DNA from: a virus
IMG/VR virus record: IMGVR_UViG_3300030333_008685
Coordinates: 1-39,130 of that record
Strand: one strand, 5' to 3'
Length of the DNA stretch: 39,130 nt
This document shows, piece by piece, positions 1 through 39,130 of the stretch (position 1 is the stretch's first letter; each line of letters begins with the position of its first letter). A model generated the notes under the pieces. The model saw only the letters and a program-made list of their open reading frames with translations. It searched no databases and was not told the origin of the DNA. Position numbers and translations under genes: made by a program.

Positions 1-433
1 TATCTCCGGGGATCTTTTTTGTTTCTAAAATAACGTTGTTATGTTTGTTGCAAACATATTCTATAGCGTTTTCAGTCAAAAATCCTTTACAATAATCAGA
101 AATAATTATACAATCATACCCCGCTAAACAGTGGTGACCTATTAAATCTGAAATTATTAAATTTTTTACTGTATCTGTGTTGTCAACACGTAAAAAAGTG
201 TGATTTGTAAGGTCATCTACGAATCTTTGCTTAATTAATTCTTCTTGTTGATGGTAAAAATCAGGATCAATACCGTAACTTTTTAAGTTGTTTACGACAT
301 TACCTGCCATACCATCAACTATAACTTCTCTAACTGGGGAAAAGACAGGAGCAGGGTAATCGGGGCATAATCTGAACGATTTGCCATAAGTGAAATGGTC
401 TACGCATTTTTCTCCAATTACGAGAACGTTCAT
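1..433 (-). CDS. HldE/RfaE1-like sugar (heptose-7-phosphate) kinase, PfkB family, 3'-truncated by window edge
   Basis: An open frame runs from an ATG at 433 off the left edge, giving 144 codons of the N-terminal part. The product starts MNVLVIGEKCVDHFTYGK and continues with RLCPDYPAPVF, GMAGNVVNNLKSYG and SDYCKGFLT. These match the order of conserved blocks in D-glycero-D-manno-heptose-7-phosphate kinases (VVGDxMLDRYxxG, RISPEAPVPV, GGAANVAxNxxxLG, SDYxKG). The family phosphorylates a sugar phosphate at C1 on the way to nucleotide-activated heptose. The C-terminal PfkB catalytic motif lies outside the window, so activity cannot be judged. Together with the nearby glycosyltransferase and the nucleotide-sugar genes it suggests a phage glycan pathway. 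It could be another PfkB kinase, but the heptose-kinase subgroup fits best. Confidence 0.72.
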   Translation of the reverse strand, partial: MNVLVIGEKCVDHFTYGKSFRLCPDYPAPVFSPVREVIVDGMAGNVVNNLKSYGIDPDFYHQQEELIKQRFVDDLTNHTFLRVDNTDTVKNLIISDLIGHHCLAGYDCIIISDYCKGFLTENAIEYVCNKHNNVILETKKIPGD

Positions 434-449
434 ATGAATTAATTAGAAA

Positions 450-537
450 AAAAGACAAAAAAAACCATGCAAGCCCCACCTACTAACTATAAGTACCACC
501 ACATACATTATAGTTCACAAACTAACTTGCATGGTCA
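450..537 (-). ncRNA. Candidate late small RNA with closed terminal stem and poly-U tail
   Basis: On the minus strand a perfect 10-bp stem (526-535 with 464-473, ACCATGCAAG/CTTGCATGGT) encloses 52 nt. A second perfect 8-bp stem (508-515 with 485-492) is nested inside with a 15-nt loop. The closing stem is followed directly by a T-rich run (about 450-463), as at a Rho-independent terminator. A late-type TAAATA lies just upstream, with predicted +1 near 537. No convincing reading frame is present. It could instead be an unusually large terminator for the glycosyltransferase gene. It does not fit a tRNA: no T-loop and wrong arm spacing. Confidence 0.5.
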
Positions 538-542
538 AAATT

Positions 543-560
543 TATTTATTATTATTTATA
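543..560 (-). promoter_or_regulatory. Tandem T4-late-type promoter motifs before the candidate small RNA
   Basis: The minus strand reads TATAAATA at 560-553, the exact T4 late consensus, and a second TAAATA at 548-543. The second motif would place +1 at about 537, beside the 5' end of the structured element. The first overlaps the stop codon of the glycosyltransferase gene. Confidence 0.5.
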
Positions 561-1269
561 TTTGTTCAAGTATTTTTTCTTCTTTTTCGTAATGAGCACT
601 GTAAAGTTTATAAAAATCATTTTCTTTTACAGGGTGTTCATACGTAATGAATTTATTATTATATATTTTTATATTTTCAGAACTCAATATTCCTCCTGTA
701 AAAATATCTTCAATACCGAATTTATCATTTTTATAGCTACCTTTATATTTTGAGATTATTTCAATAGCGTTTTTAGAAAAAATAACACACTCACCACTGC
801 AATAAAATTGCGGAAGTTTACCAGTGTACTTGTTTCTTTCTTTATAAAATTTTAAATTTCTTAATCTTGATCTAGTTGCATCTTCCACGTCAGAAGTAAT
901 TTCAATTTTGTTTCCAATATAATCTCCTTTAAATTTTTCAAATTCAATTTCATCAATATTGTTTATAAAAGTGTCATCATCAATTTTAATAACATATTCA
1001 TATTTTTTTAATGAATTTTTATTTTTAGAAATAAATTTGTAAAACTTTTTATGTACTGTAGAAATACGATCCGGTACATCCAAATACACGTCTTTATATT
1101 TTCCCGTATCGGGTGAAGAACTATCAACATCGAAATTTTTATTGCCCCCGTAAATGAAAAAAACATCAACATTTTCAGGTCTATGTTTTAAAAAAGTATG
1201 TAAAGCGGCTAATTTATATCCAATATTATTTTGAAATGTAGGTATTAATATTGCGTACCGATTTTTCAT
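556..1269 (-). CDS. Glycosyltransferase, GT31/galactosyltransferase-like
   Basis: The product is 237 aa when started at the ATG at 1269. An in-frame ATG at 1314 would put the start inside the terminator of the upstream Hsp20 gene, so it is not preferred. The chain shows KIDDDTF at residues 95-101 (the DDD/DxD metal- and nucleotide-sugar-binding motif) and later FYCSGECVIFSKNA and GIEDIFTGG. These match the order DDDxF, YCSGxxYVxS and EDVxxG of the beta-1,3-galactosyltransferase (GT31) family. It probably transfers a sugar from a nucleotide sugar to a glycan or protein; donor and acceptor are unknown. It lies beside a heptose-kinase-like gene, and the genome also makes activated deoxy-sugars. 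No signal peptide or membrane segment is visible, so it probably acts in the cytoplasm. Confidence 0.7.
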   Translation of the reverse strand: MKNRYAILIPTFQNNIGYKLAALHTFLKHRPENVDVFFIYGGNKNFDVDSSSPDTGKYKDVYLDVPDRISTVHKKFYKFISKNKNSLKKYEYVIKIDDDTFINNIDEIEFEKFKGDYIGNKIEITSDVEDATRSRLRNLKFYKERNKYTGKLPQFYCSGECVIFSKNAIEIISKYKGSYKNDKFGIEDIFTGGILSSENIKIYNNKFITYEHPVKENDFYKLYSAHYEKEEKILEQI

Positions 1270-1312
1270 TGTTACGATATAATTTATTAAGTATCTCTTT
1301 AAAACAAGCGAC

Positions 1313-1341
1313 AAAAAAAGCGGCCACCGAAGTGACCGCTT
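1313..1341 (-). terminator. Rho-independent terminator after hsp20
   Basis: On the minus strand a 10-bp stem (AAGCGGTCAC with GTGGCCGCTT, one G-T pair) closed by a TTCG tetraloop is followed by a run of seven T. It sits 17 nt after the hsp20 stop codon. Confidence 0.9.
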
Positions 1342-1357
1342 ACTAGCTCGAATTAAA

Positions 1358-1774
1358 TTATTTCACTTCAATAATTTTTACTTCTTTTTCCTTCTGCTTT
1401 TTAGAAGGCACTGTTACTCTAAGTACTCCATTTTCTAGAGATGCTTCAAGTTTGTTTACGTCAAATTTATATTGATCAAATCCAAAAGAACGATTATAAC
1501 TTTCTTCTTTTGAACCACCACTGCTTGTAATAGTGCGTGATGCATTAATATACACTTGGTCTTCTTCTACCGACATTTTAAGATTATCTTTAGTAACCCC
1601 CGGTAAATCAATCTCACAAGTGAATTGTTTATTCGTAGTATTAAACCTCACTTTATCGTCCGAAAAGGAGGATTTTCCTAACGAGAAAAACGGATCGTTG
1701 AAAAATGTATCTAAAAGATCAGAGCTGTACCGTCCCGCTCTCGGACTTCCTAAAACACTTAATAATTTACTCAT
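1358..1774 (-). CDS. hsp20: Small heat shock protein, Hsp20/alpha-crystallin family
   Basis: The product is 138 aa with the alpha-crystallin domain at about residues 38-130. Visible blocks are FTCEIDLPGVTKDNLKMSVE, YINASR, a YNRSF strand and LENGVLRVTVPSKK, which matches the family's A-x-x-x-n-G-v-L signature. A short KIIEV tail stands where the I-x-I/V oligomerisation motif usually is. It is an ATP-independent holdase that keeps unfolding proteins soluble. T4-like marine phages often carry one. The ATG at 1774 is chosen because a late-type TAAATA ends 7 nt upstream; the TTG two codons earlier is less likely. Late expression suggests help with virion assembly rather than early host takeover. 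A strong terminator follows. Confidence 0.95.
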   Translation of the reverse strand: MSKLLSVLGSPRAGRYSSDLLDTFFNDPFFSLGKSSFSDDKVRFNTTNKQFTCEIDLPGVTKDNLKMSVEEDQVYINASRTITSSGGSKEESYNRSFGFDQYKFDVNKLEASLENGVLRVTVPSKKQKEKEVKIIEVK

Positions 1775-1781
1775 ATACAAC

Positions 1782-1787
1782 TATTTA
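1782..1787 (-). promoter_or_regulatory. Late-type promoter TAAATA for hsp20
   Basis: The minus strand reads CTTAAATA with 7 nt to the ATG at 1774, as before the virion genes in this window. Confidence 0.6.
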
Positions 1788-1865
1788 AGCGTATAGCCCA
1801 GTGAAATCAAGATTTCCCACCAACCCACCCCTCTTTAGTTATGCGATATACTCCTTCAAAATTTT

Positions 1866-2432
1866 TTACAAACTAAGAGTGAAATCTTGAGCTTCTTTTG
1901 GTATGGTAATGTTATGCTTTTTTAAAACGTACCAACCATTATGATTTTTAGTTTTATTTAATGATTTATGCATGTTTATATCCAATATTGGAGTTAACAC
2001 ATAACCATACTGTTTATCATTAACCCCGAGCATGTTAAAGCCTAATTTTTCATAAAATGGAATAGCATCTTTATCACACCACATACGAATTGCTTTACAC
2101 CCAGAATTAAATGCATTCTCCCATGCATGCTCCATCAATTTAGAAGCAATTCCTTGTTTACGAAAACGTTTGCACGTAAAAATTCTTTTAATATGCAAAT
2201 TGTTATCTTCAAATGTATATGCAACTGCCCCAGCAATATCTTTTCCAGGTGGTAAATGTGGAGTTATATCAACCGCAATTTTAATCGGAAATTTGTCCCA
2301 GTATTTTTTATCATCCCAATATGGCATGATGTCATTAACTGCATAATCGTGAGCCCATTCGTCGTAATATTGAATGTGATGACATTTAAAGTCAAAAAAG
2401 TCACGAGGTGCTGAGTATATATTAAATTCCAT
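1866..2432 (-). CDS. GNAT-family N-acetyltransferase
   Basis: The product is 188 aa. The acetyl-CoA-binding motif A is visible as RIFTCKRFRKQGIASKLM (about residues 83-100, the R/Q-x-x-G-x-A signature). It is followed by CKAIRMWCDKDAIPFYEKLGF, the beta-5/alpha-4 block of GNAT enzymes in which a Tyr before the LGF turn is usual. The family moves an acetyl group from acetyl-CoA to an amine; the substrate is unknown. The C-terminal 50 residues do not match anything I recognise. A perfect-spacing sigma70-type promoter lies directly upstream, with its -35 box inside the end of nrdB. The gene can thus be transcribed early and apart from the nrd genes. Confidence 0.85.
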   Translation of the reverse strand: MEFNIYSAPRDFFDFKCHHIQYYDEWAHDYAVNDIMPYWDDKKYWDKFPIKIAVDITPHLPPGKDIAGAVAYTFEDNNLHIKRIFTCKRFRKQGIASKLMEHAWENAFNSGCKAIRMWCDKDAIPFYEKLGFNMLGVNDKQYGYVLTPILDINMHKSLNKTKNHNGWYVLKKHNITIPKEAQDFTLSL

Positions 2433-2438
2433 ACTTAA

Positions 2439-2466
2439 ATTATAACAACTGCTTAAAAATCATCAA
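2439..2466 (-). promoter_or_regulatory. Sigma70-type promoter for the GNAT gene
   Basis: The minus strand reads TTGATG (2466-2461), 16 nt, TATAAT (2444-2439), 6 nt, ATG. Predicted +1 is the A of ATG. The -35 box lies within the last codons of nrdB. Confidence 0.8.
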
Positions 2467-3451
2467 CTAAAGCCCCACTGGATTGGTATTCGATTACTCT
2501 AGTCTCAAAAAAGTTTTTAGCTTTCAATAAATCTTGCACTTCTGACAAGAAATCAAACGGGTTACGGTCAGAATCGAACCTAAAATCAATTCCTACCCCT
2601 TCAAGCCTTCTGTTTCCGATGTACTCCATATACTCAACAAACATATCTGCATTTAAACCCAAAATACCACTCGGTAATACATCTTGAGCGTATGCAATTT
2701 CCAATTCCACGGCTTGTTTTAAGATTGCAGTCAGTTGGTCTACAAATTCTTCCGTCCAAACGTCGGGATTTTGTTCTTTTATTTTATTAATGAGGGTCGA
2801 ACCAAATTTAATATGGTTGCTTTCATCCCGAAGGGTGTATTCAATTTGTTCTCCAATTCCGGGTAATTTATCCTTCATGTGAAGCAACATTGCAAAGCCA
2901 GAAAAGAAAAATGTACCTTCACAAACGATCCAATACAAGAATGCTGCTTTAAGAAACTGTTGCTTGCCTTCAAACGTTTCAATGTCAATGTCTTTTGAAA
3001 TGCTTCGGGTAACTTCCATCAAAAAGTCATCCTTTGCCTTAATAGAAGGCACCCTACTGTAAGCTTCATACACTTCGTTGATGTCTAATGAAAGAGAATC
3101 ACAAATATGTACAATTGTGTCGTTATGCAAACACTCTTCCCAAATTTGTCGGGACATATACTGACGACATTCTGGGTCTGTCACATATTTGTACAACGTC
3201 ACTAAATTATTTCCAACGAGACTTTCACTTCCTGCAAAAAATCCCAAGGTACGTTTAGCTACATGCTTTTCTTCTTCACTTAATAGGTCACTATTCCAAT
3301 TTTGAATGTCTCTAGTCATTGGAATTTCTTCTGGGTCCCAATTATTTCTTTTACCAGTCTTGTATAAATCCCAAGCCCACTTGTTTACATGTGGAAGAAT
3401 TTGATTTACACCAGCGGACTCGTTAGAAAGAATTTGACCTGTTTTAGACAT
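2453..3451 (-). CDS. nrdB: Class I ribonucleotide reductase small subunit, class Ic-like (no radical tyrosine)
   Basis: The product is 332 aa, the R2 subunit that holds the dimetal cofactor and starts the radical in NrdA. Metal ligands can be placed at E76 (FFAGSESLVG), E106 and H109 (WEECLHN), E178 (CEGTFFF), and E210 and H213 (RDESNHIKFG). The position of the E. coli radical Tyr122, four residues after the His ligand plus one, is Ile113 in LHNDTIVHICDSL. The first ligand is Glu instead of the usual Asp84. Both are traits of the Chlamydia-type class Ic R2, which uses a Mn/Fe cofactor in place of a tyrosyl radical. The C-terminal tail (FFETRVIEYQSSGALVDDF) has the usual radical-transfer and docking character. 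It is transcribed from its own promoter inside the end of the preceding small gene. Confidence 0.95.
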   Translation of the reverse strand: MSKTGQILSNESAGVNQILPHVNKWAWDLYKTGKRNNWDPEEIPMTRDIQNWNSDLLSEEEKHVAKRTLGFFAGSESLVGNNLVTLYKYVTDPECRQYMSRQIWEECLHNDTIVHICDSLSLDINEVYEAYSRVPSIKAKDDFLMEVTRSISKDIDIETFEGKQQFLKAAFLYWIVCEGTFFFSGFAMLLHMKDKLPGIGEQIEYTLRDESNHIKFGSTLINKIKEQNPDVWTEEFVDQLTAILKQAVELEIAYAQDVLPSGILGLNADMFVEYMEYIGNRRLEGVGIDFRFDSDRNPFDFLSEVQDLLKAKNFFETRVIEYQSSGALVDDF

Positions 3452-3458
3452 AAAAATA

Positions 3459-3486
3459 ATTATACCTACTCAGCAAAATATCACAA
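3459..3486 (-). promoter_or_regulatory. Sigma70-type promoter for nrdB
   Basis: The minus strand reads TTGTGA (3486-3481), 16 nt, TATAAT (3464-3459), 7 nt, ATG. The TGA of the -35 box is also the stop codon of the 72-aa gene upstream. Confidence 0.8.
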
Positions 3487-3699
3487 GAACAATTTTTTTA
3501 AAACTTTTAGATGAACATCTCTTCCGGTTTCTGACAATAAACTTTCCACCGAAATTAGTGCCTCGTGAATTTTTTTCTTTTTAATGGATTTTATAAATAA
3601 AGGGTCAAGCCCCATATATTTTTCTACAATATACAGGACTAAACTTAACTCATCTTCTTCCAAAGAGTTAACATCATCTGAAGATAATCTTACTGACAT
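3481..3699 (-). CDS. Small hypothetical protein between nrdA and nrdB
   Basis: The product is 72 aa. Its start overlaps the end of nrdA by 10 nt and its stop lies 30 nt before the nrdB start. The chain is mostly helical in character, with a hydrophobic stretch ELSLVLYIVEKYMGL and a basic IKSIKKKKIHEAL segment. No known motif is seen. The tight overlap suggests it is translated with nrdA. It could be a small RNR-associated or regulatory protein, but nothing in the sequence proves that. Confidence 0.65.
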   Translation of the reverse strand: MSVRLSSDDVNSLEEDELSLVLYIVEKYMGLDPLFIKSIKKKKIHEALISVESLLSETGRDVHLKVLKKLFL

Positions 3700-6140
3700 G
3701 ATTCACAATCTGGATTGTCGATACTACAAGCAACCACCTGACTTTCTTGAGCAGCAGTAATGTCTTCTTTCTTTACTGTCTTTACTGTACTCTTTTCTAT
3801 TTGACTAGCGCCTTTATTTCTTAGGTAATATGTTGTTTTTAGTCCAACCTCCCAAGCATGCATGTACATATCATTGAGAGATTTGAGAGATGTCTGATCA
3901 TTATACAAATTCAAGCTTTGACCTTGATCAATCCACACTTGCCTTGCAGCAGCTGCTGAAATTAATTTGATTTGATCCTGTTGAAATGCCGTCTTATATT
4001 TGTCTTTTAATCTATTCTTATCGTCTCTACTTACCCCCTTAGGAAACTCAAAGAGCGTCAAATCTCCGTTACATGCTTTAAGGTTTTCTAATGCATCTAT
4101 CGTCCAGACTCCAAGCTCTTTCATGTCTTTAACAAATGCATCATTTATCATGGTGAAATCGCCTGAGAGAGTGCTATATACAAAGATATTATTGTAATAA
4201 GGCTCAATACTTTGAGCACATCCAACAATACTACTAATGGTTGCAGTAGGTGCAATAGCCATTGTATTGGAATTTCTCATTCCATGCTTCTTAATATGGT
4301 TTCTAACCGTTGACCACTCAAGGGTTTCCGTTGCATCGAAGCTTCTACCCCTATATTCACATAAGGTTTTATATGTATCAAACGGTAATTTACCTTTATC
4401 CCATAATGAACCTTTGTAAGTTGAGTATGATCCACGCTCTTTTGCTAGTTTAGAGCTATTATATATAGCGTGATATGAAATAAACTCATAAATTCTATTA
4501 GATAACTTGATAGCTTCTTCAGAATCCATGTTAACATTGAGATGATAATACATATCATGCCATCCCATTGAACCTAAACCAATAGGTCTGTGTCTAGTAT
4601 TAGAGTTTTTAGCTTCTTCTGTAGGGTAAAAGTTAATATCTACAACATTATCTAACATTCTTATTGCTGTTGCAACAGTTACCTCTAGTTTGTCATAGTC
4701 AATATCGTCTTCTTTAAGATGTTCCCGTAAATTGATACTACCTAAATTACAAACTGCGGTCTCTCCATACTCTTTTATCCTTCTAGTGCCGTCCTCTCTG
4801 TATGTACTTGCTTTTGTATGCAATAAAATTTCAGTACATAAGTTAGAACTATGAACTACACCTTCATGCTGATTACTATAACGTAGATTTGAAGGATCTT
4901 TGAAGGTTATCCACGGGTGACCCGTTTCGAAGATCATTCGGAGCATCTTCTTCCAAAGCTCCTTCGCATCTACCTTCTTGAACGTCTTGAGCTCTCCTGC
5001 TTTACCACGTTTGATGCACTCTGCATACTCGTTTTCGAATTCTTCACCCCAGCTATCATGAAGTTTCGGACACTCGTACGGACTAAACAAATACCAATCG
5101 CCATTTTTCTTAACTTGCTTCATAAACAAGTCAGGAATCCAATTAGCGGTATTCATATCATGAGTACGTTTACGCTCATCACCTGTATTCTTTTTTAGTT
5201 CAAGAAATTCATTTATTTCACCGTGCCATGATTCAAGATAACCACAACCTGCCCCTTTTCGTTTGCCACCCTGGTTGACAGCAACAAGCATATCATTAAA
5301 AATCTTCCAAAAGTAAACAGCGCCTTGTGAAAGCCCATTTGTACCTTTGATATGATTACCAGCTGGTCTAAATGGAGTTAAATCCATACCAAGCCCACCA
5401 GCATATTTGCTTTTTAGAGCTTCTTGATGCAACCCATCAAAGATTCCATCTATGCTATCATCAAATGTTGAAAGAAAACAGGATGAGAGTTGATTGTGAA
5501 CACAACCAGAGTTAAACAGAGTGGGTGTTGATGACATGAATGTAAATGTAGATAAGACATCGTAGAACTTTTTAGCCCATTCTGTTTTATTCTCTTCTTT
5601 GATTGCGAGTCCCATTGCAACTCTCATCCAAAATGCTTGAGGGGTTTCTAACCTCTTTTGATCAATATGCAAAAGATATCGATCATAAATTGTTTGCAAG
5701 CCTAGGTATTCAAACTTGTCGTCACGTTCAAGCTTCAGATAGTTACTAAGCTCTGTTAGATCAAACTTGTTTAATTCTTTTGAAGCAAGACCAAATTTAA
5801 TTAAAGACTTTAAATTAACAATAAAAGTTTTTCTGTATTGCATTTCATATGCGTCTTTATCAGCACTTTCATTAAAAACTTCTTTTACAATTGTTTTATG
5901 CAACAATCTTGCTGCAACTTTTTTATATGCAGGTTCCTGCTCAATAAGAGCACGAGCTGACTTAATTAATGACTTATCAATATCAGAAGTTTTTACACCA
6001 TCAAAGAGTTTGATTCGTGCGTTGTATAAAATTTGATTACGATCAACACTTTCTATGTCTTTGCATGCCCGGTCAATGCATGCTCCTATTTTAGCTTCGT
6101 TAAAAGCAGCTTTTCTACCGTTACGTTTTATTACATTCAT
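3690..6140 (-). CDS. nrdA: Class I ribonucleotide reductase large subunit
   Basis: The product is 816 aa and reduces ribonucleoside diphosphates to deoxy forms for phage DNA synthesis. An N-terminal ATP-cone (residues 1-90, VIKRNGRKAAFNEAKI) provides allosteric activity control. The catalytic barrel shows C221 (LSSCFLSTF), the NLCTEI active-site block (Asn, thiyl Cys and Glu), CNLGSINL with the partner Cys, and PTATISSIVG. The C-terminal tail ends DNPDCESCQ, the swinging CxxC that is re-reduced by thioredoxin or glutaredoxin. All key residues are present. The small subunit two genes downstream lacks the radical Tyr, so the pair probably works as a class Ic-like enzyme. Upstream I see only a weak TATATT element, so promoter assignment is uncertain. 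Confidence 0.97.
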   Translation of the reverse strand: MNVIKRNGRKAAFNEAKIGACIDRACKDIESVDRNQILYNARIKLFDGVKTSDIDKSLIKSARALIEQEPAYKKVAARLLHKTIVKEVFNESADKDAYEMQYRKTFIVNLKSLIKFGLASKELNKFDLTELSNYLKLERDDKFEYLGLQTIYDRYLLHIDQKRLETPQAFWMRVAMGLAIKEENKTEWAKKFYDVLSTFTFMSSTPTLFNSGCVHNQLSSCFLSTFDDSIDGIFDGLHQEALKSKYAGGLGMDLTPFRPAGNHIKGTNGLSQGAVYFWKIFNDMLVAVNQGGKRKGAGCGYLESWHGEINEFLELKKNTGDERKRTHDMNTANWIPDLFMKQVKKNGDWYLFSPYECPKLHDSWGEEFENEYAECIKRGKAGELKTFKKVDAKELWKKMLRMIFETGHPWITFKDPSNLRYSNQHEGVVHSSNLCTEILLHTKASTYREDGTRRIKEYGETAVCNLGSINLREHLKEDDIDYDKLEVTVATAIRMLDNVVDINFYPTEEAKNSNTRHRPIGLGSMGWHDMYYHLNVNMDSEEAIKLSNRIYEFISYHAIYNSSKLAKERGSYSTYKGSLWDKGKLPFDTYKTLCEYRGRSFDATETLEWSTVRNHIKKHGMRNSNTMAIAPTATISSIVGCAQSIEPYYNNIFVYSTLSGDFTMINDAFVKDMKELGVWTIDALENLKACNGDLTLFEFPKGVSRDDKNRLKDKYKTAFQQDQIKLISAAAARQVWIDQGQSLNLYNDQTSLKSLNDMYMHAWEVGLKTTYYLRNKGASQIEKSTVKTVKKEDITAAQESQVVACSIDNPDCESCQ

Positions 6141-6141
6141 T

Positions 6142-6603
6142 TTATCTACAAAATATATAGCATTTAATCCCGGAAATTCTTTGGTAAAAAGGTATATTTT
6201 CGTTTTTAAAGAACAATTCTGGGTTAAATTTACTATTGCTTATTACGCTCAAGTTATCTAAAGGGTAAATACCAGAGCTAAAATTTTTATTAGAGTTTTG
6301 CGTGTTAATTTTAAATTCGAAAAACAATCTCTCATATGATTTTTCATCGAGGTCTTGCTTTTTCATATGCTTAATTAACTTTTTAAAATTATCATTACCT
6401 TCACATATGACACCATAAAAGTGTTTATCATTATGTTTCAATCTTACAGGTTTTAAACTTTTATCAATTAAGTGTCTTTCTTCATCATACCTATTTTCAA
6501 TGTTAAAACCGTAAAATATACAATAATCGTTAGTTAAAAAATTTGATATCTTATTGTACTTTAAACATAAGTCCAAATCTTGAGTTAAATCTATCGGCAA
6601 CAT
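6142..6603 (-). CDS. Hypothetical protein
   Basis: The product is 153 aa from the ATG at 6603. An in-frame ATG eight codons earlier lies upstream of the -10 box, between it and the -35 box, so it cannot be the start of this transcript. The chain starts MLPIDLTQDLDLCLKYNK, is rich in Asn, Phe, Tyr and Lys, and ends KCYIFCR. No domain is recognised. Its stop lies 1 nt before the nrdA start codon, so it is probably the first gene of an nrdA operon and the promoter at 6610-6637 may serve both. A role in nucleotide metabolism or its control is only a guess from this position. Confidence 0.7.
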   Translation of the reverse strand: MLPIDLTQDLDLCLKYNKISNFLTNDYCIFYGFNIENRYDEERHLIDKSLKPVRLKHNDKHFYGVICEGNDNFKKLIKHMKKQDLDEKSYERLFFEFKINTQNSNKNFSSGIYPLDNLSVISNSKFNPELFFKNENIPFYQRISGIKCYIFCR

Positions 6604-6609
6604 ACGGCT

Positions 6610-6637
6610 ATTATAAGAATGCTTCAAGTAGAATCAA
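6610..6637 (-). promoter_or_regulatory. Sigma70-type promoter for the gene at 6142-6603 and probably nrdA
   Basis: The minus strand reads TTGATT (6637-6632), 16 nt, TATAAT (6615-6610), 6 nt, ATG at 6603. This fixes the start codon. Confidence 0.8.
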
Positions 6638-6640
6638 CTT

Positions 6641-6871
6641 TTAGTTTAAAAAGAAAGATTTTTGCAGGAAGAGATTGGGGAGCTTATAAACTTTTGTAAC
6701 TTTACCTTGAGGTTCTTTAACAGTTACGGTTACTGTGTCTCCAGTAACTACAGGACCAGTTTCAATTTCACCGCCGACGTGTCTTACGTATTTTATAGCA
6801 CCAGTTGTGGTGTCTATTGTTTTAATTGTGTTTCTATCGTGACTACTTACGGTGATATTTTCGACGGCCAT
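6641..6871 (-). CDS. Small hypothetical protein, probably late
   Basis: The product is 76 aa, starting MAVENITVSSHDRNTIKTID. It is rich in Thr and Val with alternating beta-strand character (GPVVTGDTVTVTVKEPQGKVTKVYKL), which suggests a small beta-barrel or sandwich. A late-type TAAATA ends 5 nt before the ATG, as for the virion genes, so a minor structural protein is plausible. No family is recognised. Confidence 0.65.
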   Translation of the reverse strand: MAVENITVSSHDRNTIKTIDTTTGAIKYVRHVGGEIETGPVVTGDTVTVTVKEPQGKVTKVYKLPNLFLQKSFFLN

Positions 6872-6876
6872 TAAAA

Positions 6877-6882
6877 TATTTA
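6877..6882 (-). promoter_or_regulatory. Late-type promoter TAAATA for the 76-aa gene
   Basis: The minus strand reads AATAAATA with 5 nt to the ATG at 6871. It overlaps the stop codon of the gene at 6880-7059. Confidence 0.6.
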
Positions 6883-7059
6883 TTTTTTAGCCGTTTTAGC
6901 AGCAGGTTTTGACACAGCAGCGGCAAGTCCTTCAAGCTTTTCGATAATAATATCAAATTTACTTAATTGTTCGGTTAAAGCTGCAATTTGAGCGTCTTTT
7001 TGGTCGAGCTGCTTGTACATATCGTTGATTTTCTGAACTTCATCGTTTGTTAAGGCCAT
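6880..7059 (-). CDS. Small coiled-coil protein, probably late
   Basis: A 59-aa frame runs from an ATG at 7059 to a TAA at 6880-6882. It starts MALTNDEVQKINDMYKQLDQ, continues with a heptad-like helix (IAALTEQLSKFDIIIEKLE) and ends in an Ala/Lys-rich tail (SKPAAKTAKK). The helix with hydrophobic residues at a and d positions suggests a coiled coil. A TATAAATG late-type motif lies 5 nt upstream of the start, and its stop overlaps the next late promoter. The precise promoter spacing and the clean helix support a real gene. Function unknown; a small virion or assembly protein is likely. Confidence 0.7.
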   Translation of the reverse strand: MALTNDEVQKINDMYKQLDQKDAQIAALTEQLSKFDIIIEKLEGLAAAVSKPAAKTAKK

Positions 7060-7064
7060 ACAAT

Positions 7065-7072
7065 CATTTATA
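7065..7072 (-). promoter_or_regulatory. Late-type promoter TATAAATG for the coiled-coil gene
   Basis: The minus strand reads TATAAATG with 5 nt to the ATG at 7059, one base from the T4 late consensus. Confidence 0.6.
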
Positions 7073-7082
7073 CTAATAAATT

Positions 7083-7910
7083 CTATTGTCCACCAATATT
7101 AAGATTTTGATTTGACTTGTTCTTTTCTTCCATCTCTTTTGAAAAGTGTTTTATTATCTTTTTTGTTTCAATTGGGGTGTATTTTTGGAAATCAGTGTAG
7201 GAAGTGTTTAATTTGGTGGTAAAAATATAAACATAATAAAATAAACCTTCATAACCTTCAGAAAAACAAAGCTTCAAGAAGGTAAACATTTCATAACTGG
7301 TAAAACCAAACATATTATCTTTTAATTCACCGTCTTCAAACAATTGAAACAAAACTATAGGGGATTGTTTTATGGTTTTGACAGCATTTTTTAATAAAGG
7401 TATATATTTGTAAGGAATGTTTTGTAAAATCTTTTCTTTTTCATCTAAATCAATATTACCAAGTAATATTTCTTCATCTCCTAATTTAATTTTGTTTATA
7501 TAATCTAAAACCGAATTTCTTTTGGTTAATTTGGTTGGGGTACCAAGAGTAAAAAGCATACCTCCTATATCTTGTTTAACTACCGTAGGTTTATACCCTT
7601 CTAAAACGTTTTCTACAATAAGATTGATATCAATTGCTTGTTTATTACCTCCTTGAGAAGAAAAACTTAAAACAGGGTCAATATATTGAGCTCTTAATTT
7701 TAAAAGCAGTATAAATTTGTCAATAGCGTGTAAATTTTCTTCAGTTTGAAAAAGATAGTGGCAAAGTTTATCGAAATGATTGCCTAATAATTGGTCATCA
7801 TCATGTTCAATGTATTTTTGTAAGTCAATAAAATGTTTATTGTAAAATTCTCCACATAAAACTTTTTTATTGTTAGTTACAGTGATGGGAAATTTGAAAT
7901 CCAAACTCAT
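7083..7910 (-). CDS. Putative baseplate hub protein, T4 gp26-like
   Basis: The product is 275 aa, starting MSLDFKFPITVTNNKKV. It contains LHAIDKFILLLKLRAQYIDPVLSF, like the D-x-F-x-x-L-L-x-L-R-x-x-x-I-G block of T4 baseplate proteins of the gp26 family, and a helical C-terminal half. In T4, gp26 is a hub component or assembly factor of the baseplate. Position supports this: it follows tail-tube-type genes in a late minus-strand block. The assignment rests on a remembered pattern rather than a strict signature, so another baseplate subunit is possible. No clear promoter or Shine-Dalgarno sequence precedes it, so it may depend on the transcript from 8823. Confidence 0.5.
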   Translation of the reverse strand: MSLDFKFPITVTNNKKVLCGEFYNKHFIDLQKYIEHDDDQLLGNHFDKLCHYLFQTEENLHAIDKFILLLKLRAQYIDPVLSFSSQGGNKQAIDINLIVENVLEGYKPTVVKQDIGGMLFTLGTPTKLTKRNSVLDYINKIKLGDEEILLGNIDLDEKEKILQNIPYKYIPLLKNAVKTIKQSPIVLFQLFEDGELKDNMFGFTSYEMFTFLKLCFSEGYEGLFYYVYIFTTKLNTSYTDFQKYTPIETKKIIKHFSKEMEEKNKSNQNLNIGGQ

Positions 7911-7944
7911 AATGATGCACCCTATAAAAAATTAAGCGTGCTAA

Positions 7945-8823
7945 TTAAAAATCCAATGGAGACACTTCAAAATTTACTTTATCACCGCGGTGACTACGCT
8001 GAAATATTCGTTGTTCAATTATATCAGCAATATTAAAATTCAAATTATTTGAAATTGTGTAATTAGAATAGACCCACTGCGTATCATTTAAATCCATTGA
8101 CTCGGTATCGTAAGTAAGATTTCTATTACCTATTGAAACCGGAAAACAATTATAAAAAGAATAAATTTTTCGAGGTACTTGAGATATACCTGCTAAAGTT
8201 TTAGCATATTGAAAAATACGAATTGTCGTACTCATATCTTTTGGATTTTTTAATACAGCTTGACCTGGTCCGACCATCGAAACAGGTTTTCTTGCAACAA
8301 AACCAAAATGACCAGAAAATATTGTCCAAGGCCTAATAACAAAGTCAACAAATGACGTAATCGTTTCGCGAAATTGAATAGTTAAGTTTTGATAACTGTT
8401 CATACCTTCACTAATTCTACCAGGTATAAAGCCTCTTTGTTTATCATTAAAAACTTTGTTACTGCTTGTTTGTAATTGTTGTAAATCTGGAATATTTACC
8501 CCTTGAGCTAAAACACACCCTTGAACTCTTTGCAAGGGGTCTTTTAATAAAGCTTCTACTGCTTCTTCATTGTTATTATTACGAGGATTTCCTTCCATTC
8601 TTTCTAAAGCTTGTAATAATGACATTCTAAGTACTGCAGGATAATCTTCTATAAAAACTATCCATTGAGTGCGCATTGGAATAGAAGTATGCCAATTTTC
8701 GAGATGTTTTAAAAATGTGGGTATAGGAGATACACCGGGTAATAAACCTACAGCTGATTCCGCTGGTGGTAAACCGCTTTCATCACCAGCTTGGCGTAAT
8801 AAATCTGTAACACCGTTGTTCAC
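7945..8823 (-). CDS. Putative tail-tube initiator or baseplate protein (gp19/gp54-like fold)
   Basis: The product is 292 aa from a GTG at 8823, where a late TAAATA ends 6 nt upstream. Its N-terminal 45 residues are Gly/Pro-rich. The rest has blocks seen in gp19-fold proteins: RTQWIVFIEDYP near the start and IPGRISEGMNSYQNLTIQFRETITSFVDFVIRPW in the middle. It ends with an asparagine-rich strand region (YSNYTISNNLNFNIADI). T4 gp54, the tube initiator on the baseplate, shares the tube fold, and the length and the place next to the tube gene fit that role. It could also be gp48-like. It is separated from the tube gene by a terminator, so it is an independent late transcript. Confidence 0.5.
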   Translation of the reverse strand: MNNGVTDLLRQAGDESGLPPAESAVGLLPGVSPIPTFLKHLENWHTSIPMRTQWIVFIEDYPAVLRMSLLQALERMEGNPRNNNNEEAVEALLKDPLQRVQGCVLAQGVNIPDLQQLQTSSNKVFNDKQRGFIPGRISEGMNSYQNLTIQFRETITSFVDFVIRPWTIFSGHFGFVARKPVSMVGPGQAVLKNPKDMSTTIRIFQYAKTLAGISQVPRKIYSFYNCFPVSIGNRNLTYDTESMDLNDTQWVYSNYTISNNLNFNIADIIEQRIFQRSHRGDKVNFEVSPLDF

Positions 8824-8829
8824 TTAAAA

Positions 8830-8835
8830 TATTTA
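8830..8835 (-). promoter_or_regulatory. Late-type promoter TAAATA for the gene at 7945-8823
   Basis: The minus strand reads ATTAAATA with 6 nt to the GTG at 8823. The promoter supports GTG as the true start. Confidence 0.6.
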
Positions 8836-8836
8836 A

Positions 8837-8873
8837 TCAAAAAAAACCGGCAACACAATGTTACCGGTTTAAA
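8837..8873 (-). terminator. Rho-independent terminator after the tail-tube gene
   Basis: On the minus strand a 12-bp stem (AAACCGGTAACA with TGTTGCCGGTTT, one T-G pair) with a TTG loop is followed by a T-rich run. It lies about 20 nt after the stop at 8895. Confidence 0.85.
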
Positions 8874-8894
8874 CTTTATAGAATAGAAATGCTA

Positions 8895-9512
8895 TTATTC
8901 GAAAGAGGCAGCACCTGTACCGAATTCGAACGATACTGAAACAGCAGATCTGGCAGCTTCTCTACTATTGTAACGTTGGAAATAATGATACGCCATTTGA
9001 GATGTAAAGTTAACAATAGTACCTGTTCCTGATGCCATGTTATATGTTAACTCTCCTACGTTTCTAATTGATACACCAACAAGGTTGTAAATAGCAACGT
9101 CATTTAATGCGTTATCTAATTGTACTAATGTCATTACAGCACCGCGTGTTGGTGTGTAATAATTACCTGTGCTAGTTTGTTCATCAAAAATCTCTCTAGA
9201 CATATCTTCAAACTTCTGTCTAATTTTAGAAGCTTGATCAGTATAAAATGTCATTGAGTAACTATCACTACCCGGGTAAGTTGCACTACCTGGAACATTG
9301 AATTGTAGTCCCATGTAAGGTACGGGTACGTTTGTTATAGCCCTGGCTGGTAGGTTAGCTGTTGTTGCATAAACAAAGTCGTTTTCATCAAATTCTATAG
9401 TACTACCATCGCCGGGATCCAAAGAAAGCACCCTGAATTGAAAGTCTCTTGCGAAGTCTCTCAACGATGCTATTCTATAAAAGTTTTGAATTGTCTGCGT
9501 TGTAACTGCCAT
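8895..9512 (-). CDS. Tail tube protein, T4 gp19-like
   Basis: The product is 205 aa against 163 in T4. Visible gp19-family blocks are ARDFQFRVL near the N-terminus, TANLPARAITNVPVPYMGLQ (the sheet with the conserved A-x-x-L-P), TMTFYTD-type residues as SMTFYTDQASKIRQKFE, and the C-terminal IRNVGELTYN followed by QMAYHYFQ. The protein forms the inner tube of the contractile tail, through which DNA passes. The gene follows the sheath gene, as in T4 (18-19). It has its own late promoter and its own terminator, fitting the high and separate demand for the tube protein. Confidence 0.85.
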   Translation of the reverse strand: MAVTTQTIQNFYRIASLRDFARDFQFRVLSLDPGDGSTIEFDENDFVYATTANLPARAITNVPVPYMGLQFNVPGSATYPGSDSYSMTFYTDQASKIRQKFEDMSREIFDEQTSTGNYYTPTRGAVMTLVQLDNALNDVAIYNLVGVSIRNVGELTYNMASGTGTIVNFTSQMAYHYFQRYNSREAARSAVSVSFEFGTGAASFE

Positions 9513-9517
9513 ACTAT

Positions 9518-9525
9518 TATTTATG
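9518..9525 (-). promoter_or_regulatory. Late-type promoter CATAAATA for the tail-tube gene
   Basis: The minus strand reads CATAAATA with 5 nt to the ATG at 9512; the same octamer stands before the sheath gene. Confidence 0.7.
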
Positions 9526-9542
9526 CTTTTAGATCGTATTCG

Positions 9543-9573
9543 AAAAAAAAGCCAGGCCTTTCGACCTGGCTTC
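9543..9573 (-). terminator. Rho-independent terminator after the sheath gene
   Basis: On the minus strand AAGCCAGG pairs with CCTGGCTT around an 8-nt loop, followed by eight T. It lies about 20 nt after the stop at 9591. Confidence 0.9.
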
Positions 9574-9590
9574 GATATGATCTAATTATA

Positions 9591-12140
9591 TTATCCGACT
9601 ATCTCGCTGAAGTCTTGCCCTGTTCTAGTTGCATAGAAGTTAACAAGAATAAACTCAGCGGCTCTAACTGGTTTCAAGTATATATCTACTACCAATTCAT
9701 TCGCATCAATGACGTCGGGCGTATTATTACGCTCGTCGCAAACAATGAGATAATCATAAAGGCCTTCATTGTTCTTTGCATCTTCGAATATTGGGGTTAG
9801 AACGTTAATGACGTTTGTCCTTGTAAACAACGTATTTGGCTCGAAGACAAAATACTTAACCGTCTCTCTTGTACGTTTCTCAAGATAAAGGAATAAACGT
9901 CTTACATTCACTCTATCAAACGCACTTGGTTGAGTTTGAAGTGTCTTCTGACCAAATATTACAAAACCTTCACTAGGGAAGAATGCAACCGGGTTAATAT
10001 TAACCTGATCATATAATTGGTCGCGCTGTTTCTGGTTCGGGTATAAAGCAATATCATTTGGATTGACTGTGCCTCTAGCAAAACCAGCTGGTGCATACCA
10101 AGGTGCATAATTAGCATCTGTCCTTGCATAAGCAGCGGCTGCTATACCAGAGAATGGAATCCAAACTTGACCACCTAAACCAGCATCATAAACCTGTGCA
10201 CATGTTGCATAAGCTGCTGCATAGTTTGTATTAATAATGTTATAGGTTTGCTTCAATGGCGATAAAATGCTAAGAGGGAAATTAGATCCTGGAATGTTAA
10301 TACCCTTCTGATTATCACCTGTTACTAAAATTTGCCTAATTGGATCAGAAACAAATATAAAATCCCTTCTGATGTTTTGAGCAAAATTAATAAACTTGTT
10401 TGTAACTGTAGCCCAACTTGATCTAATATTGAGTGCATTTGGACCTAAGTCAATACCTGTTGCAGAAAGCTCATTAATACCCATTAATGAATCTCTGTCA
10501 TCAAAATAATCACCAGCAGTAACTCCATCAACCGGGTTGAAAGGCGATCTGTTTTCGGCAACCTCTGTATTCTTAACCGTGGTCCAAATTGTACTTAAAC
10601 CACCGTCTGTCATAATATCAATATCAAAAAGATCTACATTAGCTAATCTATCGAAAACTCTGTCTATCTTTTCTGGTAAGTTACCAATCTTATTATTACT
10701 TGCTTTAGTTGTACTATACTTAGCTGCTGGTAACGCTGCTGCATTACCTTGACCGAATACATAATTGGACTCTCTTGTATAAAGATCACCAGATGTATTA
10801 TAAACAGCTCTTAACTCATTAAGCTCTGATATATTAGCTTGCGGCAAGCCAACAATTTGTTTATAAGTATAAGCAGCGTCCTGAGAAGGATATTCAAGAT
10901 TAACCAACTGGGTATTCAAGATACGAACTCTTCTCTTAGGTGTACCGTCTTCGTTAAGATCACTTCCAGCAAATCTACCAGAGATATTCGGGTTAATTTT
11001 TACTGCCATATTAACACTGTTATTGGTCATGATCTGTGGCAAGTAGAAACTATTCGGAGCACCACCAGTTGAGTTGTTAATTTGTCTGTAATAATCAATA
11101 CTACCGAAATAGCCTTCCTCTAACACATAATCGAGTTTGGTTACCTCTGGCGAAAAGACTGATTGACGTAATTTGTAAAGACCAAATACAAGAGTATCGT
11201 CAAATGAATTTGTATTAATTTCAAATGTAACAATACTTTCTTGTGTTTGTGAAATGTTAACTGGTATTGCGTCACTATTATATGCAGCAGACAAGTCAAA
11301 ATTCAATCTTGTGTTTGGAATGTCAGTCAAGCTTGAAAATTCTACAACGTCATCACTTTCTGTTTTAGATACTGTAAATCTTGTAATGTCGTCATAGTTA
11401 GTTGTTGCATACAAGTTAGTGTTATCAACAATAGATGTATAATAACCTTCTAACTTTTGGTTAATGGTTGTTTTGGCTGTGTTGAGAACGATAAGACCAG
11501 CATAACCTAAACTGGTTAACTGATCGGCAACACCTGTAGCTGTATTATCGACCGTAAATGACGGGGTTTGGCCTGCTGTAGCAACTGGTGAATTTTGCCA
11601 GCTAATACCTGAATCATCTAATATAGCAACATACTGTGACTGAGTTAGAGTGATAAAAGTAGGCTTACCTACAAAATAAATTACCGTGTCGTTAGCAGAT
11701 GCAGGAGAAAACTGTGTAGTTGGTCCTTCGTCTGATGTTGTGTCGTCGATATTTGCTGACAAATAGCTAGTTGCGGTACCGCTCATACTGTCGTATGCTG
11801 TCTTGTTGACAGGTAATACAGGATATACAGTAGCAAAATATTTGTTAGTAAACCCTTCACCAAGATCTGACCCGTAAGGTAAGCGGTTTACAATAATATT
11901 TGCTCTACTATTGAACGCCTGAGCTACGGTATGGTAAAAATACCGCTCCGCGGGGTTAGTTGGTTGACCGTATATCTGAGTAAATTCTGATAAACTCGAT
12001 ACTTGTACAATTTCGTCATTTGGTCCTGCAGGTGCATATCCAGTAATGAAGACATTTGTGCCGATTTTGTCAGCTGCTCTTAATGACAAATCTACTTCAT
12101 TAATTTCAACACCCGGACTTTGAATAGTTCTCCGTGCCAT
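9591..12140 (-). CDS. Tail sheath protein, T4 gp18-like
   Basis: The product is 849 aa, clearly longer than the 659 aa of T4 gp18. The N-terminus has the sheath signature SPGVEINEVDLSLRA with NVFITGYAPAGPNDEIVQV. The C-terminal third has GFVIFGQKTLQ, FDRVNVRRLFLYLEKRTRE, FEPNTLFTRTNVIN and AEFILVNFYATRTGQDF, the conserved sheath core that interlocks subunits. Residues of about 100-450 are Ser/Thr/Asn-rich and variable, as expected for the surface-exposed inserted domains. The protein contracts to drive the tube into the cell. It has its own late promoter (CATAAATA) and terminator. Start: an ATG 5 nt after the promoter. Confidence 0.95.
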   Translation of the reverse strand: MARRTIQSPGVEINEVDLSLRAADKIGTNVFITGYAPAGPNDEIVQVSSLSEFTQIYGQPTNPAERYFYHTVAQAFNSRANIIVNRLPYGSDLGEGFTNKYFATVYPVLPVNKTAYDSMSGTATSYLSANIDDTTSDEGPTTQFSPASANDTVIYFVGKPTFITLTQSQYVAILDDSGISWQNSPVATAGQTPSFTVDNTATGVADQLTSLGYAGLIVLNTAKTTINQKLEGYYTSIVDNTNLYATTNYDDITRFTVSKTESDDVVEFSSLTDIPNTRLNFDLSAAYNSDAIPVNISQTQESIVTFEINTNSFDDTLVFGLYKLRQSVFSPEVTKLDYVLEEGYFGSIDYYRQINNSTGGAPNSFYLPQIMTNNSVNMAVKINPNISGRFAGSDLNEDGTPKRRVRILNTQLVNLEYPSQDAAYTYKQIVGLPQANISELNELRAVYNTSGDLYTRESNYVFGQGNAAALPAAKYSTTKASNNKIGNLPEKIDRVFDRLANVDLFDIDIMTDGGLSTIWTTVKNTEVAENRSPFNPVDGVTAGDYFDDRDSLMGINELSATGIDLGPNALNIRSSWATVTNKFINFAQNIRRDFIFVSDPIRQILVTGDNQKGINIPGSNFPLSILSPLKQTYNIINTNYAAAYATCAQVYDAGLGGQVWIPFSGIAAAAYARTDANYAPWYAPAGFARGTVNPNDIALYPNQKQRDQLYDQVNINPVAFFPSEGFVIFGQKTLQTQPSAFDRVNVRRLFLYLEKRTRETVKYFVFEPNTLFTRTNVINVLTPIFEDAKNNEGLYDYLIVCDERNNTPDVIDANELVVDIYLKPVRAAEFILVNFYATRTGQDFSEIVG

Positions 12141-12145
12141 ATCGA

Positions 12146-12153
12146 TATTTATG
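12146..12153 (-). promoter_or_regulatory. Late-type promoter CATAAATA for the sheath gene
   Basis: The minus strand reads CATAAATA with 5 nt to the ATG at 12140. Confidence 0.7.
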
Positions 12154-12199
12154 ATTTCCTAGTAAAGAATTTCGAAAAAAGCTTTTTTATATAAATATG

Positions 12200-12778
12200 T
12201 CACACGTTGAGAAGATTGACTGTGAACTGGCTATAAGCAAGGGTAAATGACGATTCTATTTCTTCAGAGTCTCTATAAGAGTAATCAATACCTTCTAATT
12301 TAGTTGGAAACCCCTTACTGAAATTGAATTGCACAACTTTTTTGTTGTATTCGTCTAAACCATAAATGGTAAAATTAGCCATATAAAGGTCTTCATTAAC
12401 AAACCCCGGTGGGTATTCATTCTGAGCATCAAAAATACCTTTATACTCGTCGTTTAATTTGTTTAACCATGTATAAATGAACCAATAATTTTGGAATCTG
12501 TTATCAATTGTAAATTTTACTTCGATGGGATCATATACTGGTCTGTTATAACTAGTTACATTTAATGTCTGGCCGCTAAATCTTACACTTTCTTCAGGAA
12601 TACTAACAGTGGGTATAACACTCCCGTAAATCGAAAATTGCATTGAGTCGGGATTAACAAAAGTATTGTTTCTGACAGTTTTTGACACATCTTCTCGCAA
12701 TACCTTAGGTGTGGGTATTACCAGGACAAACTTGTCCTTTCTTTCCTTGTTAAAAGGTGACTGTGAATAATCTGCCAT
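12200..12778 (-). CDS. Tail-tube-fold protein (second gp19-like protein)
   Basis: The product is 192 aa, lying between terminase and sheath. Its pattern resembles gp19-fold proteins: DKFVLVIPTPKVLRE, then SVIPTVSIPEESVRFSGQTLNVTSYNRP, FTIDNRFQNYWFIYTWLNKLND, ANFTIYGLDEYNKKVVQF and a final SFTLAYSQFTVN. The last two blocks match the outer strands that close the tube ring. A second tube-like gene could serve as tail terminator, tube initiator or completion protein. Gene order 17-X-18-19 is unlike T4, where 17-18-19 are contiguous. It has its own late promoter overlapping the end of the terminase gene. It is surely a virion-type gene; the exact role is open. Confidence 0.65.
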   Translation of the reverse strand: MADYSQSPFNKERKDKFVLVIPTPKVLREDVSKTVRNNTFVNPDSMQFSIYGSVIPTVSIPEESVRFSGQTLNVTSYNRPVYDPIEVKFTIDNRFQNYWFIYTWLNKLNDEYKGIFDAQNEYPPGFVNEDLYMANFTIYGLDEYNKKVVQFNFSKGFPTKLEGIDYSYRDSEEIESSFTLAYSQFTVNLLNV

Positions 12779-12784
12779 TATAGT

Positions 12785-12790
12785 TATTTA
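12785..12790 (-). promoter_or_regulatory. Late-type promoter TAAATA for the second tube-fold gene
   Basis: The minus strand reads CTTAAATA with 6 nt to the ATG at 12778; it overlaps the last codon of the terminase gene. Confidence 0.6.
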
Positions 12791-14539
12791 AGATGATAGC
12801 CAAGAATCCGGTGCTGGGGAGAACGATCTTTGGGTTTGAAATTCATTAGCTGGTACCCATCCTGTCATTTTCATGTGGTCTAACTCAGCATTTTCGTCTT
12901 GATCAAATTTTTCGTTAAAGACAATAGTATCAACCATCTTTGTTTCGTCGTCTTGAGCCCAACTAAACAGCTTTTTCTCTAGTTGACCACCGTAATCATA
13001 GTCATAACGTCTTATCTCTGAAGGTCTCCCGTTGTTGTCATACCTTAATACTTCAAAATATCGTTTAATTAAGTCGTTATCTAATATTAAAAGTGCCCAA
13101 CCTAACGACATTACCCTGTCATCCATCATACCTACACCGGGTTTAGCTGCCCATTTACCATTTTCGTGTTTAATAAAGTTTTTTAACTCTACTAATGTTT
13201 CAAGTTCTCTAACATTTACCGAATGTAACTCGTTAATAAAATATCTCATGTTCATAACACAACGATATTTTGTGTTAGTGTGTGATATTACACCGATTCT
13301 ATTGTTTTTTATCTTACCTTGACCTGCTTCAAAGGAAACAATGTTACTATAACGGTGTGTCATATATAAATGATCAACAACCTGAGCACCACAACTGTTT
13401 CTTTCAATTAAAGCAGGTGGAGAACCCCATTGTACCAAAATTTCATACAGTTTTTTGGTGAAATTATAAGGGTTAATTGTGTTACTCCAGTAAGTAGCAA
13501 CTTGTTCTATGTTTTGAAGGTCTCTTAAGTCTAAAATTTGTATTACACTTGCGTTTTGATGAACACCTTCAGCAATATCAACACCCGCAACGTAAATCCC
13601 CTGTTCATCTGGTTCTCTCCAAATTTTATAGTTATCTTCGTCCATTACCATCTTAGGCTTTTGGCAATTAACCTTTAAAGCTTCAAACATTTCTTCATTA
13701 ATAGCCAATTCCCCAGCTGAAATGAATTCACAACCAAATTCTTGGTTAAAAGCTTCTTCACTACCAATAGTACGCATGGTTTCGAATTTCCATTGGTCAT
13801 CTCTTCCAGGTACTTCATGCCACAAGATTTTATCAAAGCCCCAACCGTTCTTTTCTTCAATTGCACCATTCCAAATTTTGTAAAAAAGGTTATCGGTACC
13901 ATTTGCAGTGGAAGCAATAAAGATTTTAGACTTTTTCGAAGATGAAATTACAGGAAAAACAGATTTCCAAAAACTATCTACCAAATGCGGTTCAATAAAC
14001 GCTAACTCATCCAGCACCAACACGTTAATAGATTGACCACGTGCAGCAGTACCAGTTGTGGTGCTAATACCTATTGTAGTGCCGTTAGAAAGCTTCATAG
14101 ACTCTTTACCATATTCTGTAACACCAGGTTTTAACCAGTTCGGTAACTCTTCATAAGCCATTCTAATACGAGAAAAGATTTCTTTTGCAGTACCTTCTTT
14201 GTTAGCTACAATTAATATACGTTGATCACTATTAAAACATGCATGCCACAACGTATAAATTGTCATCATTGTGGTTTTGCCTATCTGCCTAGAGGCTAGT
14301 AATATAAAGAAACGGTTATCCCTCATTCCCCTTAACGCTCTTTTTTGACATGAATGTAACCCGATCAATTCACGACCTCTATCTAGGTTAACAATATAGA
14401 AATAGTTTTCAGCAAAGTAAAGAAGGTTTTGTTTTGCCTTCTTAAGCTGTTTAACCATATCTGGTGTCCACTCAAACTGTGCATCACCTGTAGGTAGGTT
14501 AGGGTTACCCAAATAATAATCACGGGTATTCTTCTGCAT
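12788..14539 (-). CDS. Terminase large subunit, T4 gp17-like
   Basis: The product is 583 aa. The ATPase domain shows the Walker A block LASRQIGKTTM (about residues 81-91), Walker B VLVLDELAFIE, and coupling motif IASTANG. The RNase H-like nuclease domain starts at about 310 with YVAGVDIAEGVHQ, followed by the acidic pattern PALIERNSCGAQVVDHLY and GMMDDRVMSLGWALL. This is the motor that cuts concatemeric DNA and packs it into proheads. Length is close to T4 gp17 (610 aa). The small subunit (gp16) is not recognised nearby. The start codon lies 5 nt after a late promoter, back to back with the divergent late plus-strand block. Confidence 0.96.
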   Translation of the reverse strand: MQKNTRDYYLGNPNLPTGDAQFEWTPDMVKQLKKAKQNLLYFAENYFYIVNLDRGRELIGLHSCQKRALRGMRDNRFFILLASRQIGKTTMMTIYTLWHACFNSDQRILIVANKEGTAKEIFSRIRMAYEELPNWLKPGVTEYGKESMKLSNGTTIGISTTTGTAARGQSINVLVLDELAFIEPHLVDSFWKSVFPVISSSKKSKIFIASTANGTDNLFYKIWNGAIEEKNGWGFDKILWHEVPGRDDQWKFETMRTIGSEEAFNQEFGCEFISAGELAINEEMFEALKVNCQKPKMVMDEDNYKIWREPDEQGIYVAGVDIAEGVHQNASVIQILDLRDLQNIEQVATYWSNTINPYNFTKKLYEILVQWGSPPALIERNSCGAQVVDHLYMTHRYSNIVSFEAGQGKIKNNRIGVISHTNTKYRCVMNMRYFINELHSVNVRELETLVELKNFIKHENGKWAAKPGVGMMDDRVMSLGWALLILDNDLIKRYFEVLRYDNNGRPSEIRRYDYDYGGQLEKKLFSWAQDDETKMVDTIVFNEKFDQDENAELDHMKMTGWVPANEFQTQRSFSPAPDSWLSS

Positions 14540-14544
14540 TCAAT

Positions 14545-14550
14545 TATTTA
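14545..14550 (-). promoter_or_regulatory. Late-type promoter TAAATA for the terminase gene
   Basis: The minus strand reads GTTAAATA with 5 nt to the ATG at 14539. A divergent late promoter lies 13 nt away on the other strand. Confidence 0.65.
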
Positions 14551-14563
14551 ACCAAAAAATGAA

Positions 14564-14569
14564 TAAATA
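14564..14569 (+). promoter_or_regulatory. Late-type promoter TAAATA for the plus-strand block
   Basis: GAATAAATA ends 5 nt before the ATG at 14575. Confidence 0.65.
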
Positions 14570-14574
14570 TATGC

Positions 14575-15540
14575 ATGAACCGTAAAAGAGATCTAGAAAA
14601 TGTATCATTATTATATGAATCACATTTTGGGGCGGCAGTCCGGCCTTCTAGACCAAGAAGAGACGATCAACAAATGGAAAGACCCAAGTACAGAAGGGCT
14701 TCTGGGCGTCAAATGGAAACAATTAAGCATTTGAATGATAGGGGTTGGTCAGTAAACAAATTAAGAACTAAAGTAGATGGTATTCATAAAAATGAAGTCT
14801 ATATGAGTAAGAATGCCCCGGAAAGCAGAGAGGCAGCAGATGAATTAATTGTTGTTGATGTTAAAGGTAACGTAAACGGTCAGCCCTTTGACGTTGGTTT
14901 TGCTAATGCTAACGAAGATGAACAAACAAGTGATTTTGGACAAGAGTTAAAACAAGAAGCTGAAGATCAAAACCCGGTAGAAAATTTAGAGGATGAAGAA
15001 ACAGGATCATATGAAGGTAAAGTGGTTAGTTTTACATCTAAACCTTCTTTAGATGATTTAAAAGCAGGTTCAAGCATTGAAACATACCAAGGTAAAGTTG
15101 CCGCCGATATGGGAGAAACAATTGTCGTTGATTTCGGTAATTTTTTCGCGGAAATAGGTAAAGAAGATGTTGAAATTGCGGACGAGGATGGTGAAGATTT
15201 AGGTCCTAATCAACAACCCGAGTCTTGGGGTGATGAAACAATGGGTGAAGCTGAGCCAGGTGAAACATCTGCTAGATTTTCTCAAGATACTCCTGATGAC
15301 CCTGAATCAGGTGGTAGCCCTAATATAGATGACCCAGACGAACAAGAAGAAAAAGGCATTCCAACAGATTTAACTTATTTCGACTCTGATGAAACAGACG
15401 ATGATGAACCTGGTAAACCCGGGGTAAGATTATTTAACCCTAAAACAGGCCACACTAGAAAAGAGTCATATAATTCACACGGTGATAGGGATATGACTTT
15501 ATTAGCAGAAAATTACTTAAATATTAAACGTCATGAATAG
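14575..15540 (+). CDS. Acidic late protein with MNRKRDL N-terminus, possible internal head protein
   Basis: The product is 321 aa and strongly acidic in the C-terminal two thirds (clusters such as ENLEDEETGSYEGK and DEQEEKG). The first residues are MNRKRDLENVSLLYE, followed by a basic stretch (RPSRPRRDDQQMERPKYRR). The segment L13-Y-E15 fits the L-x-E cleavage rule of T4-type prohead proteases, and the N-terminus resembles a capsid-targeting peptide. The downstream neighbour starts with the same MNRKRDL. Low-complexity acid and basic regions are typical of scaffold or internal head proteins. No enzymatic motif was recognised. It is expressed from a late promoter and its stop overlaps the next start by 8 nt, so the two are co-translated. 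Confidence 0.7.
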   Translation: MNRKRDLENVSLLYESHFGAAVRPSRPRRDDQQMERPKYRRASGRQMETIKHLNDRGWSVNKLRTKVDGIHKNEVYMSKNAPESREAADELIVVDVKGNVNGQPFDVGFANANEDEQTSDFGQELKQEAEDQNPVENLEDEETGSYEGKVVSFTSKPSLDDLKAGSSIETYQGKVAADMGETIVVDFGNFFAEIGKEDVEIADEDGEDLGPNQQPESWGDETMGEAEPGETSARFSQDTPDDPESGGSPNIDDPDEQEEKGIPTDLTYFDSDETDDDEPGKPGVRLFNPKTGHTRKESYNSHGDRDMTLLAENYLNIKRHE

Positions 15541-16669
15541 AAAACGAGATCTTATTCAAATTGAAGAAGCATATTCAGCTGTAGCTGGTAACCCGCCAGG
15601 TAAAGCTGCTGCCAAACAACAATTAAAACCTGGAAAGGCTATTAATTCAACATATGAAAGAGCCGGCAAGGAAGTTAAAACTAAAATGCCTGCTGCAAAC
15701 CCCGGTCAATATAAAGGGTTTGTTCAAGACAATTCTGGTCCTGCCGGAGCTGATAATTTTCACAGCGTTGAATTAGATCCCGATAACCCCGCTATCAGTG
15801 ATGAAAATGCATACGACGTTAAACAAATGTCTGACGAAGGTGCTGACACATATTTTAAGGCGGAAAACAAGAAAATTGCAAAAGAAAATATAAATAATAG
15901 TATGGCAAAGAATAAGTCTATTTTTGATCGTTTATACGAAGAAGTGATGGATGACGAAACTTTCGACGCAGTCGAGCTCGGCATCGGTGATGACGAAGCT
16001 GGCGATGATATTGAATCTAGCGACGAAATAACCATTACTATTGATAAAGATTTAGCATTGAAACTTCACGACGTTCTCGTGGATGTTCTTGACGGTGGTA
16101 CCGACGGTGTAGATGACGAAGCCGATTTGGAACCAGAGGGTGATCTCGGAGACGAGGATGAACAGGAATACGGCCACAATAAAGGCGATTCTCGTTTAAC
16201 TAAAGCTGACGAAGACGAAGACGAAGAGCATTCTAAGCGTTACGGTACTGGAAAGCACCAATATAGACGTAAGAAGGTCGACGGTCATGAAACCAAAGCT
16301 GGTGAAGGTCCAAAAGGCCATTACAAAGATTACGAAGGTGAAGAAGATGAAGACGAAGAAAGCTTCAACTACTTTGGCGAAGAAATCGAAGCTGAAGATT
16401 TAGGCACCCCATTAGTTAACCAGAAAGAAGGTAACCCAACACCAGTTACTGGAAGCGCAAACGTTATCAAATCCTCTCATACCTCTAGTGTAGGTAAAAA
16501 GGGTGGAGATGGTAAAGTCACTGATAAAGTTGGTGATGATGGCGACGAAGGCACACCCCTTGTAAATCAGAAGAAGGGTAATGCAATGTCAGTCAAAGGC
16601 TCTTCTAATGTAGTTAAGAGCAAATACACCAGCAAGAGTGGTGGCGAGTATTTCACCAAGAATGGTTAA
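15533..16669 (+). CDS. Acidic late protein, MNRKRDL paralogue with a C-terminal repeat
   Basis: The product is 378 aa. It begins MNRKRDLIQIEEAYSAVAG, sharing seven residues with the upstream protein; I10-E-E12 again fits an (L/I)-x-E prohead-protease site. The middle is dominated by Asp/Glu runs with Lys/Arg patches. At the C-terminus a unit starting GTPLVNQKxGN occurs twice (residues 291-325 and 340-374). It is the second gene of a late plus-strand transcript that ends at a strong terminator. A role as scaffold or packaged internal protein is inferred from composition, timing and N-terminus only. Confidence 0.7.
   Translation: MNRKRDLIQIEEAYSAVAGNPPGKAAAKQQLKPGKAINSTYERAGKEVKTKMPAANPGQYKGFVQDNSGPAGADNFHSVELDPDNPAISDENAYDVKQMSDEGADTYFKAENKKIAKENINNSMAKNKSIFDRLYEEVMDDETFDAVELGIGDDEAGDDIESSDEITITIDKDLALKLHDVLVDVLDGGTDGVDDEADLEPEGDLGDEDEQEYGHNKGDSRLTKADEDEDEEHSKRYGTGKHQYRRKKVDGHETKAGEGPKGHYKDYEGEEDEDEESFNYFGEEIEAEDLGTPLVNQKEGNPTPVTGSANVIKSSHTSSVGKKGGDGKVTDKVGDDGDEGTPLVNQKKGNAMSVKGSSNVVKSKYTSKSGGEYFTKNG
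16403..16654 (+). repeat. Tandem 35-residue repeat, 49-residue period, inside the acidic late protein
   Basis: Two copies start at 16403 and 16550. Both encode GTPLVNQK-x-GN followed by x-x-V-x-GS-(A/S)-NV-(I/V)-KS and a TS-containing end. The DNA differs at many third codon positions, so the copies are old and kept at the protein level. Confidence 0.75.
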
Positions 16670-16708
16670 TACTTTCGTTATTAATTGACGATCAAAAAAT
16701 ATTGCTGT

Positions 16709-16738
16709 AAGCCTCCCTTTGGGGAGGCTTTTTTTTGA
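16709..16738 (+). terminator. Rho-independent terminator after the acidic late genes
   Basis: AAGCCTCCC pairs with GGGAGGCTT around a TTTG loop, followed by a T run. It lies 40 nt after the stop at 16669. Confidence 0.92.
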
Positions 16739-16739
16739 T

Positions 16740-16745
16740 TAAATA
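16740..16745 (+). promoter_or_regulatory. Late-type promoter TAAATA for the nucleotidyltransferase-fold gene
   Basis: GATTAAATA ends 5 nt before the GTG at 16751, directly after the terminator, so a new late transcript begins here. Confidence 0.65.
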
Positions 16746-16750
16746 ATATT

Positions 16751-17785
16751 GTGAAGTTTTACAACGAAACTTTAAATCCTAAATTTTATGCTAATAAAAA
16801 GATGTTACCATCTATACGCAAAAAATTATTGGATATTACCAAAGATTTTCTTAATGAAGTTCCCGTTAAATTACCTAAAGTAGACGATATACAATTAACA
16901 GGTAGTTTAGCTAATTATAATTACACTCCAAAAAGTGATTTAGACGTTCACGTTTTATTAGATTTTAAAAAGATAGACGAAGACGTAGATTTGGTAAAAG
17001 CAGCATTAGACGGTATTAGATTTATTTGGAATGCCAAACATCAAATTAAACTACATGGTCACGAAGTAGAATTATATTTTCAAGATACAAAAGAACCTCA
17101 TGTTTCATCCGGGTTGTTTTCACTTAAAGAAGGTAAGTGGGTCAAAAAACCAGAATTTAGCCCGCCTATAATAAATGATGAAGATGTAATTAAAAAATTT
17201 GAAGACGTTAAAGTTCATATTGATAAATTACATGAGTTAACTTCAAAATATAAAAATGACCCCGGTAAATCGAAAACATTATTTGATTATGGGCGTAGGG
17301 TATTTCAGAAAATTAAAACTATGAGAAAACAAGGCTTAAAAGGCGTTGGAGAATTTTCTGTTGGTAATTTAGTTTTTAAGCTTTTAAGAAATACGGACTA
17401 TATTGATAGGTTAAGTAAATTAGTAAATGAAAATTACGATAACATTTACACTGAAAACTTTTTTAGACCCAACCACGTCAAACACAGACAGCAACACTCG
17501 GTTGTAAGAGACCCAGGCACAAGAAAACATGCCAGGACAATACCTGCATATTTACAAACAGATTTAGACTTACCTAACAGTTTTAAATCAATGCAAAGAC
17601 CAGGTAGCCCTAAATTTGTTTATATTAGTCCTCAAGATGCATACAAATTATCAAAACATTTTGGTGTAAAAGATTTACGACGACCTAAAGGTTTAAAAAA
17701 GTCAGGTGTAGCTATTGGGGTTAAACCAAACGGTAGATATTACCTAATGAAAACAAACAACAATAAAGGGAGTTATTTAAAATAA
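16751..17785 (+). CDS. Late protein with nucleotidyltransferase (pol-beta) fold
   Basis: The product is 344 aa from a GTG placed 5 nt after a late promoter. Residues 46-70 show the pol-beta superfamily signature: G51-S52, then a spacer, then D63-L-D65-V-H-V, with a further acidic residue in HEVELYF (about E107). All three metal-binding carboxylates are thus plausible. The middle (about 150-240) is helical and basic. The C-terminal part (about 245-344) is Lys/Arg-rich with FVYISPQDAYKLSKHFGV. The superfamily transfers a nucleotide to RNA, protein or a small molecule; the substrate is unknown here. It is transcribed with the neck-protein-like gene, which makes a packaged or head-assembly-linked role possible. 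It is not an RNA-polymerase or tRNA nucleotidyltransferase by any motif seen. Confidence 0.65.
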   Translation: MKFYNETLNPKFYANKKMLPSIRKKLLDITKDFLNEVPVKLPKVDDIQLTGSLANYNYTPKSDLDVHVLLDFKKIDEDVDLVKAALDGIRFIWNAKHQIKLHGHEVELYFQDTKEPHVSSGLFSLKEGKWVKKPEFSPPIINDEDVIKKFEDVKVHIDKLHELTSKYKNDPGKSKTLFDYGRRVFQKIKTMRKQGLKGVGEFSVGNLVFKLLRNTDYIDRLSKLVNENYDNIYTENFFRPNHVKHRQQHSVVRDPGTRKHARTIPAYLQTDLDLPNSFKSMQRPGSPKFVYISPQDAYKLSKHFGVKDLRRPKGLKKSGVAIGVKPNGRYYLMKTNNNKGSYLK

Positions 17786-18636
17786 TGTCGTTAGCTTGGT
17801 ATACAGGAACTAATCAAGTAATGCCGGGGTTTGCCCCTGGGTCGTCTACCCCTGACAGTAGTGGTTCTATATACCCTAAACCAAAAACCCATAACCCTTG
17901 TTTTAGATTTACCGATAAAGATGTAAACAAATGTGAAAGGTTAGTAATTAGTTGGTGGTGGTTTGAACAAATTGCATTATACGGTCAAAAAGTCACTTAT
18001 TGGCAAAACCCATACAATACATTATCTGCAGATGGTATACCCGGTGCAGGTCCAGGTAACATTTATGGTGAAGAACCCACTAAAGTTTTTAAAGACCCGA
18101 AAGCAATTATTATATTAATGGAGTTAAATGAAAATGCAGTCATATTGCAAAAATATGGGTTTGATTCTGATGATGAATTTACTGCTTACATTCATATAAG
18201 CGCTTTTTACCATACTTTTGGAGAGTTACAAGAACCTAAAGCAGGTGATATAATTGAACTTACAGAATTTGGAGATGATAGACCAGAACCCCGTACAGGT
18301 AAGAAGTTTGAAATTACAGAGCGTTTGGATGAAGATGTAGCAAGAATTAATCCATTAGCTGGTCATTATGTCTGGCAAATAAAAGCTAAACGGTACGATT
18401 ATAGCTTCGAACCAGGACTTAGTGCTGAAGGGGGTAGTGATCAAGTTTATGATGATAAGTTTTCCGGATTGCTTGACGGTGGTTCACAAGATAGATCTTC
18501 ACCTAAAAGTTATGATGGTGATTTGGAAGAGTTATCTAAACAAATTTTTGATTATTCTGGATTTGATTATGATAATGTTTATGGGGGTTACGGTAATACG
18601 CAAGCCCCCGAAAACGGCCCGTTTGGACCAAGTTAA
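17785..18636 (+). CDS. Neck protein, T4 gp14-like
   Basis: The product is 283 aa; T4 gp14 has 256. The central block runs as in gp14 homologues: LQKYGFDSDDEFTAYIHISAF, then EPKAGDIIELTEFG, GKKFEITERLDED and INPLAGHYVWQIKAKRYDYSFEPG. In T4 the matching order is a YGL/FGI block, a P-x-x-GDLI-Y block, FEIKFVE, and FYQLGxxYxYQLxxxxFEYSxE. gp14 forms part of the neck that closes the packed head and joins the tail. N- and C-terminal ends are Gly/Pro/Asp-rich and unlike T4. The ATG overlaps the stop of the upstream gene (TAATG), so translation is coupled. The gene ends tail to tail with the minus-strand gene, sharing 4 nt. Confidence 0.65.
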   Translation: MSLAWYTGTNQVMPGFAPGSSTPDSSGSIYPKPKTHNPCFRFTDKDVNKCERLVISWWWFEQIALYGQKVTYWQNPYNTLSADGIPGAGPGNIYGEEPTKVFKDPKAIIILMELNENAVILQKYGFDSDDEFTAYIHISAFYHTFGELQEPKAGDIIELTEFGDDRPEPRTGKKFEITERLDEDVARINPLAGHYVWQIKAKRYDYSFEPGLSAEGGSDQVYDDKFSGLLDGGSQDRSSPKSYDGDLEELSKQIFDYSGFDYDNVYGGYGNTQAPENGPFGPS

Positions 18637-18953
18637 GTTTTATTTTTGGAATAAACTTCGTTGTAGTCTGGTAAACTTTCGTTTCTCATTTTAGCTATAA
18701 ATTTGTCAGCTTCTAAACAATCATCAAATTCAAGATTTACCATTTGACCTTTAGAACCTTTAAACTGATACTGCACTTTACCATCAAGCTTTTTAATGTA
18801 AATTAAAGTATAAAGTTCACCGGGCTTTAACTCTCTAGGAACCAGTACATTACTAATCTGTTGTTGTTGCCCAAATCTTGTAGGTCCCCCAATTTGAGGG
18901 TTTTGAGTAACACCACCAGGTGTTCTAAACACTGTATTAAGAATGTAATGCAT
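18633..18953 (-). CDS. Hypothetical protein
   Basis: The product is 106 aa. The N-terminal half is Gly/Gln/Pro-rich (TPGGVTQNPQIGGPTRFGQQQQ), followed by a compact region LYTLIYIKKLDGKVQYQFKG with alternating strand pattern and an acidic-helical end. No family is recognised. It overlaps the end of the upstream 92-aa gene by 17 nt and is the last gene of a minus-strand operon starting at 19215 or further upstream. Confidence 0.6.
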   Translation of the reverse strand: MHYILNTVFRTPGGVTQNPQIGGPTRFGQQQQISNVLVPRELKPGELYTLIYIKKLDGKVQYQFKGSKGQMVNLEFDDCLEADKFIAKMRNESLPDYNEVYSKNKT

Positions 18954-19215
18954 CTTCCGTATAAACGTATTCTTGTACTTGATTTGGTTTAATTTTATCT
19001 TCGATTTTTAGGTTCATTAATGTACTTTGATACATCTCCGTAATGTAATTTTTGAAAGCTAAAGGTTTGATCCATGAATCATTCTTATCAATATCAATAC
19101 CAAGCTTTTCAGCTTTGTGTGATACGTAATTTACTGCTTCAAAAAGACACAACCACCTTGAGATTTCTTCGAAGGACATGTCATCAGTCGTTTTGTTGTT
19201 CGATGTATTTGCCAT
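18937..19215 (-). CDS. Hypothetical protein with its own early promoter
   Basis: The product is 92 aa, starting MANTSNNKTTDDMSFEEISR; it is helical and acidic-amphipathic with no recognised motif. A near-consensus sigma70-type promoter (TTGACG-N16-TATAAT) lies just upstream, inside the end of the previous gene. An AGAAGGA Shine-Dalgarno-like run sits between the -10 box and ATG. Expression is therefore probably early. Function unknown. Confidence 0.65.
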   Translation of the reverse strand: MANTSNNKTTDDMSFEEISRWLCLFEAVNYVSHKAEKLGIDIDKNDSWIKPLAFKNYITEMYQSTLMNLKIEDKIKPNQVQEYVYTEDALHS

Positions 19216-19546
19216 ATCCTTCTATTATAGAGGCTATCCTTTTAACGTCAAAGTTAAAATTACTTAGCTTGGTGTTTTTCATCGCGTTTTCAATTACTTG
19301 AATGTTTAGCTTAAGAATGTTTTTATTGCAAGCTATGTTCTTGGAATTTTCCTCCAAAACATCGTCCAAAACCACTCTAATTAAATTCTCTAAAATTTTA
19401 TCTTTGTTTTTTTCATCCAAAGTCATTTTGGCAGCCATCATGCCTTTGGTATATGCATGGTAGTAAGGTGTACCATAATACCTCTCCTTCGAAGGAATGT
19501 TTCCTTCTGGCTTTATTGCCGGACTTTCTTGTTCATTAATTATCAT
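19184..19546 (-). CDS. Hypothetical protein
   Basis: The product is 120 aa. It contains GTPYYHAYTKGMMAAKM and a Lys/Asn-rich helical C-terminal half. No domain is recognised. A good Shine-Dalgarno (GAAGGAAAAG) precedes the ATG. It overlaps the upstream membrane-protein gene by 11 nt and the downstream gene by 32 nt, so the three form a tight operon. Confidence 0.6.
   Translation of the reverse strand: MIINEQESPAIKPEGNIPSKERYYGTPYYHAYTKGMMAAKMTLDEKNKDKILENLIRVVLDDVLEENSKNIACNKNILKLNIQVIENAMKNTKLSNFNFDVKRIASIIEGYGKYIEQQND
19224..19251 (-). promoter_or_regulatory. Sigma70-type promoter for the 92-aa gene
   Basis: The minus strand reads TTGACG (19251-19246), 16 nt, TATAAT (19229-19224), 8 nt, ATG at 19215. 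Confidence 0.75.
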
Positions 19547-19961
19547 ATTCTTTTCCTTCTGCGAAATTAAAATTCTTAAATGGGTCTTCTTCTAATGGGG
19601 TCGTTGTAAGAAATGATTTAGCTCCAATAAACACTTTTACCATTTTTTTACAACCAGGACATTCGTAAACATTTTCTTCATCCAATTTAATTGGTACAAA
19701 TGCTTTATGACCGCAATTTTCATCTGGGCAAACTGAATCTAAACCCATTGAATTGTATTCTTTAATACGTTCGTTTTGTAATTCTTCAAATTGAACTGCA
19801 CTTTGTTGTTTAACCCATATCATAAACAGGTTGTAAACAAATATCTGAAAAAGTACTGCTAAACCGAATACAGGCCAAAATGCTAAACCTAGAAGATAAA
19901 GTAAACCGCCTATAGAAGCACTAACAGAACTTAAAATTAGTATGGATTTCAATATACCCAC
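19536..19961 (-). CDS. Membrane protein with cytoplasmic zinc ribbon
   Basis: The product is 141 aa from a GTG at 19961, supported by a -10-like box 5 nt upstream. Residues 5-28 and 30-50 form two hydrophobic membrane segments in a hairpin (LILSSVSASIGGLLYLLGLAF, FGLAVLFQIFVYNLFMIW). Residues 78-106 carry two cysteine pairs (CPDENCGHKA and YECPGCKK), which look like a four-cysteine zinc ribbon. Small phage membrane proteins often target the host envelope or exclude superinfection; that is inference only. It heads a small operon with the 120-aa gene. Confidence 0.7.
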   Translation of the reverse strand: MGILKSILILSSVSASIGGLLYLLGLAFWPVFGLAVLFQIFVYNLFMIWVKQQSAVQFEELQNERIKEYNSMGLDSVCPDENCGHKAFVPIKLDEENVYECPGCKKMVKVFIGAKSFLTTTPLEEDPFKNFNFAEGKEYDN

Positions 19962-19966
19962 ACATT

Positions 19967-19994
19967 AATTTAACTGATATTCTATAGAAATCAA
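19967..19994 (-). promoter_or_regulatory. Sigma70-type promoter for the zinc-ribbon membrane gene
   Basis: The minus strand reads TTGATT (19994-19989), 16 nt, TAAATT (19972-19967), 5 nt, GTG at 19961. The -10 box is imperfect, but the spacing is the same as at other genes. Confidence 0.55.
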
Positions 19995-21239
19995 TTAAAC
20001 AACATTTAATTCACCAGTTGAATCACCAAATTTATGTGCATCAACTCCATGTTTATGTAATAAACTAACGAATAAGTCGCACATTGGTTTTTCTTTCTCA
20101 ACTCTAAAGTGGGTTCCTTTATTTTTACCACCAATTAACAATACTGGTAACTCATCATGATTGTGTCTGTTACCATCCGATATACCCGCACCGTAAATAA
20201 CGTCTGTATTTTCTAACATGTTATCTTTTTTAAGGTCAGAAATAAATTCAGAAAATAACCTAACATTATAAAGATCGATCATAGCTAAATCGTGGAGTTT
20301 TTTGGGGTCTTTTTGATGATGTGATAAGCTATGGTGACCTTCTGATATGCCAATCTCTCTATGCGGGCCATTATACCCGTCATGTTGAGTTAAGAATGTA
20401 ATAACTCGGGTTGTGTCATTTAAAAATGCTAAATGCATTAATTTATAAAGCAATCTTATCTTATCCGACTTTTTGTTTACTTCAAAATCTAAATGAAAGT
20501 CTTTATCAAGCTTAAACCTTTCTCTATTTTGTAAATCCTTTTCAACTTCTCTGACAGCATACATATATTCATCAAGCTTTATTTTGTCAGTGTTACCTAC
20601 TTTACCTACTAAAGATTTGGTATCTTCTAATACAAAATCTAAAATGGATTTTTTATATGCTAACTGTTTTTGTTTTAAACTCCTTACATTGAACAACCTA
20701 TTAAAAATATCTTGAGGATCATGCATTGCAGACATTGGTTGCATTGCGTTTTTCCATGAAAGGTTGTATTGATAAGCACAACTATACCCGGAATCACATT
20801 TACCAACTAACCGACTTTTACTTCCTGTAAACTGTAAACTATCAAATCTTGTAATGCCGTTGTATTGTTCAGCAATTAATTGATCAACAGATATTCCAGA
20901 ACGGATTTTAGACTCGTGTTTATGTGCTTGTTTACCAGTTAGAAAGGTTGAAGCAGCTCTTGCATGATCACCAGCACCATCACCATTGGCTCTAGCCTTA
21001 TCATGGGTAAGACCAGAAATAATTTGAGTTTCGTTAAGGTGATTTTCTAAAGGAGATAAGGTATTGGGTATATCAATTACATCGCCGTAATTTTTAGGTG
21101 TCCAATGTTCCATGTTAATACCGTTTGGAACATATACTACAGCTAATCTTTTTATTTCGTTAGTTACATTACCGAAACATTCTAGTTGAGGTAAAGCAAA
21201 CGTTAAACCTAACGACCCTACGAACTGTCTGCGGTTCAT
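19995..21239 (-). CDS. DUF1552-family protein with Tat signal
   Basis: The product is 414 aa. It starts MNRRQFVGSLGLTFALPQLE, a Tat-type signal with the twin Arg at 3-4 and a hydrophobic core to about residue 17. Then follow blocks I recognise from DUF1552: VVYVPNGINMEHWTP, LSPLENHL, GLTHDKARANGDGAGDHARA (residues 77-95), FLTGKQAHKHE, GISVDQL, CDSGYSCAY (148-156), LSWKN, KSILDFVLED and the C-terminal GAGISDGNRHNHDELPVLL. The family is abundant in Planctomycetes, Verrucomicrobia and Myxobacteria; its biochemical role is unknown. Length is normal and the frame intact, so it is not a decayed host fragment. A late promoter ends 5 nt before the ATG, so the phage makes it with its virion proteins. 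No phage role is known. Confidence 0.88.
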   Translation of the reverse strand: MNRRQFVGSLGLTFALPQLECFGNVTNEIKRLAVVYVPNGINMEHWTPKNYGDVIDIPNTLSPLENHLNETQIISGLTHDKARANGDGAGDHARAASTFLTGKQAHKHESKIRSGISVDQLIAEQYNGITRFDSLQFTGSKSRLVGKCDSGYSCAYQYNLSWKNAMQPMSAMHDPQDIFNRLFNVRSLKQKQLAYKKSILDFVLEDTKSLVGKVGNTDKIKLDEYMYAVREVEKDLQNRERFKLDKDFHLDFEVNKKSDKIRLLYKLMHLAFLNDTTRVITFLTQHDGYNGPHREIGISEGHHSLSHHQKDPKKLHDLAMIDLYNVRLFSEFISDLKKDNMLENTDVIYGAGISDGNRHNHDELPVLLIGGKNKGTHFRVEKEKPMCDLFVSLLHKHGVDAHKFGDSTGELNVV

Positions 21240-21244
21240 TTAAA

Positions 21245-21250
21245 TATTTA
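21245..21250 (-). promoter_or_regulatory. Late-type promoter TAAATA for the DUF1552 gene
   Basis: The minus strand reads CTTAAATA with 5 nt to the ATG at 21239; it overlaps the end of the gene at 21248-21652. Confidence 0.65.
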
Positions 21251-21652
21251 AGCTTCTGTATTACCGCTTTCAAACGGTTTTATTTGAAGCACAACATCTA
21301 AATCTTCGGTCATACTGTTAAGAATGCCTTTAATTTTTTCGCATTTATCAATAAATTCGTCTAATCCTTTAGAAGCATCTTCACTTTCTGTCACAACGGG
21401 ATTATCTTTCGTCTTACGTGCTTTAGCTTCAATATTGTCTGCAGCGAGAAACAAAGCTCCCATGTCCTCCACAATGTGCGTCATTGGGTAAGGTAATTCT
21501 AAGGGTGCTTTATTCTGATCATTGCGACCACTTGCTTGTAATAGGTCTGCTACCGTGACATGAGAGGGTTTTTGCTCTCTTGTAGCTATACCACGAACCC
21601 ATTTATTATACATTGCAATTTGATCTTCTGCAAGTAATTTTAAGCTTGACAT
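21248..21652 (-). CDS. Hypothetical late protein
   Basis: The product is 134 aa, helical and acidic (MSSLKLLAEDQIAMYNKWVRG at the start, CEKIKGILNSMTEDLDVVLQI near the end). No family is recognised. It has its own late-type promoter and stands back to back with the late plus-strand gene at 21685. Expression with virion genes suggests a structural or assembly protein. Confidence 0.65.
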   Translation of the reverse strand: MSSLKLLAEDQIAMYNKWVRGIATREQKPSHVTVADLLQASGRNDQNKAPLELPYPMTHIVEDMGALFLAADNIEAKARKTKDNPVVTESEDASKGLDEFIDKCEKIKGILNSMTEDLDVVLQIKPFESGNTEA

Positions 21653-21657
21653 ATTAT

Positions 21658-21663
21658 TATTTA
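21658..21663 (-). promoter_or_regulatory. Late-type promoter TAAATA for the 134-aa gene
   Basis: The minus strand reads CAATAAATA with 5 nt to the ATG at 21652. Confidence 0.6.
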
Positions 21664-21673
21664 TTGAAATGAT

Positions 21674-21679
21674 TAAATA
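21674..21679 (+). promoter_or_regulatory. Late-type promoter TAAATA for the 132-aa plus-strand gene
   Basis: GATTAAATA ends 5 nt before the ATG at 21685, divergent to the promoter at 21658-21663. Confidence 0.6.
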
Positions 21680-21684
21680 AATGT

Positions 21685-22083
21685 ATGAGCTTTTTCAGCA
21701 AACGTTTTTTAAAGTTGTTAGAACAGGAAGAAAATGTAGAAATTACTGACGTCGAAGCTATGGAAACACAGCTCGAACCAGAAACCGACACTGCAGATTT
21801 TGAAGTAGATGCCCCCGTACAATCCCCAGAAGATATGACCAAAGCCAACAATGTAGCTCAAGCTCAAGAGTTAGCCGGTTGGATTAGCGCGATGGAAGAA
21901 TTTACTAATTTCCTTAATAGTGAAGGTGATTCGGTACAAACAAAATTACACGATGCTGGTTGCGATACTTTGTTTAATAAAATTGCTGGTGCAGAAACTA
22001 AAAAAATTGCGAGAGTTGCGATGGATTTAAGTTCGTTAATTGAGAACTTAAAAGGTTATATGCATTCAGCTGATACCAAGTAA
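21685..22083 (+). CDS. Acidic late protein, possible packaged or head protein
   Basis: The product is 132 aa. A basic-hydrophobic N-terminus MSFFSKRFLKLLEQEE contains L11-L-E13, which fits a prohead-protease L-x-E site. A very acidic linker (about 14-50) and a helical C-terminal domain follow (AGWISAMEEFTNFLN, ARVAMDLSSLIENL). No family is recognised. It is one of only six plus-strand genes seen, all in late-type settings, and four of them share such an N-terminus. The end overlaps the convergent primase gene by 18 nt. Confidence 0.65.
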   Translation: MSFFSKRFLKLLEQEENVEITDVEAMETQLEPETDTADFEVDAPVQSPEDMTKANNVAQAQELAGWISAMEEFTNFLNSEGDSVQTKLHDAGCDTLFNKIAGAETKKIARVAMDLSSLIENLKGYMHSADTK

Positions 22084-23109
22084 GTTCAGTTTAACAAGTC
22101 CCTCTAACCCTTTGTATGAATTTTGTACAAGAAAGTTAGTAGGGACTTTTTCTATGTTTAAACCCATACACATATCATTAAAGTCTTTAAACTTTTCACC
22201 AAACTTCTTAGGCCAAACAAATAATTTAAACCCCTTTTCCAATAATATCTTAGTTTTAGTATGTGAAGCTTTGTCTTGCCATTGGGAATCTAAAGCTATA
22301 ATACGCTCGGTAAATGGGAACTTTTGTATTTGCTGATTTTGCACTGAAGTAAACATTGTTTCACTATTTTCATTTATACCTGCTACTGCAACTCCATTTT
22401 CAATAAAGAAAGCATCTATTGGTCCTTCTGTAATAAAAATGTAATCAAGCTCTTCATTGACTTTATTAATGTTGAACAGGCTCTTATCACTGTTTATCTT
22501 GCTTAGATACTTAGGGAGATTAACTTTTCTATTCTCTATGATAGTCCGACTTTGATAAAAGATAATCTTATTAGATACATCATAAAAAGGTATGATAAGT
22601 CTATTCTTATGTGTAAAATCTTTTAATGAAATATATAATGCTTTTGGTCTATTAAATGCTTGATCAAGCTTACGAGTTTTTATATAGTTTAAAGCAGTTT
22701 GTACAATTGGATTAGCTTTGAAGTAGTCAGTTTGACTTTTATCAAATAAATTAATACTATCATCTGGTAACGAGTTTGATGTATTCTTTTTAGCTAACTC
22801 ATTAATATCTTCCTTAGATGAAATATCCTGAGGTATTAAATCATATTCATCCGCTTCTTTATAAATGTCACTTACAGACATGTTTGACACTTCAATAATC
22901 CAGTTCATTGGATTAGAATGCCACCCACAATTATGACAATGCAGGAAGTTATCCTTTACAACATAAAACAGTCTGCGTTTTTTGCCCCAAGACTTGCCTT
23001 CTCTACACACAGGACATCCTCCTTGGTAAGTTTTTGCAAGTCTATTATACTTGGGCTGCCCAGCGTACTGATAAAATTTTTGTACGATGTATGCCTCAGG
23101 TAAAACCAT
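22066..23109 (-). CDS. DNA primase, T4 gp61-like / DnaG-type
   Basis: The product is 347 aa. The N-terminal zinc finger is visible as C32-P-V-C35 and H57/C58-H-N-C61. The Toprim core has FITEGPIDAFF (catalytic Glu at about 229), a central IIALDSQWQDKAS with the DxD-type acidic pair, and a KDFNDM block near the end. It makes RNA primers for the lagging strand together with the gp41-like helicase. T4 gp61 has 342 aa, so length is normal. A promoter TTGAAC-N16-TATAAT stands upstream with 10 nt to ATG. The transcript has no AGGAGG before the start; the CCTCC seen there is the wrong sense. Confidence 0.92.
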   Translation of the reverse strand: MVLPEAYIVQKFYQYAGQPKYNRLAKTYQGGCPVCREGKSWGKKRRLFYVVKDNFLHCHNCGWHSNPMNWIIEVSNMSVSDIYKEADEYDLIPQDISSKEDINELAKKNTSNSLPDDSINLFDKSQTDYFKANPIVQTALNYIKTRKLDQAFNRPKALYISLKDFTHKNRLIIPFYDVSNKIIFYQSRTIIENRKVNLPKYLSKINSDKSLFNINKVNEELDYIFITEGPIDAFFIENGVAVAGINENSETMFTSVQNQQIQKFPFTERIIALDSQWQDKASHTKTKILLEKGFKLFVWPKKFGEKFKDFNDMCMGLNIEKVPTNFLVQNSYKGLEGLVKLNLLGIS

Positions 23110-23119
23110 ACCAAGGAGG

Positions 23120-23147
23120 ATTATATACTACTTCTGCTTAGGTTCAA
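23120..23147 (-). promoter_or_regulatory. Sigma70-type promoter for the primase gene
   Basis: The minus strand reads TTGAAC (23147-23142), 16 nt, TATAAT (23125-23120), 10 nt, ATG at 23109. It lies in the end of the 65-aa gene. Confidence 0.75.
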
Positions 23148-23325
23148 TAGAAACAATACCTTTTCTAATAAAAGCACCGCTATTAGGATCAATCCAATGA
23201 GCTTCGGTAACAATATTACCGTTTTGTTCATATGTATGCATCCTAGGGTGTACTGGATTACCAGAAATAGGACTGGTAATAGGTACTGGTCTAACCATTT
23301 GCATATTATTAATGTTGTTATTCAT
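23128..23325 (-). CDS. Small hypothetical protein
   Basis: The product is 65 aa, starting MNNNINNMQMVRPVPITSPI, with a Pro/Asn-rich N-terminus and a compact second half (EQNGNIVTEAHWIDPNSGAF) of beta character. A late-type TAAATA lies 8 nt upstream. It may be a small virion protein. The family is not recognised. Confidence 0.55.
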   Translation of the reverse strand: MNNNINNMQMVRPVPITSPISGNPVHPRMHTYEQNGNIVTEAHWIDPNSGAFIRKGIVSIEPKQK

Positions 23326-23333
23326 ATCTCAAA

Positions 23334-23339
23334 TATTTA
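23334..23339 (-). promoter_or_regulatory. Possible late-type promoter for the 65-aa gene
   Basis: The minus strand reads ATTAAATA with 8 nt to the ATG at 23325; the spacing is longer than at other late genes. It overlaps the stop codon of the FEN gene. Confidence 0.4.
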
Positions 23340-24245
23340 ATTCATGACTGCTTTATTATTAAGCTTACTAAGTACTTCTTGTAACGAATCATTTAGTTTA
23401 AATGAACTTATCCATTTATCTCTATTTTTCAGAATAGAACCGTATTTAGATTCTTTACAGTAATCAAAAAAAGTGTCTAAGTCTTTTTCTGGCATACCTT
23501 CTTCTAATTGTTTTTGATATGCAGGTATTTCGTCATCGTAATAATTATAACCAACAGCAAGGTCCATAATATTTTTGTTATCGGTATAAATTTTATACTG
23601 TTCTTCAGTAAGCACTTCTTCCGGTGACGACTTTTCAAATTTTTCAATTAGATTTAATGCACGTTTATGACCAACTTTGTTAAGACCTTTGATATTGTCA
23701 CTATTATCACCAACTAAAGCTTTGTAGTCTAAAAAGTGTTTGATATTAACACCTTTTGTATAGGTTGGAAAGTTAGCAGGTGTAACGGTAACTTTTTGAA
23801 TAGGGTTAAACACAAAAGTATTTTCATCAATAAGCTGATACAAATCCTTATCAACCGTCACAATAAACTTTTTACCAGGTAAATTATGACTCATGTAAGC
23901 AATTACATCGTCTGCTTCCATCACGTTAGGGTACAAACTTTTTATACCCAGACTGTTGAGCATATCTTTTATATGTTCATCATTACGGTGAGCTTCTTTA
24001 GCGATATCGCTATCTCTATTACTTTTGTATGCACCTTTCGAAGTATTTTTTCGAAAGTTAGTGGAAGGATATTTTAGCTTTTTATCCCAAACCGCATAAA
24101 CGTTTGTAGGGTTGAACTTATCGCAGTACGACTTTACTGCCTTAAGAAACATTACCGCTGTCAAATCAGGCCCGGTAATATTATTTTTGTTTACCCAATA
24201 CGTTCGATACAAAAGATTGTTTGCATCAAGAACTAAAGTAACCAT
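23337..24245 (-). CDS. RNase H / 5'-3' exonuclease (FEN family)
   Basis: The product is 302 aa; T4 RNase H has 305. The order of metal-site blocks fits the FEN family: VLDANNLLYR (D7), VWDKKLKYPSTNFRKNTSKGAYK with the basic arch, VMEADDVIAYM, VTVDKDLYQLI, and VGDNSDNIKGLNKVGHKRAL (the helix-hairpin-helix DNA-binding part). It removes RNA primers and flaps during lagging-strand maturation. It is translated after the small basic protein with 1 nt spacing, in the replication block together with primase and clamp. Confidence 0.93.
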   Translation of the reverse strand: MVTLVLDANNLLYRTYWVNKNNITGPDLTAVMFLKAVKSYCDKFNPTNVYAVWDKKLKYPSTNFRKNTSKGAYKSNRDSDIAKEAHRNDEHIKDMLNSLGIKSLYPNVMEADDVIAYMSHNLPGKKFIVTVDKDLYQLIDENTFVFNPIQKVTVTPANFPTYTKGVNIKHFLDYKALVGDNSDNIKGLNKVGHKRALNLIEKFEKSSPEEVLTEEQYKIYTDNKNIMDLAVGYNYYDDEIPAYQKQLEEGMPEKDLDTFFDYCKESKYGSILKNRDKWISSFKLNDSLQEVLSKLNNKAVMN

Positions 24246-24246
24246 A

Positions 24247-24459
24247 CTAAGCCTTTACTTTTTTTGACTTTTTATTTACCTTTTTAATCTTGGCTGGTTT
24301 ATCCACATTATCTAATTGAAATAAGCGTTCCTTAGCAGCTTTTTTCACCTTAGTTTTTGTGTTATTTGAAGCTTCACTATATGATTTGAATTCTTCACAC
24401 AGACTTTCAACTTCATTTTTCGTTTTGGCACTTAGAATGCGATCTCTTAACGACTTCAT
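24247..24459 (-). CDS. Small basic protein
   Basis: The product is 70 aa. The first half is helical (MKSLRDRILSAKTKNEVESL) and the end very Lys-rich (KIKKVNKKSKKVKA), which suggests nucleic-acid binding. It has a near-consensus promoter with exact leaderless spacing and precedes the FEN gene by 1 nt, so it starts that operon. No family is recognised. Confidence 0.7.
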   Translation of the reverse strand: MKSLRDRILSAKTKNEVESLCEEFKSYSEASNNTKTKVKKAAKERLFQLDNVDKPAKIKKVNKKSKKVKA

Positions 24460-24465
24460 ACAAAT

Positions 24466-24493
24466 ATTATATGAAAAATCTGATATTAATCAA
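24466..24493 (-). promoter_or_regulatory. Sigma70-type promoter for the basic protein and FEN genes
   Basis: The minus strand reads TTGATT (24493-24488), 16 nt, TATAAT (24471-24466), 6 nt, ATG at 24459. The TGA in the -35 box is the stop codon of the upstream gene. Confidence 0.8.
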
Positions 24494-24756
24494 GTTAAAT
24501 GCTGTGCTTCCAGAACTTTGTAAATGTTTTTTGGTAGAACTTCTACAAAATCAACAATTTCTGAATCAATTCCATTTTCGAAGTCAACAATAGGAATTTT
24601 AAGTTTATCATTACCTGGGATAGCTAAGAAACAGTAATGGTCTTGAAGGGTGTCAATGTAAGCTATGAATTTACCAGCATGGTCACCATTTTTAACAGCA
24701 TACAGGTACCGTTTTTTAGGTACTTTAGTATTTCTCGTAATACCGAACCATTTCAT
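24490..24756 (-). CDS. Small hypothetical protein overlapping the end of rmlB
   Basis: The product is 88 aa from the ATG at 24756, preferred over the ATG at 24771 because AAAAGGAA lies 4 nt before it. It starts MKWFGITRNTKVPKKRYLYA and has alternating strand segments (KFIAYIDTLQDHYCFLAIPG), suggesting a small beta-domain. The first 32 nt overlap rmlB in another frame. No family is recognised. Confidence 0.6.
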   Translation of the reverse strand: MKWFGITRNTKVPKKRYLYAVKNGDHAGKFIAYIDTLQDHYCFLAIPGNDKLKIPIVDFENGIDSEIVDFVEVLPKNIYKVLEAQHLT

Positions 24757-25660
24757 CCCATTCCTTTTCATCTTTTATAGAACGTCGTGGTCTAAAACCA
24801 ATTTTTTCAATTTTAGAATAATCTACTTGGTATTTTTTATCGTGACCAGGTCTATCTTTTATATAACTTATGCTAGCTTTAGGATTAACCCTTTCAATAA
24901 TCATATTTGCTATTTCATTATTTGAAAAGGTTTCTCCTGTACCAATATTATAAATTTCTCCTTGTTGTCCATACTGCAACACTTTGTATATTCCCCTAGC
25001 ATGGTCTTCAGCATGTATCCATTCTCTTTCATTCCTACCGTTACCGTAAATGTCAATATAATCGTACTTTTTAGCTGACATAATAGATTTGGGAATTAAT
25101 TTTTCTATATGTTGGCCTATTCCAAAGTTGTTACAACACCTTGTAATCCTAATATCCATGCCAAAAGTTTTGTAATATGATAAAGCTAATAAATCACCAC
25201 TTGCTTTAGATGCCGAATAAGGGGAATTTGGTTCTAAAAGTCTAGATTCATCCCAAGGAGCTTCACCTTCTTCGAGTGAACCATAAACCTCATCAGTTGA
25301 AACTTGTACATATTTTGGAATATAGTATCTTTTAGCTATGTTTAACATAGTACATGTACCTACCACGTTTGTACTTGCAAACGTACAAGGTCTATGTATA
25401 CTATTATCTACATGAGTTTCAGCAGCTAAATGAATTATTGCATCAAACCGGGGATGACATTTAAACCACTTATCAAGTTTAATTTGATCGGTGACAATAT
25501 CGAAACGAAGTGTTTCAACTGTAGGTACTCTTGTAATGTTTACGTAGTCACAGGCATAAGTTAGACTATCAATATTATAAACGTTGGCTCCTTTGGCAGT
25601 CAAATACCTACATAAATGACTGCCAATGAATCCGTGACCACCTGTGACTACGATATTCAT
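24725..25660 (-). CDS. rmlB: dTDP-glucose 4,6-dehydratase
   Basis: The product is 311 aa, an extended short-chain dehydrogenase. It shows the NAD-binding G7-G-H-G-F-I-G13, then LAAETHVDNSI, STDEVYG (T122-D123-E124, the catalytic acid pair of the dehydratase), and YSASK with Y148 and K152. Next come RCCNNFGIGQH (one residue off the usual TNNYGP), EREWIHAEDHARGIY and YNIGTGE. It turns dTDP-glucose into dTDP-4-keto-6-deoxyglucose. It follows the epimerase-reductase gene with 1 nt overlap and a GAGGA Shine-Dalgarno. RmlA, cut at the right edge of the window, would supply the substrate. Length is slightly short of bacterial RmlB (about 350). Confidence 0.92.
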   Translation of the reverse strand: MNIVVTGGHGFIGSHLCRYLTAKGANVYNIDSLTYACDYVNITRVPTVETLRFDIVTDQIKLDKWFKCHPRFDAIIHLAAETHVDNSIHRPCTFASTNVVGTCTMLNIAKRYYIPKYVQVSTDEVYGSLEEGEAPWDESRLLEPNSPYSASKASGDLLALSYYKTFGMDIRITRCCNNFGIGQHIEKLIPKSIMSAKKYDYIDIYGNGRNEREWIHAEDHARGIYKVLQYGQQGEIYNIGTGETFSNNEIANMIIERVNPKASISYIKDRPGHDKKYQVDYSKIEKIGFRPRRSIKDEKEWDEMVRYYEKY

Positions 25661-26724
25661 TATTCCTCGGAAGATTCTTCTGTTTCTTCTTCGGAACTTG
25701 ATTTACTCGCCTCAATAAACTTATTAAGGTTTTCATTCAACCATTCTTTATCAATAGTTGCAAACTCAATACCTAACACTTCTTTAATCAAGGAATTGTC
25801 AAGTGTCGTATTACTTCTTGGCTCTTTAGTAATGTTTTGAGATTTAAAATCTTCTAATGATACCAATTCAACAGTATCAAGATAATTTTCCTCAACCAAA
25901 CCTGCTTCAACAAGCTTGTCTTTATTTTCTTTAAAGACTTCCAACAACGTCTCCGGTAAAAATTCACCGTCGTTTACAACATTGTAAATACCAAACGGGA
26001 TTTCGTTAGAAATAATAATATTGTAAATTGCATTATGTAAATCGTAAAGATAAGTAATGCTTTGTTTTGTGTTAAGTAGTTTTTGATAACCAAGTAACTT
26101 TTCATACAAGTTCCTATTACCTTTTTCTGAAGGTACCTCACTAATAGGCATTCTAATCCTTAAACTATAGATATTATGAAATGCATTAGTTAGGGTAATT
26201 TCAGACAAATGTTTTGTTTTTGAGTAAGTTGATGATTCGTTAGTAAAACCAAAATTAGGAATGTCGGTTTCATCATAACCCTTTTCTGAATCTTCTTTAT
26301 ACCCGTCGTAAATACAACCAGTACCAATATTAATAACAGAAGGAATGCTATGTCTTTGCGCTACACTTGCTAATGTAAGTGGAAAGACAGTATTAAGAAT
26401 GTAAGCAAACTCTTCATCGTCCTTTACATCATCAATATTTTTTTCACCGGTAAACCCAACACAGTTTACAACATGATCAAACACAACTCCTTGTTGTTCA
26501 TAATTACCAATAAATGTTGATAACTCTTCCCTGTCTAAATAGTTAACTTGTTCTCTCGAAATAGTATGAACTTCAATATTTTGTTCATCTAACGAAAGAA
26601 AATTACCCAAGGTTGTACCAATGTATCCTTTTCCAACAATAAGTACTTTTTGTCTGTCATTTACTTCGTAGTCAGTAGTAGGAGCTTCTTCGAATTCAGC
26701 GTCGATAATATTTTCGTCTGGCAT
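25660..26724 (-). CDS. Bifunctional dTDP-4-keto-rhamnose 3,5-epimerase/4-reductase, NRS/ER-like (RmlD superfamily)
   Basis: The product is 354 aa. The NAD(P) motif is G31-K-G-Y-I-G36 and the SDR pair Y167-S-K-T-K171. The run INIGTGCIYDGYKEDSEKGY, ETDIPNFGF, YSKTK and LRIRMPIS closely follows the plant NRS/ER and C-terminal RHM enzymes and their giant-virus relatives (TGCIFEYD, PNF, FYSKTK, LRVRMPIS). C137 and K215 stand where those enzymes have the Cys and Lys linked to epimerisation. Ordinary bacterial RmlD lacks this pattern. It would make RmlC unnecessary. The N-terminal 25 residues and the Ser/Glu-rich end are additional. It is transcribed from its own promoter and overlaps rmlB. Confidence 0.78.
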   Translation of the reverse strand: MPDENIIDAEFEEAPTTDYEVNDRQKVLIVGKGYIGTTLGNFLSLDEQNIEVHTISREQVNYLDREELSTFIGNYEQQGVVFDHVVNCVGFTGEKNIDDVKDDEEFAYILNTVFPLTLASVAQRHSIPSVINIGTGCIYDGYKEDSEKGYDETDIPNFGFTNESSTYSKTKHLSEITLTNAFHNIYSLRIRMPISEVPSEKGNRNLYEKLLGYQKLLNTKQSITYLYDLHNAIYNIIISNEIPFGIYNVVNDGEFLPETLLEVFKENKDKLVEAGLVEENYLDTVELVSLEDFKSQNITKEPRSNTTLDNSLIKEVLGIEFATIDKEWLNENLNKFIEASKSSSEEETEESSEE

Positions 26725-26730
26725 AAAATT

Positions 26731-26758
26731 ATTTTACTTTATGAGCTTGGTTTATCAA
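26731..26758 (-). promoter_or_regulatory. Sigma70-type promoter for the epimerase-reductase and rmlB operon
   Basis: The minus strand reads TTGATA (26758-26753), 16 nt, TAAAAT (26736-26731), 6 nt, ATG at 26724. Confidence 0.7.
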
Positions 26759-27083
26759 GGCTCTTTGGTTTAAAATATGGTGAATTTTTATTGTTATTCC
26801 CGATTTTAAATGTGTTAAGTAATTTGTCTATAATAACCTCCATAGATGATGTGCAAATGTTAACCGGGGACTTTGATACCGCACTAATAAATTCATAAAC
26901 CGGTGAATCGAAATCTTTATCAATCCTACAAGTAACGATTAAACTCTCAATATTCGGGTTAATCATAATAGTCCATTTACGAGGGTCGTTACTGCTGTAA
27001 TTTTTGAATAAATCAAGTACAATAAAACCGTTATCTTTAAGCCTCTTCTTAAAATAACCTAATGTTGAAATTTTATTACTCAT
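26739..27083 (-). CDS. Hypothetical protein following the sliding clamp
   Basis: The product is 114 aa, starting MSNKISTLGYFKKRLKDNGF. The middle (KWTIMINPNIESLIVTCRID) has beta character. It overlaps the clamp gene by 4 nt, so it is co-translated. In T4 a small RNA-polymerase-binding protein (RpbA) follows gene 45, but I see no sequence support to name this one so. Confidence 0.65.
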   Translation of the reverse strand: MSNKISTLGYFKKRLKDNGFIVLDLFKNYSSNDPRKWTIMINPNIESLIVTCRIDKDFDSPVYEFISAVSKSPVNICTSSMEVIIDKLLNTFKIGNNNKNSPYFKPKSLDKPSS

Positions 27084-27805
27084 TGCTGTAATCCAGATAC
27101 AATATATTTTAAATTAGTCAAATCTGAGTTAATATCAAATATACAAAACCCTTGTGTTGTATTAAAACTAACTTTCATTGTTTCGCAATTCGAACTAGAT
27201 AACAATCTCACAATATCAAAATGAACTGGAAACGAAACATCCGCATTTATTGACGCATCTGGTTCACATAATTGTATTTCATAACTATCTACTGATGAAT
27301 TAGCCTTGTCGGTTATTTCACCATACACACCTTTTTCAGAAATATTAAAATAAAGCTTTTCTGATTCTGAAACAAAAGCAGCACCTTTAGCTAATTCTGT
27401 AATTTTGTCAAAACCAATTTCAAAATTGATATCCTTGTCAAGCTCACTAATTTTTTTCAAGCTTAACTTTGGTGATTGAATAATATTATCATCTAAAAAG
27501 TGATATTTAAATCTAATTTTATCATCTTTGTACGATAACGCATTAGCTTGATATTTTAAATCAAATGAATCATGGCCAATAAACGATATTACCTTTTCTA
27601 AACGTTTAACATTAGGTATATTCAATTGCACCGTATCTTTAAGATCTAAATTATATGTAGCACATAAAATAAAACCTTGTTCGTTGTTTGCAATGCAAAT
27701 AAGTTTATTATTAACACTCTTAATAATAACTGACTCAGTCAATGCACCAATAGGCTTAAGAAAGCTATTAATAAATTGACTCTTATTTTGGATATTAATG
27801 ACCAT
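27080..27805 (-). CDS. DNA polymerase sliding clamp, T4 gp45-like
   Basis: The product is 241 aa (T4: 228). It shows the repeated beta-alpha-beta architecture of clamps: NKSQFINSFLKPIGALTESVIIK at the start, FDLKYQANALSYKD in the middle, and SSVDSYEIQL with CETMKVSFNTTQGFCIFDI in the second half. The trimeric clamp holds the polymerase on DNA and in T4 also activates late transcription together with gp33 and gp55. Its position between replication genes supports the call. Promoter TTGTAA-N16-TATAAT lies 5 nt before the ATG. No gp44/62 loader is in the window. Confidence 0.8.
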   Translation of the reverse strand: MVINIQNKSQFINSFLKPIGALTESVIIKSVNNKLICIANNEQGFILCATYNLDLKDTVQLNIPNVKRLEKVISFIGHDSFDLKYQANALSYKDDKIRFKYHFLDDNIIQSPKLSLKKISELDKDINFEIGFDKITELAKGAAFVSESEKLYFNISEKGVYGEITDKANSSVDSYEIQLCEPDASINADVSFPVHFDIVRLLSSSNCETMKVSFNTTQGFCIFDINSDLTNLKYIVSGLQQ

Positions 27806-27810
27806 ACCTT

Positions 27811-27838
27811 ATTATAGAAGGTATCTACTTTTTTACAA
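27811..27838 (-). promoter_or_regulatory. Sigma70-type promoter for the clamp gene
   Basis: The minus strand reads TTGTAA (27838-27833), 16 nt, TATAAT (27816-27811), 5 nt, ATG at 27805. It overlaps the end of the Gln/Pro-rich gene. Confidence 0.75.
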
Positions 27839-28349
27839 CTGTCTTTTTTTTGGCGACAGGAGGTTTTTCTAGAAGCTTTAATATTTTGTTAATTTTTGTT
27901 TCTAAATTTTCCAATTTATCGAAAATTTCCGTTACTGTAGCAGATCTATCAAAGTCTAATTGTAACTGATTTGGGTCTTCTAATACTGCAGGTTCGGGTT
28001 GAGGTTGTGGAATTAATTGAGGGGGTGGTGGTTGTTGTTGAACCGGTTGAGGAGGTAATGGTTGTTCAATTTGTTGTTGAATTTGTTCAGGAATTTGTGA
28101 TTGTGGTCTTTGTTGACCCATAATTTCCTTAACTCCCTTTTCTAAAATTTGTGCACCATTTATTCTACTTAAATTTGCCGTGCCTTCAACCATGTTATCA
28201 TTAACCATGTGGTTAAATTCACCATGTACAGCAGTTAAAAGGGATTTAAACGCTAATGCGTCATCATAGGGGTCACTCTGAGCCATGGGCTCAGAGTTCA
28301 CCTGTTCATGATTTACGTTAGTTCTTTCTTGAGGCTGTGGTTGTTGCAT
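27825..28349 (-). CDS. Gln/Pro-rich protein with coiled-coil end, downstream of the SSB gene
   Basis: The product is 174 aa. The central region (about 80-122) is almost only Gln and Pro, while residues 140-165 form a short coiled coil (VTEIFDKLENLETKINKILKLLEK) before a Lys-rich tail. The first part has a compact helical region (ALAFKSLLTAVHGEFNHMV). It starts 1 nt after the SSB stop codon and is therefore co-transcribed. Such a linker protein could bridge replication or packaging partners, but no family is recognised. Confidence 0.65.
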   Translation of the reverse strand: MQQPQPQERTNVNHEQVNSEPMAQSDPYDDALAFKSLLTAVHGEFNHMVNDNMVEGTANLSRINGAQILEKGVKEIMGQQRPQSQIPEQIQQQIEQPLPPQPVQQQPPPPQLIPQPQPEPAVLEDPNQLQLDFDRSATVTEIFDKLENLETKINKILKLLEKPPVAKKKTVVKK

Positions 28350-28350
28350 G

Positions 28351-29223
28351 TTAACTCATGTTATCCAAGCTAGCCAACAAGTCATCAATGTCTTGTTCAG
28401 ACGTTTCAGTAGCTTCCTCTTTAGCTGGCTCGGTTGCCGTGCTAGTAGTGGTTTCAACTACTGCTGCTGTACTTGCTGCTGCAACTGCTGCTGTAGCTGT
28501 CGCAGTACTAACTTCTTCATCATTACTTACACAAAAGAAATGCTCGTTCAACAACTCTTTTAGTTCATCGTAAGACTTAACAGTAAACACCGCTTCAAGA
28601 TCATGAGCACTTTTATGAATACCATCAACACCACCGTCGTAATCCGTCTTCAAAGGCTTAGGCAACCCAAACTTTGATGAAACATACGTTGGAAAGTCAC
28701 CTTGCTTTTCAACCTTAATACGGAAATCACACCCATTTTCGACGTCAAAGATACGAGGACCAAAATCTTCAGCCTCTTCACCTTGCATTGCTTCCATAAT
28801 CACCTTATGAAGCTGTCGACCAAAACGCAACAATTTAACTGTACCGTTATTGTCTGGGTTTACCGGGTCATTAACTACGTAAACATTAACCATCCAGTTT
28901 TCACGACGTAGAATAGTTGATGCTTTTTCCTTTTCTTCAGCTGTACCGTTCTTACTCAAACGATATCGAGCTTCACCAATAGGATCACGTTCACCCCACG
29001 TTTGTGGGCTGATTTGATTAATGTATTGACCTGTTGCAAACGACGTCCACCCATGTGTATAATAATGGAAGAATGTCTTCGCACCGTCTGTAACGTTCGG
29101 AATCAAACGTACCGTGTAGGTATTACCTACTTCTGTCTTTAAAAACTGGCCTCTATTAGATTGACCAGTGCTTTTCTCCATGCTATCTTTAATGCTATCA
29201 AATAATGAATTAATGTTCGTCAT
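28351..29223 (-). CDS. Single-stranded DNA-binding protein, T4 gp32-like
   Basis: The product is 290 aa (T4: 301). The N-terminal stretch (INSLFDSIKDSMEK) corresponds to the cooperative domain. The core shows FLKTEVGNTYTVRLIPN, FHYYTHGW, and ENWMVNVYVVNDPVNPDNNGTVKLLRFG, the OB-fold block typical of gp32 (W-x-x-N-V-x-V-x-x-D-P). A Thr/Ala/Val-rich linker (about 235-270) leads to an acidic tail (EQDIDDLLASLDNM) that recruits partners. The cysteine zinc site of T4 gp32 is absent: the segment runs SPQTWGERDPI without any Cys. Its promoter lies about 70 nt upstream and the leader holds a hairpin. Confidence 0.9.
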   Translation of the reverse strand: MTNINSLFDSIKDSMEKSTGQSNRGQFLKTEVGNTYTVRLIPNVTDGAKTFFHYYTHGWTSFATGQYINQISPQTWGERDPIGEARYRLSKNGTAEEKEKASTILRRENWMVNVYVVNDPVNPDNNGTVKLLRFGRQLHKVIMEAMQGEEAEDFGPRIFDVENGCDFRIKVEKQGDFPTYVSSKFGLPKPLKTDYDGGVDGIHKSAHDLEAVFTVKSYDELKELLNEHFFCVSNDEEVSTATATAAVAAASTAAVVETTTSTATEPAKEEATETSEQDIDDLLASLDNMS

Positions 29224-29263
29224 ATTTTAGTTAGTTTTAGTTTTATTTTTATCTTATTCGCAT

Positions 29264-29279
29264 GGTAACACTCGTTACC
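29264..29279 (-). promoter_or_regulatory. Hairpin in the gp32 leader, candidate autoregulatory element
   Basis: On the minus strand GGTAAC-GAGT-GTTACC forms a perfect 6-bp hairpin (extended by flanking bases) near the predicted mRNA 5' end. About 35 nt of A-rich, unstructured sequence follow up to the ATG at 29223. In T4, gene 32 mRNA has a 5' folded nucleation site followed by an A/U-rich stretch bound by gp32. The layout is the same, although I see no pseudoknot partner. Confidence 0.5.
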
Positions 29280-29290
29280 GTACAAAGTCT

Positions 29291-29318
29291 ATTATAGATA
29301 CATCCGTATAAAAGTCAA
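29291..29318 (-). promoter_or_regulatory. Sigma70-type promoter for the gp32 gene, with a leader
   Basis: The minus strand reads TTGACT (29318-29313), 16 nt, TATAAT (29296-29291). Predicted +1 near 29284 leaves a leader of about 60 nt. The TGA of the -35 box is the stop codon of the gene upstream. Confidence 0.8.
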
Positions 29319-29959
29319 CCAAGGACTTTTTTAGCCATTTCAATAATTCTACTGTGGGTATTTTTTGTATTTTCATTGCAATTGTAGAATTTAGCTCGCA
29401 TTTTTGGTATTTCTTCTACTACATCTCCTATTACAAATTTTCTTGTTTCCGGGTCCAAGGTTTTAAGATGTTTTTCAAAGTCTGAAAACATAAACAGAAA
29501 ATAAACACTAACTTTTCCGTGTTTTAAATGCTGATAAAAAGAGGGTAATGAATCTTTTTCACAATGAGAAGGGTAATCACTAAATTTTATTTTTTTCTCT
29601 GTACAAAACTTAATTACAAACTTGGCTGACTCTTTAAAAACCTTTAAAGACTCTTCAGAATCAGGTGATTTTCTGTTTAGCATGTTAATGTACTCTCTAT
29701 AAAGCTTTACTGCTTTCATGGATAAGTAAAAATCCAAAGGAGTGTGCGGGTTATCTGTATAAATTGCATGGGGAGCTTTAAAAAACTTATCCATGTTTAT
29801 ACTTTTATGCTTATTAAAAAAGTTAGAAAGTTTTTTTAGACAAAGTTTGGTGGTATCGTCAATATTATTCCAATTTTTTCTTAGTTTGAAAGGTGTACCT
29901 CTACTAGAACGCGTGATTGCAAGATGTTTATTGTAAATTAACTTTTCAAACTCAGTCAT
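29315..29959 (-). CDS. Putative helicase loader, T4 gp59-like
   Basis: The product is 214 aa; T4 gp59 has 217. It is all-helical and basic. Similar blocks in similar order are KLRKNWNN, KLCLKKLSNFFNKH, YLSMKAVKLYREYINML (compare a LVFYREYIGRL block in gp59) and SFYQHLKHGKVSVYFLFMFSDF. gp59 loads gp41 helicase on gp32-coated forks, and this gene stands between the SSB and helicase genes, which supports the idea. Sequence similarity is weak, so it may be an unrelated helical protein. A promoter with TATTAT lies 7 nt upstream. Confidence 0.45.
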   Translation of the reverse strand: MTEFEKLIYNKHLAITRSSRGTPFKLRKNWNNIDDTTKLCLKKLSNFFNKHKSINMDKFFKAPHAIYTDNPHTPLDFYLSMKAVKLYREYINMLNRKSPDSEESLKVFKESAKFVIKFCTEKKIKFSDYPSHCEKDSLPSFYQHLKHGKVSVYFLFMFSDFEKHLKTLDPETRKFVIGDVVEEIPKMRAKFYNCNENTKNTHSRIIEMAKKVLG

Positions 29960-29966
29960 TCATTAC

Positions 29967-29994
29967 ATAATAATTGTATCCTTTAATTAATCAA
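29967..29994 (-). promoter_or_regulatory. Sigma70-type promoter for the gp59-like gene
   Basis: The minus strand reads TTGATT (29994-29989), 16 nt, TATTAT (29972-29967), 7 nt, ATG at 29959. Confidence 0.7.
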
Positions 29995-30276
29995 GATTTT
30001 TTTCTTGCTATTAACGTACTTCATAATGTATTTGCTTTTATATAACGAGGGATCAAAAAATAAAAACATTTGTACATACTCATAATCAGATTCTAAATCT
30101 AAAAGCTCTTTAAAAAACGTTCTTAGCTTTTTATCTTTTAAGCAAAGTATAAAAATGTTTGGAAGATTAATCTTTTTATTGTGTAGGATTGATACAAACG
30201 AACAAAACCCCATAAATGAATGGGTTATCTCTTTTAAATGTGTATTCTCTATGGGGTTGTTGCTCGAAATTTTCAT
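29983..30276 (-). CDS. Small hypothetical protein
   Basis: The product is 97 aa, helical, Lys/Phe-rich (HSFMGFCSFVSILHN, KLRTFFKELLDLE). Its ATG overlaps the end of the DHH gene by 4 nt. No motif is recognised. It is likely co-translated with the DHH phosphoesterase. Confidence 0.6.
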   Translation of the reverse strand: MKISSNNPIENTHLKEITHSFMGFCSFVSILHNKKINLPNIFILCLKDKKLRTFFKELLDLESDYEYVQMFLFFDPSLYKSKYIMKYVNSKKKILIN

Positions 30277-31172
30277 AATTTTGTAAACATTTTAGCACAT
30301 TTTAAAAATGTGTCTGTTATTTTACCACCTGCAGAGTCAGGATGACCACCTCCATCACATAAAGTGGCAGCAAGTTTGTTTAAATTAACATCGCAACCTT
30401 TTGATTTTCGTAAACTAACACTTTTTGATTTTAAATTGACAACAAAACAAATATCAAAATTGTATTTTTTAAGTAACCCGTCAGCAACTTCATTTATATT
30501 ATGATCGCACTGAATGGAAACTATTTTTCTTTTCTTTCCTTCAATTGGTAATTCGATTTTAAACAAATCATACGTTTCAATCGCATCTTTTACTTTCTTT
30601 TCTGCAATTGAAATCATATTTTTTTGAAAAGAGGTAAAGGGTTTAATTCCATCACCAAATTCTTCAATAAATTTTTGAACTCTGTTACCAGTATAACTCC
30701 AAAGTATGGTGTTTAGCCCGGTGCTTTCAGGGTATTGCAAAGTGTAGCTGTCATAATCATCGACAAGCTTGATCATTTTTGCTCTTTCAGGGGTAAGTTT
30801 ACTTTTAAGTTTAGGATTTAATGCAAGAAGTGTTTTTAAAACAAGTAAACAAGTGGAAGAGTACTCGGGTTCTAAAATTAATTTAGCTTTTCCGAACTCT
30901 GAATAACCATCTTTACCGTTATGATGATCTATTACTAAAATATTACTTCGATCTAGTAAATCGACATGTTCAGAAACGTTTATATCAAAAATAAATACCT
31001 TATCGTAATCTGAAAGTTTGTTGTGGTTAGCCCATCTAAGGTAATCTTGTCTGAAGTTTTTACAGGTGGTAACAGTATATGGCATATCATCACTGATTAA
31101 CCATTTGCTAACTAAGTAACTACCAATACCATCTAAATCGCAGTCAGTAAATACGTAAACTCTACCAGACAT
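30273..31172 (-). CDS. DHH/DHHA1 family phosphoesterase
   Basis: The product is 299 aa. DHH-domain motifs are D10-C-D12-L-D14-G (in place of the usual HxDxDG), IFDINVS (D63), VIDHHNG (D82-H83-H84) and VDDYDSY. The DHHA1 end has CDGGGHPDSAGGKI, the substrate-binding GGGH motif. Family members include RecJ nucleases, oligoribonucleases/pAp phosphatases (NrnA) and cyclic-dinucleotide phosphodiesterases. The compact two-domain size (about 300) fits NrnA or small RecJ-like enzymes. The first His ligand is Asp here, which could alter metal use. In a phage it might recycle short oligonucleotides or degrade signalling nucleotides; this is inference. Confidence 0.85.
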   Translation of the reverse strand: MSGRVYVFTDCDLDGIGSYLVSKWLISDDMPYTVTTCKNFRQDYLRWANHNKLSDYDKVFIFDINVSEHVDLLDRSNILVIDHHNGKDGYSEFGKAKLILEPEYSSTCLLVLKTLLALNPKLKSKLTPERAKMIKLVDDYDSYTLQYPESTGLNTILWSYTGNRVQKFIEEFGDGIKPFTSFQKNMISIAEKKVKDAIETYDLFKIELPIEGKKRKIVSIQCDHNINEVADGLLKKYNFDICFVVNLKSKSVSLRKSKGCDVNLNKLAATLCDGGGHPDSAGGKITDTFLKCAKMFTKL

Positions 31173-31179
31173 TTAGTAA

Positions 31180-31207
31180 TAATTAAGAAATAACCTACAT
31201 TTCTCAA
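31180..31207 (-). promoter_or_regulatory. Possible sigma70-type promoter for the DHH gene
   Basis: The minus strand reads TTGAGA (31207-31202), 16 nt, TAATTA (31185-31180), 7 nt, ATG at 31172. The TGA in the -35 box is the helicase stop codon. The -10 box is weak. Confidence 0.5.
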
Positions 31208-32535
31208 CTGTTACTTAAACTTTCAACAGCTCCTAAAACATCCGCTGCTGTATCTTCAATATTATCAACCTCACCGTCAGAAATAGTTAAAGTTGGGTAA
31301 TGAATACTAAATTCGCTAGTACCATGATTAGGTCCGAATCGATTTTTCATCACTCCCATTCTAATAATATCTAAATCTCTATCGTTTTCATTCTGAAATA
31401 CGGAAAAGATTGCATCAGCACCCATTGCAAGGCCAATACTTTCACCAATAGTATCTAAACTTGGGTTTTCTGTGTCATACCCTTGTCTATTTAACTGAGT
31501 TGCAGTTAATACTGGACAATTAAACTGATAAGATAAAGCTCGTACTTGTTCGGTAGCTATTTTAACCCTTTCATAACTATTATTACCGACTGGCGAATGC
31601 ATTAGGTTAACATAATCAAGTACAATAGCATCTAACTCAACCCCATTCTGTTCTAACTTCTTAATAAAGGCACCTAATTGGGAAGTCGTAATTGTACTTG
31701 GTGGAAACTCTTTAATCAATAACCTACTCTTTGGATTATTAGTAACAAAACTCTCAAGTTTGTCTTCTAGTGTAGGAAGTTCAAATCTTAAGTTATTAAT
31801 CTCAATTCCAGTTAAGTTACCAGCTAGCCTCTTAGCATAAACCATTTCAGACATTTCAAGACTTACAAGTAACACCGTTTTACCTTGCTTAGCTATGTTA
31901 CAAGCTAGATTACCTAACACAATAGACTTACCAACATTAGTTTCACCAGCAAATATGTAAATAGCCCTACCGTTTTGAAGAAACCCACCATCTAACTTAT
32001 CATCTAACCACTGATAACCTGATGGAATAACCGGTTCATCTTGCTTTAAGTCTTCAATTAACCGTGCATATGTTCTTAAGAAGTCAAAACCCGTATCTAC
32101 TGATAAATTTATACCACAACACCTTTCAAATTTATCTAAAATAGTTGATGGCTCTATATTACCTTTAGAACAATCTTCAGCAACATCAGTCATTGTAAAG
32201 TAAACTGACTTCTCTTTAAGAAACCGTTCCGTATTTGAATATAATTCGTCTTCGTTTAACGTTTTATCAACTTCTTTTACCTTCTTAATTGTATTCTTAA
32301 AATCTTCCTTAAGTTCAGGTGTATTACAAAATGATAATATTTCAGTATTAGTAGGTACAGTAAATCTCTTTTGAAAGAACCCCGTAACGATAGTAAAAAT
32401 TGTCTTAAAGTTACTATCATTAAAAAATCGTGGCTGTATATGGTCAATAACTGATGCTAAATAGCGTTGGTCAGTCAGACACTTATACACCACGACTTTT
32501 TCGAAGTAATTTAAATCTAATGATTGTCTACTCAT
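31204..32535 (-). CDS. Replicative DNA helicase, DnaB/T4 gp41-like
   Basis: The product is 443 aa (T4 gp41: 475). The C-terminal RecA-like motor shows Walker A G197-E-T-N-V-G-K-S204, LLVSLEMSE, VLDYVNLM (Walker B), a sensor block CPVLTATQLNRQGY, and the FSVFQNENDRDLDIIRMGVMKNRFGP arm with the Arg finger. The N-terminal 130 residues form the helical primase-interaction domain. The hexamer unwinds DNA ahead of the fork and works with the primase at 22066-23109. The promoter lies within the end of the preceding epimerase gene. Confidence 0.95.
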   Translation of the reverse strand: MSRQSLDLNYFEKVVVYKCLTDQRYLASVIDHIQPRFFNDSNFKTIFTIVTGFFQKRFTVPTNTEILSFCNTPELKEDFKNTIKKVKEVDKTLNEDELYSNTERFLKEKSVYFTMTDVAEDCSKGNIEPSTILDKFERCCGINLSVDTGFDFLRTYARLIEDLKQDEPVIPSGYQWLDDKLDGGFLQNGRAIYIFAGETNVGKSIVLGNLACNIAKQGKTVLLVSLEMSEMVYAKRLAGNLTGIEINNLRFELPTLEDKLESFVTNNPKSRLLIKEFPPSTITTSQLGAFIKKLEQNGVELDAIVLDYVNLMHSPVGNNSYERVKIATEQVRALSYQFNCPVLTATQLNRQGYDTENPSLDTIGESIGLAMGADAIFSVFQNENDRDLDIIRMGVMKNRFGPNHGTSEFSIHYPTLTISDGEVDNIEDTAADVLGAVESLSNS

Positions 32536-32546
32536 ATATGTAGACT

Positions 32547-32575
32547 ATTATATGATTATGCCTCTTGTTTATCAA
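32547..32575 (-). promoter_or_regulatory. Sigma70-type promoter for the helicase gene
   Basis: The minus strand reads TTGATA (32575-32570), 17 nt, TATAAT (32552-32547), 11 nt, ATG at 32535. Confidence 0.75.
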
Positions 32576-33635
32576 GTTTTACTTGTTCGTTTATCCATTT
32601 AAAAGTTTTAGATAAACCGTCTTTTAATGGATAGTTAGGAGACCAACCGATTTTTTCTTCAATAAATTTGTTATCACTGTTTCTCCCTCTTACACCCGTA
32701 GGCTTATCAAGCAAGTGTTCAATAATAACTTTCTTATTACTAATTTTTATAAGTTCACCGACGGTGTCGTTAATGGATACCATTTCATCGGAACCAATAT
32801 TAACGGGTTCTGTACAATCCGAATCCATTAATCGTCTAATTCCTTCAACACACTCATCAACAAACAAGAAAGAACGGGTTTGTTTACCGTCACCCCAAAC
32901 TTCTATTGTTCCTCCGTCTTCGACTTCGGCAAACTTTCGACATAATGCGGCTGGGGCTTTTTCTCTTCCACCTTTCCAGGTTCCTTCGGGGCCGTAAATG
33001 TTATGAAAACGTGCAATGCGAACGGGAATACCCCGATTCCTATTATAAGCAAGGTATAGCCTTTCGCTAAATAATTTTTCCCATCCATACTCACTATCCG
33101 GGTTTGCTGGGTATGCAGAGCTTTCTTCACAGTTAGGGTTTTCTGGGTCTAATTGGTTATGTTCAGGGTACATGCACGCTGAGCTACTGTAGAAAATTTT
33201 AGTATCAATAGGTTGGTAAGAAATGTGTTCTAAACGAGCTTCATGATACCAATCACTACGTACAAAATTGTTTAAATCGTCTACAGCCTTGCATATATTT
33301 AGGTTAATGGTAGCAGAATTTTGCATAACTGCTGCGTCATTTTCACCGGTAAAAATATACCCAGCTCCACCCATATCTGCTGCTAATTGATAAATTTCGT
33401 CAAATTGTTCCCTATACTGAACCGGTACACCACCATAATAACTTCCCGTTGTAACAATTTCACGAGTAAAGCTATAATCAGTTAAATCACCACCGATAAA
33501 TTCATCAGCCTCTGTTTTAGAAAATTCCGGTTCTTTAAGATCGACAGCCCTAACCCAATAACCTTCTTTTTTAAGGCGTTTTACAAGGTGACTTCCAATA
33601 AAACCACCACCGCCACAAACTAGTGCTTTCTTCAT
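32556..33635 (-). CDS. GDP-mannose 3,5-epimerase-like SDR enzyme
   Basis: The product is 359 aa. It has the NAD motif C7-G-G-G-G-F-I-G14, then LAADMGGAGYIFT, YSSSACMYPEHNQL (C154), Y183-G-W-E-K187, RFHNIYGPEGTW, KGGREKAPAALCRK (K226), WGDGKQTRSF, PVNIGSDEMVSI and GVRGRNSDNKFI. These blocks follow plant GDP-mannose 3,5-epimerase almost word for word. Its catalytic Cys145, Tyr174, Lys178 and Lys217 correspond to C154, Y183, K187 and K226 here. That enzyme makes GDP-L-galactose or GDP-L-gulose. Insertions occur at about 60-78 and 118-143. Related bacterial enzymes act on GDP-heptose, which would fit the heptose-kinase-like gene at the left edge. Confidence 0.85.
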   Translation of the reverse strand: MKKALVCGGGGFIGSHLVKRLKKEGYWVRAVDLKEPEFSKTEADEFIGGDLTDYSFTREIVTTGSYYGGVPVQYREQFDEIYQLAADMGGAGYIFTGENDAAVMQNSATINLNICKAVDDLNNFVRSDWYHEARLEHISYQPIDTKIFYSSSACMYPEHNQLDPENPNCEESSAYPANPDSEYGWEKLFSERLYLAYNRNRGIPVRIARFHNIYGPEGTWKGGREKAPAALCRKFAEVEDGGTIEVWGDGKQTRSFLFVDECVEGIRRLMDSDCTEPVNIGSDEMVSINDTVGELIKISNKKVIIEHLLDKPTGVRGRNSDNKFIEEKIGWSPNYPLKDGLSKTFKWINEQVKLDKQEA

Positions 33636-33642
33636 ATCTTTA

Positions 33643-33669
33643 ATTTTAAGAGATATCTCTTTAAATCAA
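33643..33669 (-). promoter_or_regulatory. Possible sigma70-type promoter for the epimerase gene
   Basis: The minus strand reads TTGATT (33669-33664), 15 nt, TAAAAT (33648-33643), 7 nt, ATG at 33635. Confidence 0.5.
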
Positions 33670-34281
33670 CGCAAATGGATTATTGCTAGTAAATGTACTA
33701 ACTTGATCTATAGAATTAACATATTCCCGTATAATATAAATCTTACCGTCTTCTAAACTTTCACATCCATCAAACCTTACTGACGAAAATGTTGTACCGT
33801 CAGCAAACAACGTGCTCCCTTGTTTAACAAGGTATATCTGACAAGTGTTTTTATTAACTATCCAACAACTAAATGTACCTTCTAACACACTGAATGCATT
33901 TTTAATTGCAGTAATTTCTCCATTATTCTCCCTTTCGAGAAGTGAAGGTATATAACTGCTATCTACATCACATATGTGGTCTGGTAAAAGTTCTTTATGA
34001 TTAGTTAACACACCATTATGCGCAACTATCCAATTTTTACTTTCAAACGGGTGAGATGTATCAAAATGATAACCTCTTACTGAAGATGTAGGTGCTTGAT
34101 CATGACCTAACATGTATTTTGCACAACAATAAGGATCAGTGTAATCTCTTTTCTTAACAACTTTTGGTTCAAAGTCTTGATCAATAAAACATGCTCCTAA
34201 AGCAAAACCACCTCTTTTATGGTTAAGTTCATAAAGAGTTTTATATTTTTCTTTATCAGAAGTACCAAATATTGCGCACAT
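33661..34281 (-). CDS. Class II glutamine amidotransferase
   Basis: The product is 206 aa. It starts MCAIFG, so Cys2 becomes the N-terminal nucleophile once Met is removed. SHPFESKNWIVAHNGVLTNHKEL (H88-N89-G90) is the glutamine-binding HNG block and D107-S-S the following contact. The canonical GHxR is GHDQ at 59-62, so the Arg that binds the glutamine carboxylate is replaced by Gln. The family releases ammonia from glutamine for a partner enzyme. The partner is probably the QueC-like protein two genes upstream, because Gat-QueC fusions occur in phage 9g and in archaea. No synthase domain is attached. The 34288-34293 TAATAT box 6 nt upstream may be its promoter. Confidence 0.82.
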   Translation of the reverse strand: MCAIFGTSDKEKYKTLYELNHKRGGFALGACFIDQDFEPKVVKKRDYTDPYCCAKYMLGHDQAPTSSVRGYHFDTSHPFESKNWIVAHNGVLTNHKELLPDHICDVDSSYIPSLLERENNGEITAIKNAFSVLEGTFSCWIVNKNTCQIYLVKQGSTLFADGTTFSSVRFDGCESLEDGKIYIIREYVNSIDQVSTFTSNNPFALI

Positions 34282-34284
34282 ACA

Positions 34285-34290
34285 TAAATA
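34285..34290 (+). promoter_or_regulatory. Late-type promoter TAAATA for the plus-strand gene at 34297
   Basis: CATAAATA ends 6 nt before the ATG at 34297. On the other strand the same bases overlap a TAATAT box of the divergent amidotransferase gene. Confidence 0.6.
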
Positions 34291-34296
34291 TTATTA

Positions 34297-34845
34297 ATGA
34301 AGGACCAAGATACTCAATACCTTTTTGAATCTTATATGCAATCCCTTGAAGAAGGCCGGAAAAAGAAATATGAAGATAGACAAAGAAAAACGGTTGTTGG
34401 TAGCGACGGGGTTGAGAGAAAAGAGTCTTATTATGAAATGATGATGAGATTAAAAGGTAAAGGTTCGGGTCCAAGATCACGAGCAACTAGAGTTAGAAAA
34501 GAAAAGAAAAGTGATAAAGTAAAGTTAGGTAACAGAGAATTTAGAGTTGCAGATAAATCATACGAAGAACGTTTAAAAACAGCTCAAAGAGATGTAATTA
34601 GATTTGTTGAAGCTGATGATAAAGCAAAAGCAAAAGATATTTTAGCTTTTCTCGTAAAAATGGGAATGGAAGCAAAAGAAGCTGAAACATTACTAAACGG
34701 TATGATTGTGGACGGTTACTTAGACGAAACATTTCCAGGTGCTTTACCAAAAGAAGATGCGGTAGAAACAACAAGTGATTATGTCGATCCTACCGCAATG
34801 CTTGACACGGAATATGATGAAGGAGAAGATTTAGAAGACTATTAA
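34297..34845 (+). CDS. Late protein with capsid-targeting-like N-terminus
   Basis: The product is 182 aa. It starts MKDQDTQYLFESYMQSLEEG; L9-F-E11 fits an L-x-E prohead-protease site, and the segment recalls the T4 capsid-targeting peptide. A highly basic stretch (about 22-75, RKKKYEDRQRK, RSRATRVRKEKK) could bind DNA. A helical part (RDVIRFVEADDKAKAKDILAFLVKMGM) and a very acidic end follow. A basic, late, possibly processed protein fits an internal head protein. It is alone on the plus strand inside the early minus-strand block. Confidence 0.65.
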   Translation: MKDQDTQYLFESYMQSLEEGRKKKYEDRQRKTVVGSDGVERKESYYEMMMRLKGKGSGPRSRATRVRKEKKSDKVKLGNREFRVADKSYEERLKTAQRDVIRFVEADDKAKAKDILAFLVKMGMEAKEAETLLNGMIVDGYLDETFPGALPKEDAVETTSDYVDPTAMLDTEYDEGEDLEDY

Positions 34846-35633
34846 GGTCCTCTAGTACCTCTTAGATCTTCAAACAAATTATTAGTAGGGCATGGCTTAC
34901 AGTCATGCTCTTCCCATAAACTAGTAAGGTCTTGTTTGTATGGCTGCGGGTCAATATAACCCGCTTCTGCAAAACCTTTAATTCGTAGTGAACTACTAGG
35001 TGTAGTTGCATCAGCAATTTCTTCACCACTATAGCAAGTATAGGTTTGACTGAAATCTACCCTACCTTCACAACCTGCTTTAACAATGTCCTTTTTATCC
35101 ATATTGATAAGTGGGCATTTTACTTTAATACGATTTGATCGATTAAGTTTAACAAGGTCATTAAAGCTATCTAAAAATTCCGGACTACCATCCCAGTAAC
35201 CAGCTAAAGAATCCACTTTAGTAGCACCATGGTATACGGTGCCAGCACCCACTGATTCAGCATAGGCGCATGCAATCGATAAAAATATTTGATTTCGAAA
35301 AGGTACATAACTTACAGGTTGTGCTTCACCAACCATTTCACTAACATCAGGATTATCAATCTCTTCATTAGTTAGTGAACTAGTGGTTACTAAATCTTTG
35401 ATAAATGTAACATCGATGATTTTATGAATTAACTTGTGTGTATCAAAACAATGTCCAAATGCTTGAATTTCGTTAAGTTGAATTTGTGCTTTTGCGCATT
35501 CAATCTCACGTTTATGGCGTTGACCATAATCAAAAGTAAGAAGATGCAATTCGTCATGCGATCCTGAAACCATTGGAAGCATAACTGCACTATCCATTCC
35601 GCCACTAAAAGGCATTACTCCTATATTACTCAT
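34842..35633 (-). CDS. queC: 7-cyano-7-deazaguanine synthase (QueC)-like
   Basis: The product is 263 aa from the ATG at 35633; a GTG two codons upstream would lie only 1 nt from the -10 box. The PP-loop is S10-G-G-M-D-S15, followed by LLTFDYGQRHKREI, YVPFRNQIFLSIA and HGATKVDSLAGYWDGSPEF, all QueC blocks. The enzyme makes preQ0 from carboxydeazaguanine, ATP and ammonia. Of the four zinc cysteines only C200 (QTYTCYSG) remains; the CGxCxxC part is DATTPSSS at 208-215. Two other cysteines (C245, C248) occur near the end. An adjacent amidotransferase suggests a split Gat-QueC for DNA modification. QueD, QueE, FolE and DpdA are not in the window. Confidence 0.85.
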   Translation of the reverse strand: MSNIGVMPFSGGMDSAVMLPMVSGSHDELHLLTFDYGQRHKREIECAKAQIQLNEIQAFGHCFDTHKLIHKIIDVTFIKDLVTTSSLTNEEIDNPDVSEMVGEAQPVSYVPFRNQIFLSIACAYAESVGAGTVYHGATKVDSLAGYWDGSPEFLDSFNDLVKLNRSNRIKVKCPLINMDKKDIVKAGCEGRVDFSQTYTCYSGEEIADATTPSSSLRIKGFAEAGYIDPQPYKQDLTSLWEEHDCKPCPTNNLFEDLRGTRGP

Positions 35634-35640
35634 ATGCACT

Positions 35641-35646
35641 ATTATA
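35641..35646 (-). promoter_or_regulatory. -10 box for queC
   Basis: The minus strand reads TATAAT with 7 nt to the ATG at 35633. No clear -35 box is seen (TGGTAA at 16 nt). Confidence 0.55.
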
Positions 35647-35652
35647 TACTAT

Positions 35653-37257
35653 CTACCAATGCTTACCATAGAAAAAGTCTTCGATAATCAAATAATCCAT
35701 CTCAGAATTTTCTAAAAGCCACATTGCATCAGCTATCGTGTTTAAGATTGGTTTACCAGCAATATTAAAAGATGTATTTAACAAAACACCATGCCCGGCT
35801 TTTTCTTCAAAAGCTGTAAGTAAGTCATATAACCACTCATTTTGTTCTCTGGTAACTGTTTGTAGTCTAGCAGTACCGTCAATATGGGTAATTGACGATA
35901 ATTTTTCTTGCCATTCAGGCCTCACTCTAGGACAGAATAGCATATGTTTAGATTCCCCCTCCCATTCAAAATATTTCGGGGCATTTTCTTCCTTACATAC
36001 AGGTGCAAAAGGCCTATACCACTCTCTATGTTTAACCTTATGATTTAAAATATCCTTCATTTCAGGGAATGCAGGATTACACATAATTGAACGATTACCT
36101 AATGCCCTTGGACCGTGTTCTGCACGACCCCTTGCAACTCCAAATATTTTACCATTACAAAGTTCACTAACAACAAACCCGGCATCAAATGGCTTAGCTG
36201 AATTACTTTCAATCCATGCTGGGTAACAATTTTTATCCATCAACTCTGTCCCGCCATACGTAATATCAATAGGGGTAGAGGGTTTATTAAAACCTGCCAA
36301 AAGACCAAGTGCAATTCCACAATCGTTAGTATTAGGAGCCACAAAAACACCGCGACTAGGATAACGTTCTCGTAAATCTGTAGAAAGAAGAATGTTAAGA
36401 CCGCACCCGCCAGTAATAATAATAGGGTAGTCATTAAAGTTATCAATATAAGGTTGCGCTACTTCATAAAAACACTCTTCGAAAGCTTTCTGAGATGTTG
36501 CAGCAACGTCCCAACTAAACTCTCCTTCAAGTCTTTTATTTTCATCAAATACAATTCCTGTTGGTTTAGTAATATATTCATCTAAATGTCGTAAGTAATT
36601 TTCACCGTCGGGTTTAGAGTAATAAAACTTTTTAAAGTGCGGTAACCATTCATCTCTAGCTTTACCATAATTGCATAAGCCCATGATTTTACCACTATAA
36701 ACTAGATTACCATCTGAAATCCATTCCTGTTTTATATCCTTACAGAAGTGCCCGAAACACATATAAGGAAAACCGAAATCATAATCATAATTTGTTTTAT
36801 CAGCAGGGTTTGTTTTATCTAGATAGGTAACACCGTTTTGTCTATCAGCAACAAAAATGTTAAAAAATCCATCATTACCACCACCATCAAAACTAAAGAT
36901 TAATGCTTTCTGGAAATTAGATTGATAAAATGACCCACTAGCATGAGCATGGTGGTGCCAACCTTCAAACACATTTTTAGCGGGTATGTAATCTTTATAG
37001 CTGTAGGTAATATCGTCATGCACACATTCGGTATTAATGTGTATCATATTTTCGAACGGTGCTTTGAAACCAAGTTCCTTATCAATATAATCTAAAATTG
37101 AGTACACGGCCTCTTCTCTGTACCGAAGAGGCTTATATTGAGCTAGTCCAATGTTTTTAACATTAAAGAAACGTTCAAATTCAATTACGTGATAATCCCC
37201 ATCGTTTTCAACAGCGATAGCACCGTTATGAGAGCCATAAAATGCAATATTAGCCAT
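35653..37257 (-). CDS. Carbamoyltransferase, NodU/CmcH/TobZ family
   Basis: The product is 534 aa, near the family length of 550-580. The N-terminal ASKHA-type domain shows WHHHAHASGSFY (the metal- and substrate-binding H-x-x-x-H), LIFSFDGGGNDG, GLCNYGK and ITGGCGLNI. The C-terminal part has VARGRAEHGPRALGNRSIMC, HREWYRPFAPV and HGVLLNTSFNIAGKPI, all conserved. These enzymes use carbamoyl phosphate and ATP to carbamoylate a hydroxyl group, often on a sugar. Substrates here could be a phage-made glycan or a modified base. It follows uvsX by 6 nt and is probably co-transcribed; a TAAATA at the uvsX end, 7 nt before the ATG, might be a late promoter or chance. Confidence 0.93.
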   Translation of the reverse strand: MANIAFYGSHNGAIAVENDGDYHVIEFERFFNVKNIGLAQYKPLRYREEAVYSILDYIDKELGFKAPFENMIHINTECVHDDITYSYKDYIPAKNVFEGWHHHAHASGSFYQSNFQKALIFSFDGGGNDGFFNIFVADRQNGVTYLDKTNPADKTNYDYDFGFPYMCFGHFCKDIKQEWISDGNLVYSGKIMGLCNYGKARDEWLPHFKKFYYSKPDGENYLRHLDEYITKPTGIVFDENKRLEGEFSWDVAATSQKAFEECFYEVAQPYIDNFNDYPIIITGGCGLNILLSTDLRERYPSRGVFVAPNTNDCGIALGLLAGFNKPSTPIDITYGGTELMDKNCYPAWIESNSAKPFDAGFVVSELCNGKIFGVARGRAEHGPRALGNRSIMCNPAFPEMKDILNHKVKHREWYRPFAPVCKEENAPKYFEWEGESKHMLFCPRVRPEWQEKLSSITHIDGTARLQTVTREQNEWLYDLLTAFEEKAGHGVLLNTSFNIAGKPILNTIADAMWLLENSEMDYLIIEDFFYGKHW

Positions 37258-37263
37258 ACAATG

Positions 37264-38352
37264 CTATTTACCGTACTTATAGGCGGATTTCAACTTTTTA
37301 TCTAGTTCGGGAATAATAAAGTCTTCCCACAACTCTATATCTTTCCGCCAATTTTTATAATAACCGATTTTATCACCAACTTTTCGTTTACCGTCTTCAC
37401 TTTCAATACCGATTTGAAATGTTGATCCAGTCTGGGTTAACACTTTATGGTTAACGGCCATGTCTTTAATACCACTATACTGATCTAAACCAGATTTATA
37501 GTTAAGATAAATTTCAGCTTGTAACAAAGGTGGTACAAAACGATTCTTAGTAGTTAAAAATCTAAGAGTTGTGCCAGAATAGTTACGAGCTTCTGGTAAA
37601 ATTTCATCTTCTTCATTACTAGCATCTTGTCGTTCATTCTTTTTAGCTAACTGACATAAAATTGAAGCCATATACTGTGGGCCACTACCACCAGCTGCTT
37701 GTTTAATCAAAGAAGGCATTAACGCAGAAGGGTCATCATATGTATGGTTACTAAACAATATAGTGCAACCAGCAGCACCCGCCTTATAGGTAAGAATACG
37801 CATCATTGATTTAAGTTGTTTAGCTCTTAACCCCATGTCCATAGCAGATTTGTCTTTTGCTGCATCATCTACTTCTTTTTGAGATGCTAAGTTACCTAAA
37901 GAGTCGATAGAAATAATAAACTTACCTTGTAACCCCTTTTCTTTAATAGAATCTAAAAGAGCAACTACCTGATTCCTACATTGCTCTACCGTATAAACCG
38001 GTACATATTTTGTACTAGCTGCATCTAAACCAACACCTTCAGTACTAGCTGTATCTACTGCAAACTCTGTATCAAAAATTACCGGTATTACACCACGTTT
38101 TTGAGCTTTACCTAAAATTTTATTAATAATGAAAGTTTTACCAGACTGTGATGGTCCAGAAAACCCAACTAGCCTACCTTTAGGTACACCACCTTCACGA
38201 CAACTACCTCCAAGAATAGCATTAAGAGCATAACAACCGGTATCGTACCAGGTGTCGACATTCGAAAGAGCATTGTCTTTAAGATAAGTAGCTTCTGGGT
38301 TAAGTTTATCTAAACTTGCAAATACATCACTTAATTCATCTTTTTTCGACAT
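37264..38352 (-). CDS. uvsX: Recombinase UvsX, RecA family
   Basis: The product is 362 aa (T4: 393) from the ATG at 38352. An in-frame ATG at 38376 lies in the promoter spacer and is rejected. The core shows Walker A G66-P-S-Q-S-G-K-T73, VIFDTEFAVD, and FIISIDSLGNLASQKE as Walker B, then TILFSNHTYDDP, and a loop region KQAAGGSGPQYMAS which binds DNA. It promotes strand exchange for recombination-dependent replication and repair. A terminator separates it from the gene upstream, and its own promoter follows at once. Confidence 0.93.
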   Translation of the reverse strand: MSKKDELSDVFASLDKLNPEATYLKDNALSNVDTWYDTGCYALNAILGGSCREGGVPKGRLVGFSGPSQSGKTFIINKILGKAQKRGVIPVIFDTEFAVDTASTEGVGLDAASTKYVPVYTVEQCRNQVVALLDSIKEKGLQGKFIISIDSLGNLASQKEVDDAAKDKSAMDMGLRAKQLKSMMRILTYKAGAAGCTILFSNHTYDDPSALMPSLIKQAAGGSGPQYMASILCQLAKKNERQDASNEEDEILPEARNYSGTTLRFLTTKNRFVPPLLQAEIYLNYKSGLDQYSGIKDMAVNHKVLTQTGSTFQIGIESEDGKRKVGDKIGYYKNWRKDIELWEDFIIPELDKKLKSAYKYGK

Positions 38353-38358
38353 ACAAGT

Positions 38359-38386
38359 ATAATAACATCGAACCAAAAAAAGTCAA
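38359..38386 (-). promoter_or_regulatory. Sigma70-type promoter for uvsX
   Basis: The minus strand reads TTGACT (38386-38381), 16 nt, TATTAT (38364-38359), 6 nt, ATG at 38352. It fixes the start codon. Confidence 0.8.
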
Positions 38387-38411
38387 TAAAAAACCCCCGG
38401 CGGACCGGGGG
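38386..38411 (-). terminator. Rho-independent terminator before uvsX
   Basis: On the minus strand CCCCCGG-TCCG-CCGGGGG forms a GC-only 7-bp stem followed by a T run. It ends the transcript of the gene at 38433-38807. Confidence 0.92.
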
Positions 38412-38432
38412 TAAAAAGAAAGAAAGGAAACA

Positions 38433-38807
38433 CTAATCATCAAAAAGTTTTACTACATCTTCTGTATTTTCTGGTGTCGCTTGAGGTTCATCTGGAGCTG
38501 TGATGTTTTCTTTAATCTTTTCATACTGAGTAATAAGTTTAGTATCAAGAATATCACCGGCATTTGTCTCGGTTACTTGACTCTTATTAAACCTATAATC
38601 AACACCCTGTTCTCTTCCATCCAAGGTCATAAACTCTTTAAAGAAAAGAGGAATTGTTTGAACCTGTAGTTGGCCTGCTTCATTAGGCTGCACGTAAATT
38701 GTTGCTGCGTTTTTTAACACAATTTGTGTCTCGGTGTCCTCTACATGTTCACCAATAATCGTGCGTCCCGTTCCATCGATAAGAATTTTAATATTAATGT
38801 CCGACAT
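38433..38807 (-). CDS. Hypothetical protein with small beta-barrel-like N-terminus
   Basis: The product is 124 aa, starting MSDINIKILIDGTGRTIIGE. The first 60 residues alternate in the manner of an Sm-like or SH3-like barrel (a G-x-x-I-x-G-x-V pattern, then TQIVLKNAATIYVQP and IPLFFKEFMTL), followed by an acidic disordered tail. Similar small proteins are common in marine T4-like phages, in my recollection, without known function. It ends at a strong terminator and has a promoter with AAGAAG before the ATG. Confidence 0.7.
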   Translation of the reverse strand: MSDINIKILIDGTGRTIIGEHVEDTETQIVLKNAATIYVQPNEAGQLQVQTIPLFFKEFMTLDGREQGVDYRFNKSQVTETNAGDILDTKLITQYEKIKENITAPDEPQATPENTEDVVKLFDD

Positions 38808-38813
38808 CTTCTT

Positions 38814-38842
38814 ATATTAGTTTATGTTCCCTACATTTCCAA
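38814..38842 (-). promoter_or_regulatory. Sigma70-type promoter for the 124-aa gene
   Basis: The minus strand reads TTGGAA (38842-38837), 17 nt, TAATAT (38819-38814), 6 nt, ATG at 38807. It overlaps the end of rmlA. Confidence 0.6.
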
Positions 38843-39130
38843 CCACTCTTCCAGTTCTATGTTGAATTGCTTGTACATAATTACCAGCTTCTAACAAATG
38901 ATCGAATGTACCACAATCAAACCAGACCATATCATTAGGTAATATATCAACTTTCATGCTATGACCAGATTTACCTAAAAAGTTTTCCTGTATATAGATG
39001 GTTATTAAATCGGTAATTTCAAGTTCACCTCTAGCTGATGGTTTTACTAATTTAGCAAATTCACAAACCCGATTATCAAAATGATATAACCCCGGTACAG
39101 CATACTTCGAAGGAGGTACGTCTGGCTTTT
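38817..39130 (-). CDS. rmlA: Glucose-1-phosphate thymidylyltransferase, C-terminal part (cut by window edge)
   Basis: An open frame enters from the right edge and stops at 38817-38819, giving 103 residues. The run KPDVPPSKYAVPGLYHFDN, PSARGELEITDLITIYI, MVWFDCGTFDHLLEAGNYVQAIQHRTG follows RmlA/RfbA closely (KPxxPxSxxAVxGLYFYD, PSxRGELEITDxNxxYL, WxDTGTxxSLxxAxxFVxxIxxRQG). The enzyme makes dTDP-glucose from dTTP and glucose-1-phosphate, the first step towards dTDP-rhamnose. The D-C-G-T in place of D-T-G-T is a mild change. The N-terminal catalytic half lies outside the window. With rmlB and the epimerase-reductase it completes a pathway. Confidence 0.92.
   Translation of the reverse strand, partial: KPDVPPSKYAVPGLYHFDNRVCEFAKLVKPSARGELEITDLITIYIQENFLGKSGHSMKVDILPNDMVWFDCGTFDHLLEAGNYVQAIQHRTGRVVGNVGNIN

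Follow-up and report, generated by a model that had tools for sequence, protein, structure and literature searches.

What would a phage gain from a DUF1552 protein that carries an export signal? The initial annotation of the viral DNA analysed here (39,130 nt, which we call the window) described a full-length protein of this family with a twin-arginine signal, encoded between phage genes and starting 5 nt after a late-type promoter. It stated that a phage exporting such a protein at the end of infection would be new, suggested that the protein might modify the envelope, act on surface polysaccharide or be attached to virions, and expected it to give a clue to the host. Our analysis bears on each of these points, and extends beyond them to the mobility of the gene between unrelated phages, to a predicted alkaline-phosphatase fold, and to a wider pattern that includes the family DUF1501.

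A DUF1552 protein with a twin-arginine leader

The window protein aligns with positions 1-306 of the 307 positions of the PF07586 profile (274.7 bits, E = 1.6e-81; the curated cut-off is 30 bits), which bears out the full-length assignment. Its N-terminus (MNRRQFVGSLGLTFALPQL) begins with MNRRQF, where NRRQF is followed by the hydrophobic stretch GSLGLTFALPQL, and R3 and R4 are almost invariant in an alignment of phage and bacterial homologues. This is the make-up of a Tat leader. The HXXSHH motif is present as H303-S-L-S306-H307-H308. His 302, 303, 307 and 308 are invariant among the aligned homologues, and S306 is replaced (by T) in L185 alone. The other invariant residues include those of GDHAR, CDSGYSC and H-x-H (Table 1), and both the RR leader and the His/Cys motifs are retained across viral lineages. 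The gene is under purifying selection in phages, with a median pairwise dN/dS of 0.092 and a maximum of 0.16 over 26 usable pairs.

Pfam searches gave no match of the window protein to DUF1501 (PF07394), nor to the sulfatases (PF00884) up to E = 0.1, and a sequence search of the PDB gave zero matches. PHROGs has no assigned family for it, and no relative was found among 50,697 deposited phage records. Its absence from both collections agrees with the claim of novelty. In the literature searched, the papers naming DUF1552 did not concern phages, as judged by title and relevant passages.

Table 1. Positions of the features discussed. Positions are those of the window unless a contig is named.
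Feature	Position	Strand	Size or residues	Basis
Late-type box TAAATA, 5 nt ahead of ATG, sharing nucleotides with the stop codon of the preceding gene	21245..21250	minus		sequence
DUF1552 / HXXSHH (PF07586) gene, ATG at 21239	19995..21239	minus	414 aa	ORF and profile match
Twin-arginine (Tat-type) N-terminal signal, MNRRQFVGSLGLTFALPQLECFGNV	21165..21239	minus		sequence; RR near-invariant in phage and bacterial homologues
GDHAR motif, invariant	20958..20972	minus	residues 90-94	alignment
CDSGYSC motif, invariant	20778..20798	minus	residues 148-154	alignment
HHSLSHH motif (HHxxxHH), source of the Pfam family name	20316..20336	minus	residues 302-308	Pfam match and alignment
DGNRHNHD motif, H359 and H361 invariant	20154..20177	minus	residues 355-362	alignment
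c7, upstream neighbour	21248..21652	minus	134 aa	conserved in relatives without DUF1552 at the site
c8, downstream neighbour	19536..19961	minus	141 aa	~33 bp from c7 in relatives with an empty site
Terminase large subunit (gp17-like)	12788..14539	minus		PHROGs; late box
Tail tube-like gene (gp19-like)	12200..12778	minus		assigned by its position next to the sheath gene; late box
Tail sheath (gp18-like)	9591..12140	minus		PHROGs; late box
PSCyt2-PSD1 phage genes (mostly with PSCyt1) beside DUF1501	L297:9374-12739, L278:9331-12303, L273:9202-11952, L271:285-2666, L255:6268-8001			Pfam

Carriage by T4-like and other phages

The genes flanking DUF1552 are phage genes according to PHROGs (primase, RNase H, gp17, gp18, NrdA, UvsX, gp32, gp41 and clamp), as initially proposed, and gp23 was found in related DUF1552-carrying contigs of 201, 116 and 115 kb. 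Judged by this gene content (gp17, gp18 and replication genes, with gp23 in relatives), the genome carrying the window gene is that of a T4-like phage. Two scans identified DUF1552 with 71-98% identity in 25 other IMG/VR viral contigs, some with T4-like contexts; two of the loci, L018 and L019, share one contig. Carriers are large, mostly uncultured water phages. PF07586 was not found among 32 terminase-bearing relatives, most of which are fragments, so that this result has little weight.

An assembly chimera or bacterial contamination would fit the lack of any match in the 50,697 phage records. It is ruled out by several lines of evidence. The same gene occupies the same site, with 98% identity, in contigs from two other metagenome assemblies (L002 and L003), and close relatives have an empty site. 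The gene is also phage-like in composition (GC 0.336 and GC3 0.24; a bacterial homologue has 0.57 and 0.66), is preceded by a late box of phage type, is under purifying selection, and recurs in the other viral contigs.

Some neighbouring genes deserve mention in their own right. In the window, a Nol-like carbamoyltransferase (35653-37257; phrog_1601, E = 1e-117) and a sugar epimerase-like gene (24725-25660) are possible surface-sugar genes. The window tail sheath has 849 aa and seems to contain a large additional part, because deposited phages align with roughly its last third only. Among other carriers, L012 has a Tubulin/FtsZ-family gene with a weak PhuZ PHROG match (8502-9758), and a small ferredoxin (Fer4_13) gene lies directly upstream of DUF1552 in L030 (9588-9824), as it does in L009, L010, L028 and L029. 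An ammonium transporter gene (AmtB) is found upstream of DUF1552 in L027 (1458-2702; Pfam E = 2.8e-115) and also occurs in L012, L013 and L029. Between AmtB and DUF1552, both L027 and L029 have a permease that resembles PiT by eye (c83), for which Pfam gave no match. The capsid-region genes of L014 and L031 had no matches in PHROGs or phage records.

Evidence for transfer between phages

The window and the 201-kb phage have DUF1552 proteins that are 86.7% identical, whereas the other genes compared are much more divergent (gp17 54%, gp18 41%, gp19 37%, UvsX 59%, primase 49%). The protein is still 71-78% identical in L012, L013, L014, L016, L027, L029, L031 and the L011 group. None of 15 other window genes tested was found in L012, L013, L014, L031 and the L011 group, and the sole further match of L016, L027 and L029 to the window is a weak one to gp17 (28-31% over 99-162 aa). 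Several of these contigs are short, and common genes may fall outside them; the strongest case is the 79-kb L012. An identity so far above that of the other genes, and its persistence in otherwise unrelated contigs, mark DUF1552 as mobile phage cargo, and transfer from phage to phage would explain the sequences most simply. We also considered exceptionally slow evolution of DUF1552, which alone fails to account for its differing genomic sites: the gene lies between sheath-side genes and the tube gene in L004-L010, L017, L028 and L030, and elsewhere in other contigs.

The insertion site tells a similar story. In L054, L055 and L057 (gp17 identity 85%), only ~33 bp separate c7 from c8, which we read as the empty site. 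At the same gap, the more distant L060, L063, L064 and L068 have another ORF of ~85-100 codons, as if this were a spot for accessory genes. In L002 and L003, DUF1552 is followed by two genes characterised by eye, c24 (small, with a leader of lipoprotein type) and c17 (HTH-like). The pair recurs downstream of DUF1552 in L012, L013 and L016, contigs that are otherwise unrelated, and only c17 was seen in L027. This recurrence in unrelated phages indicates that part of the cargo travels together.

A late-type promoter box upstream of the gene

The sequence preceding DUF1552 is GCTTAAATATTTAA-ATG, with the TAAATA placed as the initial annotation had described it, on what proves to be the minus strand. 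TAAATA occurs within 25 nt of 14 of the 42 start codons of the window, at offsets of 5-9 nt, against 1.1% of random 25-nt windows. The genes preceded by it include gp17, gp18, gp19 and others of that region. It hardly ever stands before replication genes; several of these have boxes resembling TATAAT instead. Late genes under T4-type promoters have a box like TATAAATA; the window copy reads TTAAATA, and the complete TATAAATA is found in L028 and L030. By its sequence and its company, the box of the window DUF1552 would thus be a T4-type late promoter.

The box lies 5-6 nt before the DUF1552 start in all 16 loci of the T4-like contigs and of the L011/L024-L026 group, at varied genomic sites, so the putative promoter stays with the gene when its location differs. 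No TAAATA was found upstream of DUF1552 in L012, L013, L014, L027, L029 and L031, which by appearance are other phage types. Because of this absence, the data suggest that late timing applies solely to the T4-like group and to L011/L024-L026.

Predicted fold and putative active site

With a shallow alignment, AF2 produced a model of low confidence (pLDDT 50.5) whose leading PDB matches all belonged to the alkaline-phosphatase superfamily. Adding the divergent viral homologues raised the values to a pLDDT of 71.1 and a pTM of 0.74. Searches with the AF2 model by Foldseek gave E = 1.6e-6, all PDB matches listed being of the same superfamily, and VIA gave Z scores of 15.7-17.4 over ~230-270 residues, the best-ranked matches being NPP phosphodiesterases, PafA and sulfatases. 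The models thus predict that DUF1552 shares the alpha/beta fold of this superfamily. Profile-profile comparisons (hhalign) link DUF1552 to DUF1501 (E = 4.8e-7) and DUF1501 to the sulfatases (E = 4.5e-7); the direct link of DUF1552 to the sulfatases has a probability of just 12.7.

The hhalign alignment pairs GDHARxxxxFLTG of DUF1552 with NHxPAxxxxLTG of DUF1501. Sulfatases and NPPs have their nucleophile ahead of a TG motif. In the window protein, H92 stands 9 residues before T101-G102, the place expected of the nucleophile from motif spacing. We could not recognise in DUF1552 the Ser/Thr/Cys nucleophile or the metal motifs that are canonical for the superfamily, and for this reason it may be no hydrolase at all. 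The predicted fold is thus familiar, with a His-rich site of its own, and any hydrolase activity is putative.

The predicted fold also fits a nutrient-scavenging auxiliary metabolic gene, whose exported product would free phosphate or sulfate from organic esters for phage replication, as cyanophage phoA may do. We keep this explanation because an ammonium transporter lies near some carriers (L012, L013, L027 and L029), joined in L027 and L029 by the PiT-like permease. Yet we consider it unlikely: the late-type promoter of the T4-like group would act after most DNA synthesis, no canonical catalytic motif is recognisable, and transporters are missing from the window and from the T4-like neighbourhoods inspected.

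Divergent viral relatives and the sister family DUF1501

A bacterial profile (A5) retrieved five more viral DUF1552 loci, representing four divergent lineages (L185, L186, L204/L205 and L207). The viral scan with profile A4, whose patterns were poor, gave no divergent relatives. By eye, DUF1552 adjoins T4 gp23-like and gp22-like genes in L186 and lies between tail-fibre-like genes in L204/L205. The main phage clade of the tree is supported at 100/100 on a long stem, L225 (on the contig of L204) groups with L207 at 100/100, and L185 and L186 branch separately. Viral DUF1552 may have been acquired repeatedly from bacteria, with a single origin of all of them not rejected (AU, p = 0.076).

The tail-fibre-like surroundings of L204/L205 and the late box common to tail genes are what one would expect of a virion-associated protein, e.g. 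a tail or capsid decoration working on surface polymers at entry. The conserved twin-arginine leader speaks instead for export and against assembly into virions in the cytoplasm, and the placement relative to tail genes varies between phages; we regard this explanation as very improbable.

DUF1501 occurs at 70 viral loci (L229-L298) in contigs of up to 238 kb, and nearly all copies begin with a leader of twin-arginine type. In several phages two DUF1501 genes lie near each other, and in L207 a DUF1501 gene (4495-5781) directly precedes DUF1552 (5998-7278). One terminase profile matched 16 of the 31 viral records tested, carriers of DUF1501 and DUF1552 pooled. No PHROGs family was assigned to any of nine viral DUF1501 tested, and neither of two had a match in deposited phage records. 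Phage DUF1501 is already present in databases: BFVD contains one phage entry of that name. Our literature search gave no paper on such an occurrence, and the one phage paper naming DUF1501 refers to a weak match of a 61-aa ORF. A gene of the homologue cluster c4 is found at 14 DUF1501 loci, adjacent or a few kb off. All five c4 members compared with Pfam matched PSCyt2 and PSD1, and four of them also PSCyt1 (Table 1), which is the make-up of the bacterial partner of DUF1501.

Bacterial relatives and probable hosts

DUF1552 relatives were found in 46 of 388 Verrucomicrobiota genomes. One verrucomicrobial genome has 10 DUF1552 and 52 DUF1501 matches, and in all 10 cases DUF1552 lies beside a PSD4 (DUF1592) gene. 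A PSD4/PSCyt3 neighbour is usual in bacteria, if not strictly defining for PF07586. DUF1501 bears a Tat motif (PMC5122149) and is a marker of a module found in compartmentalised PVC species (PMC4452313, PMC4960237). One study places PSCyt genes, which may act on carbohydrates, alongside families of unknown function (PMC5615132).

The hosts are probably of Planctomycete/Verrucomicrobia (PVC) type, because other large phages carry the PVC-typical DUF1501/PSCyt modules and because the AmtB of L027 is up to 65% identical to proteins of Verrucomicrobiota, the phylum compared. As a host marker, the secreted neighbour c34 yielded no clear signal. The expected host clue therefore holds in its broad form, pointing to PVC-type bacteria, and goes no further, since no bacterial member retrieved exceeds 47% identity with the phage proteins, in a search of phyla other than Planctomycetota.

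PSD4 was found in none of the 13 phage DUF1552 records tested, several of which are fragments. We keep a further explanation because of this missing partner gene: phage DUF1552 might replace or disturb a host subunit paired with a PSCyt3/PSD-type exported cytochrome-like protein. That other large phages have DUF1501 together with its own partner PSCyt2-PSD1 is consistent with it. The distance of the phage branch, its long stem and the lack of an obvious close copy of a host subunit make it quite unlikely.

Proposed role and significance

Our preferred reading is that DUF1552 is mobile cargo encoding a late, Tat-exported protein of the alkaline-phosphatase superfamily that alters the envelope of a PVC-type host; we give it a probability of about 0.45. 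The gene, of presumed bacterial origin, is found in T4-like phages and in at least one further type of phage. In the former, the box suggests that a late promoter of its own drives its transcription together with the virion genes. The RR leader implies that the protein would fold in the cytoplasm before export by the host Tat system, to act in the periplasm or at the cell surface. Its His-rich site would probably bind metal. Its most likely role would be to modify or strip, late in infection, a polymer of the envelope or cell surface that bears phosphate or sulfate, and thereby to aid release or prevent re-adsorption. We favour release or exclusion over nutrient supply because of the late-type box and the structural-gene setting. 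More tentatively, and with some doubt, large phages of PVC bacteria may share a travelling set of Tat-exported proteins of alkaline-phosphatase fold (DUF1552, DUF1501, some with cytochrome-like partners) that would form a late-acting system for rewriting envelopes or surface glycans.

That phages keep, move and conserve DUF1552 and DUF1501, in one group with a late-type promoter, suggests that these proteins matter within one infection cycle. The function of families present in many copies in some Verrucomicrobia thereby becomes testable in a single-gene setting. If such a shared set exists, phages offer a handle on the role of the abundant DUF1501/DUF1552-PSCyt modules. Carriage further singles out groups of uncultured phages that are likely to infect PVC bacteria, for which few phages are known.

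Comparison with known systems

Bacterial DUF1552 (Verrucomicrobiota, Armatimonadota) have the same full-length profile, RR leader and GDHAR, CDSGYSC, HHxxSHH and H-x-H motifs, whereas the phage gene is AT-rich, has a late box and lacks the PSD4/PSCyt3 partner. DUF1501 (PF07394) resembles DUF1552 in its profile, Tat leader and carriage by large phages, and one phage DUF1501 cross-matches PF07586 at 1.4e-5. It is nevertheless a separate family, whose bacterial partner is PSCyt2/PSD1, when that of DUF1552 is PSD4. The alkaline-phosphatase superfamily (NPP, PafA, sulfatases, LtaS) has the fold predicted for DUF1552, but the identity is ~10%, and DUF1552 has a His at the nucleophile spacing and His-rich motifs of its own. 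Compared with sulfatases, the window protein has neither the C/S-x-P-S-R signature nor the PF00884 match. Cyanophage phoA and other auxiliary metabolic genes are likewise host-derived genes in T4-like phages; DUF1552 differs from phoA by its late-type promoter and is probably not a canonical phosphatase.
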